From contig RPFO01000076.1 of the NCBI GenBank assembly GCA_009746045.1, positions 3,234,420 to 3,298,419 of the forward strand: a DNA stretch of 64,000 bases. The letters are read 5' to 3'. The stretch comes from Mesostigma viride (taxonomy: Eukaryota; Streptophyta; Mesostigmatophyceae; Mesostigmatales; Mesostigmataceae). Shown here in pieces: positions 1 through 64,000 of this stretch. The translations under genes and the position numbers were made by a program. Every line of letters begins with the position of its first letter. The first letter of the stretch is position 1. The notes under the pieces were generated by a model that saw nothing but the letters and a program-made list of their open reading frames with translations, searched no databases and was not told where the DNA came from.

Positions 1-11
1 CAGCCAGTTCG

Positions 12-1476
12 TTATATAGTGAGGCGGTAGCAGTCACCGTGGAGAATATACAGGTGGAGGATAGTGGTTACAGGGTGGGGGGATCTTATGAAGCCTTCAT
101 AGGGGTTAGGGCCACTTAAGCATCCAAAGGGGCGATTAAGGGGGTTGAGGTATATATCATTAAAGAGTAGGGGTTGGCGTGCAACTTCCTCACGTAGTGT
201 GGGGAATAGTAGGCGGTCGGGTTTAAGCGCCATAAAGCCTTGCCATATACGAGCCCAGGCCGGGCCCACTTCAAATGTTCCGAAAAGTGTGACACTTTTG
301 GTCGTTTTTTTGACTTTTTCGACGATCGTCACTCTGCAGAGTGATTCGTCGTGCGAAATCGTGCGAAATTGTGCGAAATTTGCTGAAATCGTGTGAAATT
401 TGCTGAAATCGTGCGAATTTGTGCGAAATTTGCTGAAATTGTGCGAAATTTCATGTGAAAAATGTCGACGGTAAAAAATTTTGATGTGCACAACGTGTGT
501 GAATTCATGCGAAATTTTGTCAAACGTCACTCCCCAAAACGACCCTTGGTTGAAATCCATGCGAAATTGTGCGAAATCATGCAAAATTGTGCGAAATCGT
601 GCGAAATCGTGCGAAAATGTGTGAAAATTTTGCGAAAATCACGCGAAAATCACGCGAACTCGTGCGAAATTTTATTTTTTTTTTGCAAAAAACGACCAAA
701 AGTGTCACACACTTGGCTTGGACGGCGGAACATTTGAAGTGGGCCCGGCCCCCAGTACCAAGGAAGACCTCTGGTGAGTTTGGGGGAGGGGAGGCGAGCA
801 GTAAGCAGTGCGGCTCCAGTGTGCCAGGACATACCATTGGAGTGATGAGTAAGACGTGAGAGGGTTACACGTGCCAGAAGACATCCAGGGTGTGTGTTGA
901 CACCAATGTGGGCAGAGATAACTTGTTTGGCATACACAGACCATAAACGCCATTGCATATTGTGTAAGCCTAGTCCTCCAAGAGGCCACGGCATAAAGAC
1001 ATTGCCTCTCTGATCCATCCGTGTACCTGGCGGTTGAGATCGCTCGATTTTTTCCAAACAAAGTTATGCCCCAGTCGTTGAATAAGCGACACGGTGTGTT
1101 CATCCGGTGGGTGGGCCTGACCGAAGTACAGCAGCTTGGAGAATAGCAGCTGGTTCGTAACGAGGACCTTGCCCCGGAGGCTGAGGCGGTGTACGCCAGC
1201 CCAGCGGTTGGCCACCTGTTGTACACCAGTAAGTTTGCCCAGTTGTTGTGATTCGTCGTATAAAAAGGTTTTGACTTCCAATAACCTCCCTTCGGCTGTC
1301 TGGCCGATAGGGCAGTTATGCAGAAGGTGGTATCCTCCCGGCGGGACCCATGTCACCGCCAGGTTAGTAGGTTGGAGAGTCGGGTTGGTTGTTCTGCCAA
1401 TATGCAAGCCCGTGGACTTTTGCACGTTGCAGCGTTGTTGGGAGGCGGTGCAGTATGTAGATATGTTGTCAAGCAC
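12..1476 (-). pseudogene. LINE (non-LTR) reverse transcriptase C-terminal remnant, split by a MITE
   Basis: On the minus strand the reading runs from 1476 down to about 970, shifts frame near 1000-1057, continues to 749, and resumes after an inserted MITE from 263 to about 12. Readable pieces include RWAGVHRLSLRGK, LLFSKLLYFGQAHPPD, the GGLGLHN block and PLLFNDI. These match the thumb and post-RT region of L1-like non-LTR retrotransposons. The catalytic palm is not in the window. One frameshift plus the insertion make this a dead fragment. Identification rests on motif order only, so the clade is uncertain. Confidence 0.65.
264..744. mobile_element. MITE with terminal inverted repeats and CCGG target duplication
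   Basis: GCCCACTTCAAATGTTCC at 264-281 is repeated inverted at 727-744, and the inverted similarity extends inward through GTGTGACACTTTTGGTCG. Direct CCGG copies flank it (260-263 and 745-748). Removing the element plus one CCGG restores the LINE frame as YWGPAWARIW, which confirms the boundaries. The interior holds a degenerate 10-11 bp tandem repeat around GTGCGAAATT and has no coding capacity. The 4-bp duplication does not by itself assign a superfamily. Confidence 0.8.
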
Positions 1477-1535
1477 AGCATCAACATCACGCAGGGAGGT
1501 GCAAATGTTAGTTACACTAGGAACTCGGCTGAGTA

Positions 1536-1920
1536 TTTATCCTGAGATTATTCTCAAAAAATTCTCAATATTCTCAAAAATCAACAAAAAGTTGAGAATA
1601 TTGAGAATATCTGAGAATTTTTGAGAATTTTTCTGAGAATAATTGAGAATAATTGAGAATAATTGAGAATAATTGAGAATAATTGAGAATTATTCTCAGT
1701 TTATTCTCAGTTTTCTCAGTTTTGTGAGAATAATTGAGAATTTGCCTGAGAATGACTGAAAAAAGCTGAGAATATATTCTCAATATTCTCAGGTCCAATA
1801 TTCTCAGCTTTTCCCAACGACCCGAGAAAACTGAGAATATCACAAGGACCCAAAAAACTGAGAAAAACACAAGGACCCAAAAAACGGAGAAAAACACAAG
1901 TCCCAAGAAAACCATCACAG
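1536..1920. repeat. AT-rich GAGAATA/TATTCTC foldback and tandem repeats
   Basis: The left part contains both orientations of TTGAGAATA, with about five copies of the 10-bp unit AATTGAGAAT near 1640-1690 followed by the inverted form TATTCTCAG. The right part (about 1820-1910) is a tandem of roughly 27 bp containing ACACAAGGACCC. It looks like a nonautonomous foldback element or minisatellite. No coding content is visible. Confidence 0.6.
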
Positions 1921-2043
1921 CGAAACGAGCATTGCAAACTTTATTAAAATTATATTCTGATTTGGCACGCCGCAAATATGCATGGCAGGTGCAAAATAAC
2001 CACTGAAACAATAATAGCGTTGTGTGCAGCCGTATGCCAAAAA

Positions 2044-4080
2044 TCAAAAGTCTTCCTCAGACTCATCACTGGTTTGATACCCATCATCCTCATCAGTAAT
2101 CTCATCATCTGTCTCCCTATAGTTCACATCAGCACGAAGTCTCCCACTCGACCGCCTTCCCACAGATTGTGGTGGCACCGTTGCCGGAGCAGAACTTGGA
2201 CCTGCCCGCCGGGGCATCAGTCCCCTTGCGCTTTGTGCCTGGCCCAGCCCTTGGCGCTGCAGGTGCCTTGCCCTTGCCAAGGGGTGGCTTGGGTGCTTTG
2301 GTTTGACCCGCCTTCTTCTTCTTCTTCTTCTTCGTCGTCGTCTTCTCGACAGTCTCCGCCGGCACTTCATCATCAGGGATATCAAGCACAGGCAGAGGAT
2401 CCCAATCAGCCTCGAGGGAGCGCGTCACAACATTACTCAAAGGGCCCTGCGCGTCATTGACCATCCATGTTCCACGGCAGCTTGGCTGGAATCACCACCA
2501 TTTCAGGCACACAGACTTGTCGACCACATACCCCACTGAACTGACCGCTGTTGGCAAAACAAACTTGGGGCTACGTGGGGCGTCGGCACTGCTGATCACA
2601 ATCAACCTCTCACTAGGAAGGTGAGCGACATGACCAGGGTCGAAAAGCTCAACCCTCAGCACCAACTGCGATCCCCATGCTGGCATGGGCGCTGCTAGGG
2701 CAGTTTGCAAAATGTGTGTTATGTGCCCAAACTGCAACGCGCCGTCAGGCTGGTGGTACGCGATGCCAGAATTTTGGTGCCACCGAGCTTGCGTGCGATC
2801 AGCGTGCTCCGTGCGATAGTTGAACCCATACATACGCACTTTGTCGAATTCATCCGCTTTGTCTTGCACGCCTGCCACAGCTGCCTTGATGCGCTCAGGC
2901 ACCAGAGGCGCCTTGTTCAATGCAGCCCAATGCTGCACGTAACCCAACTCCTTGCAGTAGTGCGCCCTGCATACAGAACATGCATGCAAGCACAATAGAT
3001 AGCAGGTACACAACAGTGTTACTATGGTCAACAATTAAGTTTGAGGGCCAAAAATGCAAAGCTTGTCATCACCAAAACACTCAAACAGCTGGACTACTAT
3101 GCAAAAAACAACGTATGGAGTCCGCATCCGCAAAGCCTGATAAACTTTAACTAGCAAATGTCCATAAAAAGTCCAAAACCAGGGGCGAGCTTACCAGTAC
3201 TCCTGGTCACCATTCTTCTCCGGATCGGTGTAAGTCGCGCGCTGCAGTGCATCCCCCACCAACAGCGCCCGCACCTCCTCAAGCTCGCCTGAAGAAAAGC
3301 GGTAATGATTTTGGCGTCGGCGGCGGCCCAGCGCAACCATGCGCGAGGGGTCGGTGGTCAAAACATCCCAAATGTAGTACTTGCTCTTAATCTGCACAAT
3401 GTGACATCAGATGCACCCACACATGGAGGGAAAAAGAAGACATGCTATCAGAAAGGATGCATGAAAAGAAAAAAAACAAGAAAAACTGCAAACGACTCAA
3501 CCGAACAAAAAAAAAAACACAATCAAAACAATCATATACAGTGAGAAATTACTTACCCCGGTCTGCTCATGGATGAAGTATGACAGGTACGTCAGCTCCT
3601 CGAACTCGTTCAATGAACGCTGGATGGACTTCTCCACATTTACATTAGACATATGGCCCGCTGTGACCGCCTGCATCTCACGCTCACCCCAGGCCATGTT
3701 CCGACCGTCAGGAAGGCCGAGCTCGGATATCTGGGCTGCCAAATGTGTTGCAGCATGCATTGAGCGGGACATTTTACTGGCGGGAATCACCCGCTCCATG
3801 GCCACCACTGACCGCACCATCATCTTCCCTACTTCATCGAGCTGCCCCTGCGTTAAAACACGGCCGCTGAAGGCACAGTCCCAGGCTGCGGAAGCTTCAA
3901 GGAACGCGCTCCGTGCGCGCGGATGCAAACGACCGCGCAGCAAAACCAGCAGATACTTGCACCAATAAACAATCTTATCGTGGGTCTTGGCCTTGTGCTC
4001 TGGCTTCCCCTGCGCCAGCAGCCCAACGATGTTTCCCGTGAAGCAGTCTTGCAAGGACATGTTGATGTGCCTCTCAAGAT
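2044..4080 (-). pseudogene. CACTA (En/Spm)-like transposase, 3' exons only
   Basis: At least three minus-strand exons with GT-AG borders are visible: about 4080-3557, 3391-3195 and 2966 downward. Exon 1 has KMSRSMHAATHLAAQI and NMAWGEREMQAV, resembling the conserved C-terminal part of plant CACTA transposases. Exon 3 has QNSGIAYHQPDGALQFGHI and LRVELFDP, matching the 'NSGv..YYG.l..I....LF.c.W.DP' block of that family. After KWW an in-frame TGA (2492-2494) interrupts the frame. Reading then continues through a poly-lysine stretch and, after a frame change, ends in an acidic tail at 2044. The catalytic 5' half is absent, so this copy is truncated and probably dead. Confidence 0.65.
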
Positions 4081-4140
4081 CTGCATAAAAGAACATGCCC
4101 ACATAAAATAGCAACACAAACTGTGAGATTTAAGCCACAT

Positions 4141-6275
4141 CTTTCAACGGAAAACACTTAAACATGCAACCAACTATAAACAGCTAACAACAGGAAAAGT
4201 GAGAGTTAGCTTCAGATATTTTGATCCATTTAATAACCAAGGATTAAGTAGCTACAAGGACATGCATTGAAATGGAAAAGTCTTTTAATGAACGAGCACT
4301 TGGAATAAGCATTCTGTTGAAATCAGATTTCTCTGAAAATAGTTTATTAAACAGCATGCGGGAAAGAAAGGGCCGCCACAACCTTGTGGCTGTACATGCA
4401 GAAAGGCTTGTTAGACGAATGGGGACGGCTTGTTGTTTACCGGGGAATCCTACTGGCAACTAGCTTTGCCTTTTGTAAGTCAGGCGCCGTTTGTTTGAAC
4501 GGCCGGCCATGTGTTGAATGCTGACGAAAGTTGCGTCAAAAAGCTGTAATAAAATCTGATGTAACCAGCACTCACCAATTGATTGGTGTGCTGCTTGGTT
4601 GGGTAGTGTGTTCTGGGTTGCATTCGAAGAGTACACATGGCCTGACAGCTCAGACGTGTGACAGATGAGCTGGCTGGCTGAATTATTAAATTGTCAGCGT
4701 TAGGATATTTCTGGTTTTGCCGTTTTCCATTTTGACGGTAGGCTTGATAAGCATGGTCGGCGGGTTGTGACCCGTAATTGTTTCTTTGAATGTGCTCACT
4801 GAAGCAGTATGAGCGGCCTCGCTGCTATGGCGGCGGGGCTAAAGAAAATTAGGCAAAGACCCCGTCCTTGCCTGCTATGAAGTCGCGGGCTTTGCGACTT
4901 CACGGCAGGTAGTAGGGGCGGTTTGAACGGAACGGAAATTTCGCGTTACCAATGTGCCAAGTGGTTCTGGTTGGCACCTTGCTGGGCAGCGTCTCGGTGG
5001 TCATAGAAAGTGGGCTGGGCGCCCCGCCCCGGCTGCTGGTAATTCCAGCAGCGGAGCCAATCATGTCGACTAAGAAGTCCGCAGCTGATGCGGAAACTGT
5101 GCGAAGGTCAATAGATTAATTTGGATTCCATGAATTTGGATTCCATGAGACTGCGCTGGTAGTCAGTCAGCGGCCCACCGCCTAGGGCGCTGCATGGCGC
5201 TGCCTTCGGCTTGGTGCGCGGCCCTTTTTTGTTATGGGCCAGCGAGGGATATAAGGGTGACGCGCGGCCGGCTAATTTCTTGCGTTCCGGAAGAAAATAT
5301 ATTTGCAAAATTCCCACAAAAGGAACCGAGTATCGGAAAGGCGTCTCGGCTGACAGTGGCAGTGCCTGGCCTTGTCCCTGCTCAGCAACCGGCAGGTAGC
5401 GGTTCAAACCCTGGTGGCGTCGGAATGCGAATTTTCTGGGTTTTTATCCGGAATAATATTTTGCTGAGGCGGCTCCGCGGATTCGCTAACCTTTTATTGT
5501 CGGGCCCCTTAGGGGGTTATTATAGCCTTGTGCGGGCTGAGTCGCCATGAAGGAGATGTTGCGACACGCCCCACTTTGTGGTCTTTTATGGAAGCGGCTA
5601 CCCTCGAGGCTGCTCGGAAGAGGGGGGGGGGTCTTCTCCTTTTCTTTGTTCACTGTTATTGGGGCAACAGTGATCCTATCAAGTTTTGTTTCCTGAGCGG
5701 CGACAGTGCGGGGGAGGAGGGTAATGGCGCCAGGGACTGGGGTGGATTGGGGGGCTCTTGCTCCTGCATGCGAGGGAGACGAGATGACTACTTAAACCTG
5801 CCTTTGGCAGGGGCTCTACTCATTGTTTTCAATCAAATGCTGGTTTTCTTGGGAGCTAGTTAGCTGAGATACCTCGAGGCTGACTTGTGGCCGGAGCCAC
5901 ACAAGGGGAACATACAATGTGACCGGAGTTATTCTGGAGGAGACTGAATAACGGTGCCGAGCGCCGGTTGTGGCGCGACGCACACACGTGTACGCAAGTT
6001 ACGTAGCTAGCAACTAGTCTAGTGGACGTTGTGCGTAGTAACGTTGCTTCAGGTCTAGAAGCCTCTAGAGCCTGGACACGTGGCGGACAATTGAGCGTAG
6101 TCCAGTTGTCCTAGGGATCTCGTGTGAGTGATGTGTCCACGACATATAATGTGTGCCCACATATGGAGTGAATAATGACAAGGAACGCCCGATCCCTGGC
6201 GTTGCTGCAGCCACATTCTCACACTGAGTCCCCAACGTCTCCGACGTACATCTATATATCTAACTTGGATTAGAC
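4141..6275. other. No gene recognised; possible 5' LTR remnant and tRNA-like B box
   Basis: Short ORFs here look like noise. GGTTCAAACCC at 5401-5411 resembles a Pol III B box and may mark a tRNA-derived repeat. AGTTAGC at 5857 followed by about 370 bp ending near CTCACACT (about 6225) resembles the LTR termini of elements II and III. No matching 3' copy was found downstream of element I, so an LTR call stays tentative. Confidence 0.3.
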
Positions 6276-7868
6276 ATGGCGCCGAAGAACTCGGAAGCTA
6301 AGAACAACAATGTCCGCCCCACCCTTCAGCGGGGAGGGGCAGGAAACGGTCGGGGTCGGCCTCCCGCTAACCGGGAGCCCCCCATTACCACGAGACTGCC
6401 TTTCACGGCGTCTCAGAGGAGAATTTCTCCTCGCAGTTCCCCACCGCGGGAGCGTGACGAAAATGTCACCTACCGCATGGTGGTGGCGGACACCCCTCGC
6501 CGGCAGCGTGAAGCTGTCGCTGCCGAGGAGTCTGCCCCCCAGGGGAACAGGGGCACCGGGACTCGCAACGAGTCCGAGGTTGCCCCGCACCTCATGCCAC
6601 CCGCCCCAGGGCGACAGGTGGAAGAGGATTCCTCCTCTATGGAGGAGGGGGAGGCTTCACCCTCTCCTAGGAGAGAGGTGACCTCCGGCCAGACGAGGTC
6701 ATCGTCTGGCAACACCTCTGTCGGGAGGGCGCTGGCAGGCATGAGCCTCGGCGCGAACCCGACCCCTGCGTCCCAGGACGCAGGTGAGGTTTATGTTGAC
6801 GGTTGGGGCCAGCTCCCCTTCAAGATCCCGGTGCGTAATGCACCAAATTTTTGCCTTTCGACGGCTGGCGACTCCGCCAGCAGAGTACCCTCCCTGGCGG
6901 CTTCGTCCTGACCAAGTTCGCGGTTCAGGCGGTGGCGGCCGAGCTCCCGGAGGACGTCCATTGTCGTTTTTCGCATGTCCAGGTTGCGATTCTGATCCGG
7001 CTGTATTACTTGGCCGTGAGACAAGGTGTAACTGCTCTCGACATGTATTCGGAGGCTCGCCAGGTGGCAGCGGCCACGGTGGTGGCCAAGCCACCTCGGC
7101 CGGCCGAGGAGATGCCAAGGATGCCACCTGTCGTGCCAGTCGGCTGGGGACCTGCGACGGCATCCCCTGGTTCGGCAGCGACATCGACTGCGTCGCAGCA
7201 GCTGGCTGCAACTGTGTCGCCCCCGGCGTCGGCGGCGACCTTGCCGGCCGCGGCATCCAAGACTGCAGCACCGGTGGGCGCCCCGTCTTCTCCAGTGGGG
7301 CAGCGACAGCGACAGCGACAGCAGCAGCGACAGCGACAGCGGCAGCGACCCCTAGGCGGGCGGAGGGCAAGCGCCAGCCGCCTCCCCACGACACACCCGC
7401 CGCTGAGTCGGCACCGTCGGCATCAGCCGACAACACCAACGCCATCACCACCCACCCCCCGCGAAGGCGGGTGCTTCGGCACCCCCATCGCAGTCCCAAG
7501 CCCCCGGCAGGGCCGGCAAGGGACCTGCCACGGCCCAGGCCGTGGCAAGGGATCATCCATCTCCCCCAGGGGAGGAGGATGTGGCCATGGAGACAGCCGA
7601 GGCACGCATCCCTGGGGATGACGTCGTCTCACTCCGTGAGCCAACCCTTTGGCGCGCAGTCCAGCGCTGCGCCCAGGGTATCCAAGGGGTGGCCAGCGAG
7701 AGGCTGGACGACAGGTTGGCTGAACACACCAGCCTGTTGTGTGCGATCATCTATCATTTGCTCGATCAACCCTCGATTGAGCCGATGACCAGGAGGATGT
7801 GCGAGGCACTCCTGCCCGCCCTGCAGACCTTGCTGCGAGGCAAGAAGATCAGGGTGAATCTGGCGTGA
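6276..7868 (+). pseudogene. Element I extra ORF upstream of gag (ORF-A)
   Basis: Three overlapping frames can be read: 6276-6911, about 6850-7621 and 7542-7868. The start at 6276 (MAPKNSEAK) follows a TATA-like run. The product is Arg-, Pro- and Ser-rich at first, then has a hydrophobic stretch (VAILIRLYYLAV), an (RQ)n tract encoded by CAGCGA repeats at about 7300-7350, and a helical C terminus. No known domain was recognised. It ends in TGATG, where the stop overlaps the ATG of the next ORF. Elements II and III have unrelated ORFs in the same place. Function unknown. Confidence 0.5.
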
Positions 7869-8993
7869 TGGTGGAGATGGTGCAGACGTTGCACCGGGTG
7901 TGCATGCAGCAAGCAAGTATGTATCTCCCCACTTGGTTGCGTGTACAGACAGGTAGCCAGCAGGGGGGGGACGTGCAGCAGACAAGCTCATCTAGCAGTG
8001 AGGATAGTGATGTTTCTCTCACCCCTACCTTTGAGCAATGGGAGGCAGCTAGGGCACGCAAGAGGCAGGCACAGAGTCAGGGTGTGCAGGGGGGCATGGA
8101 CATGTCATCTTCACCAGCACATGTTGTGCAGGCACCTAACCCCCCAGTGCAGCCAGCCACGCGTAGCAGGCCCTCACAGGTCTCACCTAGCATCCCAACA
8201 CTGCCAATGCTGCTACATCCCCAGGCAGGTCTTCTTCTCCCTCTCCCTCTTCACCCTCTCAGGATTGGCCAGTCTATAACGAGCATAGGCCAATTGACAG
8301 GATTATGGTGAGGGGGCTGCCAGAGGGGTATACTAGGCAGCAGGGTGCTCAGCTTCTTCTCTCTCTCAAGCTGCTAGGGAGGAGCTGAATATCAAGAACT
8401 GGTTTGGGGCACTCATGCAGGGTGATTTCTTCCACCAATCCAATCCCTCCATCCAGCACTTGGTATCCATATATCAGCAAAGGTATCCCAGGTGGCAGGA
8501 CACACAGGGTAGGGAGCCATGGGAGAATTTTCTGCGTGATCTGCATGACCTGCTGTCTGCTCCCACCACTGTTGACATGTACTCTGCGTTTAACTGGGTG
8601 AAAACCTATAAGGTAGAAACTCAGAACTATGTAGCAGAGATCAAGAAGTGGGAACTTGCAGTGAAAGCCCACCCCGAGGTTAGCAAGCTAGATCACAAGT
8701 GGCTTGTACATTCCCTGCTCGAGAAGCTTAACCTTGATCGTAACACCTTTGCCATGATCACCACAGGCTTGGCCACCCATTGGGAGTCGATGAAAGAGGC
8801 TCTCGATTATGTTAAGCTAGCCCTGGGTCCACTGTGTCAGGACTCAGCCCCTCCCCCCTCTACCTCTTCCCCCCCTGCTGTCAAGCGGGCTCGGGGGGAG
8901 GAGTCAGATGAGGAGGGTAAGGCCAGGAAGGCCAAGGACAAGCGTCCTGTGACGCTAGGGGAGGTGAAGACTCTTATGAGTCAGTTTGCCTGA
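7868..8993 (+). pseudogene. Element I gag-like polyprotein (frameshifted)
   Basis: Reading starts at ATG 7868, which overlaps the previous TGA, and runs to 8311. It then changes frame, and from about 8350 gives a helical gag-like segment (WENFLRDLHDLL, KTYKVETQNYVAEIKKWELAV, DHKWLVHSLLEKL) ending at TGA 8991-8993. That segment has the general form of Copia gag cores. The zinc knuckle is not before the stop but lies in the following frame at 9152-9193, after a Lys-Gly repeat. A -1 shift or an indel would join them. Confidence 0.55.
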
Positions 8994-9065
8994 AGGGCAA
9001 GGGCAAGGGCAAGGGCAAGGGCAAGGGCAAGGGCAAGGGCAAGGGCAAGGGCAAGGGGCAGGGGA
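8993..9065 (+). repeat. (GGGCAA)n hexamer encoding Lys-Gly repeats
   Basis: About ten tandem GGGCAA units directly follow the gag stop. In the pol frame they encode alternating Lys and Gly, then KGKGRSSPAGG, leading into the zinc knuckle. The basic stretch could bind nucleic acid. Microsatellite slippage here could also explain the frame change between gag and pol. Confidence 0.8.
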
Positions 9066-12000
9066 AGGGGAAGGGTAGGTCATCCCCCGCAGGGGGGAAC
9101 GCTAACAAGTCTTCTGGGGCTGGGTCCTCCACCCCCAAGAAGGATGTGAAATGTGTGCGTTGTGGGCGTCGTGGACACAGCAAGGACAAGTGCCACAAAC
9201 ACAAGGAGCACCTGCCGCACCTGGAGGTGCTCTGCCACAAGTGCCTGGGACCGCCTCACGGGGACCCCGCCAAGTGCACCAAGGAGCCGTGGCAGCCCCC
9301 TAAATGTAAGTCCTCACACCCTCACACGTGTCATGATGAGTCGTGTCCCCTACACCACCCAATATCCAGCTCCACTGCCCGGGCAGGGACACAGGATGGG
9401 AGGATGTTGACAGGATGTCAAGTTAACTCTGTTACCTCTCACTCTCCACCTTCATGCTCAGCTGTCAAGGCTGTAAGCAAGGTTGGCAAAGTGTTGAAGT
9501 ATTACACAGAAACCTCTGACAGTGAACCCAGGTTCACCTCCTTGATACCCAAGGTGTCCAGGGTCATGACCCAAGCTCTTAGTAACATCAGTTATGAGGA
9601 GCTGGCATTGCAACTGCACTTACTGTATGGTCATGAGACATGTGCAGAGGTGGTAGCAGCTGCATTGGGAGGTACGGCACTCAGGAAGGCATGTCAGCTG
9701 ATCAGAAAACACTGTCAGCACTGCCAAATGTATGCACCTAAACCACCCAAGTGGCATGTAGCTACACCACCTAAGTGCAAGGGCAGAGTGGTCGGGGATG
9801 TGTTCCATATTAAGGGACAGCCCTATCTGGCTTTAAAGGACGCATGGTCCAGGTACACAGCAATAGAACCTCTCCCTGGTATGGACAAGTCTCAGTTGCA
9901 CAGAGCTATATTAATAGCACAAGCCAGGTACTACCCAGTAGAAGCACTGCTGTTAGATCAGCAATTTAGTTGCCTTGCTGGGGCAGAGGGCTGTGAAGCT
10001 ATAGACCTGGCTGGGCTAGAAGATCATGAGAGACAAGGTATCATTGAGAGGGCAATTAGGTCTATCAAAACCTTGGTAGCCAAAGAAGGTGAGAACCTGT
10101 TAGCTGACAGTGGGTCATACGCTGATAGGGCACTGTGGGCTACTAAGATATGCCAGATACTCAATAGACGACCACTCCTGCAGACACCCTATGGTATTAT
10201 CACACCAGATGGGTTACAGGCTGGGATATACCCACCTGAGGTACTAGCTGTGTACAATGCACAGCGTGCCCACGCTGCCAGCAGATTGGCAGCCAAGGAT
10301 GCCAAGCATCCACGCCCCTCCTTCAAGGAAGGGGACACAGTTCTCTTCTATAAGGAGTCAGGGCTAGGGAAGGTTGGGACATGGTTAGGCCCAGCCACTA
10401 TCCTTAAGTTTTCCAGCACAGGCAAGACTGTGCATGTGAAACACAATGACACTGGGCATGTGCACAAGTGCTCACCTCACAGGATTAAATTGTATTACAC
10501 TCCACTGTCAGACGTGGCAGAGGAGGAAGAGCTGATGGTCGACAGCTCAGTACAGTTGCCTGGTATATCTGGAGTACCCAGTGAGTGGTTGTTTGGAACA
10601 CACACTGGTGAGTGTGATAGCCACAACACATGTGCACCCCAGGTCACCCTCAGTGAGCCTAGCCAGCCACAGCAGGTTAGACCACCTGTCAATGAGGGCA
10701 CTAACCAAGAAGGTGGTCAGCAAGACAGCACACCTTCAGCGGTACCAGCTCAACCCATACCTACCGTGTCCAAACATGGGCTAGCAGAAGCGGTCCGCAT
10801 ACTGCAAGCAGCGCATAGAGCCAAAGCTCACACTGCTGCAGGGTCAGCCAAAGTGAGTAGGGCAGGTCACAGCGACAACAATCCAGCTCTAGTCGCGGTT
10901 GACACCCAAGCTCAGGTTAGCATCATCAGTGCATTGGCTGTACCACACCTAGAGTTAGAGCCTTCCCCTTGGCAACGGGTGGCTGATTTCTCTGGGCAGG
11001 CTAGCTTGACTGTTAAAGGTCAGGTTACCTTAAACATTCTTGGTATCCCCACACCTTTTCAGGTACTGGAAGGATACACAGGAAATGCTTTGTTGGGTGA
11101 TCCATTTATTTCTTACCCAGGTGTCACCATCTCTTGTGATAGGCTTGAGGTACAGGGCCTGGGTGGGGTGTCACTTGATCATTTTCAGGTACCACTCCAG
11201 ACTTTGGTTGACACACAGCCAGCCACTGTCAAATTTGTTGCACCAAAGTATGCACCTGGGCACGAGCCACGTGTGGCAGATTTGGTGCACAGTCAGAAAC
11301 TGCACCCCAAAGCATTTGGATTGGGAAAGTATGATGTTGCAAAAATGTCTCCCCTCTCCTATGAGCAGATTGTCCAGGACTGTCAAACTCAGGAAGGTTT
11401 CACTAAGTGGGTTGAAGCTTTTAGAAAGGCTATGGATGAATGGGTGGTTCCAGATCCACGTAGTCCCACCCACACACCTCCAGTCACTCCCTTAGAGCGT
11501 AAGCCCAACGGGAGCAAGCACCTAAGACTTAAGTTCGTGTGCAAGCACAAGCAAGCAGCAGATGGCTCTGTCATAAGTGTCATTTTCCATGCTAGGCCTT
11601 GTGTGACTGAGTTTAAGGGATCCACTGATTTGACAGAGGCAGACCTGTATACACCTGGCATTCAGCAAACTTCTCTTAAAGTTTTGCTGTCTGTTTTTTT
11701 AGGGCACATCAATCAAGGTGATGATTATGTGTGTAAAGCCACTGACATTAAACGTGCTTTTCTGAAAGGTTCACCTGAAATAGCTGAGCAAGTTTGGCAT
11801 GGTAGAAGGTGTACGTGGTCAACACACCTCAGGTGTGGTCTATAAGGATATCCCACAACCCTTTCTGAAAGCAAACATAGGAGTGGAAGGTCTGCAATCT
11901 GCTCCTAGAATTTTCAGAATGTCAGCTCAAGCTGTGTTTGAGAAGCTAGGTGCTCGTTATGATGACATAGACCCTTGCGTCTTTGTTGTCCCTCACCCTC

Positions 12001-12965
12001 ATGGCATGATCATGTTTGTGTGGCATGGGGATGATCAGCTTATTGCTGGGCCTAGGCAGGCTGTGGATGATTTTATTGCCAACGTGTCTAAGTCTTTTGA
12101 GATTGGCAAGCAGCTATAGAGCTGGGCACCATTGCTATTAAGTTCTGTGGCACAATGTTGCAGCTTCAGAAGCAAGCAGATCAGTGGGTCTGTGCAATGT
12201 ACTCTCCATCAGATTACATGCACAGTTGTAAGGAGGTGCTGCAGACTAAAATCAAACCGTGTGACTGTCCCACCATTATTAGGGGCAAGCTGGGGTGGTT
12301 GTGTTCTACTTGTGCACCACACCTAGCAGTAGTCAGCAGGGTTGATGATGCAGTTCTTATGCAGGTAGGCCACAAGGCTATCAATAAGCTCCTGCAGGTT
12401 GGTCCACCCCTTATCTTGCATTCCTTGGAACTCTTTAAGCCCAGCCATTCAGGCTATGATGGACAGCTCCATGGAATCACGGCAGATTACTCAACTGCAG
12501 GCTAGGGAGGCTGGCTTATTTTTTGTACAAAATGCTGACAAACCCATGTCACTCATCTCATGGTATAGCAGGCTACATAGGCGTAAAGCTGTTAGTAGCA
12601 ATGCTGCTGAGTGCAGGGCAGTTGTGTCAGCTGTGCTACATGCCAGGTATCTCAATCATGTCCTGGTTTGGTTACAGAAGCAAGCAGGCAGTCAGGCTGG
12701 GGTGGTGGCTCACTTGCACACCGACAGTCAATCTCTCCTCAGTTTCCTTGACAACCCTTATGCTGTGCATACTGATTTGGACTGGGTGATCCTGAAACAG
12801 GAGTGCACCTACTGGGAGTCTACCAATCATGTGCCGGACAAGGCCAACGCCGCGGATGCGTTGACCAAGGTGCCCCAGCTAGCACCTGAGCAGTACCAAC
12901 TGCTCTATCACATGATGAACCCCTACGGCAAGCAGGCCAGCCTGCCCCCGCCGGTAGACACCTAG
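8993..12965 (+). pseudogene. Element I pol: zinc knuckle-INT-PR-like-RT-RNase H
   Basis: The main open stretch is 9146-11845 (899 codons). Residues counted from 9146: zinc knuckle C3-C6-H11-C16; integrase HHCC H158, H163, C190, C193; catalytic D218, D271, E301; retropepsin-like domain with DTQ at 586-588 (nt 10901) and ALLGDPF at about 648-654; then the RT N-terminal part with KATDIKRAFLKG. A frameshift near 11,840 moves RT to 11799-12119, which contains WHGDD (HGDD at nt 12024-12035). Two more shifts lead to RNase H at 12399-12965 (SSMESRQ, AECRAV, HTDSQSL, NAADALTK). Protease-like sequence after integrase is unusual for Copia. The copy is inactive as read. Confidence 0.85.
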
Positions 12966-14980
12966 TCCACCCCTCCCCAGGGAGGGTGGCTAGTCTCCCC
13001 ACCCCTACTATGGGGCAACCCCTGTCAGGGGGTCGGGGTACCCAGACCCGGGCCCAGGCCACGGGGTGTCTTATCATCAGCACTAGCTCCTGGGGAGGAG
13101 CTGAGCCCTGTATGCCTTGTAAGCCCTGTTTTATGGTGAATAAATTGAGTCTCTTTGACTTTGTCTCTCTCAAGGAATTTCGTTAGTTCATCTCTTGGGA
13201 GGTGAGCTGTCATATCCTTCACAAGTGTGTCATTGTGTCAGTCATGGTGACAGTACTTGTACATGGCATTGTTATGTGGCTGGGTCATGTTCATGGTTAC
13301 CTTGTACATGTGCATGTGCATGTGCATGAGACACGTGTTTACATGCATGGATACGTGAGTGCTTGCGTGGATGGATGGTGTTTGCATGCATGGATGCGTG
13401 AATGCTTGCAGGGATGGAAGTGATTGCATGCACGGATACGCGAATGCATGCATGAATGCGACCTAGGACAATGTAAGTAAGCACCTTTTAGGGATTAATA
13501 TAGTGGTGAATATGGGCAGGCCCCCTGACCCATGTGAGTCATACATGTATTCAAGGAGACAACGATTCCAGTCCATGGCAGGATATATAAAGGATACCAA
13601 CCCCAAGTGGGTGGGGGTATGCATGTGACCCAATTCAGTACAAGTGTAATAACAGTGATTCGGGCCGTGGTGCCAGCAACCCTGTCACTCAAGGTTACAT
13701 TATAGATACTCAATCCATCTCCGCCTCCACATCATTGAGGATGTAATATACGCGACAACTATTAATGGTCGCATGGCGGTCACGCGACGCCTGATCAACG
13801 CGTAGCGTCTGCGTGTCGTAATTTAATTTTTTAATATTAATGCACAGTCACCATTTTACCGCGCGCTGGCCTGCACTTAGCCCTTGGATGACCAGTGTGT
13901 AACTCTATCCCCAATTATGGCTGGTTGCACCTTGCATGATAATGTCCAGAAACCAGCCTGATAACAATCTAGTGTCCATACTGGGACCAAAGCACACGCA
14001 TATAGGGAGTTACTTCGGGGTCATGTCATTAGTCATGTTGCAACGTCCTATGGGTGCTAAATACAGCACTAATCTCAGGGGGGTGCACGGGTGCGATAAA
14101 AAAGACACGTGGTGCTACGTAACGAGAGGTAGCTACGTAACGAGGCAGCTTTTCTCGTCAGGGCCAGCTAGTTGTCGTACATGCTTGGTTGGTGATATAG
14201 TTGTTTGGCAAGCTCAGGGGTCGGCATGTCGACACTGGAGTGATCTGTGACAAGGGCATTTTGTCGTCTGGGATTTCTGGCCTACCCAGGTTGTCTAGTT
14301 GATTTTGTCGTCTAAAGAGAAAGTGCTAGATGATATGTTTCATATGCGGAACAGGGAGTCGTTGCAGACAACGACTTAGGATTTTGTGTACTTTTAGGTC
14401 TTGGTGCTGACCAAAGCCACGGCAGTGCCACAGAGTAGCTTTGGTGTAATTGAAGCAGTATGGACGACAAAGCGGTTGTCGTCAGGATCAGATACTGAGC
14501 GTGGCTACGAGGTAAGGCTGACGCAAGATATTGCGTAAGTGTGAGGCATTCATTGGGATAAGTGTGTGTTTCCACCAGGGCGTTGGATGTAGCTTTGTGT
14601 GGATCCTTGAACTCTGTCTTGGTCATGGTGGTGCGTGGCAAGTGTGGCCAGCCCTCCTTTCTTTCATTGAGCCCAGCTATTGCTGAAACAGAGCTGCCAA
14701 GTTAGGTAGAGTATTGGTAATAAAAACGTTATTTCATTTGCAACAAAGAACCCAGTGTGAAGCCTAACCTAGTCATGCCTCACTCTCAGGTCTCACCTTT
14801 TTGAGAAGTGCAGTTGGCACTGGCTTCTCGTCTTAGAAAAGTGGGCATGCAGCACTAGTGGGGTAAGGCTAGCATGTGGCCCATCGATCACCCATGCAGC
14901 CATACCTCATGAGGGCCAACGAGGTCGTGGGCTACTGTCAGTGCAGGGAGTTTGGCACGAGTACGCGACAACCTACCTCA
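12966..14980. other. Noncoding; element I 3' region and CATG-rich minisatellite
   Basis: Just after pol there is C/G-rich sequence, then a possible poly(A) signal (GAATAAA near 13139). From about 13290 to 13460 a degenerate repeat of CATGCATGGATGCGTGAATG type occurs. The remainder to element II shows no convincing ORF. A TATATAA at about 13583 could be a promoter or LTR relic. No LTR matching the 5' side of element I was seen. Confidence 0.5.
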
Positions 14981-14985
14981 CCCCC

Positions 14986-15639
14986 AGTTAGCATATTGGG
15001 GCACCAATGTGCTAGATGGATGCAGGTTGAGGAGACCTTTCCAACGCCGTGTCAACCGCCTAGAACAGACAAGGGACTAGAAAGTTATCAAGTCCCGAAG
15101 TACTGCCGACCGGTGGGCGAGGGCGGGGCACACTCAGGGCATAGTGGACAGGACACGTGGCAGGCCGTGCCTGCACAGGCTTAGCCTGGACTCTCACGTG
15201 ACTGGGACACAGTGTACTGAGGGCTCAACGGTACTGTGGCTAGTAGAAGCCAGTAACCAGCCAGCAGGTCTGCAAGGATGTAAGTCCTTGCAGGACTGTG
15301 GCAGGTCCTGTGCTGTCCTAGACACAGGATAGCCAGAGATTCCTGTATGCTGCCTGCAACGAGGATGCAAGGCAGCGATACGAGGCTCTGGCAATGTAGC
15401 GTTGCCCAGCGTTGCTCATGACCGAGGAACAAGGATGGAACGAGGTTGCATATAGCTCGAGGCTCAACGAGGCAACGAGCGTCTTCACACACGAACCTTG
15501 GTCGTCACGACGAGTGGCGAGCCTATCGAGGGTCGTAGGCCTGGTGTGAGGATAAAGGTTGCTAGCCAGCAGCCTAGGGTCATTCCAGCCGGCAAGGACC
15601 AGGAGCTCACAAGCTCTGCTGACGAGTTGCTGCGCAAAT
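14986..15639 (+). repeat. Element II 5' LTR
   Basis: It starts AGTTAGCATATTGG and ends GCGCAAAT, so it lacks the usual TG...CA ends. It matches 22723-23376 except for T/C in GCGT(T/C)GCTC and G/A in CACAC(G/A)AACC. The internal sequence begins CGTACTATTG, which does not look like a primer site complementary to a tRNA 3' end (expected TGG...). The start of the element III internal region, CGTATTAC, is similar. Confidence 0.92.
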
Positions 15640-15662
15640 CGTACTATTGCTTCCACGCTTTC

Positions 15663-16794
15663 ATGTCTGGTTCATCGTCAAGCAGCCACGGTGCTGGTGA
15701 GGCGAACGAGCAGAGAGACGCGCAAGCGTTTTTCCCCTACCGTAACCAAGCAAACGCTCCAACATTCGTGCAAGCGGCCTACGTAGCGAGGCACTTGGCA
15801 GAAGAGGGGTGGGTGGCGGTGAGTGGGGGAGGCAACAGGCCAGCGGCGGCGGACCCGATTATACAACGGGCTCGCGTCGTGATTTCTCCAGGTGAGACGG
15901 GGCGAGTGGCGGTGGAAGAGTTGGTGCGCTACGGACGCGCTAGCTGAAACTGCTAATCGTGTGGAGGTCGCTTATCAGGGCGCCCATATCACGCTTGCCG
16001 GTCTCGACCTAGCCAGGGAGGCGCTTAGCCAGATTGTGGCAACAGCGCTCGGCAGCACCAGACTGTTCAACCACTGGGTGGCGACAGCAGTGCTAGGAGA
16101 GGGGGTACCAGACGCCGACATCATCCGGAACGCGCGTGCTCGGGAGACGGTAAATCCTTGGAGCACGGCGGAGGTATTTGCCCAAACCATTGAGAATCTT
16201 GTTGCTGTCCTTTTGCAAGAGTCGAGAGGGTACGCAGACAGGTTCTATATTACCACGCAGCCTTTCGGGGTACTCAAGGCTTGATACACCGAGGCCGGAA
16301 ACCACCACTGCGTGGGGTCCGGAGGTGGAGATTGTCGCAGGGGTCGAGAAGACGCCTGAAGACGTCCATTTTGAGTGGACTGACAAGCCAGAGGGCTCCG
16401 TCAAGCGCTCAGCCCAGCAGATAAACGAGGGCGACGGCACTACCGAGACCTACGAGGCAAGGCAGAGAGCTGATCTGCATATCCCTCGTGAGGCGACTCA
16501 CGAGTACGACCGTTACGGCCGAGGCGAGCAGAACGAGCTTGTCGGCGGCGGTAAGCGGTGGTTGCGCATCTTGCTTGGCATCGCAACCCAGGCGAGACAC
16601 AACATCCAGTCGAACGCAAGGAAGACGGGCGACCTGTGACCTGCGTGCTGGGAGAGTTTAACCCAGACCTCCAGATTGTCGCAGAGGCAGCAGCAGCCAC
16701 ATCGGTTGCTGAGGGTGTTGAGCAGCGTCCAGACCGTGAGGAGGGGCAGGCGAGTGCAAGCCAGGAGGCGGCCTCGTCTGGAGTAAGTGCGTGA
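15663..16794 (+). pseudogene. Element II extra ORF upstream of gag (ORF-A), frameshifted
   Basis: ATG at 15663 follows the LTR by 23 nt. The reading covers about 375 residues in four pieces: 15663-15947, about 15930-16284, about 16270-16639 and about 16600-16794. Visible stretches include RNQANAPTFVQAAYVARHL, VAYQGAHITLAGLDLAREAL and STAEVFAQTIENLVAVLL. The composition is soluble and helical, with no recognised domain. It ends near a GTAAGT that could be a splice donor. Its position equals ORF-A in elements I and III, but the sequence does not obviously match them. Confidence 0.5.
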
Positions 16795-16848
16795 GCCTGA
16801 GTGGGTTCCAGCGGCCATATCTGCGTGTGTTTTCTGTGGTATTCTATA

Positions 16849-18193
16849 ATGCTTCGTAACACGCGCGGGGCGGCAGCGGGAGCGGGGCGGGAGCGGGGGA
16901 TGGCGGGGGTGAGGCAAGGGCAGACACGGGAGCCCCGCCAACGTCGTGCCAGAGGGACAGGCAATCCCAACGGCAGAGGGCGTCAATGGCAGGAGGGCGT
17001 CCAACCGGAAGAGGAAAGAGGTGGCACAAGGGGAGGAGCGTGCAGGGTGGCCAACCGACGGCGTGGTGCTGACGGGGGAGGGCCAGAATGATGCTGAACG
17101 GCAAGCACCTGGTAAGAGACCATGTGTGCCTCCGTCTGGTGTTCCTGCAGCTATGTTCCTGCGCCATTAGCACCAGTAGGAGCTGCTGTCATTGGCAGTG
17201 ACCCTCGTGCTTTGCCTGGGACTAGACCTCATATGAGTGCTGTGGCTGTGATGAATGGCCAGAAGCCTCTCAAGCCTCCTGTGGGACAGGAAGAGCTAGA
17301 CAAGTGGTTGGAGGATATGGAGCTAGTTTCATGCTCTGTAGATCCCACTGTCAACCTTGTGCAGGTATTCCACACATCCACGACTAATAGGGATTCAAGT
17401 GAGGGTGAGGGACAAGGCTAGGCAGGCTGTCAAGGACAAGCTGACTTGGTCTCAGTTCCTAGAGGGCCTACGTCAGGAGTTTTCTGATAAGGTACTCAAC
17501 CTCACTAATCACTATAAGCTCAGCTATGATACCTTTGAGATCAAGGGCACAATAGCTGAGGAGCTGCAGCGGCTCACACGCATCAGGGAGAAGGGGGCCA
17601 AGCATGGCTTCAATCTGACTGATAGAGCAGTGGCAGATTACTTCCTGGATCGCATGGGGCTGAGTGTGGATGGGAGAAATGCAGCTAGGATGTTTGCTGA
17701 TCAGACAGATGGGACGTGGCCAGCCTTGCAAAAGGTTATTTTCAATATCCGTCCATCTGACAATGCTGCTTGCAAGGCAATCCAGGTGACTGGTGCCCCT
17801 TCAGCCTCCGCTCATCAGGTCCATGGTGACGCCCCTGGGCAGGGTGCTCAGGGAGAAACCAGACCTAGTAGGCGTCAGAGGGCTAACAGGCGCAGGCAGA
17901 ATGGTAACCAGGGTGGCAAGGGCCAGCAGCAGGGATCCAAAGGCAAGGGTCAGCAGCAGGCTGGTGGTCACCAGGGTGGTCAGCAGAACAAGGGTGGCCA
18001 AGGGCAAGGCAAGAGCCAGGGCCAGGGCACCCAGGCCAGTCAGAGCAGCCAGAACCAGGGTGGCCTGAAGAAGGCTGCTGCTGGGAAGGATGACAAGTGC
18101 TTTGGATGTGGCAGGACGGGTCATTGGCGACGTGACTGCCCAGACCAGGCCAAGTCTGCTGGAGCAGGCTCTGGCCAGGTGGGTAAGCCATGA
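16849..18193 (+). pseudogene. Element II gag with zinc knuckle
   Basis: The N-terminal part (from ATG 16849) is Arg/Gly-rich and changes frame two or three times up to about 17400. From there to 18193 it is open: WSQFLEGLRQEF, a helical core, a long Gln/Gly/Lys-rich linker, then CFGCGRTGHWRRDC, a CX2CX4HX4C nucleocapsid knuckle. The reading ends at TGA 18191-18193, in the same frame as pol. Gag forms the virus-like particle and binds element RNA. Confidence 0.75.
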
Positions 18194-18196
18194 CTT
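18191..18196 (+). promoter_or_regulatory. Candidate UGA readthrough site between gag and pol (element II)
   Basis: TGA CTT interrupts a single open frame running from gag into pol. UGA followed by C, especially CU, is a leaky context in known viral and cellular readthrough. Element III has TGA CTG at the equivalent place (50371). Suppression of this stop would make Gag-Pol. Confidence 0.5.
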
Positions 18197-21100
18197 GAGA
18201 TGTTGTCCCCTGTAAATAGTCAATCACCCCTAGTGGGACGAACAGTTGTACATAGTAATGGGGGTGTCCCTCTTGTGCAGCAGCAAGGGGTTGGGAATGA
18301 TGAGGTGCTTCCACTCAATGATTGCAATAACGCTGCTGCAGCAGTGGAATTCCCTGTGCCTGTGGCAGGTGCAGGGTCTCCAGTTGTTGGGGTTGACTCT
18401 GGGAGTCAAGCCGCCAGACTGGAAGGACCTGCAGCTTCTGTGGGAACCGGGGCTGGCTCTGGGAGCCGAGCTACCTTGGAGGAGGTCCCTGGAGCAAGAG
18501 AACAGCAGGTGGGTCGTGCTATCCCAAGCACACAGTCTTTGTCACGTTCCTCTCTGTGCAGCCAGGCTGACAGGGGGTTGAGCTATGCTCAGGCTGGAAA
18601 CACTCTACACCATATCTTTGGTCACTCTAAGCAGGCAGAGATGTTTGCTTGGAAGATTGGCAAGGAGCCTTTGCTAGAGGCCTGCAGTGCAGCTGCTCAG
18701 AATTGTGTCTGTCAGGAGAATGCTGTTCGCCTCCCACAGTCCCATGCCAGAGAACCTGCTAGAGAGCGGGGGGATATCCAGGTGGACATCCAACACATCA
18801 GGGGCATGTATCTGTTGGTGGGGGTGGATAGGTTTAGCAGATATAGGTTGCTGACCATTCTTCCTGGAATGCAGGAGCATCAGCTGTTGATGGGTCTCCA
18901 GTCTTTGTTGCCAGGCTTTGGGGTGTACACCAAGGTGCAAGCTGACTTGCAGTTTGACTGCTTGATCAAGCTGGCTGACCAGCTTCCTTGTAAGTTGGTA
19001 GTGGTCCCTAGGGAATGCCATGGGCAGCAGGGAGCTGTAGAGAGATCTATACGTGAAGTAAAAACAGTGGTGCTAGCAGCTAGGAGTGTGCCTGTTGTGG
19101 CATCAGCTCTAGAGAAAGCAGCTTGGTGTAAGGGGATTGAGGAGCAGCTTAACCACAGGGTAACCTATTACTATGATGGTGTGGCAGTCTCTCCCCTGGC
19201 ATTGCAGTTTGGTATGCTATCACAGGACGTGGTGGCAGCCTGCCTGAAGAAGGCAGACAGGGTGTTTTCCAGATTGAGGCGTAAGGACAAGGGTTGGAAA
19301 ATGCTGAGGCCCCAGGTGGGACTGAGGGTCAGGATGTGGAAGGAACCGTCATTACCAGGCAAGCGTGGCAAGTGGCAAGATGGGCAGGTAACCCATGTTG
19401 AGGAAGCTAACCATTCTTGTCTGGTGGCTTTGGAGAGTAATCCCAAGCACGTGTACAGGCTATCCTGGGCTCACGTCAAGGAGAGAAGGCCAACTGCAAT
19501 CTGGCCTGAAGACGGCCCTGATCCTCCCTTGGAGGGAGATGAGCAGGATGAGAGCCAGGCAGCAGATGCTAACCCACCATGCTTGGATTATGGTCTGTCC
19601 TGGATGGATGAGGGTGAGCAGGAGTCTGCTGAGACGTCTGTCACAAGGCCAGAGGTGGCCAGGGCTGCACCACAGTCCAGGGGGCTGCTTATGGCGGACA
19701 TCATTCGAGCTCTGCAGAACAGCAAGCGTGATCCCAAGGTATCTAAGCTCACGGGATGGGGGTCATGTGGGGCACCAGCACTAGAAGTGGATACCAACTC
19801 ACAGGTGTCCATTCTAAGGGTAGAGGATGCTGCAGGCTTGCAGTGGTCATCCCCTAGCTGCCTAGCTGTGTCTGATTTCTCTGGGAATGTGTCCATGAAG
19901 ATCTTGGGAGAAGTGAGTGTGCCTATCCTGGGGGTGCCCACCACGTTCAGTGTGGTTGAAGGGTATCAGGGGCCTGCCATTCTAGGTCAGAACTTCTTGT
20001 GCTTACCAGGGGTGAGGATATCCTCTGAGGAGCTAGCATTAGAAGGGCAGGGCCGCCTTCCCTTGCAGAGATATCGCTACTCCCAGGGTCTTAGTGTGGC
20101 TGTAAGGGCTGTGAGGGGTCTAGAGGCAGAGGGTCCTGATACAAAGGAGCCCATTGCTGGGGACCTGCTGATCCTCCCTACTACGTTTGACCCACGTGAG
20201 TTGGGTGTGCAGAGGTACCAGATCCCAGGAACGAGTCCTGTACCTTGGCGCAAGCTAGTGGAGATGATGCAAAGCCCCAAGATGGCTAAGGCATGGACTC
20301 TTGGCTTTGTTGCTTCTGGGCATGAGTGGATAGTTGCCAACTGTGCAGAGCCTGTGGATGTCCTCCCTGAGGATCACCAGCTGCTCAGATTGATGTTTGT
20401 CCTCAAGCTCAAGGAGGTAGATGGCGTGCAGGTGCCACATGTTAGACCAGTTGTGACTGAGTACCATGGCACTGGACAGTTAGCAGATGAGGAGCTTTAC
20501 ACACCAGGGATGCTGCATGATACATGGAGGATTTTGTTGTGCATTTATTTGTCTTTTCTGCAGAAGGGGATACCCTATAGCTCTGTGTTGGTAGATTTCA
20601 AGAGGGCTTTTCTTAAGGGTGATCAGCAGGAAGCACAGGATACTTGGCGCACAATACCCCCTTTCTTTGTTAAGGTGCCTGCAGTGTGGAGGGCAGAGCT
20701 GAAGACGAGGTATTTGAGGATTCTCAAAGGCGTGGAAGGCCTTAGATCGAGTCCCATCATCTGGAGGAAGAGCTTGGAGAAGTACCTCAGGTCTGTCTGT
20801 GGTCTCTCAGTCTCTCCAGTTGATCCTTGTCTGTTTCAGGGTAGCTATGAGGGGCTGCCAGCGTTTGCCTCCCTGCATGGTGATGATCTGCATCTCCTGG
20901 GCCATCCCACTTGGCAAGAGTTGACTCTGGCCAGGATCCAGAAACGGTTTGAACTGGGTAAGATCCAGTACATGGTTGAGAATGAGCCCATGGTGTTTTG
21001 TGGAATGCAGGCGACCTTGGTCCATCAGCAGGGTACATGGTCCATCCAGCTGGAGGGTGGTAAGGATTATCCTCAGCAGATCATAGATGCCTTGCAGGAG

Positions 21101-21787
21101 CCCATCACCCAGGCCAGATGTGCAACAATACGAGGTATGTTGGCATGGCTGGCCAGCATTTGTGCTCCTGACCTGTTGGTACTGAGTCGGTTGACCGATT
21201 CCCAACTGGTTGAGGTGGGTGCTGAGAGAGTGGTAGAGGCTGTTCGCATGTCTCCCCCTCTCATGCTGGGTCCTTTGGATTTGTACAGGCCTTTTGACAT
21301 GATGCTCTATGTGGACAGTTCTATGGATAGTAGGAAGGTCACAGAGGTCAGGGGCCGTGCAGCAGCATTAATATCCCTGGTGCAGGAACAGTCCTCTCTG
21401 GTCTGCTGGTACAGTCGGTTGCAGAACAGGGTAACTCCCAGCAGTGACATTGCTGAGTGCAGGGCAATCTGTGAAGGGCTTCATACTGCTCTTTACTTGA
21501 GGGAGCTATTTTACCAGCTATGTCAAGTGGCTTCCTGTCGGTTGCAGATGCACACACTGGTAAGAACTGACAGCATGGGCATGGTGCAGTTTGTGCACAG
21601 GCAGCTGGCCAGGAGCAGGGACCTTGATTATTTGTTGCTCAAGGAAATGTCTTGCTTAGCTAACATTGAACATGTGGCTGGCGTGGACAACCCTGCAGAT
21701 GCTCTCACCAAGCTGGAGGAGAAGGCTGAGCTGCAATACCCTTTGCTTCGTGGGCTCATGGCCTCCAAGGGGGGAGGGCCAGAGTAG
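18194..21787 (+). CDS. Element II pol polyprotein: INT, retropepsin-like, RT, RNase H
   Basis: The frame is open for 1195 codons from 18200. Residues counted from 18200: integrase zinc site H137, H142, C169, C171 (CXC, not CX2C); catalytic D196, D249 and E281 (GAVERSIREVK); Copia-type integrase tail (QLNHRVTYYYDGVAVSPLA). Retropepsin-like domain at about 525-610 with DTN at 531-533 and AILGQNFL at 593-600. RT with VLVDFKRAFLKG (D799) and LHGDD (HGDD 893-896). RNase H D1039, E1086, D1124, D1163. The domain order INT-PR-RT-RH differs from PR-INT-RT-RH of Ty1/copia. A DSGS at 66-69 could be a relic of an ordinary protease, but no full domain surrounds it. Expression probably needs readthrough of the UGA at 18191. 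Confidence 0.9.
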   Translation, partial: LEMLSPVNSQSPLVGRTVVHSNGGVPLVQQQGVGNDEVLPLNDCNNAAAAVEFPVPVAGAGSPVVGVDSGSQAARLEGPAASVGTGAGSGSRATLEEVPGAREQQVGRAIPSTQSLSRSSLCSQADRGLSYAQAGNTLHHIFGHSKQAEMFAWKIGKEPLLEACSAAAQNCVCQENAVRLPQSHAREPARERGDIQVDIQHIRGMYLLVGVDRFSRYRLLTILPGMQEHQLLMGLQSLLPGFGVYTKVQADLQFDCLIKLADQLPCKLVVVPRECHGQQGAVERSIREVKTVVLAARSVPVVASALEKAAWCKGIEEQLNHRVTYYYDGVAVSPLALQFGMLSQDVVAACLKKADRVFSRLRRKDKGWKMLRPQVGLRVRMWKEPSLPGKRGKWQDGQVTHVEEANHSCLVALESNPKHVYRLSWAHVKERRPTAIWPEDGPDPPLEGDEQDESQAADANPPCLDYGLSWMDEGEQESAETSVTRPEVARAAPQSRGLLMADIIRALQNSKRDPKVSKLTGWGSCGAPALEVDTNSQVSILRVEDAAGLQWSSPSCLAVSDFSGNVSMKILGEVSVPILGVPTTFSVVEGYQGPAILGQNFLCLPGVRISSEELALEGQGRLPLQRYRYSQGLSVAVRAVRGLEAEGPDTKEPIAGDLLILPTTFDPRELGVQRYQIPGTSPVPWRKLVEMMQSPKMAKAWTLGFVASGHEWIVANCAEPVDVLPEDHQLLRLMFVLKLKEVDGVQVPHVRPVVTEYHGTGQLADEELYTPGMLHDTWRILLCIYLSFLQKGIPYSSVLVDFKRAFLKGDQQEAQDTWRTIPPFFVKVPAVWRAELKTRYLRILKGVEGLRSSPIIWRKSLEKYLRSVCGLSVSPVDPCLFQGSYEGLPAFASLHGDDLHLLGHPTWQELTLARIQKRFELGKIQYMVENEPMVFCGMQATLVHQQGTWSIQLEGGKDYPQQIIDALQEPITQARCATIRGMLAWLASICAPDLLVLSRLTDSQLVEVGAERVVEAVRMSPPLMLGPLDLYRPFDMMLYVDSSMDSRKVTEVRGRAAALISLVQEQSSLVCWYSRLQNRVTPSSDIAECRAICEGLHTALYLRELFYQLCQVASCRLQMHTLVRTDSMGMVQFVHRQLARSRDLDYLLLKEMSCLANIEHVAGVDNPADALTKLEEKAELQYPLLRGLMASKGGGPE

Positions 21788-22722
21788 ACCAAACAGCCTT
21801 GCTCTAGGTGGGAGGCATCCCAGTGGGCTGGGCAGCCACGTGGTGGCTGACAGCAGGTCCTTCAGAGTTCAGACACACTCTGCTGGACAGGGGTCAGGGT
21901 GGAGTCACTCCCCTGGCTGAGAATTTCGCCTGGCTCTGTCATGGAGCTGCAGAAGAGTCTTAAGGACTTTGTAATGGGCCTTGGGTCTTCATGGAATGGA
22001 CCCTGCAAGGGCAGCCCAAGTGTTGGCTCTAACAGGTTGCTGTACATTTGTATATATTCTCTGTAACCAACCTGTTGCATGCTAATAAAATCCCTGGTTG
22101 TGTGACCATGTTGGACGTGGTTGCCAGGGGCCTCACTATGGGTTATACTCCTTTATAATAAAACATAATCTTGTTATTGTCATGTCTTGTTGTTTGTGAT
22201 GCTCAGTTCCAGGAGCTGATCCAAACCTGGAGGATATGGGGTGGGGTTCGATTCCCCAGCTGACCTCAGCCTGGCATGTATGAATCCTGAGTGAGACTCA
22301 GTGAGGACATGGGCTCCCCATGTGTTGGCTAACATTTGTCAGGGCTCTCTCAGTCTTTGGAAGGATTTAAAAGATAAAGGAGGCTCCGTGGCGGGCGCCA
22401 TATGAACGGGCGCCTGTGATAACTGGATGACCAGGAACTCACAATAGTACGTTCATGGACTCCTCTATCCAAACTCCTCTGACTAAGTGAAGACCTAACT
22501 TTAATCTACACCAGGTTCCCAAAGAAAGGGTTGGGATGTCATGTGGGTCAGAGGGCAACCTTTGAACCAATGAGCAGGCCTAGCTAATATTTGGAGGCAC
22601 CTCAGGTTCCAAAAGAAAAGGCAGGTCTGGTCTCTGGGAGGGATCAGATGTCTGAAGGCTTGTGGGGACAGTGGCTGATAGGTTCTCAGGCTGGTCCAAG
22701 CTCCAAAACAAGAAAGGGTTGG
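21788..22722 (+). promoter_or_regulatory. Element II 3' noncoding module and polypurine tract
   Basis: It contains a T-arm-like hairpin GGGGTTCGATTCCCC (22243-22257) and two CGGGCGCC boxes (22392-22399 and 22407-22414). The same pieces occur in element III with nearly equal spacing. AATAAAA strings occur at about 22083 and 22158. AAGAAAGGGTTGG directly before the 3' LTR (22710-22722) is the likely polypurine primer. Confidence 0.6.
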
Positions 22723-23376
22723 AGTTAGCATATTGGGGCACCAATGTGCTAGATGGATGCAGGTTGAGGAGACCTTTCCAACGCCGTGTCAACCGCCTAG
22801 AACAGACAAGGGACTAGAAAGTTATCAAGTCCCGAAGTACTGCCGACCGGTGGGCGAGGGCGGGGCACACTCAGGGCATAGTGGACAGGACACGTGGCAG
22901 GCCGTGCCTGCACAGGCTTAGCCTGGACTCTCACGTGACTGGGACACAGTGTACTGAGGGCTCAACGGTACTGTGGCTAGTAGAAGCCAGTAACCAGCCA
23001 GCAGGTCTGCAAGGATGTAAGTCCTTGCAGGACTGTGGCAGGTCCTGTGCTGTCCTAGACACAGGATAGCCAGAGATTCCTGTATGCTGCCTGCAACGAG
23101 GATGCAAGGCAGCGATACGAGGCTCTGGCAATGTAGCGTTGCCCAGCGTCGCTCATGACCGAGGAACAAGGATGGAACGAGGTTGCATATAGCTCGAGGC
23201 TCAACGAGGCAACGAGCGTCTTCACACACAAACCTTGGTCGTCACGACGAGTGGCGAGCCTATCGAGGGTCGTAGGCCTGGTGTGAGGATAAAGGTTGCT
23301 AGCCAGCAGCCTAGGGTCATTCCAGCCGGCAAGGACCAGGAGCTCACAAGCTCTGCTGACGAGTTGCTGCGCAAAT
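22723..23376 (+). repeat. Element II 3' LTR
   Basis: Partner of 14986-15639, same length with two substitutions. It is followed directly by the CCCCC target duplication (23377-23381). Confidence 0.92.
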
Positions 23377-23381
23377 CCCCC

Positions 23382-24200
23382 AACGTGCACAGCCCTTCAC
23401 CCGTGATAGGTGAGACGGTCCCAACCATAAACCCATCCACGCATCCATATCTGTGCGCGCACCCGTCCATCTACCCGTCCTTTCGCCCACCCACCCACAT
23501 AGTCATCTACACATCCACCAGCCACCAACCACCAATGGCCTACCCACCAACCCACCCACCCACACGCATCCCTAACCAACCAACCACCAACCCACCACCA
23601 TCAATACCGTGCCATTGTTTCACTCACGAATCCAACAACCCACCCACTTCGCAGTCCCCAAAGCCTATCAATCACCCAGCCACCTGGACATCTACCTATG
23701 ACCGACCACCCTTGTACTCATCCACCCACCATGACCAGCCAGCCAGCCACCCACCCTTACCAGCTGCCTGTGCTCCCAGCTACTCGGCCATGCAGCCATT
23801 TACCACGGCATCCACCTTTCAGCCAGCCACCTGCCATTGAACCCACCTACGCCTAGGCATCCCTGGAAGCATCTATAGCCTAAGCCTCCCACACAAGACT
23901 TCCTGGGCAACCAACCAACCAACCAACCAACCAACCAACCAACCAACCAACCAACCAACCAACCAACCAACCAACCAACCAACCAACCAACCAACCAACC
24001 AACCAACCAACCAACCAGTCACCCAGCAACACAACCACCTAACCACTCGACAACCCAATTACCGAACCACCTAACTACCCAACACCCAAACCAGCCAGGC
24101 ATGAGCCGGCCCATTTGCCCTCGCATGCCCGCACCATCGCAACCCCCCCTAAACGCCCCGCTCACCTAGCCAGCCACACGCCCAGCCAGCCACCTGCTCA
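23382..24200. repeat. C-rich low-complexity region with (CCAA)n microsatellite
   Basis: The sequence is dominated by CCACCCA/CCAACCA words. From about 23908 to 24016 it becomes a nearly perfect CAAC tetranucleotide of about 27 units. The long translations on both strands here are repeat artefacts (for example WLVG repeats on the minus strand) and are not genes. Confidence 0.85.
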
Positions 24201-24237
24201 ACTCACGCATGAAGGCAATATCAGCCATGCATGGCCT

Positions 24238-24348
24238 CACCTTGCATGAAGTAGCCTAGAATGTATTAAAAGCCATATGCCCCTTCTCAGGGCTATGTGC
24301 TACATCTACTCCCAACGGAGTGATGTTGATAATTAATTAATTAATTAA
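24238..24348 (+). repeat. SINE-like repeat with (AATT)n tail, short copy
   Basis: It shares about 100 bp with 31596-31703 (TTGCATGAAGTAGCCTAGAA through TATGTGCTACAT to CTCCCAACGGAG) and ends in AATTAATTAATTAATT. A copy in the opposite orientation lies near 61,500. The terminal tandem AATT repeat suggests retroposition by a non-LTR machinery. Confidence 0.6.
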
Positions 24349-25790
24349 TGGCCTCACCTTGCATCACTTGCATTGCCTGGCTAATGTGCATGAGGCAGCT
24401 TCCATCTCGTTGTAAGCATTTGCAAAGGCATTTTCTTCATAGTAATGAATGAGAAACAACGTCGCAAACGTTCTCCTTTCCCTCTTGGAAACAGTATATA
24501 AATCAGAAAGACAAGGGCAAATATCTGGACAAGGTGGCAATAACCACTGCATAATGCCCTTGAGAAAGTCTTATTAATCCAGCTCTCTAACCTGTGAGAA
24601 GCTGCCTTGCCTTAGCAACGACTCTGGGACCTCTAGCTCGCTCAGCTCGCTTAATCTGCGCTTCTTTATGGCTGTCGGGAGATGCGAAGCGTGAGCCCAG
24701 CGGGTCGTGGCGAGGTCGTCTGCCCGACCCATCACATCTCGAAACCGCATTGCCGACTAATAAAAAATGATGACCCCCTTTGCCTTTTGAATCTAGCGTC
24801 AAAGGAACAATGAACTATCTTGGAAAACACGGGACCTCGCAAAGAGCTTTTTACAGGCATAATAAGCAATTTCGCAGCTTTTACCGCACTTACTGCACAT
24901 CCGGAAGACCATTAGCGACGTTTGCGCGGAATCTTGGGCACGCCATATGTCCTGCTGGCTTATTGCCGCAGGCTGGGCAGTACAGGAAGGTCGGGCATAG
25001 CCTAAAGAGCTAATTATCTGACGACAAAGACATGTATTGTACGAAGCAAGAAACAGACGGATTTCGCACCCCGTATTTATTCAGGCGAATGCCGGAGAAT
25101 AAAAAGCGAAACTCAGAAAACGAAAACACTAACGTTTTCGGGGATATTGTAACGCATAATCTGGGCTATCGTGCCGGGATTTTCATCTCCTCTCGTAACC
25201 AGGACTTTTAGACACGTACCACCGAGAAATCTGGTTTTCGCAAAAAAAAATGGTGCGCTGCAAAAAATGTTCAATTTGTCCCGTTCTATTCCCTCGTCGC
25301 AATCACAGCTCTTATCATTCCAAAATTATTCCATGGATTAATTAACCGTGATGTAAGCTTCGTTTTGACACCTCGAGCGGCTGCAGTGACGCAAGTTTCA
25401 AAACGCTAGCTGATACTTGACCGCCATGGGTGTTTTCGTCGTTTTCGTCTGTGGTGTCGCGGGAAAAATCGAGATGACGACCTCCGAGTCTCGGTCACTG
25501 TAATGCCCAGCTCGCAACCGGCAGTGACCGTCGCGTGTCCGCCCCTGTAACCCCCGGTCTGTCAGTCAGTTCGTCCCGGCCGCGTTTCCGTTTCGATCCG
25601 TTGGTTTCCGTTTTTTTACCCTTTTTAACCGTTTTCCCTCCCGTTTTGATCCGAGGTAATCAAGTCCGGATCTGAAGTAGGTTCGAAGTAAGGTTTGAAC
25701 TCGGAGCCAGGTGCGTCGATTGAAAAAACGGCCGAAATCGGACGAACAAAGTTAATGTACCTTGATCGAACCGGTATTTTACGGGGGGTC
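24349..25790. other. No gene recognised
   Basis: A short minus-strand stretch (24364-24552, with TFATLFLIHYYEENAFANAYNE) looks faintly transposase-like but has no support. From 25400 on there are GTTTTCG/TTTCCG-rich words. Nothing can be named. Confidence 0.4.
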
Positions 25791-25859
25791 TCAAACACAG
25801 CCATTTTCGATGAGTGTGGTGGGGTATTGCTATATTCCCAGTCAGCTCTTGAAGTTTCA

Positions 25860-27555
25860 AGCTAGGCTGTTGAACGTGCCAGTCCCTTTGGCTCAGCCTT
25901 TATGTCTCTTCATGATCTCATGCTGGCTTGAGTGTGCCTGCTTCACCTCTTTCATCTGCATGCCCCACTGTCAGAGCAGCGAGCAGTTCTGGAAAGGTGT
26001 TATACAGTTGGTTTCAGAAGACTATGTCTCTAAACCCACATTCACTTCTATGGTTCCCACAAGGTATGTAGAGGAGTGTCCCCCTCAGAGGATGCTCATA
26101 TCAGTATTCAGGAGCTTGCTTTACAGTTGCACTTCCTTTATGGGCATGAGGTGAGTGCAGAGGTGGTGGCAGCAGCAATGGGGGGGGGCAGCACTCAGAC
26201 GTGCTTGCCAGGTGGTCAGATCCCACTGCCAGCATTGTCAGTTCAATGCACCTAAACCCCCTAAGTGGCATGTAGCTACCCCACCTAAGTGCAAGGGCAG
26301 GGTGGTAGGAGATGTCTTTCACATAAAAGGACAATCTTACTTGGCACTTAAAGATGCATGGTCAAGGTACACAACCATTGAACCATTACCTTGGACAAGA
26401 CACAGTTGCTCAGGGCTCTCTTGATTGCTCAGGCCAGGTACTACCCTGTGGAGGCATTGCTATTGGATCAACAGTTCACATGTCTTGGCAATGAACCAGG
26501 GTGTGAGGCTATTGACCTGGCAGGGCTAGAAGATCATGAGAGGCAAGGCATCATTGAAAGGGCTATCAGGTCCATTAAACCCTTGTAGCCAAGGAAGATG
26601 GTAATCTGCTGGCTGACAGTGGGTCCTATGCTGACAGAGCCCTGTGGTCCACCAGGTTGTGCCAAGTCCTCAACAGGAGGCCACTCATGAAAACCCTACA
26701 AGGGGTGGTCATTACACCAGATGGATTGCATGCAGGCATATATCCACCTGAGGTATTAGCCCTATACAACGCACAGCGAGCACATACAGCTAGCAGGTTA
26801 GCTGTCAAGGATGTAAAGCACCCACGTCCCACCTTCAGAGAAGGGGATCAGGTCCTCTTCTACAAGGAGTCGGGATTAGGCAAGGTGGGTACCTGGCATG
26901 GGCCAGCCACCATCCTAACGTTTAACACCACTGGCAGGACAGTGCAGGTTAAACATAATGACACGGGTAAGGTTCACAGGTGTTCACCTCACAGGATGAA
27001 ATTGTATTTTCCAACTGTGTCAGACGTGGCAGAGGAGGAAGAGCTGTTGGCCGACAGCCCTGTACAATTGCCTGGCATCCCAGCGTTGCCCAGTGAGTGG
27101 TTGTTTGGAACACCCACTGGTGAGTGTGAGAGCCACAACCACTGTGACACCCAGGTCACCCTTGATGATTGCAGGCAGTCACTGCAGGCTTGGCCCCCTG
27201 CAGCAGAGGGTCACATTGGCAAAACAGGTGATCAGCAACCTATCACCTCTTCACTTGTGGAAATAGCTCAGCCACTAGCTGCACGTTCCAAACGCAGCCT
27301 AGCAGAAGCTGTCCGCATTTTACAATCAGCACATAGAGCTAAAGCTCAAACTGCTGCAGGATCAGCTAAGGTGGGTAAGGTTGGGCAGAATGACAATAGC
27401 CCATTCTTGGTTGCAGTGGACACACAAGCCCAGGTCAGCATTATTAGTGCACTGGCTGTGCCCCATTTGCCTTTGGAACCTTCACCCTGGCACCATGTGG
27501 CTGATTTCTCAGGGCAGTCATCACTCAAGGTACAAGGTCAGGTAATGTTGACTAT
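25860..27555 (+). pseudogene. Copia-like fragment IV: integrase and retropepsin-like domain
   Basis: It aligns by eye with element I pol: ELALQLHFLYGHE, HCQHCQFNAPKPPKWHVA, DVFHIKGQSYLALKDAWSRY, EALLLDQQF and GIIERAIRSIK. The last piece, 26657 to about 27555, runs through the integrase tail into VAVDTQAQVSII (DTQ codons start at 27419) and stops where non-LTR elements entered a TA-rich run. At least three frameshifts are present. It independently confirms that the protease-like block follows integrase. The left end is uncertain. Confidence 0.8.
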
Positions 27556-27598
27556 ACTCTATATATATATTTTATATGTATATATGTACTATACAGGG

Positions 27599-29654
27599 TT
27601 TCTTCAGGGTTATTCTCCCAGTTCTCGGGTTTTTCCTTATGTTGCATGCCTATCTCACCTCCGTAATATATCATTCTCAATATATCACGGGAACCCAGCA
27701 AGGTGACCCCCTCGGCCCCTTTTACCTGTCTGCCCCGCTGCACAAGGCTCTCCAAGGTGTCCACGCTGCGCACCCGGATGTCGTGCTCCTCGCCTACATG
27801 GACGATATCCATGCCCTTGGCCCGGCCGACGCTGTGGTTGCCGCCCTGGCTGCCCTTGAAGTGGCCATGGCGGCCATCAACCTTCGGCTCACCCTCCCCA
27901 AGTGTGCAGTCTTTTCGCCCCAGGGGGACTGCTCTGGCTTCCCCGCGGCTATCCCGGGGGCATTGGCGCGGGCGCGTGGTTTCTCGTGCCTGGGCGTCCC
28001 TGTGGGTGACCCTGACTACGTCGAAGAGGAGCTCCGGGCCACCGTGGAACAGCGCACCCATGTCCTCGAGACTTGGGCGCGCCTCAAGGACCCCCAGACC
28101 AAAGGGCTCCTCCTGTGGTTTTGCGCCCACCCGCGGGTGGTTCACTGGCTCCGTGGCGCTCCCCCCCACTTGGTGCGGCTTGCCGCGGAAGGCCATGACG
28201 AGCGCATTCAGGCCGCCTTGCAGGTGCTCCTCCCCGGCCCTAGCCTGCCAGCTCACTCCATGCGCTTGGCCACCCTCCCCTGCCGCATGGGCGGGTGTGG
28301 GCTCACCCGCGCCGCCCGCCTCGCCCCCGCCGCCTTCCTTGGCTCTGTTGCTCAGGCCTGGGCGGAGATCCGCCGGTTGGTCCCCAGCGCCGTCAGCGCC
28401 ATTCCCGACTTGGTCACCCCATCCCCCTTTCCCTTTGTGCAGGCTGTGCAGGATTCTTACCTCGGGATCCAGCAGGCTTGCGACCTCGTCCGCCCCGCTC
28501 AGGCCGTCCACCGTCGCCTGCCCCGGGGCACGCCCGGCGTGTCCACTGTCGTCAGTCCTAGTGTCTTCCCTGCCTGCGTTCATGAAAAACAACAAAAGAC
28601 CTACGCGGGTATACTACACTGTGCCGACTGGATGGGTCTGCACGCGAGCTTGAACGATCAGGGGAAGGCTTGGCTTCACTCCGTTTCCCTTGAGGGGAGC
28701 GTGGGGTCCGCATTCCTGCGCGCCCTCCCCATGAGCCCTTTGTTCACACTGGTTCCGGCCCTTTACGCCATCGCTCTCCGCCACCAGCTCTTTGCCCCGC
28801 AACCTCTCATCACGGCGGGTGCGTCCTGCGGCAGCTGCGGGCTTGCTCTGGATACTACTGGGACGCACTACATCGCGTGCATGGGTGGCCAGCAGAACCA
28901 GAACTGGTTCCTCTATCTCCATACCGCTCTCCTCCGGGTGGTGTGTGCCATGGTTCGGTCGGTCTTTCCCCACTCCACCATTAAGTGCGAGGACGCGGAT
29001 GGGGCCGCCCTCTACTCACCCAACCACCGCCCCGACATTACCGTGCTTGACTACGACGGGCAGGGTTGCCACCTGCTCATCGATGTCTCCGTGGCTCGGC
29101 CGCTTTCCGGTCGCCACATCCTCCGGGCGGCTGTGGATGCCGGCGCTGCTGCCACTGTGGCTGAGCGCGACAAGTTTGCCTCCTACGGCAATGTGGGGCC
29201 CCACCGGGTCATCCCCTTTGTCCTTGAGGAGTTCGGGGCCATGGGCCCCAAGACAGCGGAGTTTTTCCACGAGTGCTGCCAGCGCCGTGAAGACCGCCTC
29301 GACCTCGAGGGTCAGACCGCCCCGTGGTCGGCCCGCACGTGGTCCTCGTATTGGCGGCAGCGCCTGTCACTCGCCCTCACTCGCACCGTGGCTGATGTGT
29401 TATTCCGCCGCACCCGGGCCGACTTTGTCGCGACCCATGCGGTCTAGATCCCTTCCAGGCCTGCATGGTGGGCCGGCAGCGCTGTTGCTGCGTGTAGTTT
29501 TGTGATGTATAGTTAGTTGTACCTTGTGCCGCTGGCGTGATCCTTGGATGTCTGTGTCAGATTACTATTAATTTCTTCAGGGTTATTCTCCCAGTTCTCG
29601 GGTTTTTCCTTATGTTGCATGCCTATCTCACCTCCGTAATCTATCATTCTCAAT
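27599..29654 (+). mobile_element. Non-LTR retrotransposon with C-terminal restriction-like endonuclease, 5' truncated
   Basis: The element lies in (TA)n sequence inside Copia fragment IV. The last 83 bp of its 3' end (29572-29654) also occur at 27599-27681, directly before the coding part, with one mismatch. Either two truncated copies sit head to tail, or a template jump or terminal repeat occurred. The 5' half, including the RT fingers, is missing. Confidence 0.75.
27687..29447 (+). CDS. RT palm plus zinc finger and PD-(D/E)XK endonuclease (partial ORF2)
   Basis: The open frame begins inside RT at TGTQQGDPLGP, followed by VLLAYMDDI, the YMDD active site of non-LTR RTs. A thumb-like region follows (RMGGCGLTRAARLAPAAFLGS). 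The C terminus has CGSCGLALDTTGTHYIAC, a CCHC-type finger, then RPDITVLDYDGQGCHLLIDV and AERDKFASYG. This matches the PD...D...K pattern of restriction-like endonucleases of R2/CRE/NeSL-type elements. The frame is uninterrupted from 27576 to 29447, but the start is a truncation point. The protein would nick DNA and prime reverse transcription at the target. Confidence 0.8.
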   Translation, partial: TGTQQGDPLGPFYLSAPLHKALQGVHAAHPDVVLLAYMDDIHALGPADAVVAALAALEVAMAAINLRLTLPKCAVFSPQGDCSGFPAAIPGALARARGFSCLGVPVGDPDYVEEELRATVEQRTHVLETWARLKDPQTKGLLLWFCAHPRVVHWLRGAPPHLVRLAAEGHDERIQAALQVLLPGPSLPAHSMRLATLPCRMGGCGLTRAARLAPAAFLGSVAQAWAEIRRLVPSAVSAIPDLVTPSPFPFVQAVQDSYLGIQQACDLVRPAQAVHRRLPRGTPGVSTVVSPSVFPACVHEKQQKTYAGILHCADWMGLHASLNDQGKAWLHSVSLEGSVGSAFLRALPMSPLFTLVPALYAIALRHQLFAPQPLITAGASCGSCGLALDTTGTHYIACMGGQQNQNWFLYLHTALLRVVCAMVRSVFPHSTIKCEDADGAALYSPNHRPDITVLDYDGQGCHLLIDVSVARPLSGRHILRAAVDAGAAATVAERDKFASYGNVGPHRVIPFVLEEFGAMGPKTAEFFHECCQRREDRLDLEGQTAPWSARTWSSYWRQRLSLALTRTVADVLFRRTRADFVATHAV

Positions 29655-29663
29655 GAATATATA

Positions 29664-30763
29664 TTAAAAATATAATTACTTACAGCAGAGTGAAATCACT
29701 CAAACCAAAGCAAACGCCCAGCTATAAACCTATATACAGAGCCATGTCAAAGCTCTATACTACGATAAGACCAATGGAAACGCCTAACGGGAGGAACCTA
29801 ATAGCCCTGCTGCACCGCAAAATCAGCCCGCGTACGGCGGAGCATGATGTCCGCCATGGCCCGAGTCAGCGCCACCGACAAGCGCTGACGCCAATATGAC
29901 GTCCAGGTCCGCGCCGACCATGGGGCCCGCTGGCCCTCCAGGTCCAGCCGGTCCTCCCGGAGCCGGCAACACTCCTTGAAGAAGGCGGAGGTCAGGGGCC
30001 CCATGGCCCCAAACTCCTCCAGGACAAAGGGCACCACACGATGGTGCCCGACGTCGCCGTAGGCCAGGAGCTTGGCCCGCTCCGCCCGGTCCGCCGTGTA
30101 ACCTGCCGTGAGGGAGGCCCCAGCCACGTGGCTAAGAGCCAAGGGCCGCGCCACCGAAACGTCAATAAGCAGATGCCGGCCACCCCCCTCAAAGTCCAGC
30201 ACCACGATGTCAGGCCGGTGGTTGGGGGAATAGAAGGCAGCGCCATCCGCATCCTCGGACCGGATGTTCGCGTGGGGGAAAACCGACCGAATCATGGCGA
30301 GCACCACCGTCAGGAGGACAGTGTGCAAATACAAATACCAATTCTGATTCTGTTGGCCCCCCATGCAGGCAAGGTAGTGAGTCCCCGTGGGATCCAGCGG
30401 CTGCCCACAGCTACCACAAGGCCGCCCGGCCGGAACAAGAGGCTGCGGGGCAAATAGCTGGTGCCGGAGCGCCACCGAGTAGTGGCTGGGAGCCAAGGCG
30501 AATGGGGGGGCCATGGGAAGAGCACGAAGGTACGCCGAGCCCACACTCCGCAAGGAAAGCGAGAACAGCCACGCACGTCCCTGGGCGTTGAGGTCCGCGA
30601 AAAGAGCAATCCAATCAGCCGTGTGCAGAATACCCGCGTAGGTTTTCTGGTGTTTATCGATGACGCGAGCAGGGAATGCGGCGGGAGATTGAACGGAGGC
30701 GACCGAGGGAGTGCCGCGAGGGAGGTGGCGCTGTACCGCCTGAGCGGCACGGACGGGAGAACA
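29664..30763 (-). mobile_element. RLE non-LTR copy a (5' truncated, minus)
   Basis: The coding part (30553-29798 minus) has the CCHC finger (CGSCGQPLDPTGTHYLAC), RPDIVVLDFEGGGRHLLIDV and the terminal ADFAVQQGY. The 3' end reads TATATTTTTAA. GAATATATA flanks it on both sides (29655-29663 and 30764-30772) as a short target duplication. A C7 run keeps MAPPFALA in frame here, while copy e has C6 and is shifted. Similarity to copy e continues upstream to 30763. Confidence 0.85.
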
Positions 30764-30780
30764 GAATATATATATTTACT

Positions 30781-31407
30781 TCGGTCGGTTTTCCCCCACG
30801 CGAACATCCGGTCCGAGGATGCGGATGGCGCTGCCTTCTATTCCCCCAACCACCGGCCTGACATCGTGGTGCTGGACTTTGAGGGGGGTGGCCGGCATCT
30901 GCTTATTGACGTTTCGGTGGCGCGGCCCTTGGCTCTTAGCCACGTGGCTGGGGCCTCCCTCACGGCAGGTTACACGGCGGACCGGGCGGAGCGGGCCAAG
31001 CTCCTGGCCTACGGCGACGTCGGGCACCATCGTGTGGTGCCCTTTGTCCTGGAGGAGTTTGGGGCCATGGGGCCCCTGACCTCCGCCTTCTTCAAGGAGT
31101 GTTGCCGGCTCCGGGAGGACCGGCTGGACCTGGAGGGCCAGCGGGCCCCATGGTCGGCGCGGACCTGGACGTCATATTGGCGTCAGCGCTTGTCGGTGGC
31201 GCTGACTCGGGCCATGGCTGACATCATGCTCCGCCGTACGCGGGCTGATTTTGCGGTGCAGCAGGGCTATTAGGTTCCTCCCGTTAGGAGTTTCCATTGG
31301 TCTTATCGTAGTATAGAGATTTGACATGGCTCTGTATAGAGGTTTATAGCTGGGCGTTTGCTTTGGTTTGAGTGATTTCACTCTGCTGTAAGTAATTATA
31401 TTATTAA
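30781..31407 (+). mobile_element. RLE non-LTR copy b (5' truncated, plus), head to head with copy a
   Basis: It starts inside the ORF at RSVFPHANIRSED and runs to ADFAVQQGY (stop near 31273) and the 3' UTR ending TTATTAA. ATATATATTTACT flanks it (30768-30780 and 31408-31420). It shares 3' UTR and coding variants with copy d rather than copies a, c and e, defining a second subfamily. Confidence 0.85.
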
Positions 31408-31469
31408 ATATATATTTACTATACTCTATCTATATTTATATGTATTTATATGGTACATGATTGTATATA

Positions 31470-31706
31470 GCCAGCTCTTGTATAGCTATGTTGATCTTCC
31501 CCCACATGGCATGCTCCCCCTTAACTGGGCATAGCGTGATAGACCATGAGGGTGCAGGTGCCCTGGTGCACCTAGAGCAGGGGTAGCTTACATTCCCACC
31601 CTTGCATGAAGTAGCCTAGAATGTATTAAAAGCCATATGCCCCTTCTCAGGGATATGTGCTACATTGACTCCCAACGGAGTGATGTTGATAATTAATTAA
31701 TTAACT
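31470..31706 (+). repeat. SINE-like repeat with (AATT)n tail
   Basis: It includes the GGTGCACCTAGAGCAGG block, the TTGCATGAAGTAGCCTAGAA block and the CTCCCAACGGAG stem, ending in AATTAATTAATTAA. Relatives lie at 24238 (short) and inverted at about 61497-61700. No clear Pol III A/B boxes were seen. The left edge is uncertain. Confidence 0.55.
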
Positions 31707-31729
31707 CATGATTGTATATATATTGAGCG

Positions 31730-32157
31730 GACCGGGCGGAGCGGGCCAAGCTCCTGGCCTACGGCGACGTCGGGCACCATCGTGTGGTGCCCTTTGTCCT
31801 GGAGGAGTTTGGGGCCATGGGGCCCCTGACCTCCGCCTTCTTCAAGGAGTGTTGCCGGCTCCGGGAGGACCGGCTGGACCTGGAGGGCCAGCGGGCCCCA
31901 TGGTCGGCGCGGACCTGGACGTCATATTGGCGTCAGCGCTTGTCGGTGGCGCTGACTCGGGCCATGGCGGACATCATGCTCCGCCGTACGCGGGCTGATT
32001 TTGCGGTGCAGCAGGGCTATTAGGTTCCTCCCGTTAGGCGTTTCCATTGGTCTTATCGTAGTATAGAGCTTTGACATGGCTCTGTATATAGGTTTATAGC
32101 TGGGCGTTTGCTTTGGTTTGAGTGATTTCACTCTGCTGTAAGTAATTATATTTTTAA
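31730..32157 (+). mobile_element. RLE non-LTR copy c (strongly 5' truncated)
   Basis: Only the last 90 or so codons (from AERAKLLAYG) and the 3' UTR remain. The 13-bp duplication TATATATTGAGCG flanks it exactly (31717-31729 and 32158-32170). The insertion lies upstream of the splice acceptor of the following exon, so probably within an intron. Confidence 0.88.
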
Positions 32158-32277
32158 TATATATTGAGCGTGTTTGTAGGTGGGGGCTTTGTCATTTAGC
32201 ATGCCATAGTTAACCAATAATCACCTTGCTTACTCGCCTCTTATTGCAACTGTTTGTTCTATGCTTGTTGCTTGCAG

Positions 32278-33951
32278 CTCGTCAATGCAGCGCTGGACTT
32301 CACAACGTGGCTTCGAGGCTGCATGGACCCAGATCTTGGGCGTTGGGTCAAGTCTGCTGACGTGGTTATAGACGCGTCAACCAACCAACCTGTGGTGGAG
32401 CATCGGCCGGTCAGCAAGATATTTGATATCGAGCTATTTGGCCATCACGATGAAGGTGCAGGGGCGGACGTTGGTGATGACTGCTTTTTGCGCTACCGAC
32501 TTGCCACGGCAGAGGCGTTAGCTGATGTGCCCGCCAACTGTTGGAGGCCTCTTGGGCCGAACGAGGAGCCATGCGACATGGTTACTGTCTCTTCGAAGCG
32601 TGTGAGTGATGGCAAAGAGCTCCGCGGCGTGCTAGTCATGGAGGCGACCAAGGCGCCCAAGGGCAGCCCAGGTGTTGCCGCGTTTGCGGATTGGGATGGC
32701 GATCGCGCAATCCGCCGTCATTGCTCTAAACTCAACCGAGTGTTTCCAGACATCATGACGGATGCAAAGCAAGCAGAGCTCAACGAGGAGATCCGCGGCT
32801 TCCCCGCTGAGCCGGAGCAAGTGGAAGAAGAAGCGTCGGTGTTTGACCGCATGATCCAAGCTCTGACGGAGTGCAGGGAGCAGCAAAAACACAAGCCCCT
32901 CCCTTTTTGCCTCCACAGTGCAGGGGATCAGGCGGTGATGCGGGCTGCCCGTGCTTTGGAAGCGCCGCTGCACCCAATTATCAGCCATGCAGGCAACCGC
33001 CGGCACGAGGTGCAAACTGCCATTCACCGGGCGCGACGCGAGGCTGAGCGCCTGCCGGCCGCATCTGCCACGCCTTCCACGCTTGCCTCCAATCCTCCTA
33101 CTGGAGTTGCCTCCAATTCTCCTGCGGATGCCACCGGTGGTGCACGGACCATTGCGACTGCGGATAATATTTTTTCCGTAAATCCCGGCATTATCTCCCG
33201 CGGAGACTTTCTCATCATCAAGGGACCTGCGGTGACGTGCGGGGAAGGCATGCCCTGGCCAGAGGAGCTCTTGGTGAAGGTCATGGATGCGTCTACTGTT
33301 CGTTCACGTGGGACTCTGACTGTTTCCGTGTTTTACTCACCCTCCTGGGAAGGGCAGTTTAACAAGCTCTCGCTCGCAGGCGGTGGGCCGGGCCTGACGG
33401 TGTCGGCATCGGAAATCATCGTTCAACACTGGACAGTTGGTGCATCAGGGCAGGCTGTCCACACTCCGTCGCTGACAGCAGCACGTAAGCTATCTCGTGC
33501 AACCCTCCAGGCCTTAGATGACCATCCACACGTGCACTTTGCTGGTTTTCAAACGCAGCAAGCTGCTGCAGCGACGTCAAAAGCTGCATGTGCGGCACAC
33601 TTTGTTGAGCACGGGCTGCACGCGCTGAAAGGGAGAAGGCTGTGCGCCTTGTGGGGTGCTGCCAAGACCCGTTTTCACGGGTGGGTCACAGAAGTACATG
33701 AGAAATATGGCGGGGCTTTCAAGATCGAGACGGTTTGGTCCGACGGCAAGGGAGCGACGTACACCACGTTGGAGGAAGTCTTAAAGTTCATCTGCGGGTG
33801 CCCTCATGCGGCTAATGCCTTTGGCCGCGAAAAGTTTTTTCAGGATGGCGCCGCGGCCGACGCTGAGACGGGGGCGGAAGAGCCCCAACTTTCTTTTGTT
33901 TGTGAGAGTAGCGAGAGTAGCGATGATGATGAGGAGGAGGCATGGGAATGA
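32278..33951 (+). CDS. Orphan exon, 557 codons, unknown product
   Basis: A pyrimidine-rich run ending TTGCTTGCAG precedes CTCGTCAATGCAG, so 32278 looks like the start of a terminal exon. The frame is open to TGA at 33949-33951. The product begins LVNAALDFTTWLRGC, has an Ala/Ser/Pro linker at about residues 260-300, a region rich in beta-type residues (DFLIIKGPAVTCGEGMPW), and an acidic tail (SESSDDDEEEAWE). I do not recognise a family. Upstream exons were not identified, possibly displaced by the repeats. It may be a host gene or a transposon-carried gene, and the acidic tail resembles that of the CACTA transposase at 2044. It ends about 430 bp before the PAT element. Confidence 0.5.
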   Translation, partial: LVNAALDFTTWLRGCMDPDLGRWVKSADVVIDASTNQPVVEHRPVSKIFDIELFGHHDEGAGADVGDDCFLRYRLATAEALADVPANCWRPLGPNEEPCDMVTVSSKRVSDGKELRGVLVMEATKAPKGSPGVAAFADWDGDRAIRRHCSKLNRVFPDIMTDAKQAELNEEIRGFPAEPEQVEEEASVFDRMIQALTECREQQKHKPLPFCLHSAGDQAVMRAARALEAPLHPIISHAGNRRHEVQTAIHRARREAERLPAASATPSTLASNPPTGVASNSPADATGGARTIATADNIFSVNPGIISRGDFLIIKGPAVTCGEGMPWPEELLVKVMDASTVRSRGTLTVSVFYSPSWEGQFNKLSLAGGGPGLTVSASEIIVQHWTVGASGQAVHTPSLTAARKLSRATLQALDDHPHVHFAGFQTQQAAAATSKAACAAHFVEHGLHALKGRRLCALWGAAKTRFHGWVTEVHEKYGGAFKIETVWSDGKGATYTTLEEVLKFICGCPHAANAFGREKFFQDGAAADAETGAEEPQLSFVCESSESSDDDEEEAWE

Positions 33952-34211
33952 TGGGGAATGTGTGAAAGCTTCGATAGGAGTAAAGGCGTCTCTTTGTCCT
34001 GTCAAGCATGCTAGTCTTGTTGCAAGAATGAAGCCCAACATGCCAACTGTCCATGCATGGTCATGTTGCATAATGGTGGGCATAAGATACATGTGTTTGC
34101 TAGTGGCCATGTTTTGCACGGAAATGGATTAACGTTCAGTATGTGATTCAATGACATGTGATTATTTTGGTTGATGCATGCAATATACCCCATGATAACC
34201 AATGCACGTGC

Positions 34212-34380
34212 AAAGATGTGTGTTTATATGCAATTTTTGAGTTGGCACGGTGGCACGGTGGCACGGTGGCACGGTGGCACGGTGGCACGATGCCACGGTG
34301 TCATGAGCATGTCTAGGTAACCCTTGCATGACCCATTACCCTTGATAAATCCCAATGGATAACCATTGTATGTGCAAATA
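34212..34380. repeat. Satellite unit with (CACGGTGG)n core, left part
   Basis: One unit: GTGTGTTTATATGCAA, then about six CACGGTGG octamers, then TGTCATGAGCATGTCTAGG and a tail ending GTGCAAATAT. The array resumes at 39709 on the other side of the PAT element. Confidence 0.85.
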
Positions 34381-34591
34381 TTTGGTGAGCTATGCTCATT
34401 TTATCTATGACTAACCTGCTGAGCGGAAAATGCAACGCCGTATAGCACCAAAAGAAAAAATAATTTTAGAAAAAAAAAAAATTTTTGTGCTGGCACCCGT
34501 ACCCCAGCCACCCAGGTAGGGGTTGGCTGGAGAGGTGGTTGCTATAAAGGGTGGGCTTCCATTCTAGGGAAGCAGGTTGTTTCTTTTGCCT
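34380..34591 (+). repeat. PAT element repeat A1
   Basis: Begins ATTTGGTGAGCTATGCTC and ends TTTCTTTTGCCT. It matches A2 at 39276-39488 apart from an A/G change and variation in the poly-A/T run. Confidence 0.9.
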
Positions 34592-34659
34592 GAGAACCTC
34601 ACGTGACCACATCACAAAAAACAAAACGCAAGATAACACATCAAGCAGTATAACCCACC

Positions 34660-35761
34660 ATGACCACAGTGACAGCCCCAGACCGGAATTTCCTAGCGAA
34701 ACTCAAGCAGGCAGCCAAGGAGGGATGCACCCCAAAGGAGGCCGCCACTGCGGTCCAGAAGATCCTAGGGGAGGGAAACTGGCTAGAGCGGATCCAGAAG
34801 CTCACTCCGGGGCGTGCCAAGAACGTCATGGACGTCTGGAGGAAAGGGGGTTTGTCAGCGACTGGGATGGGGAGGAGGCCCTGGCCGATGTGCTAGCAGC
34901 GCAACTGGGGGAGGCTATTGCAGAGCCGGATCCACCAGTGTCAGCAGGTGCGGTGGGAACGGGGGGTGTTCCCCCTTCGGCAGGTGGAAGCGGAGGGGCG
35001 GGGCATGGTGGAGCGGGCGCTGGGGAGGACGATGGCGCTCCTGGGGCGATCGACCAGGCTGTGGCGGACCTGGACCGAAACATAGGTCGGCTGCTGGGGA
35101 CCGAGACGGGCTATGCAACGCCAGCTGGAGGGCTTCCATCCCGGCCGGGCAACGCCCGCACTGGCGGAGATATTGGCGACCTGATATCGGCCATGTCGAA
35201 GCTGCTGGACCAGGCAAAGACTCCAGCAGCTGCAAGCCCAGCCGCAGCGACGACTGCTGGCAGGCTGGCGCGCACGAAGGGGGTGGCGCTGAGTGGGCAT
35301 GCAGTGCCGGTGCTGGTGAGCAACATGCTGGAGGCGGTGCTGCCGGGAATGCTGGACTACGCGGAGAGCGTGGGGGGGAAGTCCATCCGTGCATCGTTAA
35401 TGCTGACGATGCACGGCAGCTCAGCCAGCGGGGAGAGGCGGATGCTGCTCCTGCAGATGGCAGGAATTCTGGACACGATGGTGACAGAATTTGGCTACTG
35501 GGCCACGCCACGCTCCGAAGTAATTCTGGAGCTGGCAGCAGCCGAGTACCTGGCAAAGCTGATCACGGCATGCCAGCTGGTGGATGTGGGGTCGACGGGT
35601 GGAAGGGGACGCCGTCGGCAATGCTGCCATTCCAGGAGGGTGGAGCAATGCTGGCGTCTCCGGCGGTGCGGGCGGCGATGAGCATGGGGAAGCTGCAGCA
35701 CAAGCTGGAGCAGGGTCCCGGCAAGAAGGGGCAGGGCGGCCCGTCCAACAACAACAAGTGA
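34660..35761 (+). pseudogene. PAT element gag-like ORF1 (two frameshifts)
   Basis: ATG 34660 gives MTTVTAPDRNFLAKLKQAAK with a helical N terminus. The frame shifts near 34,850 (to VSDWDGEEALADVLAAQL) and again near 35,590 (to TPSAMLPFQEGGAML), ending NNNK at 35761. The middle is Gly/Ala-rich, then a helical segment (LLDQAKTP, VSNMLEAVLPGMLDYAE) follows. Assignment as gag rests on position, since no zinc knuckle is seen. Confidence 0.55.
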
Positions 35762-35957
35762 GGGAGCGGTGCCTTCTTCCACTACCTCTTCCAGCACCCC
35801 TGCCACCTCGTGACTGGTGGCAGCAGGTACGCTCAGGCCGTAGGCGCGATAGGATGAGTCGGGCTTTTAATGCTCGCACACTAGCCTGTCAGACGGTTAG
35901 GGCGTTAAACTGGATGGGGGGGGGGGGCGAGACCCGCCTGCTGTAGATTCAGCCCGT

Positions 35958-37916
35958 GTGCCCGGGCCTCTGCAGCAGGCGGCCCTAGATGGGATCGATG
36001 ATGCTTGCAGGTCCTTTGTCCGCCGGAACGGTGGTTCCGTAGCGGCAATGGCAGGATCTGTAGTGGATGGGGGTGAATATGCTGAAGGAGCCCCTTACGA
36101 ACCGTTAGTGGCCGCACGCTTGGCTTTGCCTGGTCCGGGGGAAGGTGGCCAAGTGGATGTGCTGAACTTACTACCCCCCTCTTGGGGAGCAATTTTGAAT
36201 GATGAGAGTAGGATGGTACGGACGCTGAGCCCAGCAGAGCGGATCTTGCAGAAGTCGATGCGGATCTCGCGGGGGTGTAGCATGGAGGAGTTCGCGCGGG
36301 TTTGCACGGTGTGTGTGGAGAGGGGGATTTTGGGTGGATTTTTTGAGGAGGAGCCGCCTATGGTGAACGGTACTTTTGGGGTCGGAAAGCCCGACGGCCG
36401 TATACGGCTGATTGTGGACAACCGGCGTGGCAACATGCCACTACCAGATCCTATGCCCGCTTTTTTACCACACCTTGGCGTGATTTGCGATTTGCCCACG
36501 CGCGCTGGGGAGGATGTTTTTGGGGGCGTATCAGATTTGGATTCGTACTACAACAGACTCCGCCTGCCAGTTTGGATGCGGCGGTACTGTGCGTGGATGC
36601 CGGTGTGGTCGGATCTGGTGGGCCTGAGTGGGGCTCGTCGGAAGGTGTGGCCGTGGATGTTGTGCTGGCCAATGGGCAACAAGCTGGCCGTCGCGGTGGC
36701 CCAGTGTGTGCATCAGTCTGTGTTGTACCGCTGTGGCCCCAAGCCGCCGTTGGAGGCTAGTCGTGGGCTGAGCATCAACATGTCCGCGCTGATCCTGGTG
36801 GCGGAGGCCAACGAGGCGGGGGAGACCGTCCGGCTGAGGCTGGAGGAGGACCCTGCTGCGCCCTTGGCGCCCTCGCCGTGCTTCGAATCTCGGCAGGATC
36901 TGGAAGGTATGCATGCTGTGACGATCGATGACCTCCATTTCACCCACTGTGCGTCGGTGGATGGGGTGAATCAGCAGCTAGATCGTGTTCAGGCTGCCTA
37001 CGCCGCTGTTGGGCTGGTGCAGAAGTCTGACAAGGTGGTACGGGCGACAGCAGAGCAGACTGGTGTGCAGGCGGTGGGGGTCATTCACCAAAGGGATGGT
37101 GACGTGGTGCCTGTTCCTGAGCGTGTGGTGGCAGTTATCGCCGCTACTCATAGAATCTTAGATCGCGGGTTTACATACTACCGCGAACTTAGTTCTGTGC
37201 TTGGGAAGTGGGTGTGGATGCATCTGCTGTGCCGCCCCATGCTTTCGGTGTGGTCTGAGACGTACCGGCTGCTAGCAGCCATGAATGCCTCCCTGCCTGG
37301 GCGCCGCTGGCGCCTCCCTGCGGGGGCCCGCCAGGAGCTTCAGGCGGCGATCGACCTGGCCCCCTTTTTGAGGGCGGCCAGGGCCCGGCCCCTTTCTGAC
37401 CGGGTCGTCGCAAGTGATGCGAGCGGCTCCGGCGGTGGGGTGGTCTACAGGGACCTGCCTGGGGCCGATTGTGCCCGGCTGGCGACCCGGCGCGAAGCGC
37501 GGGGGTGGCGGACGACAGCTTTAACGTCTGGGGAGGACTGGGACCTGGAGCGCATGGAGGAGGGGGACTACAGCCTGCTGGATAGTGGCCACTGGCGTAC
37601 GGCACTGTCCTACCGGTGGCGGGGGCAGCCTAACCACATCAACGTCAAGGAGGCGATTGCTGCGACACAGGGGGTCGAGTGGTCGTGCCGGACCAAGGCG
37701 TGTCGGGGTAAGCGAGTCGTCCGGCTCGTAGACTCCAGTGCTGTGGTGGGGGCGTTTGTCAGAGGGCGGTCGTCTTCCTACCGCCTCAACCAGCTGGTTC
37801 GGCGCTACTGCGCTCTGTCACTGGCTGGCGACATGCAGAGCCACTGGGTCTGGGTGGCTACCGACCACAACCCAGCTGACAAGGCCAGTCGGCGTGGCGC
37901 TTGGTTCCTGACTTGA
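35958..37916 (+). CDS. PAT element reverse transcriptase / RNase H
   Basis: An uninterrupted frame of 652 codons. RT motifs in order: KPDGRIRLIVDNRRGN, GGVSDLDSYYNRLRLP (first catalytic Asp), then HAVTIDDLHF, where IDD takes the place of the usual YxDD. RNase H follows with VVASDASGSGGG, HINVKEAIAATQG, VVRLVDSSAVVG and WVATDHNPADKAS, supplying D, E, D and D. The start is probably upstream, as GETRLL is open before the ATG. Its stop (37914-37916) overlaps the recombinase frame, which is -1 relative to it. Confidence 0.85.
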   Translation: MPGPLQQAALDGIDDACRSFVRRNGGSVAAMAGSVVDGGEYAEGAPYEPLVAARLALPGPGEGGQVDVLNLLPPSWGAILNDESRMVRTLSPAERILQKSMRISRGCSMEEFARVCTVCVERGILGGFFEEEPPMVNGTFGVGKPDGRIRLIVDNRRGNMPLPDPMPAFLPHLGVICDLPTRAGEDVFGGVSDLDSYYNRLRLPVWMRRYCAWMPVWSDLVGLSGARRKVWPWMLCWPMGNKLAVAVAQCVHQSVLYRCGPKPPLEASRGLSINMSALILVAEANEAGETVRLRLEEDPAAPLAPSPCFESRQDLEGMHAVTIDDLHFTHCASVDGVNQQLDRVQAAYAAVGLVQKSDKVVRATAEQTGVQAVGVIHQRDGDVVPVPERVVAVIAATHRILDRGFTYYRELSSVLGKWVWMHLLCRPMLSVWSETYRLLAAMNASLPGRRWRLPAGARQELQAAIDLAPFLRAARARPLSDRVVASDASGSGGGVVYRDLPGADCARLATRREARGWRTTALTSGEDWDLERMEEGDYSLLDSGHWRTALSYRWRGQPNHINVKEAIAATQGVEWSCRTKACRGKRVVRLVDSSAVVGAFVRGRSSSYRLNQLVRRYCALSLAGDMQSHWVWVATDHNPADKASRRGAWFLT

Positions 37917-38885
37917 CCCGGTGTGGTGACGTGCATCCCAACCCTGGGCCTGAGGGGGCGCGACGCCCTCGGGACTTGGCACTTTTGGAGGGCACAGTCA
38001 ACCCTGTGTCTACCTTGCCAGCGTACCGGCGTGCGGCGGCTGTCTACGTGGCGTGGGCGCCACCTGGCCCTGTCGACCCAGCTGACGCGGAAGCCATTTT
38101 CTGTGAGTGGATTTCTGCTGTCTACCATGCCAGAGGCGGGCGGGGGCGTACCTTATGCCAGCATGCCAAGGCCTGTCTGCACCTGTACTACCCCGACATT
38201 GTTCGGAATTGGGTACTGGCGGACCGCCTGCTAGCAGGTTGGCAGCGGCTTGTTCCGGCTGTCAGCCCTCCGCCTATGCCCTGGCGCCTTTGCTATTTCA
38301 CTGCCCTGTTGCTAGTTTCACGTCGACAGGTGCATTTGAGTGCGTTGATTATTATTGCTTTCCAGCAGTATTTACGCATTAGCGAGGCGCTAGGGCTGCG
38401 GGTTCGGGATGTGGCTCATCCCGGCCACCCCCTTCTCGAGCCAGGGCCCATGGTCGGTGCCCTTGTGCTGCGCAACCCCAAAACTGCGCAGGGGGCGGCC
38501 CAGCACGTCCTCGTCCGGGATCCACTTTCTTTGTGGCTCCTGCGACGTCTGACGGCTGGCCAGCCCCCGGATGCACTCCTCTTTCGGGCTTAACGTACAG
38601 CCAGGCTAGGCAGCAGTGGGAGGCTGTGCAGGCCCGCATGGGCATCCCAGGGATGTTTTCTTTTCACAGCCTCCGGCATGGGGGGCGACGCACGACGCCA
38701 TCGCTGGCGAGTCGCCGGAGGCCATCCAGCTGCGCGGCCGGTGGGCTTCGGCCCTCTCGGTCACGCGCTACATTGGCCTCCACCGCAGCCTCCTGGGGCG
38801 CGACATCCCACCCGCCCTCTGGGCTCAGGCCCTGGGTTTTGACCCAGCGGCTTTCCGGCGCCACTTCGGTGGCGTCGAGTTTTGA
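37880..38885 (+). pseudogene. PAT element tyrosine recombinase with 2A-like N terminus (frameshifted)
   Basis: The frame opens after a TGA at 37877-37879, overlaps the RT stop, and has no early ATG. CGDVHPNPGP at 37922-37951 resembles a 2A ribosome-skipping motif (consensus D-x-E-x-N-P-G-P, here His instead of Glu). Recombinase pieces: YLRISEALGLRVRDV (first catalytic Arg) in frame 37880-38593, FSFHSLRHGG (HxxR box) in a second frame, and GRWASALSVTRYIGLH (catalytic Tyr) in a third frame ending at 38885. Two indels break the domain. The enzyme would insert a circular cDNA. Confidence 0.8.
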
Positions 38886-39080
38886 CGTCCTCCTGTTTTT
38901 ATCTCTCGTCTTTTAGCTATCAACTGACCTCACCCTTGTGTGGGAGGTCAGGGGGGAAATGGTTTAACTAACCCGAGGGTGAACCTGGGTTGGGACAAAG
39001 TACCCCCATAGCTAGGTAGTTTAAGTTTTCTTTTTTGCATGTCCTACGTATTTTCGGCTGTTAGCCATGTAAGGAGATGT

Positions 39081-39277
39081 GGGTAGAGCAGGGGCACAGC
39101 TGCTGTGAGCTGGCCCTGCACATTCACATAGTGTGCTCACCCTAGCATACAGATGGCCGTGTTGCCATCTGGTAGACATGTCTGTGTTATTCCACCGTAT
39201 AGAGCTAGCACACATATTGTAATAAATTTGATGTTTTGTGGTGATGCATGCAAAGCAAGGCAAGGCCAGAAATGGAT
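39081..39277 (+). repeat. PAT element repeat B1
   Basis: 197 bp from GGGTAGAGCAGGGGCACAGC to AAATGGAT. It matches B2 with about four substitutions and overlaps the start of A2 by two bases. Confidence 0.9.
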
Positions 39278-39488
39278 TTGGTGAGCTATGCTCATTTTAT
39301 CTATGACTAACCTGCTGAGCGGAGAATGCAACGCCGTATAGCACCAAAAGAAAAAATAATTTTAGAAAAAAAAAATATTTTTTGTGCTGGCACCCGTACC
39401 CCAGCCACCCAGGTAGGGGTTGGCTGGAGAGGTGGTTGCTATAAAGGGTGGGCTTCCATTCTAGGGAAGCAGGTTGTTTCTTTTGCCT
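39276..39488 (+). repeat. PAT element repeat A2
   Basis: Second copy of A1. It is followed by a run of about 14 C (39489-39502) that separates it from B2. Confidence 0.9.
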
Positions 39489-39511
39489 CCCCCCCCCCCC
39501 CCTGGCAAAAG

Positions 39512-39708
39512 GGGTAGAGCAGGGGCACAGCTGCTGTGGGCTGGCCCTGCAAATTCACATAGTGTGCTCACCCTAGCATACAGATGGCCGTGTTGCCATC
39601 TGGTAGACATGTCTGTGTTATTCCACCGTATAGAGCTAGCACACATATTGTAATAAATTTGATGTTTGGTGGTGATGCATACAAAGCAAGGCAAGGCCAG
39701 AAATGGAT
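39512..39708 (+). repeat. PAT element repeat B2
   Basis: Second copy of B1 and the right end of the element. The satellite resumes with GTGTGTTTATATGCAAC at 39709. Confidence 0.9.
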
Positions 39709-40300
39709 GTGTGTTTATATGCAACTTTTGAGGTGGCACAATGGCACGGTGGCACGGTGCCACGATGCCACGGTGCCATGGTGTCATGAGCATCTATTAT
39801 AGGTAACCCTTGCATGACCCATCCACCTACATAAAACCCATGGATAACAATTGCATGTGCAAAGGTGTGTGTTTATATGCAATTTGAGGTGCAACGTCGG
39901 TGCAACGGTGGCACGGTGGCACGGTGGCACGGTGGCACGGTGGCACGGTGGCACGGTGGCACGGTGGCACGGTGGCACGGTGGCACGATGCCACGATGCA
40001 ACGGTGTCATGAGCATGTCTAGGTAACCCTTGCATGACCCATTACCCTTGATAAATCCCAATGGATAACCATTGTATGTGCAAATATGTGTGTTTATATG
40101 CAACTTTTGAGGTGGCACGGTGGCACGGTGGCACGGTGGCACGGTGCCACGGTGTCATGAGCATCTAGGTAACCTTGCATGACCCATCCACCTACATAAA
40201 TCCCATGGATAACAGTTGCATGTGCAAAGGTGTGTGCATATATGCAATTTGAGGTGCAACGGTGCAACGGTGCAACGGTGCCACGGTGGCACGGCCGCCG
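39709..40300. repeat. Satellite array with (CACGGTGG)n cores, right part
   Basis: Four consecutive units of about 70-220 bp: each has GTGTGTTTATATGCAA, a variable number of CACGGTGG octamers (about ten at 39905-39985), TGTCATGAGCATCT and a tail ending GTGCAAA. Core length varies strongly, as in hypervariable minisatellites. Translations through it are not genes. Confidence 0.9.
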
Positions 40301-40409
40301 ACAAACTTTTTTTTCCTCAAAGACTTTAGTTGAAACTGCATGAAAATGCAACTTTCAAAACTGAAGTACAATTTGAATAATGTAGTACAATTCCAGTTGT
40401 GCTTAGGGT

Positions 40410-41455
40410 TTGTTACCACGTAATGTGGTGACAGAGACCCAGGAATGGCAAGCGGAGCCTAGTAGCGAAGGCCCGCGGCAACTACTCCTCTTCACTGGAA
40501 GCCTACCAGACCCCCAGGGCTCTGGGCGTTGTTTGGAGGGCATCAAGGTCCTCATTGACAGTGGTGCGGCTACCACCTTCGTCAGTGAGGCCATAGTGCA
40601 GCGCCTGGGAGTAACCCCGACTCCCCATACCATTGCTCGGCGCGTGCGATACTCGGATGGCTACACTCAGCCATCCCCGGGCTATGTGGACTTGGCCCCT
40701 ATCGTACAAGGCACCAGCGTGCCCATTCGCGCCACGGTCATTCCCTTACAAGCGGCTGATATCATCCTAGGGATTGACTGGCTGCACATATCCAAGGTGA
40801 CCGTCTCTTTTGGTACCATGGTTACCCACTTCCCAGATGGGTCCTTCTGGTTACCTGAGCGGCAGTATGCGGCCAACGGCATGACCATCACCGATGACAC
40901 GCCTGCCCTCAAGAGTGACCGTCGTCGCCTTGCGGACATTCTCATGTCCAAAAGGGAGTTCAAGCGGATGATGAGAGCCCGGCAGCCTCCTCCCGTTTAC
41001 TCCATTCGTCTGGACGCCCTTGCCCACGCGCGCGGGCCCAGCGCCCAGCATGCACAGGCTGGAGTTTCGTTGAACTCGCTTGGCATGGACTTGTCGGAAG
41101 ACGAGGTGAAACGACTCAACCCAGTGCTCGATCAGTATTCAGCCATGTTTGAGGAGAAAACACCTACGTTTCCCCCGGCTAGACCGGTGCTCCACCGCAT
41201 TCATTTGCAGGATGGGCACCCACCTACCACCTCACCCATTTTTCGCATGGGGCCCGTGGAGTTGGCAGAGCTCAAGAAGATCTTGGTCGGCTTGTTGGAG
41301 GCCGGCTTGATCGAGCCCAGCAATAGCCCTTACAGCGCGGGCGTGTTGCTGGTGCCCAAACCCAATGGGAAATGGCGTCTGGTTACGGATTATCGCAAAC
41401 TCAATGCGATCACCGTGAAGTCCAAGTATCCCCTCCCCCGCATCGATGATATATT
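40410..41455 (+). pseudogene. Gypsy-type retrotransposon fragment: protease and N-terminal RT
   Basis: One open frame. [13 protein letters not shown] and [11 protein letters not shown] form a Gypsy retropepsin with the normal DSGA. RT follows: [21 protein letters not shown] and [20 protein letters not shown], ending at LPRIDDIF, where non-LTR copy d is inserted. The palm with YxDD, RNase H and integrase are missing. Start and gag are not visible. It is a useful contrast, because its protease keeps DSG while the Copia-like copies do not. Confidence 0.85.
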
Positions 41456-42035
41456 TTAATAATATAATTACTTACAGCAGAGTGAAATCACTCAAACCAA
41501 AGCAAACGCCCAGCTATAAACCTCTATACAGAGCCATGTCAAATCTCTATACTACGATAAGACCAATGGAAACTCCTAACGGGAGGAACCTAATAGCCCT
41601 GCTGCACCGCAAAATCAGCCCGCGTACGGCGGAGCATGATGTCAGCCATGGCCCGAGTCAGCGCCACCGACAAGCGCTGACGCCAATATGACGTCCAGGT
41701 CCGCGCCGACCATGGGGCTCGCTGGCCCTCCAGGTCCAGCCGGTCCTCCCGGAGCCGGCAACACTCCTTGAAGAAGGCGGAGGTCAGGGGCCCCATGGCC
41801 CCAAACTCCTCCAGGACAAAGGGCACCACACGATGGTGCCCGACGTCGCCGTAGGCCAGGAGCTTGGCCCGCTCCGCCCGGTCCGCCGTGTAACCTGCCG
41901 TGAGGGAGGCCCCAGCCACGTGGCTAAGAGCCAAGGGCCGCGCCACCGAAACGTCGATAAGCAGATGCCGGCCACCCCCCTCAAAGTCCAGCGCCACGAT
42001 GTCAGGCCCGTGGTTGGGGGAATAGAAGGCAGCGC
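41456..42035 (-). mobile_element. RLE non-LTR copy d (5' truncated, minus)
   Basis: Begins (3' end, plus orientation) TTAATAATATAATTAC and carries the C-terminal endonuclease portion RPDIVALDFEGGG-like to AVQQGY. The motif reads GPDIVALD, so R before PD is changed to G. It shares diagnostic variants with copy b (GCTGACATC, TTAGGAGTTT). Inserted at GATGATATATTTT in the Gypsy RT. No clear target duplication was found. Confidence 0.8.
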
Positions 42036-42889
42036 GTTTTGATAGAACAAACTTTGTCAGCCTACCATCCACGATGCGGCAAAAGCTCACCTTTTTTCTT
42101 TATGCGGGAAAATGAAGACCGATTGCCTTAATTGCTTGAAGACCGATTTCCTTTCGTTATGCACAGGTAGCAAAGCGATGTTGTAAAAAAGCAGGTAGCA
42201 TGCAAACGGTTGCAGCTGGTTACTATTAGCTATGGGGTCTCTCTGCGGCTGCGCTTCTTTTTCGATGGGCGATGGGACGGTCGCAATTCGCAAACCGGAC
42301 GCGGCGTTACAGGGCTGAACGGTATTGAAAAAATTGGAAACGTGGCATCCTCGTTCCTCCCCACGGAACTGAAAACTGGAAGCGCGGCGCTGGTGCAAAA
42401 GCTCGATCCCATCTTTTGGAACCAAGCTAGCGGATTGGACGACATCCAATATGCCGTCACCCGTGCTTGTGGCCGCAGGTATAAAAAGAGACGACCTCCA
42501 GCCCATTTACCTGGGAACATTCGGATGTTTGGCTGACATCGTTACCATGCAGAAATGTACAATGAGGTTCTGGGTTCGATTCCTGGTGTGGTCATGGAAA
42601 TAAATTTTTTTCTGCGCATCTACTGAAATCAGTCATAGAACCAAACGGTCACGCTGCAGCGAGATGCTATAGCCCTGGAGGCCGCTGATAAACCTGACAT
42701 CCGGTATGTCTTACTATCATAGATTGCCGAACTATATAATAATAATAGTCTATACCACTTTTTCTTGTAAATCATTTACTAAATAATGATTCTATATACT
42801 TTAACATACCATATTATTAAAGTATGTGGAATTAATCCATGCTATTCACAATATATTATAAAATCTTTTGCAAAATATACTGTAATTAG
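42036..42889. other. Noncoding region left of copy e; tRNA-like B box and a palindromic motif
   Basis: A palindrome relative (GGGGTCTCTCTGCGGCTG) at 42234-42251 suggests this belongs to the same transposon as the DDE gene to the right. A 108-codon ORF (42210-42536) is unrecognised and may be chance. GGTTCGATTCC at 42573-42583, followed by a T-run at 42605, resembles a Pol III B box and terminator. Confidence 0.35.
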
Positions 42890-42906
42890 TATATATATTT
42901 TCTGAT

Positions 42907-44557
42907 TGCTCCGGCTTTCCGCCCCAGCTCTTGGGCCGGGACGAGCGCCTCCATGGGTTGGATGTCCTCGGCGTTCCGGTTGGCGACCCCGCGTTTGTCA
43001 TCGATGCTCTGCGGGCCGCCCTCGAGGCACGCACTGAGGTACTGCCCTTGATTGCGCGCCTTCATGATTCGCAGACCAAGGGTCTGCTTCTGTGGTTTTG
43101 CGCTCACCCTCGCGTCGTTCACTGGCTCCGGGGCGCTCTTCCGTCTCAGGTCCGGCTGGCCGCCGAGGGCCACGACGAACGCATCCAGTCGGCCTTGGCG
43201 CAGCTGGTCCCGGGCCCCGACCTCCCGCCACATGCTATTCGCATTGCCTCCCTGCCTGCACGGATGGGTGGCTGCGGTCTGACTCGTGCCGCCCGGCTGG
43301 CCCCAGCAGCCTTTTTGGGCTCCGTCGCTCAGTCGTGGGCGGAAAGCTGCCGGCTCCTGCCCCTTTTGGCAACGGCAGCGCCTGACCTCCTGGACCCCAG
43401 CAGCCCTTTGCCCTTCGTCACCGCCATCCAGGAGGCCTATGCTGAGATCCAGCAGGCCTGTTCTCCCGTCCGTGCCGCTCAGGCGGTACAGCGCCACCTC
43501 CCTCGCGGCACTCCCTCGGTCGCCTCCGTTCAATCTCCCGCCGCATTCCCTGCTCGCGTCATCGATAAACACCAGAAAACCTACGCGGGTATTCTGCACA
43601 CGGCTGATTGGATTGCTCTTTTCGCGGACCTCAACGCCCAGGGACGTGCGTGGCTGTTCTCGCTTTCCTTGCGGAGTGTGGGCTCGGCGTACCTTCGTGC
43701 TCTTCCCATGGCCCCCCATTCGCCTTGGCTCCCAGCCACTACTCGGTGGCGCTCCGGCACCAGCTATTTGCCCCGCAGCCTCTTGTTCCGGCCGGGCGGC
43801 CTTGTGGTAGCTGTGGGCAGCCGCTGGATCCCACGGGGACTCACTACCTTGCCTGCATGGGGGGCCAACAGAATCAGAATTGGTATTTGTATTTGCACAC
43901 TGTCCTCCTGACGGTGGTGCTCGCCATGATTCGGTCGGTTTTCCCCCACGCGAACATCCGGTCCGAGGATGCGGATGGCGCTGCCTTCTATTCCCCCAAC
44001 CACCGGCCTGACATCGTGGTGCTGGACTTTGAGGGGGGTGGCCGGCATCTGCTTATTGACGTTTCGGTGGCGCGGCCCTTGGCTCTTAGCCACGTGGCTG
44101 GGGCCTCCCTCACGGCAGGTTACACGGCGGACCGGGCGGAGCGGGCCAAGCTCCTGGCCTACGGCGACGTCGGGCACCATCGTGTGGTGCCCTTTGTCCT
44201 GGAGGAGTTTGGGGCCATGGGGCCCCTGACCTCCGCCTTCTTCAAGGAGTGTTGCCGGCTCCGGGAGGACCGGCTGGACCTGGAGGGCCAGCGGGCCCCA
44301 TGGTCGGCGCGGACCTGGACGTCATATTGGCGTCAGCGCTTGTCGGTGGCGCTGACTCGGGCCATGGCGGACATCATGCTCCGCCGTACGCGGGCTGATT
44401 TTGCGGTGCAGCAGGGCTATTAGGTTCCTCCCGTTAGGCGTTTCCATTGGTCTTATCGTAGTATAGAGCTTTGACATGGCTCTGTATATAGGTTTATAGC
44501 TGGGCGTTTGCTTTGGTTTGAGTGATTTCACTCTGCTGTAAGTAATTATATTTTTAA
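42907..44557 (+). mobile_element. RLE non-LTR copy e (longest of the a-e family)
   Basis: Flanked by the 17-bp duplication TATATATATTTTCTGAT (42890-42906 and 44558-44574). It begins downstream of the YxDD box (LGRDERLHGLDVLGVPVGDP) and ends in TTTTTAA. It sits in what is probably the 5' part of the DDE transposon. Confidence 0.92.
42913..44423 (+). pseudogene. Partial ORF2 of copy e: thumb, CCHC finger, PD-(D/E)XK endonuclease
   Basis: The frame 42931-43911 covers the post-RT region (ARMGGCGLTRAARLAPAAFLGS). A C6 run at about 43712, where copy a has C7, causes a shift. The frame then continues to 44423 with CGSCGQPLDPTGTHYLAC, RPDIVVLDF, HLLIDVSV and AERAKLLAYG. The RT palm is missing through truncation. 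Confidence 0.85.
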
Positions 44558-44978
44558 TATATATATTTTCTGATAAACAATTTTATCAATGCTACTGTGT
44601 TATTTTTGTTATTCTCGCCATGCAGGTATCTGAGTGTTCTGGGAGAACTAATAAGAGAATGAGCCGCGAAGGTGAGGAAAACCTGAAATCTTTTCGTCCT
44701 TATTGGGGTCTCTCTGCAGCTAGACCATTTATAACCACAAGCAATAGCTTAAATTCAATGGTCTCGCTGCAGCTAGACCCTCTTTATGGTTGCTATAAAA
44801 TTAATGAATCAGAAGTCTGTGATTTAACAATCGCACGCCGCAATGAAGGGTCTAGCTGCAGCGAGACCCCAATCTTGGTCGGGGTATGCTAAGTTCACCA
44901 CATCAGGTAATCTTTTCGTCTAACGGAAAAAGCCCCTCTAAGGGTCTAGCTGCAGCTAGACCCCAATCGTGGTAAATA

Positions 44979-46542
44979 ATGATACACTTTCGAACTTTGT
45001 CTGTAATTGTCGCTTTTCCCAACGTTACTCGATTTGCATGGATTTCGTTATGCCGGTCGTCATGGCATGCAGCACGCGAACGGGTGGGAGTTTTCGCCCT
45101 TGCGTCCGGTCGTCCAGGATTCAGTGCAATTAAGTTGAACACCGGGACGAAGCAGCCAACTGGCGCAAAAAGGGTTTTCGGAGATGAGAACCAGAATCCA
45201 GCGCAGCCTGAAGCCAAGGAAGTCAAGCGGCCGGGAGAATACAAGAAATCAAAGAGGGTTATTGGGGAATATTTCGCTGACCAGGCGTTTGAAGCGGCTC
45301 AGGCGATGACAAAACCCGAGGGGCGGGGGCCGGCTTTCGACCAGATGATTGCTGGCTTTAACTCTAGGGCCGCTGAACTAGGTCACGGGCTGTATCATGA
45401 TGAGGCGAAAAAGCTTTACAAGCAGGAGCGGATGGCAGAACTGAACAGGTTCTGGGTGGCTCGGATTAACGGCTTTTTTGATGGTCTGACCAAAAGCGAC
45501 GCAGACAGAGACGTCAGGATGGTGCTGATGTCCACGCTTTACTGTGGTGACGACTTGGAGAAGGAGTTTTCGGCCGCGGAGTTGGAGAACCTGACGGGGA
45601 TGGACGCCAAGAAGATTCGCGGAATTCGCGCGATACGAAGGCAGCAGAAGTTGGACTACCTCAGACACGCGCAGGCTCGCAAGGGGCGCCCTTTGCCGCA
45701 ATTCGTGATTGACGCGATAGTGGACGCGTGGATGCACGATGATGAGTCGCGCGCCTCCTCCCAGATGAAGGATGTCAAGCGCACTTACAGCAGGGAGGGT
45801 CATGGCAATCGCGGGGTGCTCGTCGCCGTTGAGGGAGCGCGCTATTACATGACCTCCAAGGAGGACATGTACAATCACTTTCTCGAAAAGCACGCGTACT
45901 GGAACAAAAGGAGTGACCAGTATGATAAGGACGTGGGCATTCACGTGGGCTACACGACCTTCTGCAAATACGCGCCCGATTGCATCAAGGGCAAGTGGAA
46001 GGAGAGGAACCTGTGCGCGTGTGAGAAGCACGTCACCATGCAGTCGGCCATGGGGGCGTGGACCAAACACTGCAATGCGAACCACGGCAAGAACTGCAAG
46101 TGTGGCGCGGAGTGTGCGGGATGCTCCAAGTACAGACAGCCGGACGGTACTTGCGGAATGTGGAAAGCCATTCACTCGACGGACTGGATCAAGCACTTTC
46201 ACTGCCCGGTGTCCGCCGAGACTGACGGCAGGGATAACGGGCTGCGTGAAGGGGGCGGAATGGGCGGGGGGATGGAAGAGGGGGAGGGGGAAGATGAATG
46301 GCGGGGACGGGACCTGGAAGACCTCGACATTTCTGAGAGGCTGGTGGAGGACGAAGATGGGGTGCCGAGGACGGAGAGGGTTCACCGCATACTGAAGATG
46401 GCGTGTGTGGAGGGGTTCTGTCCTGAGGAATCATGCGGCATCCATAATAACTGGGTGCAGTGTGATCGGGACAAGAATTCCACGGAGATTCTGAATTGGT
46501 TCAAGTTCGAGATGGTGGAGCAGACTGTGACCCGAGGGGTGA
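44979..46542 (+). CDS. DDE transposase-like gene, exon A (Cys-rich N-terminal part)
   Basis: Open from 44979; the true start is unsettled, since KLNTGTKQPTGAKRVFGDEN from about 45135 looks like real protein while the first 50 residues look less so. It contains a long helical region (DADRDVRMVLMSTLYCGDD) and a Cys/His-rich block (CKYAPDC, CACEKH, CKCGAECAGCSKY, then CPEESCGIHNNWVQC), likely zinc-binding. The exon ends at CGAGGG|GTGAGG. Domain content and the following exon suggest a transposase of the type found as 'uncharacterised' proteins in many protist and animal genomes. The family name is not assigned. Confidence 0.6.
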
Positions 46543-46701
46543 GGGTGAGTAGGTTTCGATTTTATTTCTCCGTTAAAATGTTGTTGACTTTTTGTTTTTG
46601 TGACCTATAGCTGCAGCGAGACCCTTTGTGAGTTGCAGTTATCTGATCGAAATGCGATTTTATTGCAAATCGAAACTGTCTGCGGACCTTTGCGAAACAG
46701 G

Positions 46702-47479
46702 GCGAGACCGATGGCAGGGCGGCGAAGAAGGTGAAGCAGCCCGAGCAAGTCCAAATGAGGTCCACCCCAGCTGAGCTGCGGGACGAGATTCTTAAGAGGT
46801 GGGACAAGTTCACCGTGCACTGCTTTACGGCCTGGTCGCAGGCGGATACAATCAAGGATCGGGAGAAGAATCTGAGAGAGGGGGACGTGCTCGTGCACGG
46901 CGACTGGGCCGAGAACTACGAGAACAGCAGCTACGTCCAACTGCAGTCGCAGTACTTCCACAAGCGCAGCCACATCCTGATGCCCATGATCGTGCGTTAT
47001 CGGCTCAACGGCGAGCTGGAAAAGCGCGTCTTCTTTTTCCTGGGGGATTCCAGTATCAAGCGGGGCGAGCGCGCACTCGTATACGCTCTTCGCAAGATTC
47101 TGGAAACCCTGCGGGTAGAAGTAGGGGTAGAGGTGCGAAACCTGTACATGTGCTCGGACAACTGCGCGGTGCAGTTTAAGTCCAGGTACGTGATTAACCA
47201 GATTAACGGTCTGCTCATGGGGGATCCCGACCTGCAGGCCTTTGAGTTCCACTACATGGGGGAGCAGCATGGGAAGGGGGAGGTGGATGGTCAAGGAGCG
47301 AAGTGCAAGTGCGTCTTGAGGGAAATGCAGAGGATTCCCGAAAACCAGCACATACTTGAGACCCACCAGCTAGTCGCCTACTTGAACCAGAACTGGCAGG
47401 GCGGCAAGACATCGAGCAGGGAGTCGGCCCGCGCGCGGGCCGAGAACGTCACTCGCCACTTCTTCCTTTTACCCCCGGT
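46702..47479 (+). CDS. DDE transposase-like gene, exon B (catalytic core)
   Basis: Acceptor GCGAAACAG precedes the exon and GTACGG follows it. Candidate catalytic residues: D in VHGDWAENY, D in CSDNCAVQFK and E in HGKGEVDG, spaced D-84-D-40-E, an RNase H-fold transposase pattern. VFFFLGDSS and EFHYMGEQH are probable core strands. The intron after this exon holds the whole of element III plus palindromic repeats. Confidence 0.7.
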
Positions 47480-47737
47480 ACGGAATTTTGTGTTATTTCA
47501 GGTTTTAAGACGTCAACTGCCGCTGTTCTATAAAAATTCAAACCCAATAAAGGTATCTCTGCAGAGAGACCCTATCTACTGTCCATGGGTTGCTTTTCTT
47601 TTAGGTATGAAATTTCGCTTGTTCTTTCGGTATGAAGGGGTCTCTCTGCAGCTATACCCTGTGTCGAATTTCGATCACTTGATATCTTGTCGTACGTTGT
47701 TATTATGATTCGAATGGGGTCTCTCTGCAGCTATACC

Positions 47738-48353
47738 AGTTAACGTAAAGGATTTACGTTAGATGGATAGAGATTGTTACGCTCTTTCCAACGGCACCTT
47801 GAACGCCTCATTTGGTTAAGGAACGTAAAAGTTATGACGTTTCCTAGGCTGTGCCGACAGTACCCGGCGCGCCACTGTGGGCGCGTACGGACACAGGATG
47901 TACAAGTGTCACTTTGATAGTCCGCAGGACGTTGACAGGACTTGTACAGGACTTGATGGTCAATTGATAGGTAGGCGCACTGTAGCGCGCCAGGACCTAT
48001 GGGACAATTGATGCTGACTAGTGTACGGATAGGTCCACAGGACTAGCCGTATGGACAATTGATAGATCTGCGCGCCAAAGGCGTGCCAGAGTCTGTGTAA
48101 TCAATTGATTGACAGTTCAGCTGTGACAGTGCAGCTGAATACTTGGACGCGTCCCTAGCAAGCTATATGAGTGACTTGGTCACACCGGGACGCTAGTTCT
48201 TGCGTGCACGTTCTCTTGGCACTGCGACCCTGTCGTCTGTGCTGCGTGCAGTCTTGGAAGTGACGTGACTTACGTCTGTGTTTCCTGTTATTAATAAAGG
48301 CAACTTCCTGCAAGAACCATGGCGGAATTCGTGGCATTCTTACCCTCACAACT
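47738..48353 (+). repeat. Element III 5' LTR
   Basis: Starts AGTTAACG and ends CTCACAACT, so the ends AGTT/AACT are inverted repeats of each other. It contains four CAATTGAT motifs, CTATATGAG as a possible TATA box near 48163, and TTATTAATAAAGG as a possible poly(A) signal near 48290. The internal region starts CGTATTACACGC. Confidence 0.92.
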
Positions 48354-48377
48354 CGTATTACACGCTCTGTCAAAAAG

Positions 48378-49088
48378 ATGCCAAATTCGGAAGAATTTCG
48401 GATTCCGGACGATGAGGAAATAGCCGCTCCGCCGGCTGGTTCTTCGTCAAGACCGACGGTGCCGTCGTGGCAGCAATTGCTCGACGAAGTAACGGTCTCG
48501 CTCGACGAGCTTCATCGTCAGCAGCGTGCAGCTCACGCATTGCTCGGGGATAACCCCGAGGACCCCGATTTGCCAGCACTGGTGCCGGCAATCCGCAACC
48601 TGTTGGACCAGATTCGAAACATTTTATCGACATTTACGGTCCAGGTGCGGGGAGGTTTGCGGTCGGTGACCGAAGTCACGACTGCCATTGAGGAGTTGGA
48701 CAACGTCCTCTCTTCACTCACCGGTTACCAGAGAAACCTGCAAAACTGGGCATCGCTACGCACGGGGGGCGCGCCGGCGGTGTCGACAAATTTGTTTCAG
48801 GATCTCGCGCTGTTATCGCTGCTCACTCGCGGCGTACGCAGTCGTGAGCGCCAGGTTTTAATTAACCTGGTGGCATTTCTCGCCTCTGTGCGAGAGTGGA
48901 TTCCCGCGGGGTGGGAATTATTGACGATCTTTACACATCCTCTGCGCCTCGTCGCGCGTCGGCGCGTCGCAACTTACGCGGCGGGGAGCACGCCGGTTTT
49001 AATTCATACCGGTGCAGGTCCGGAGCTGGATATGGAGGATCGTGAGTTCGTATACACGTACTGCGACTTCAGGGGCCTTGACTACTAG
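48378..49088 (+). CDS. Element III extra ORF upstream of gag (ORF-A), intact
   Basis: 236 codons starting 24 nt after the LTR. Acidic N terminus (NSEEFRIPDDEE), then helical, possibly coiled-coil segments (WQQLLDEVTVSLDELHRQQ, AIRNLLDQIRNIL, AIEELDNVLSSL), and a more hydrophobic part (LVAFLASVREWIPAGWELL). No known domain was recognised. It does not resemble gag, env or the ORF-A of elements I and II beyond position. Being the first ORF of the transcript it should be well translated; gag would need re-initiation, an internal start, or splicing (TTTTCAG at about 49135 could be an acceptor). Confidence 0.7.
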   Translation: MPNSEEFRIPDDEEIAAPPAGSSSRPTVPSWQQLLDEVTVSLDELHRQQRAAHALLGDNPEDPDLPALVPAIRNLLDQIRNILSTFTVQVRGGLRSVTEVTTAIEELDNVLSSLTGYQRNLQNWASLRTGGAPAVSTNLFQDLALLSLLTRGVRSRERQVLINLVAFLASVREWIPAGWELLTIFTHPLRLVARRRVATYAAGSTPVLIHTGAGPELDMEDREFVYTYCDFRGLDY

Positions 49089-49258
49089 TCGGCCTAATTT
49101 TCTTTGCAGTACTCGTCGACATTTTTTTTGTCGAATTTTCAGCGGCAATTCGCGGGGGCGGCAGCGACACCGGCGCAGGCGGCAGTGGCGACACAAAAAT
49201 TTTGTACATATTTTCTGCTGCTTTGTTAAGGTGTTCTTTGAATAGCTGGTAGTGCAGG

Positions 49259-50373
49259 ATGGCTGAGGGACGCCGTAGCAAGGGTCCAGCCAGTGGGAAT
49301 AATAATGGGGGTGCTGGTAGTGGAACCGCTCACGTAGATGACGTGGGGCTTACCGGAGAGATTACCAACCTTCCTCACAATAATAATAATGCACAAGCTA
49401 TTCATGGCTTTGATCTTACCACACAGGGTCTTTTAATTGTCAATCAGTTGCAGCCTGTAACCTCAGACTCCAAGCCTAAGCAGGCTGAAGAGTTTGTGGA
49501 GGGATTGGAAGGGTTCCCTAGCTTGTACGGTGGTACAAATTACTATCAAATCTGGATAGGCAGTAGCACTTTTGGCAAGTGTACTGACCAGATTAAGGAC
49601 CTAACCAGGGAGTGCAAAAAGGCCAATAAGGCCTGGGCACTGTACGTGGCTGAGCTGAAGGAGCTGCTGGAGGACCAACGAAGAAGGTCGGCATCCATTG
49701 GCAGGACAAGTATCAAGGGTGGGAGGTCAAGGGGGACCTGATCCAGAACTTTCTCAACTATTGTAAGATGGTTGAGGAGGGCAGGGCTCACGGCTTTAAT
49801 GTCGCTGATAACATAGCCCTAACCAACTGGCTCAAGGTTTCTGGGCTGGATAAGGCGACACGTGGCTCCTTAAAAGTCATGTGTGCCCCACACTCTACCC
49901 TGAAGGCCTACAAGGTCATCATTAAACAAGCACTCGAGGCAGAGGAGCTGTTTGAGGGTGGAGTGCCAGCAGTGAAGGCTACCCAGGCAGGCGGGCGTAC
50001 CCAGGGTGGCTCCAAGACGTCTGAGGCTGACCGAAGCCAAGGAGGGCGTAGGGGCAACCATCACAAGCGCAAGGGAGATCATTCACCTGATTCTGACAGG
50101 AGGTCACACTCCAAGTCGGTGTTCAGGCGGGTGGGTGGTCAGCCCAAGCAGGGCAACGCGTCTGACAATGGGGGCAGTGGCCAGGGCAAGTCCAAGATAC
50201 AATGCTACCTGTGCAAGGGGTGGGGGCACATCAAGAAGGAGTGTCCCAGCTTCAAGAAGTCCCAGGGCCAGGGCAGCAACAAGAATAACAACAACAACAA
50301 GAAGAACAACAACAAGTCCCAGGCAGGCCAGCCTTCAAAGGGCAGTCAGCAAGAAGACAACAAGGAGCAGTGA
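49259..50373 (+). pseudogene. Element III gag with zinc knuckle (one frameshift)
   Basis: ATG 49259 (MAEGRRSKG) is open to 49741. A frame change near 49,680 links ELLEDQ to KKVGIHWQDKYQGWEVKGDL and continues to TGA 50371-50373. The C terminus has CYLCKGWGHIKKEC (CX2CX4HX4C) and an Asn/Lys-rich tail. The part near AHGFNVADN aligns with element II gag (KHGFNLTDR). A single indel is the only break. Confidence 0.75.
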
Positions 50374-50376
50374 CTG
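50371..50376 (+). promoter_or_regulatory. Candidate UGA readthrough site between gag and pol (element III)
   Basis: TGA CTG; the frame before and after is the same and stays open from 50374 to 52119. It parallels TGA CTT in element II. Confidence 0.5.
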
Positions 50377-53300
50377 TCTGAGGCAACCCCTACACACCTT
50401 AATTCACCCAAGGGGGAGGCCAGGTGCTCCAATGCAGATTTTATATCTGGGCAACAAGAGGGTGATCTCCAGGTTCAGTGTGGCCCCAGGTCACCTGGAG
50501 AGGTACAGGTTCCTATGAAGACGTCCTTGACAGCTGATGCAGCTGTAAGTATGTCTGACCCTATGCATCCTCGTGCTGGGCACGAGGGTGGACCTCTCAT
50601 TTTGAGAGAAACCAATGTACAACCACAGAGGGGTGTGAAGGCCTCTGGTGGTATGCATGTGGTCCCTGCTGGCGGTCCAGGTGTTGGGCATGAGCAGGGT
50701 GACTCAGGCTCTGAGTCAGAACAGGATGGAAGTCAGCATGGTGATGCTGGACAACCTGACAGCACAGTCCTGACTGTGCCAGGGACTGCTTCCTCTGTGT
50801 ACCAGGAGTTGGGTGCCCGAATCCACAACATGTTTGGGCATGCCACTTCTCTGTCAAACAACTTTGCCTTCCGTATGGGCAGGGCACCCCTTCTTAAGGC
50901 GTGTCAGCAAGCTGCCTCACGGTGTAAGTGCCAGTTGTCCTCCAACAAGCCCAGGAAATCACATGCCAAAGCTCTACCTCAGAGCATTGGTGATCTGCAG
51001 TGTGATATCCAACACATCAGGGGCATGCAACTGTTGGTGTGCGTGGACAGGTACACGAAATACAAGGTGCTGGAGCATTTACCTTCTATGAAGAACAGGT
51101 ACTTGCTGGCTGCCCTGCAGAATGTAAGAGCCAAGTTTCCTACCACAAGGATCCAGGTGGACATGCAGTTTCAGCATCTCAAGGGTGATCCTACCCTTCC
51201 TGAGTTGCTGGTTACACCTAGGGAGGCTCATGGGCAGCAGGGTGCTATCGAGAGGGCAATCCAGGAGGTCAAGAAATTGATCATCTCTGAAGACTGGGTA
51301 CCCTTGTCTGCACCTGCACTTGTCAGGAGTGCATGGCTGAGGAACGTGGAGCAGCAGCTGAACAGCAGGGTTAACTTCTACTATGATGGAGTTGCTGTCA
51401 GCCCAATGGGTCTATATCATGGCCTGTGCCCACCACATGTGCTGGAGGGCTGGAAACATGCTGCACATGTCACCTTTGCCAAGCTGAGGGAGAAGGACCG
51501 GGGTTGGAAGATGCTGGAGCCACAAGTGGGTCAGAAGGTCCTAGCTTGGAAGGAACCTAGCCTTTATGGCAAACGTGGTAGCTGGAGTCCTGGGGTGGTT
51601 ACCCAGGTTGATGAAGCTAGCCACGCATGCTTGGTCAGCATGGAGGACGAACCAAAGCATGTACACCGGCTGAGTTGGTCATATGTCAAGCCTAACCTGA
51701 TGAATGAGGGCAGTCAGGCACAAGGCTCACAGGATCTGCAGGATTTTCAGGTCCCAGGTGACATCACTGACGCAACGACCACATCTGTTGCAGGGGAATC
51801 TGTCAGCCCTGGCCAGGTTGCAGAGGTACTTGTTGAACAGGCTGCAAGGTCAACAGCTGGGGAGTCAACTGTCAAGCCCAAGGCACTAACCAAGCCCAGG
51901 GGGACAAGTTTGGCTGGATTGATTGGGGCTCTACAAAGGGCCAAGAAGCAGCCCAAGGTAGCCAAGCTCAGGTGGCATGGCAATCTGGGGCTGGACACTG
52001 CCTTAGAGGTAGACACTAATTCTCAGGTTCCATCATTGGGACCAGGGCTGCAGCAGGGTACAGCATGTCTGAACCCAGCTATCAGTTTGTGTCTGACTTC
52101 AGTGGCGGGGTACACGTGAAGGTACTGGGTGAGGTATTCATTCCTATCCTTGGACAGGACACTGCTTTTTGTGTCTTGGAGGGCTATCAAGGACCTGCTC
52201 TTCTGGGGCAGAATTTCCTATGCCAGGATGGGTAGTGATCACGTCCTCTCTCCTGACTAAGGAAGGGGCTGGTCAGGTCCCACTGATTAATTTCAGGACC
52301 ACTCACCTATCACGTGCAGTAACCAGGACGGTTAAGCGTGTGCAAGTGTGCCAGGGGCAGGAGCCCTTGGTTGATGACCTCATACTGCCAGCTGCTAGTC
52401 ATCCAAGCAGTTTGGGCATTGGTCCTCACTCACTTGCTGGACACAGCCCTATCAACTACCAAGGCCTGGTGAAGCTCATGTCCTCTCCCATTATGTGTCC
52501 CCAGGTCACACTGGGTCTGATTAAATCTGGGGAGGACTGGATCTCCAAGAAATGCGTGGAACCTGTCAATGACCTGCCTCCTGCACGACGTCTACTCAAG
52601 CTCAAGTTTGTCATCAAGATGAAGGAGGTGGACGGGGTCAAGGTACCACATGTCAGGCCAGTGCTGAATGAGTTCAAGGGTACTGGTGAGTGCACTGCTG
52701 AGGAGTTGTATACCCCTGGCATGCTGCATGATACTTGGAGGCTGCTGCTGTGTGTCTTTCTAGGCCTTCTCAACAAGGGCTTGGACTATGGCTCAGTGGT
52801 GATAGACTTCAAGAGGGCATTTCTGGAGGGTGATGCAGATGTGGCACAGGAAAAGTGGGAGGGCAAGACGCCTTTCTATGTTAGGGTGCCTGCTGTATGG
52901 AAAAGGGACATCCACACGGAGTTCCTTAAAATCCTCAAGGGCCTGGAGGGCCTGAGGTCAAGTCCAATAATCTGGAGGGAGACTCTCAACCGTTTCCTGA
53001 AGGAGCATTGCAACTTGAAGGTCTCTCCTGTAGACCCCTGTCTGTTTCTGGGGCAATGGGAAGGCCTGCCAGTGTATGCTTCGCTGCACGGGGATGACCT
53101 ACATCTGATAGCTCCCACGTCGTGGCTTAAGGAGCTGATCTCCATCATTAAGTCCAAGTTTCCTCTGGGTAGGGAGCAATGGCAGGTGGAGAATGAGCCT
53201 CTGCTGTTTGTGGGCATGGAGGCCACACTGGTGAAGAAGGGGGGAGTGGCGTATGCTGCTGGTGGGGGGCAATGACTATCAAGAGACCCTCATTAGCAAG

Positions 53301-53996
53301 CTTCCTCCAACCATCACACAGGCACTGTGTCCCATGGTGAGGGGCATGGTTGCTTGGGTGGCAGGCATTTCCAGGCCAGACCTTATGGTCATAGCCAGGT
53401 TGCCTGATGACATGCTGGTGGAGCTAGGGTCTGCCAAGGTGGCTGATCAGGTCAGGGCTTCATCTGGCATTCTGTTGTCTGCAGTGGATTTATCACAACC
53501 CATTTGCATGGAGCTGTATGTGGATAGCTCAATGGACAGCAGGCAGGTCTCCAAGGTCAGGGGCAGGGCTGCAGGGCTCTTTGTGCTCAGACAGGAAGGC
53601 CTGGGGAGTTTGGTGAGCTGGTTTAGTCGCCTGCACAAACGGGTGGCTGTCAGCAGTGATGTGGCAGAATGCAGGGCTATTTGTGAAGGCATTCACACAA
53701 GCCTTTATCTGAAGGAGTTGCTTCATCAGATGACTTCTAACACTCCTTGGCCACTTCAGGTTACCACTCTTCTAAAAACAGACTCCATGGGGATGGTGCA
53801 GTTTGTGCACAGGCAGATGGCCAGAAGTAGGGACTTGGATTATCTCCTTCTTAAGGAGTTGTCCTCCTTGGCCAATATTGAGCATATCCCTGGGGTTGAC
53901 AATCCTGCTGATGCTTTGACCAAGCTAGTGCAGAAGGCAGCAGTGCAATACAAGGTTCTTCAGTCTCTGATGGACCCATCTCAGCAAGCTGTCTAA
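50374..53996 (+). pseudogene. Element III pol: INT, retropepsin-like, RT, RNase H (frameshifted)
   Basis: 50374-52119 holds integrase: HNMFGH...CKC zinc site, GDLQCDIQHIRGMQ, IQVDMQF and GAIERAIQEVK. The retropepsin-like start VDTNSQV (D at nt 52012) is followed by a 1-nt deletion near 52028, then SIIG...LEGYQGPALLGQNFL in another frame, and a further shift near 52,225. RT at about 52240-53275 has VVIDFKRAFLEG and SLHGDD (HGDD 53087-53098). A G6 run near 53263 shifts frame to RNase H at 53253-53996 (VDSSMDSRQ, AECRAI, KTDSMGM, NPADALTK). Same architecture as element II. Confidence 0.88.
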
Positions 53997-54945
53997 GCTG
54001 GTGCATGGTTATAGGGCATTGGAGAGCAGATTGTGTGGTAGTGTCAGCATTGTGACTGGCATAATACCTGTATTTTAGTCTGTACTAAGGCTCATGGACC
54101 ATGGTACACTCACTCTGATTTTAATCAGGATACAGCCAGGTTTTGGCTGGGGTTCATGCTGTTGACTACACAAGGTTGACAGGTCCATTACAGACCATGT
54201 ATTCTATTTTAAAAGAAATGTATATTTGTACATACTTCTCACAATGGTCTGGGAACCTTTATTCTGGGGTTTATAGGGCGGGGTTCGATTCCCTGGTATT
54301 ATGTTTCTACAAGCTGGCCTGTTCAGGTGTTTGCCTGTTCAGACTTCCCTAGTTCCCCAGGGCAGGATTTAATTGTTGCCTATGTGTTTCATTTTGTCAT
54401 TTGTTTGCTGTGGCAGTTTACCATCTGGCAAGTAGACGGGCGCCGTAAGACGGGCGCCAATAGACCCCTGTTGAGAGAATGACAGGCAAACTATTGTAAT
54501 ACGCCTTACTTTGTCAAGTGGTATTTTAATTGTCATGGATTTATTGTACTTATATTGAATATGTACTGGGTTTTATGGGATTAGTATCTGGGATTAATGT
54601 AACTCACCGCCAGAAGGTCATTGTACTGGAGGCTCTACCGAGGTGATGGGATTAATTCCTGGAGAAGACCTCATAGAATTAACCTGTATGTATTTAATTT
54701 TGTGTGCTTCTAATATCTGGTGGTACTCTGTAATGCCACTTCCATAGGTTTTTATCCATTTCTCATGAATGGTTTTCCCTGTGGCAGATCTGTTTCTTTT
54801 CCAGTTCCTTAAAAGAAAGGGCTGGGGGAATGGCATTGGCCATTAAAGACATCTGTTCAAGCTTCAAGCTGGAGTGAAGGACATTTCAAGCTACTTCAAG
54901 GGTCCCTGGCAGGGGATGTGATCCCTAAAGAAAAGAAGGGATTGG
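53997..54945 (+). promoter_or_regulatory. Element III 3' noncoding module and polypurine tract
   Basis: GGGGTTCGATTCCC at 54280-54293 and CGGGCGCC boxes at 54437-54444 and 54451-54458 match the module of element II in sequence and spacing. AAAGAAAAGAAGGGATTGG (54927-54945) precedes the 3' LTR as polypurine tract. Confidence 0.6.
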
Positions 54946-55562
54946 AGTTAACGTAAAGGATTTACGTTAGATGGATAGAGATTGTTACGCTCTTTCCAAC
55001 GGCACCTTGAACGCCTCATTTGGTTAAGGAACGTAAAAGTTATGACGTTTCCTAGGCTGTGCCGACAGTACCCGGCGCGCCACTGTGGGCGCGTACGGAC
55101 ACAGGATGTACAAGTGTCACTTTGATAGTCCGCAGGACGTTGACAGGACTTGTACAGGACTTGATGGTCAATTGATAGGTAGGCGCACTGTAGCGCGCCA
55201 GGACCTATGAGACAATTGATGCTGACTAGTGTACGGATAGGTCCACAGGACTAGCCGTATGGACAATTGATAGATCTGCGCGCCAAAGGCGTGCCAGAGT
55301 CTGTGTAATCAATTGATTGACAGTTCAGCTGTGACAGTGCAGCTGAATACTTGGACGCGTCCCTAGCAAGCTATATGAGTGACTTGGTCACACCGGGACG
55401 CTAGTTCTTGCGTGCACGTTCTCTTGGCACTGCGACCCTGTCGTCTGTGCTGCGTGCAGTCTTGGAAGTGACGTGACTTACGTCTGTGTTTCCTTGTTAT
55501 TAATAAAGGCAACTTCCTGCAAGAACCATGGCGGAATTCGTGGCATTCTTACCCTCACAACT
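54946..55562 (+). repeat. Element III 3' LTR
   Basis: Partner of 47738-48353 with one substitution (ATGGGAC/ATGAGAC) and one extra T (TTTCCTTG). Followed by the ATACC target duplication. Confidence 0.92.
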
Positions 55563-56570
55563 ATACCCTGTGTCAAATTTTGATCACTTGATATCTTGTC
55601 GTACGTTGTTTTTATGATTCGAATGGGGTCTCTCTGCAGCTATACCCTGTGTCGAATTTTGATCACTTGATGTCTTGTCGTTAATTTTTTTTTTAAGGGG
55701 TCTCTCTGCAGCTATACCCTGTTTTATTGGTTTTTGGTCAATTTTGCTAATTTGAACGGGATTCTTTTTGTCCTAACTATTTGATGACAGGACGTCGAGT
55801 CCGGCCGACGCGCGGAGGTTGAGGAGGTGCCTGGCATCAAGAAGGCGCATTGGTGGCGACTGGACAAGTCCGACCCTGGCCTTTTGATGATTAGGCGCTA
55901 TTCCTGCTACTGTCCGCCCTGTTTGGCTGGGCGGTTTGAGGGATGTCTAAGCGAGTGGTCGTTTATCATCGAGTTCAATGATGCAGGAAGCTCGATGAAA
56001 ACTGTCCGTTTGCTGCCACCGAGCCAGCCCAACCCTCCGGTTCGCATGGTGACGCGGGGGGAGCAGCTGAAGGACAAGCGGGAGGCGATGGGCCGGCAGA
56101 TGAGACTCCACGACTATGTGGCAGTTCCATCGGACAAGGACACGGATCACGATCCCATCCACCCGTTCTGGTTGGCTGAGGTTGTAAGCGAAGCCGGGCC
56201 GATCGTGTTAGACGCGAACTTCGAGAGGTGGGTCGAGGGCCGGAACGGACGGGAGAAGGAGCTGTTCCTCGCCGGGAACGGCATTCTTCCCGTTCGGATT
56301 TGGAAGCGGGATAAGCATGACCCCCTGCATTTCACGCTCAACGTTGAGGATTGGCCACCGTCACGCCAGCCCGAGCTTGTGAATTGCTATCTCTGCGTCG
56401 CTCCGGCTCTCCGGCTAGAAGCACGCGTGCGCAGCGACGGAATGTGTGCCGACATCAGGATGAGCAAGGAGCTCGACAAGTGGCTTACTACGCTGGTAAT
56501 CAAGGATGAAGCCCCGGAGGGGCCGGCACCGACTTAAACAAGAAATTGGGGTCTCGCTGCGGGTAGACGA
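55563..56570. repeat. Palindromic repeat family, right cluster
   Basis: Copies at 55625 and 55697 (plus the half copy ATACCC at 55563 created by element III insertion) and a degenerate one at 56548. The 79-bp unit continues here (CCTGTGTCAAATTTTGATCA), in register with the 47.6-kb cluster. Confidence 0.85.
55791..56537 (+). CDS. DDE transposase-like gene, exon C (C-terminal part)
   Basis: TTGATGACAG is the acceptor; the frame DVESGRRAEVEEVPGIKKAHWW continues to TAA at 56535-56537. It contains CYCPPCLAGRFEGCLSEW, a probable Cys-rich site, and a region with HDYVAVPSD and PFWLAEVVSEAG resembling a BAH/chromo-like or SH3-like strand pattern. Without element III the preceding intron would be only about 0.48 kb, so the gene may still be spliceable. 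Partner exons are 44979-46542 and 46702-47479. Confidence 0.65.
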   Translation, partial: DVESGRRAEVEEVPGIKKAHWWRLDKSDPGLLMIRRYSCYCPPCLAGRFEGCLSEWSFIIEFNDAGSSMKTVRLLPPSQPNPPVRMVTRGEQLKDKREAMGRQMRLHDYVAVPSDKDTDHDPIHPFWLAEVVSEAGPIVLDANFERWVEGRNGREKELFLAGNGILPVRIWKRDKHDPLHFTLNVEDWPPSRQPELVNCYLCVAPALRLEARVRSDGMCADIRMSKELDKWLTTLVIKDEAPEGPAPT

Positions 56571-56824
56571 CGCCCTAGTTTCGGCTCGTATTATATCTTT
56601 AGAGTGGGGCTTCAGTAGGGTGTAAAAAGGTGGCCGCATATATTGTATATATTTTTCGAGATCTTTCTGTGGTCAAGTTTAAGGGTAGTTGATAATTTTT
56701 TGCGGCCTTCAATTAACAGTTATTTTTTACTGCAACATAATTTTATGCTGTATATTTAAATAATGATAAGGATTTCGATATTTTTTTGCACAATCTATTC
56801 GACATTTGTTTCTGCATGTCGAGA

Positions 56825-57039
56825 ATTTATTGCTCCACCCCCACAAAAAAAATCGTTCCGGAACTGTTCGAAGCGAATAGCACTGACAGGATTCGAACCC
56901 GGGTCCACCTTAATGTTCGGAGTGAGGTAGGCCAGCCATCATGTTCCGCACTCAAATCTGGCTCGGGTCCGATCCCTTCCATTGCTCTTCGCTTCGAACA
57001 GCTCCGGAACAAGTTAGGTGTGGGATTGGAGCAATAAAT
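56825..57039. mobile_element. MITE with about 48-bp terminal inverted repeats and internal B box
   Basis: ATTTATTGCTCCA at the left and TGGAGCAATAAAT at the right are perfect inverted repeats. The inverted match continues imperfectly through CCCACA and GTTCCGGAACTGTTCGAAGC. The interior has GGATTCGAACC (56889-56899), which is a tRNA B box on the minus strand. No ORF. Target duplication is unclear because the flanks merge with the AT-rich ends. Confidence 0.75.
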
Positions 57040-57359
57040 ACTTATTTGCCGGGCGCAGTTGTCATTCCGCCTAGTACAATTGCGTCACTAGTACAATTTT
57101 TGTCTGGGTACGGTACGAACCAATAACGCAATATTTAGTATCTAATCGCCTCTGCTTTTGCTGAATTTTATCCGGAAGCTGAAAAAGGTGTCCGGTGAAG
57201 CGAATACTAGTGACTGGTGGTCGTGCCCTTCCATTACTCCTTATCGACAAATTTTGGGTTCTACCTGCAGTTATAACCCTTGCGCGTCTGGCTGTCGGGG
57301 TCACCAATTTCCTGTCGATTGCAAGCAGCCAAGCTTGCCGAAATTTAACACTGTCACAA

Positions 57360-57797
57360 ATGGAGCAGAGCAATATTTTCGGTTCTCAGCATACCTATGT
57401 GATGGTCGACAAAAATGAGCACGCTGCAAACATCAGAATTGATGTAGAGTTGCTCGGACCTTCTGCACAGTGGGGTGCAGGTGTCATTGCGTTCGGCAAT
57501 GGCATGATCGATCTGGTGCCACCCGATTCAGATTTGAACCCTGCTTACCAATGCGTGCCTGACAATCAGGCGAGAGTGGTGGTGGAGAGCACGGAAATTC
57601 CGGGCTCTCCCAATGTATCAATGATGCGCCTGAGGGCCGAGGCCCAGCAGGAGTTCCTGGCTGCTGCGGAGAACGGCGGGGCCAAGTGGAACACCAAAAT
57701 GTATACAGGCGAGCCTCCCAACTACAGGGGAGACCAGTACCAGGGAGTGTACTCCTTCGGCGATTTTGACATCGACGGATGGGGCACCTTTTTCTAG
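57360..57797 (+). CDS. Orphan ORF, 145 codons, unknown product
   Basis: First ATG at 57360 (MEQSNIFGSQHTYVMVDKNE). The frame is open upstream to about 57195, so an upstream exon is possible. The product is mixed alpha/beta in composition, with Pro- and Gly-rich turns and an acidic C terminus ending DFDIDGWGTFF. No family recognised. It lies between the DDE gene and a Copia tail and could be a second gene of the DDE transposon or a host remnant. Confidence 0.4.
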   Translation: MEQSNIFGSQHTYVMVDKNEHAANIRIDVELLGPSAQWGAGVIAFGNGMIDLVPPDSDLNPAYQCVPDNQARVVVESTEIPGSPNVSMMRLRAEAQQEFLAAAENGGAKWNTKMYTGEPPNYRGDQYQGVYSFGDFDIDGWGTFF

Positions 57798-58230
57798 GCG
57801 CAATGCCTAAGTTGTCAAATACTCCGACAATGTCAAAATTGAGAATGATAAAATTACGGACATGTGCACATATATGTACTGATTCAATAAAAAATTTCGG
57901 CAATTTTGTTCCCGGCATTGATAATCAAAAGCTGCTAGCAAGCCAAGGACTTCAAAAGTGGCAATAGATCGATGTAGGTCGTCGATAAACTTGTCTAGTC
58001 GTCATATTTCGGTCGCAAAATTCGTGCGTGGCCTGCAGGCATCGGACAAAGTGCACGCAACAGCAGGAGTCGGTTGAGTTCGAAGCACGGCAGACAAAAA
58101 ATTTCGGCGCAAAGTCCGTCGGGCGAAAAATTCGCTCGGCTGCCAAATTTTCGGCAAGAATTTCGGCGCAATGTCCGGTTTTCGGACGATTGAAATTAGC
58201 GTTTTTTTCTTGCAAAAATCTACCCCATTC

Positions 58231-58361
58231 CGCGTGGGACCACCCTCGAGGGTCGACTCAATGTTGCTGATGCCCTGAGCAAAACCTTTACCAAGGCTGT
58301 GGCAGCCTATGGTCTGCTTAGGGAGCTCATGAGTGGGCGTGGTCCCCTTAACATGGGCTAA
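58231..58361 (+). pseudogene. Copia RNase H C-terminal remnant
   Basis: The frame reads LEGRLNVADALSKTFTKAVA and LLRELMSG to TAA at 58359-58361. The NVADALSK box is the usual end of Copia RNase H. About 40 codons survive, and the following sequence may be its 3' LTR region. Confidence 0.7.
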
Positions 58362-60017
58362 GTCACGACCAGCCGTGGGCCTTGCCTAATGCCCCTGCGG
58401 ATAGGTTTTTATCCCTTGAGGTTTTCCCTATCAACGGTTTGGCCGTCTCCTCCTGGACTAAGGTTTTGCATTCCAGAAGCGTGCCGAAGTCCAGTTCAGG
58501 AAAGCAGCTTCACTAGATGTGAAAATAAGCCCGTCAATTGATGCGGCCGATAGGGGTTTAAACACCTCTCAATACATCACATTTGCCGGTCTTATTTCAC
58601 ACTTGAAAAGTGGGCTGGAGTTGAGCCAAATGGCTCATATGCAATGGATGCCACTATAGTACAGATTAGTACAGCGTTGAAAGAATTAGTATTGGCATCC
58701 GCATAATAATACAATAGTGGAAGCCAGTCAGCTGCTAAGGATCGGAATCTGTCCTTGGTAGTTGTGCTGCTTCTGGTGCGACGTCAGAATAACCTGCGCC
58801 GTACAATCGTATCTAGCGCAAAGTCTTTGTATGCGCCAAGTATCTGCAGTACCAAATAGTTGGTTGCTGCAAGTGTTTCTAGAAGGATCTATTCCACGTA
58901 AGTCATTGACGTGGATTCGTTGACGCAATCAATCATTGCGCGTTGACGAGAGTGAAAGCGAACGCAATATATTCAATTGCTGTGCGTAAAGTCATTAACG
59001 AAGTTGAATACGAAAGCAAAGAACATATGTGTGTGTCTTCAATTACAAAGCATCAAGACCAGTGTTCCAGCATAACTTAGGGTATCAAAACAGATGTCAT
59101 TTTGGCTCAGCACTAGCTCAATTCTCTTTTAGCGTCTACCCAGGTGGCATCACAGGAAAATCAATAACTTGAGCTACGCTTGTCAGAATGAGCTCAAACT
59201 TTGGGGTTGTGTTTCCCCCCACTCAGTGGAATATAAAATGTATGGATGACCCGGGGTTAGTGGGGCCCACTAATCTGATGTGTTAATGATTTGATTTTTT
59301 TTTTTGGCTAAAAAAGTACCCATTTTGCGGGAAAATTAATAACTCAAACAAATGTGACCATTTTGGCCATGTAAATAGCCCAGCTTTTAAAAAAGTGGGG
59401 GAACTTTGCAGAAATGTATGGGCAGGTCATTTGGATAAGTGGTTTGTCTTGGGCAAAATATCGCATAAATAGCGTCTTTTTCTATTTTTAGCTCGCCACC
59501 GGTGCGTGGTTGGGGGTAGTACCCCCAATGACAAGTGGTGGCATGAATTGAATGTCCAAACATCATATTTATGGTACTCAATCATCACTAGACTATGGTT
59601 CCCGAGTGCATTGGAACTGGTATTCAGTCAGTTTTTCAGGCTTTTGGACGTGCGCAGGCCAGAAATCTGGAGAATCTCGTTTTGAATAGCAATTTCCCGC
59701 TCTTCCGTCCCGGGCGCGGAACCAGTTCCGCCTCCAGAACCGGTTCCGGTTCCGTTCCGGAGTTCCGTCCAAAATTCCCAGTTCCGTTACGGCTCCGTTC
59801 CGCCACCCCAAAACCCGGTTCCGCCCCAGGCAAGTTGGAATGGGGGAGCCTTGCAATATGTTACAGCCGCGTGCTGCCTACCGACGGCCGTACCCTTTGC
59901 CCTCGTGAGGGAGCGCAACGTGCTCTGTAGAAAGTGGCCATGCGAGACCGTGGCCATGGCAGTCAGTCACTTCTTCCAACAAGTGGCCACTTTGCGCAAG
60001 CCATCTTCTCGAAAGCC
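58362..60017. other. Noncoding upstream region of QCR9
   Basis: No convincing ORF. A GGAACCGG/TTCCG-rich degenerate repeat lies at about 59690-59830. GGGGGTAGTACCCCC palindrome at 59512-59526 recurs at 63819. The QCR9 promoter should lie in the last few hundred bases; no clear TATA box was identified. Confidence 0.4.
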
Positions 60018-61200
60018 ATGGGGAAACAATCCAACTCCTTGATGGAGGGAGCCGCTAGGGCTTTGACAAAGCGCACTCCACTGTATGTGGCTTTTGTGCT
60101 CACCGGTGCTTTCTTCGGTGAAAGGGTGAGTAGAGTCAGGCGGTCGAGTCAGGCGGGTAGTAAGGCCTAGAGCGGCGAGTTGCGAGACATGACAGAGTAA
60201 TATAAATAGATACCAGAAGCTTAAACAGACCTCACGCTCTATGTTCATGTTTCTTCTTATTACAATTTCAACAGACGCGTACGGCTTTGCTGACGCTGTG
60301 ATTTTTACGTCATGTTCCCGTTGATCCTCCTGTATTGTCTGCGATGCAGGCTCTAAATTCAGCTTTCGATTCACTTTGGGCGGCGAAGAATAAAGGGGTG
60401 GGTATATTCTTCACGGTAGATCAATGTTTACGTTTGTGTCGGGAATCCCGGATTATCCTCGGATTATGATTGTTCCCTCTTTTGCATTGTTGGCATAATA
60501 TTGTTTGTGTTGGTTTGGGGGTTAGTGTATCGATGAAACAACCAGCACAAGCTTGACGTCGGGAGCCTACGTATCATAAATATTCTATGCCACCTCTATG
60601 CTCGCCGCTCTATCACCATGTTTATGTCGATCGAAATGAGGTGCAGGGCTAGGGGGTAGAATGTGTTGACTAGACATTTATCAGGTGAGAAAAACATGCA
60701 TCGCATGCCTGACATCGCGATACGGGAAAAAGCCCCGCGGTTGCGTGTGTAATGTATGTTCCCGTCGCAGCGCACCCTCACACGTCACCCTGGCCAATGC
60801 CCTCAGGCTTTTACCCGCCTCCGTGCTTTTCCTCTGAGTCTGCCCCCTCCCTATGCAGTCTGCCCCCTCCTGTTCGTCCCCCATCCATGACTCTGGCACC
60901 TGCTCACCGACGCACTCCACCTTGCCCCGCTTCACCCCATGCACTCCTGAATCTTCTCACTCCTTCGCTGTTACGTGCTTCCACGCTCTTCCTATTCATG
61001 GTGCCTGCCCACCACTCCGCAGTCCTCACATCCCAACGCCGTGTCCCCCTCTCCCCAACCCCGCTGCACACACACGGTCACCTCCCTGTCTTCCCCCCAC
61101 CCCACTGGCCTCTCTGCACATGTTACCGTTGTGCCTTTCTGCTGGACAGAAATTCTTTGAAGACATCCCTGCCGTGAAGGCTGCTAGCTCATCAGGATGA
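60018..61200 (+). CDS. QCR9: Cytochrome bc1 complex subunit 9 (QCR9/UQCR10-like), three exons
   Basis: Exons 60018-60125, 60350-60397 and 61150-61200 join in phase 0 to give 68 residues. Introns start GTGAGT and GTGGGT and end GATGCAG and GGACAG. Exon 1 has a basic N terminus and a single membrane segment PLYVAFVLTGAFFGER. Exon 2 has LNSAFDSLWAAKNKG and exon 3 has KFFEDIP. This matches the QCR9 family, where GAFFGER and a following 'LW..nN.GK.yedI' are conserved; the form is closest to plant proteins as I know them. The small subunit helps hold the Rieske protein and cytochrome c1 in mitochondrial complex III. It is the only clear host gene in the window. TGTAA at about 61325 could be an algal-type poly(A) signal. 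Confidence 0.85.
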
Positions 61201-61496
61201 AGGCCCGTCGATGCTCGCAGGAGGCAGCTGCCCCTTTACCATCCCATGACCACGCAAGAGCCTGGGTGATGGCAATCCATTGATGAGGGTGCTCGCGATG
61301 TACAGTACAGTGTATGGTGTCACTGTAAACCCATATGGTGGTGTGAAGTGTGCATGTGCTTTAAACCAAAATGGTTACGAGTCCGTCCTGCCTTCTATAC
61401 AATAATGAACCAGTAACTCGCCTTGATTGTGGGGCCAGGGAGAATGGGGGCCACTTCTACAAGGATGAACCCTTTTGGTGAGAAAGCTTGAGAGGC
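61201..61496. other. QCR9 3' flank
   Basis: Noncoding. TGTAAACCC near 61325 fits the UGUAA polyadenylation signal common in green algae, about 125 nt after the stop. Confidence 0.4.
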
Positions 61497-61720
61497 ATAC
61501 CTATTAATTAATTAATTAAAATCATAGCTCCGTGGGGAGCATATGTAACACATAGCCCTGAGAAAGGGGCATCTATGGGTTTGTTATACAATCAGGGGGA
61601 CAACCTTCAGGTGTAGGATGTACAACTATCACCTGCTCTGGGTGCACTAGGTGCACCTGCGCCTCCATGATGGTTCATGCCTCCTGAACAAGCACAGGCA
61701 CCCAGGGGGGGCTTGAGGAG
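61497..61720 (-). repeat. SINE-like repeat, inverted copy
   Basis: Begins TTAATTAATTAATTAAAA, then CTCCGTGGGGAG, CATAGCCCTGAGAAAGGGGC and GGGTGCACTAGGTGCACC: the reverse complement of the blocks at 31.5-31.7 kb, more diverged. Confidence 0.55.
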
Positions 61721-62286
61721 AGGGCCTAGAAGGCCTGCATGACATATGGGGTGGAAGGTATGTGGCTAGGCTATAGCTAGGGTACACATGGCCTCTCAGC
61801 AGGGAGTAACTCCCTGCATGGGCAAAGCATGACTCGAAATTGCTACGGCTATTGCAAGGGCGGGTGTGGGCCCATCACGTAGGCATACATGGCCACTCAT
61901 GGACATGGGGGGCCTAGGCCTCTCCGTGATTTGGAAGAAGATGATGGACAAGGCCAAGTGGGCCCAGGTCATAGAGGACAACGAGCCCCCCCCAGTGGGG
62001 AGGCGCCCGCGTGTGCAATCCCGCGGGAGGCACGCTAGATAGCTCCCCCTAGGGCAGCGTGCGGCTGCCTAGATAGATGATGTAGTTAGAATGTTGTTAG
62101 ATAGATGTAGTGTGTAGCCAATGTAGATAGATTAGACCGGTAGGAATGTGTGCACCCATCCATCCATTCATCGGGGTTAATGCTCCGTGACTCCCCAACG
62201 GGAGCACGAGTCTAATTAATTAATTAATTAATTAATACATGGCCACGTCACTAAGCTTTCTAGTCTACACTACTGCTATATATTCC
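61721..62286. other. Noncoding with a further (AATT)n-ended repeat
   Basis: CTCCCCAACGGGAGCACGAG followed by (TAAT)n at 62194-62236 resembles the 3' end of the SINE-like family in plus orientation. No ORF. GATAGATGTAG-type words are repeated at 62070-62130. Confidence 0.45.
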
Positions 62287-63652
62287 CTAGGCTGGGGTGG
62301 CTGGGGCGGCAGGGGTCGCCTGCCAGGGCTTGTGGGCGACGTAGATGTCCGCCCCCTTCCAGTAGACCGGCTTCTGCCCCGCCGTCTGCCGAAGCTGGAG
62401 GTAGGTCGGCCATAACTCCCGTCGCCGTTGTTGCTGCGTCAAGGTCAAGTCGTCGTCCAGCGTGTAGGCGGTCCCCCCAAGCCGCTTGCGACACTTGAGG
62501 AACTCCATCTTATCCGCCATGGTGTCAAAGGTAAGGAGCAAGGGGGAGGGGCCGGCCTTACCCCGCGAGCGGGGAAGGCGGGTCACCCCCCGCGGCTTGC
62601 CCTTACCAGTGATAGCCATGGGGACAAGGATTTTGTTCTCAAACGCCAGGGCAAGGGTCTCGGAGGTCTCGTCCTGCAGCGGGTCGAAGTGCTTGACTAT
62701 GACGTTAAGGCTGCGCTTGGCGAGCTCGGCCTCCTCGCGGAGGTCCAGCGTCTGCTGCTTAAGCTGGGCGGCGACGGCGGAGGTGGTGGAGGTGGCGTGT
62801 TGCTTAAGCATGTCCGCCCAGGTCGGGATGGGAGGAGCATCGCCGGCAGGGCCTGCAGGGGCTGGCCGAGCGGCGATGTCCTTCACCGCCTGAGCAGTGA
62901 TGCCGGCGGTGTTCTGCAAGCATTCGATGGCTATGGCATTGTCCTGCAGGCGCTTGTCGATGGCGAGAAGCTGGGCCGTGAGGGCGTCGGTTGTGGTGGA
63001 GGTGGAGCTAGGCGAGGAGCTTGGAGGTGGCGGTGGTGGTGGAGGAGAGGATGGGAAGCTCGGCAGCCAACGTGCCGCCCATGGCCGCCACATCTGCGGC
63101 CAGGGGTGTCACGTGCTGTTCGATGGCGTTGTTGATGATGGAGCGAATTTCGGAGGTGGAGGGGGGGGCCCAGATGTCGGCGACAGAGCGCCCTAGGAGG
63201 CAGCAGAGGGCGAGGAGCTGAAGGCGGGGGCGGGAGTAGCTGGACAGATCCGACGGGGAATCCATGCGGGTAGGCATAATGATGCGGCCTTGGACGTAAA
63301 AGTGCTTGCACAGGGCAAGAAGCGAGGTGCGCGACCCGAAGAACACGGCGTTCATAAACAGGATGGGATTTGCGCGGCCTTGTGTCCACCATGTAGCTGA
63401 TTTGGCGTCAAAGTCTATTTCTTTCCAGTCCGGCTCGTCAGGGGGCGGATGCTCAGGGCGGCTACGTTTAGGCTCTGGCGATGCAGAGGGCGAGGCAAGT
63501 CCGTGAGGGGGCTGGGCAACCACCAGTGCACGACTAGTGTCACCATTGCCGTCCGGGCTTGAGGGCGAATCTGCTGCCGGGGCTGCAGACGTATTTTCAT
63601 TGCAGAGCGCAGCCGCCAGGCTGCGTTGCGTCGAGGCGCGTTTATTCGCCAT
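62287..63652 (-). pseudogene. L1-type LINE ORF1 protein (one frameshift)
   Basis: ATG at 63652 gives MANKRASTQRSLAAAL, a Ser/Pro-rich head and then helical sequence. A frame change near 63,040 leads to a coiled-coil-like stretch (AQLLAIDKRLQDNAIAIECL) and an RRM/C-terminal part (LNVIVKHFDPLQ, PLLLTFDTMADKMEFLKCRK, DDDLTLTQQQRRRELWPTYLQLR) ending at 62287. This is the layout of Transposase_22-type ORF1p, an RNA-binding chaperone. ORF2 is not found on the downstream (lower-coordinate) side, where sequence passes through TATATATT to an (AATT)n tract. Confidence 0.65.
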
Positions 63653-64000
63653 ATAGTGCGTTATAGCTTTGGAAAATTATATCAGCATGTGCGTCTAAGA
63701 AAGACGAAGCGATTGTGATATTCACAGCTGAATTCGGGGCTCAAACGTGAAAGTTATGAGCTCCGACAGCCATGGCTACCTCGTGGCTCGTGGCTCGTGT
63801 ATATTGGCGTATATATGGGGGTAGTACCCCCAAGAAGTAGGCATACCTATGGCCCCGGTTTCTATGCCAATTATTGACTCCAGCAATGGTTTATAGAACA
63901 TGAATGCTAATGTACCATGACTGTTTGTAACGACTGAAAATGATCATCAACATCATCCCTAGTCCACAATAAGAAAGATCTTTACCTGGGTTGCCTTCTC
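63653..64000. other. No gene recognised
   Basis: Possible 5' UTR of the ORF1 element on the minus strand. GGGGGTAGTACCCCC near 63819 matches the palindrome at 59512. Confidence 0.35.

What the first reader, a model, noticed from the sequence alone, without database searches (positions are those of the whole stretch)
19775..20030. Retropepsin-like domain lies between integrase and RT in a Copia-like lineage
Seen: in element II a domain with VDTNSQVSI and AILGQNFL follows integrase (catalytic E281) and precedes RT (VLVDFKRAF). The same order is seen in element I (DTQ at nt 10901), III (DTN at 52012) and fragment IV (DTQ at 27419). Known: Ty1/copia pol is PR-INT-RT-RH. Inference: a domain relocation or secondary capture, ancestral to these copies; the fold looks more like Gypsy/retroviral retropepsin because of the ILG box.
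Basis: partly seen in the sequence, partly recalled or inferred. Interest (0 to 1): 0.9.

Follow-up and report, generated by a model that had tools for sequence, protein, structure and literature searches.

The report
Copia-like retrotransposons with relocated protease domain
A group of jumping genes, probably from the green alga Mesostigma, carries a protease-like domain between the integrase and the reverse transcriptase instead of in front of the integrase, an unusual order, and the domain has an unusual active-site motif whose function is still to be tested.

Summary
In element II a domain of about 110 residues (VDTN...SDFSG...AILGQNFL) lies between integrase and reverse transcriptase in an uninterrupted 1197-codon pol frame. 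The same order is seen in elements I and III and fragment IV (all broken somewhere), in database protein P0006, and in four further groups from the same genome; the 30 fetched, best-scoring copies of one family are all intact. The domain looks like a retropepsin: a low-confidence AlphaFold model matches only retropepsins in the 50 PDB rows shown, and Pfam gag-asp_proteas is reached below cut-off. It is under purifying selection. No protease was detected before integrase. The RT is Copia-type (RVT_2 1.6e-12 for relative P0011), yet the box is ILG/LLG, not the ILS usual in Copia, and the catalytic triplet is DTN, DTQ or DTD in nine of nine sequences. Canonical Copia elements coexist. Best reading: a Copia-related lineage that lost its own protease and carries a non-Copia retropepsin between IN and RT, probably expressed by UGA readthrough. 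Host probably Mesostigma viride. Activity, and capture versus relocation, are unproven.

The parts
14981..14985 (.). 5-bp target site duplication CCCCC, left copy (right copy 23377-23381)
   Evidence: direct reading of both LTR edges
14986..15639 (+). 5' LTR of element II (AGTTAGC...GCAAAT)
   Evidence: 99.7% identical to 22723-23376; edges read
22723..23376 (+). 3' LTR of element II
17342..18193 (+). C-terminal gag frame of element II with CCHC zinc knuckle, ending at UGA 18191-18193 followed by CUU
   Evidence: zf-CCHC 1.6e-05
18194..21787 (+). pol frame of element II, 1197 codons, in frame with gag: IN-PR-RT-RH
18584..19500 (+). integrase (zinc-binding-like region, D198, D251, E283 of the pol frame; end approximate)
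   Evidence: rve below cut-off, E 0.16 in II and 0.015 in III; alignments; motif reading
19733..20068 (+). retropepsin-like domain of element II (DTN at 19790; flap-like SDFSG; AILGQNFL)
   Evidence: AlphaFold model and PDB searches; conservation
20363..20797 (+). reverse transcriptase region matched by Pfam RVT_2
   Evidence: E 0.0022, below cut-off; profile match to canonical Copia RT of the same genome
21293..21718 (+). RNase H region (YVDSS...NPADALTKL), limits approximate
   Evidence: alignments; motif reading
8921..11845 (+). element I frame: CCHC, IN, PR-like, start of RT, without the gag stop; frame changes in RT
10850..11200 (+). retropepsin-like domain of element I (DTQ at 10901; LLGDPFI)
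27368..27547 (+). 5' part of the retropepsin-like domain of fragment IV (DTQ at 27419), then cut off
51957..52239 (+). retropepsin-like domain of element III (DTN at 52012), reading frame broken
47738..48353 (+). 5' LTR of element III (AGTTAAC...ACAACT), TSD ATACC at 47733-47737
54946..55562 (+). 3' LTR of element III, TSD ATACC at 55563-55567
50371..50373 (+). in-frame UGA (followed by CUG) between gag and pol of element III

Best explanation
These are LTR retrotransposons with a Copia-type reverse transcriptase whose pol order is IN-PR-RT-RH. Shown: the order, in seven groups of one genome (II, III, I with IV, L009, L039, L040, L041) and in P0006, among them young intact copies, with no protease detected in front of integrase. 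Likely: the domain is a retropepsin-fold protease kept by selection. Inferred: an ancestor of the group lost the Copia protease and gained a retropepsin of the ILG kind between IN and RT. How it works (inferred): ribosomes make Gag, and by reading through the UGA (UGA-CUN context) a minority of Gag-IN-PR-RT-RH; packing of the fusion into particles brings two PR domains together to form the active dimer, which cuts the poorly conserved spacers, gag-IN and IN-PR. PR may stay joined to RT, as in foamy viruses, since the PR-RT linker is short and on average better conserved than the spacer on its other side.
Confidence: 0.7

Rival explanations
1. Relocation: the element's own Copia protease moved from before IN to after IN (for example by recombination between templates) and diverged there.
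For: RT is Copia-type and no old protease was detected. Proteases diverge fast, so the ILG box might have arisen again.
Against: ILG or LLG in all complete copies against ILS in Copia (PMC2642776) and LLS in the canonical Copia of this genome; Pol_BBD not listed for any of 7 members at E up to 10 (HMMER's filters drop most weak matches); the profile aligns in register with the Gypsy protease of the window, weakly (E 0.072), and not with Copia protease.
Confidence: 0.25
2. Permuted chimera: PR-RT-RH with IN in front, derived from an element of PR-RT-RH-IN order whose IN moved or whose RT was exchanged for a Copia type.
For: IN-PR-RT-RH is a cyclic permutation of the Gypsy order; PR directly precedes RT with a linker of about 50-60 residues.
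Against: RT matches RVT_2, and RVT_1 was not listed at E up to 1; hhalign to a short Gypsy RT stretch gives probability 0.1 (one sequence of 135 residues, a weak test).
Confidence: 0.12
3. Inactive relic or structural domain of retropepsin fold; processing is done by a host protease or by another element's protease.
For: Gly of DTG/DSG replaced in nine of nine sequences; canonical Copia and Gypsy proteases are present in the same genome.
Against: Asp-Thr, DFSG and LG are invariant among the seven rows, and dN/dS is close to that of IN; an unneeded active site should lose its Asp.
Confidence: 0.2
4. Assembly or annotation artefact.
For: Copies I, III and IV are broken somewhere.
Against: 40 of 40 scored places, the window's own included, are 100% identical over 1201 bases on many contigs; 38 of 38 scored places of a second family are open; P0006 from ENA shows the whole order and P0013 shows PR then RT.
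Confidence: 0.01

Closest known systems
Ty1/copia (Pseudoviridae) elements, for example canonical copies L042 and L043 of the same genome
   Same: Copia-type RT-RH, IN before RT, CCHC gag, LTRs, 5-bp TSD
   Different: Canonical: PR (DSA...LLS) before IN. Here: PR-like (DTN/Q/D...ILG or LLG) after IN, pol behind an in-frame UGA in six groups, LTR ends AG...AT or AG...CT
Gmr1-type Gypsy elements (named in PMC2774666, passages read)
   Same: a pol order that departs from the order of their RT group
   Different: There the IN position is Copia-like in a Gypsy element (full order recalled); here PR lies behind IN in a Copia-type element
Retropepsins of Gypsy, Retroviridae and DDI1 (clan AA)
   Same: predicted fold, Asp-Thr at the catalytic place, flap-like DFSG, ILG box
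   Different: Gly of DTG/DSG replaced by N, Q or D; position in pol
Tca2 of Candida albicans (PMC2194720, abstract and outline read)
   Same: gag and pol separated by an in-frame UGA
   Different: Tca2 has a potential pseudoknot after the UGA and its junction alone did not direct readthrough in yeast; here UGA-CUN and no outstanding fold. Its pol order was not checked
Foamy virus PR-RT (PDB 7o0g, 7o0h listed)
   Same: PR directly in front of RT, possibly kept fused (inferred here)
   Different: retrovirus with IN at the C-terminus (recalled)

Membership tests
Ty1/copia (Pseudoviridae) | Copia-type RT (Pfam RVT_2) | tested here: met
   P0011 1.6e-12, above cut-off; P0014 3e-07, III 5.4e-07, P0010 0.00019, P0008 0.00023, II 0.0022, P0006 0.014, all below cut-off; P0009 and the L009 frame no hit. 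hhalign to canonical Copia RT-RH E 1.2e-11
Ty1/copia (Pseudoviridae) | IN upstream of RT in pol | tested here: met
   IN itself mostly by motif and alignment, Pfam rve only below cut-off
Ty1/copia (Pseudoviridae) | PR upstream of IN | tested here: not met
   No protease family listed before IN in P0001, P0002, P0003, P0006, L009, L039-L041 at E up to 1, while Pol_BBD scores 58-62 bits in canonical copies. In the 103-224 residues before IN, 7 of 8 sequences have no D[ST] with an LG/LS box 40-110 residues on; L041 has one pair ending in the first residues of IN; II and III have a lone DSG each
Ty1/copia (Pseudoviridae) | Copia protease with ILS-type box (Pol_BBD) | tested here: not met
   ILG or LLG in all complete copies; Pol_BBD not listed at E up to 10 for 7 members; ILS statement ('usually') from PMC2642776
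Ty1/copia (Pseudoviridae) | LTRs and about 5-bp target duplication | tested here: met
   II CCCCC, III ATACC
Ty3/gypsy (Metaviridae) | PR-RT-RH-IN order | tested here: not met
   IN precedes PR and RT
Ty3/gypsy (Metaviridae) | RVT_1-type RT | tested here: not met
   RVT_1 not listed at E up to 1 for any pol scanned
Retropepsin (clan AA) | retropepsin fold | tested here: inconclusive
   All 50 rows shown are retropepsins but model confidence and scores are modest, and the Asp lies in a stretch under pLDDT 50; second model poorer
Retropepsin (clan AA) | catalytic DTG/DSG | tested here: not met
   DTN in II, III, L009, P0006, L039; DTQ in I, IV; DTD in L040, L041
Retropepsin (clan AA) | ILG box near the C-terminus | tested here: met
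   AILGQNFL, IILGQNFL, VILGQNFL, ALLGDPFI, AILGLPFL
Retropepsin (clan AA) | proteolytic activity as a dimer | not testable with these tools
   needs expression

The most novel reading that the evidence does not exclude
A whole lineage of LTR retrotransposons replaced its Copia protease by an ILG-type retropepsin set between integrase and reverse transcriptase, and this enzyme works with DTN, DTQ or DTD instead of DTG/DSG, perhaps as a PR-RT fusion released from a Gag-Pol made by UGA readthrough.
Probability: 0.4. Interest if true: 0.8.

Novelty: new variant of a known kind. Interest (0 to 1): 0.68.

Why it matters
Pol order is used to define the LTR retroelement superfamilies. A lineage with Copia-type RT but IN-PR-RT-RH order, successful enough to hold many identical copies in one genome, would show that the protease is a movable module and that order-based classifiers can miss or misname such elements. 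The conserved replacement of the active-site Gly makes a direct test of what a retropepsin active site needs. The lineage also gives a natural test of whether protease position relative to integrase matters for particle maturation.

Tried and rejected
Pfam scans of whole pol frames gave no retropepsin hit for II, I, III, L009 or L039-L041 and a sub-threshold one for P0006 (0.086). Sequence searches of PDB with II alone, with the PR profile A6 and with A7 found no retropepsin. Scans of viral contigs (57 pattern matches, none confirmed) and genome contigs (101, none confirmed), and of phage records, found no relative. Three protein searches found 1, 8 and 4 proteins, nine distinct ones (P0006, P0008-P0015); in each only about 7990 candidates were scored. 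Four are labelled Mesvir1, two Prorocentrum_lima, one only 'hypothetical protein', two have no name, so the lineage's range beyond Mesostigma is unknown at this sensitivity. hhalign of PR against Copia and Gypsy proteases of one or two sequences was too weak to decide the origin, and IN against Copia IN was also weak (E 0.24). RNA folding after the UGA showed nothing beyond shuffles. A first motif script used a wrong spacing and found none; it was corrected. An RT tree with outside references was not made, for lack of references. Gag of families II and L009 seems to change frame upstream of the zinc knuckle; not followed. In these listings and the passages read I saw no report of PR between IN and RT in a Copia-type element; the library is open-access only, and the one search for such an order by its abbreviations found nothing at all.

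Full report
What is there. The window holds three LTR-type elements and a fragment of one group. Element II is bounded by LTRs 14986-15639 and 22723-23376 (99.7% identical) with a 5-bp duplication CCCCC. Its gag frame ends with a CCHC knuckle (zf-CCHC 1.6e-05) at a UGA (18191-18193), and pol follows in the same frame for 1197 codons. Element I is open through IN, PR and the start of RT and then changes frame; III changes frame inside the domain; IV is cut off inside it. LTRs of element I were not found.

Is it more than chance. The domain was compared in five divergent pol sequences (II, I, L009, P0006, L039). Mean pairwise identity is 44% in the domain (34-62%), 35% in IN and 23% in the spacer between them; the gap share in the domain region, 19%, comes largely from an insertion in front of the domain in L039. 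In a seven-row alignment Asp-Thr, V, DFSG, G, V, G and LG..F are invariant. Between L039, L040 and L041 dN/dS is 0.13-0.21 in the PR region against 0.35-0.73 in the two spacers; IN gives 0.10 and 0.13 where it can be computed, the third pair being saturated. In the 106-codon core one pair gives 0.108 at a high dS of 1.56, and two pairs are saturated.

The active-site motif. In nine sequences the third residue is N (II, III, L009, P0006, L039), Q (I, IV) or D (L040, L041), never G. A study of clan AA takes DT/SG and ILG as the canonical motifs and states that Copia proteases usually carry ILS in place of ILG (PMC2642776, passages read). The two canonical Copia elements fetched from this genome read DSA and LLS. 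So the domain under study has the box of the non-Copia kind and a triplet of its own. Whether it is active is open; the conserved Asp and the low dN/dS argue for activity.

How widespread. In the genome (G000, 440 Mb in 2243 contigs) 40 of 40 scored places, the window's own included, are 100% identical to a 1201-base piece of element II (of 1239 candidates), and 38 of 38 scored places of a second family, 63-64% identical to P0006, have an open 1196-codon frame (of 10017 candidates). These are best-scoring places, not random ones. I fetched 30 of those 38: all 30 have the order zinc region, IN, PR, RT and the UGA-CUU junction. Of 8 fetched family II copies all have the domain; 5 are open from the UGA through IN and PR into RT, 2 of them for the whole 1197 codons; 3 have a stop earlier in pol. 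A more distant group found with P0011 (80 scored of 7640 candidates) gave three upstream stretches, L039-L041, each with IN, then the domain, then the start of RT in one open frame. Canonical Copia elements, recognised by Pol_BBD, are also common: 150 of 150 scored places (of 490 candidates) are over the cut-off, none of them in the window. L042 and L043 show the textbook order.

No protease before integrase was detected: no protease family was listed there by Pfam, the stretch is poorly conserved (mean 19% identity, 39% gaps), and 7 of 8 sequences have no D[ST] followed by an LG/LS box at a fitting distance; L041 has one such pair that ends in the first residues of IN, and II and III each have a lone DSG. 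Pfam is a blunt test here, since it also misses the domain under study in most whole frames, but Pol_BBD reaches 58-62 bits in canonical copies of the same genome.

Which superfamily. RT matches RVT_2: P0011 1.6e-12 (above cut-off), six others below cut-off, two none. RVT_1 was not listed. The RT-RH profile aligns to canonical Copia RT-RH of the same genome over 415 columns with E 1.2e-11. By RT it is Copia-related; by the position of PR it fails a defining feature of Copia, so I call it Copia-related rather than a Copia member.

Origin of the order. L009 pairs with P0006, with II next, in IN, PR and RT identities alike, which fits one ancestral event; the places of I and L039 are not resolved, since in PR L039 is about as close to II as L009 is, whereas in IN it is as far off as I. 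Capture of an ILG-type retropepsin with loss of the old protease is favoured over relocation by the ILG box, the Pfam family reached and the lack of a Pol_BBD match; direct profile comparisons were too weak. A cyclic permutation of a Gypsy-like order is possible but the RT speaks against it.

Expression. In II, III, L009, L039, L040 and L041 gag and pol lie in one frame separated by UGA followed by CU (CUU, CUG, CUU, CUA, CUA, CUA). The first Met of pol is at residue 50 in L009, 48 in III, 41 in L041 and 16 in L039, so reinitiation right after the stop is unlikely in the first three; in II and L040 it is at 3 and 6, so there it is possible. UGA-CUA as a readthrough context is recalled, not from a call. 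No strong RNA structure follows. Element I has no stop at this place. A UGA between gag and pol is known from Tca2, where the junction alone did not direct readthrough in yeast (PMC2194720, abstract and outline read).

Host. Of four proteins labelled Mesvir1 (Mesostigma viride), P0011 is 99-100% identical to places in this genome and P0015 99% to element II; P0008 and P0012 are 85-86% identical to element II and were not searched in the genome. The published M. viride NIES-296 assembly has 441.8 Mb (PMC6947507, passages read), close to 439.9 Mb here. Host identity is therefore probable. Neither M. viride genome paper holds the word Copia in its main text. Whether other algae have this lineage is not known from these searches; P0006 matches this genome at 63-64% at best, so its source is another strain or organism.

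Verdict. Observation confirmed; interpretation largely supported, with capture, enzyme activity and breadth still to be shown.

Noticed in passing
18191-18193, 50371-50373; L009:1462; L039:281; L040:92; L041:103: In-frame UGA followed by CUN between gag and pol in six groups, a likely readthrough signal without an outstanding RNA fold after it.
   Followed up: partly
14986-23376 and 47738-55562: LTR ends are AG...AT (II) and AG...CT (III), not TG...CA; 5-bp duplications CCCCC and ATACC.
   Followed up: partly
window 18194-21787 against P0010 and P0013: EukProt proteins labelled Prorocentrum lima are 100% (P0010) and 78% (P0013) identical to element II pol, while Mesvir1 protein P0011 matches the genome at 99-100%: probably sample contamination or a wrong label. 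The search of the genome with P0013 never ran.
   Followed up: partly
L042, L043: Two canonical Copia elements of this genome have DSA, not DSG, at the protease active site.
   Followed up: no
40407-41459: Ty3/gypsy-type frame with a normal protease (IDSGA...IILG) directly before RT.
   Followed up: no
L009:275-1464 and window 17233-18193: Gag of families L009 and II seems to change reading frame upstream of the zinc knuckle; programmed or decayed not decided.
   Followed up: no
23908-24017: Tandem array of CAAC, 27.5 perfect copies, just behind element II.
   Followed up: no
29650-32165 and 41443-44575: Several near-identical direct and inverted repeats of 438-1108 bp, probably nested insertions.
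   Followed up: no
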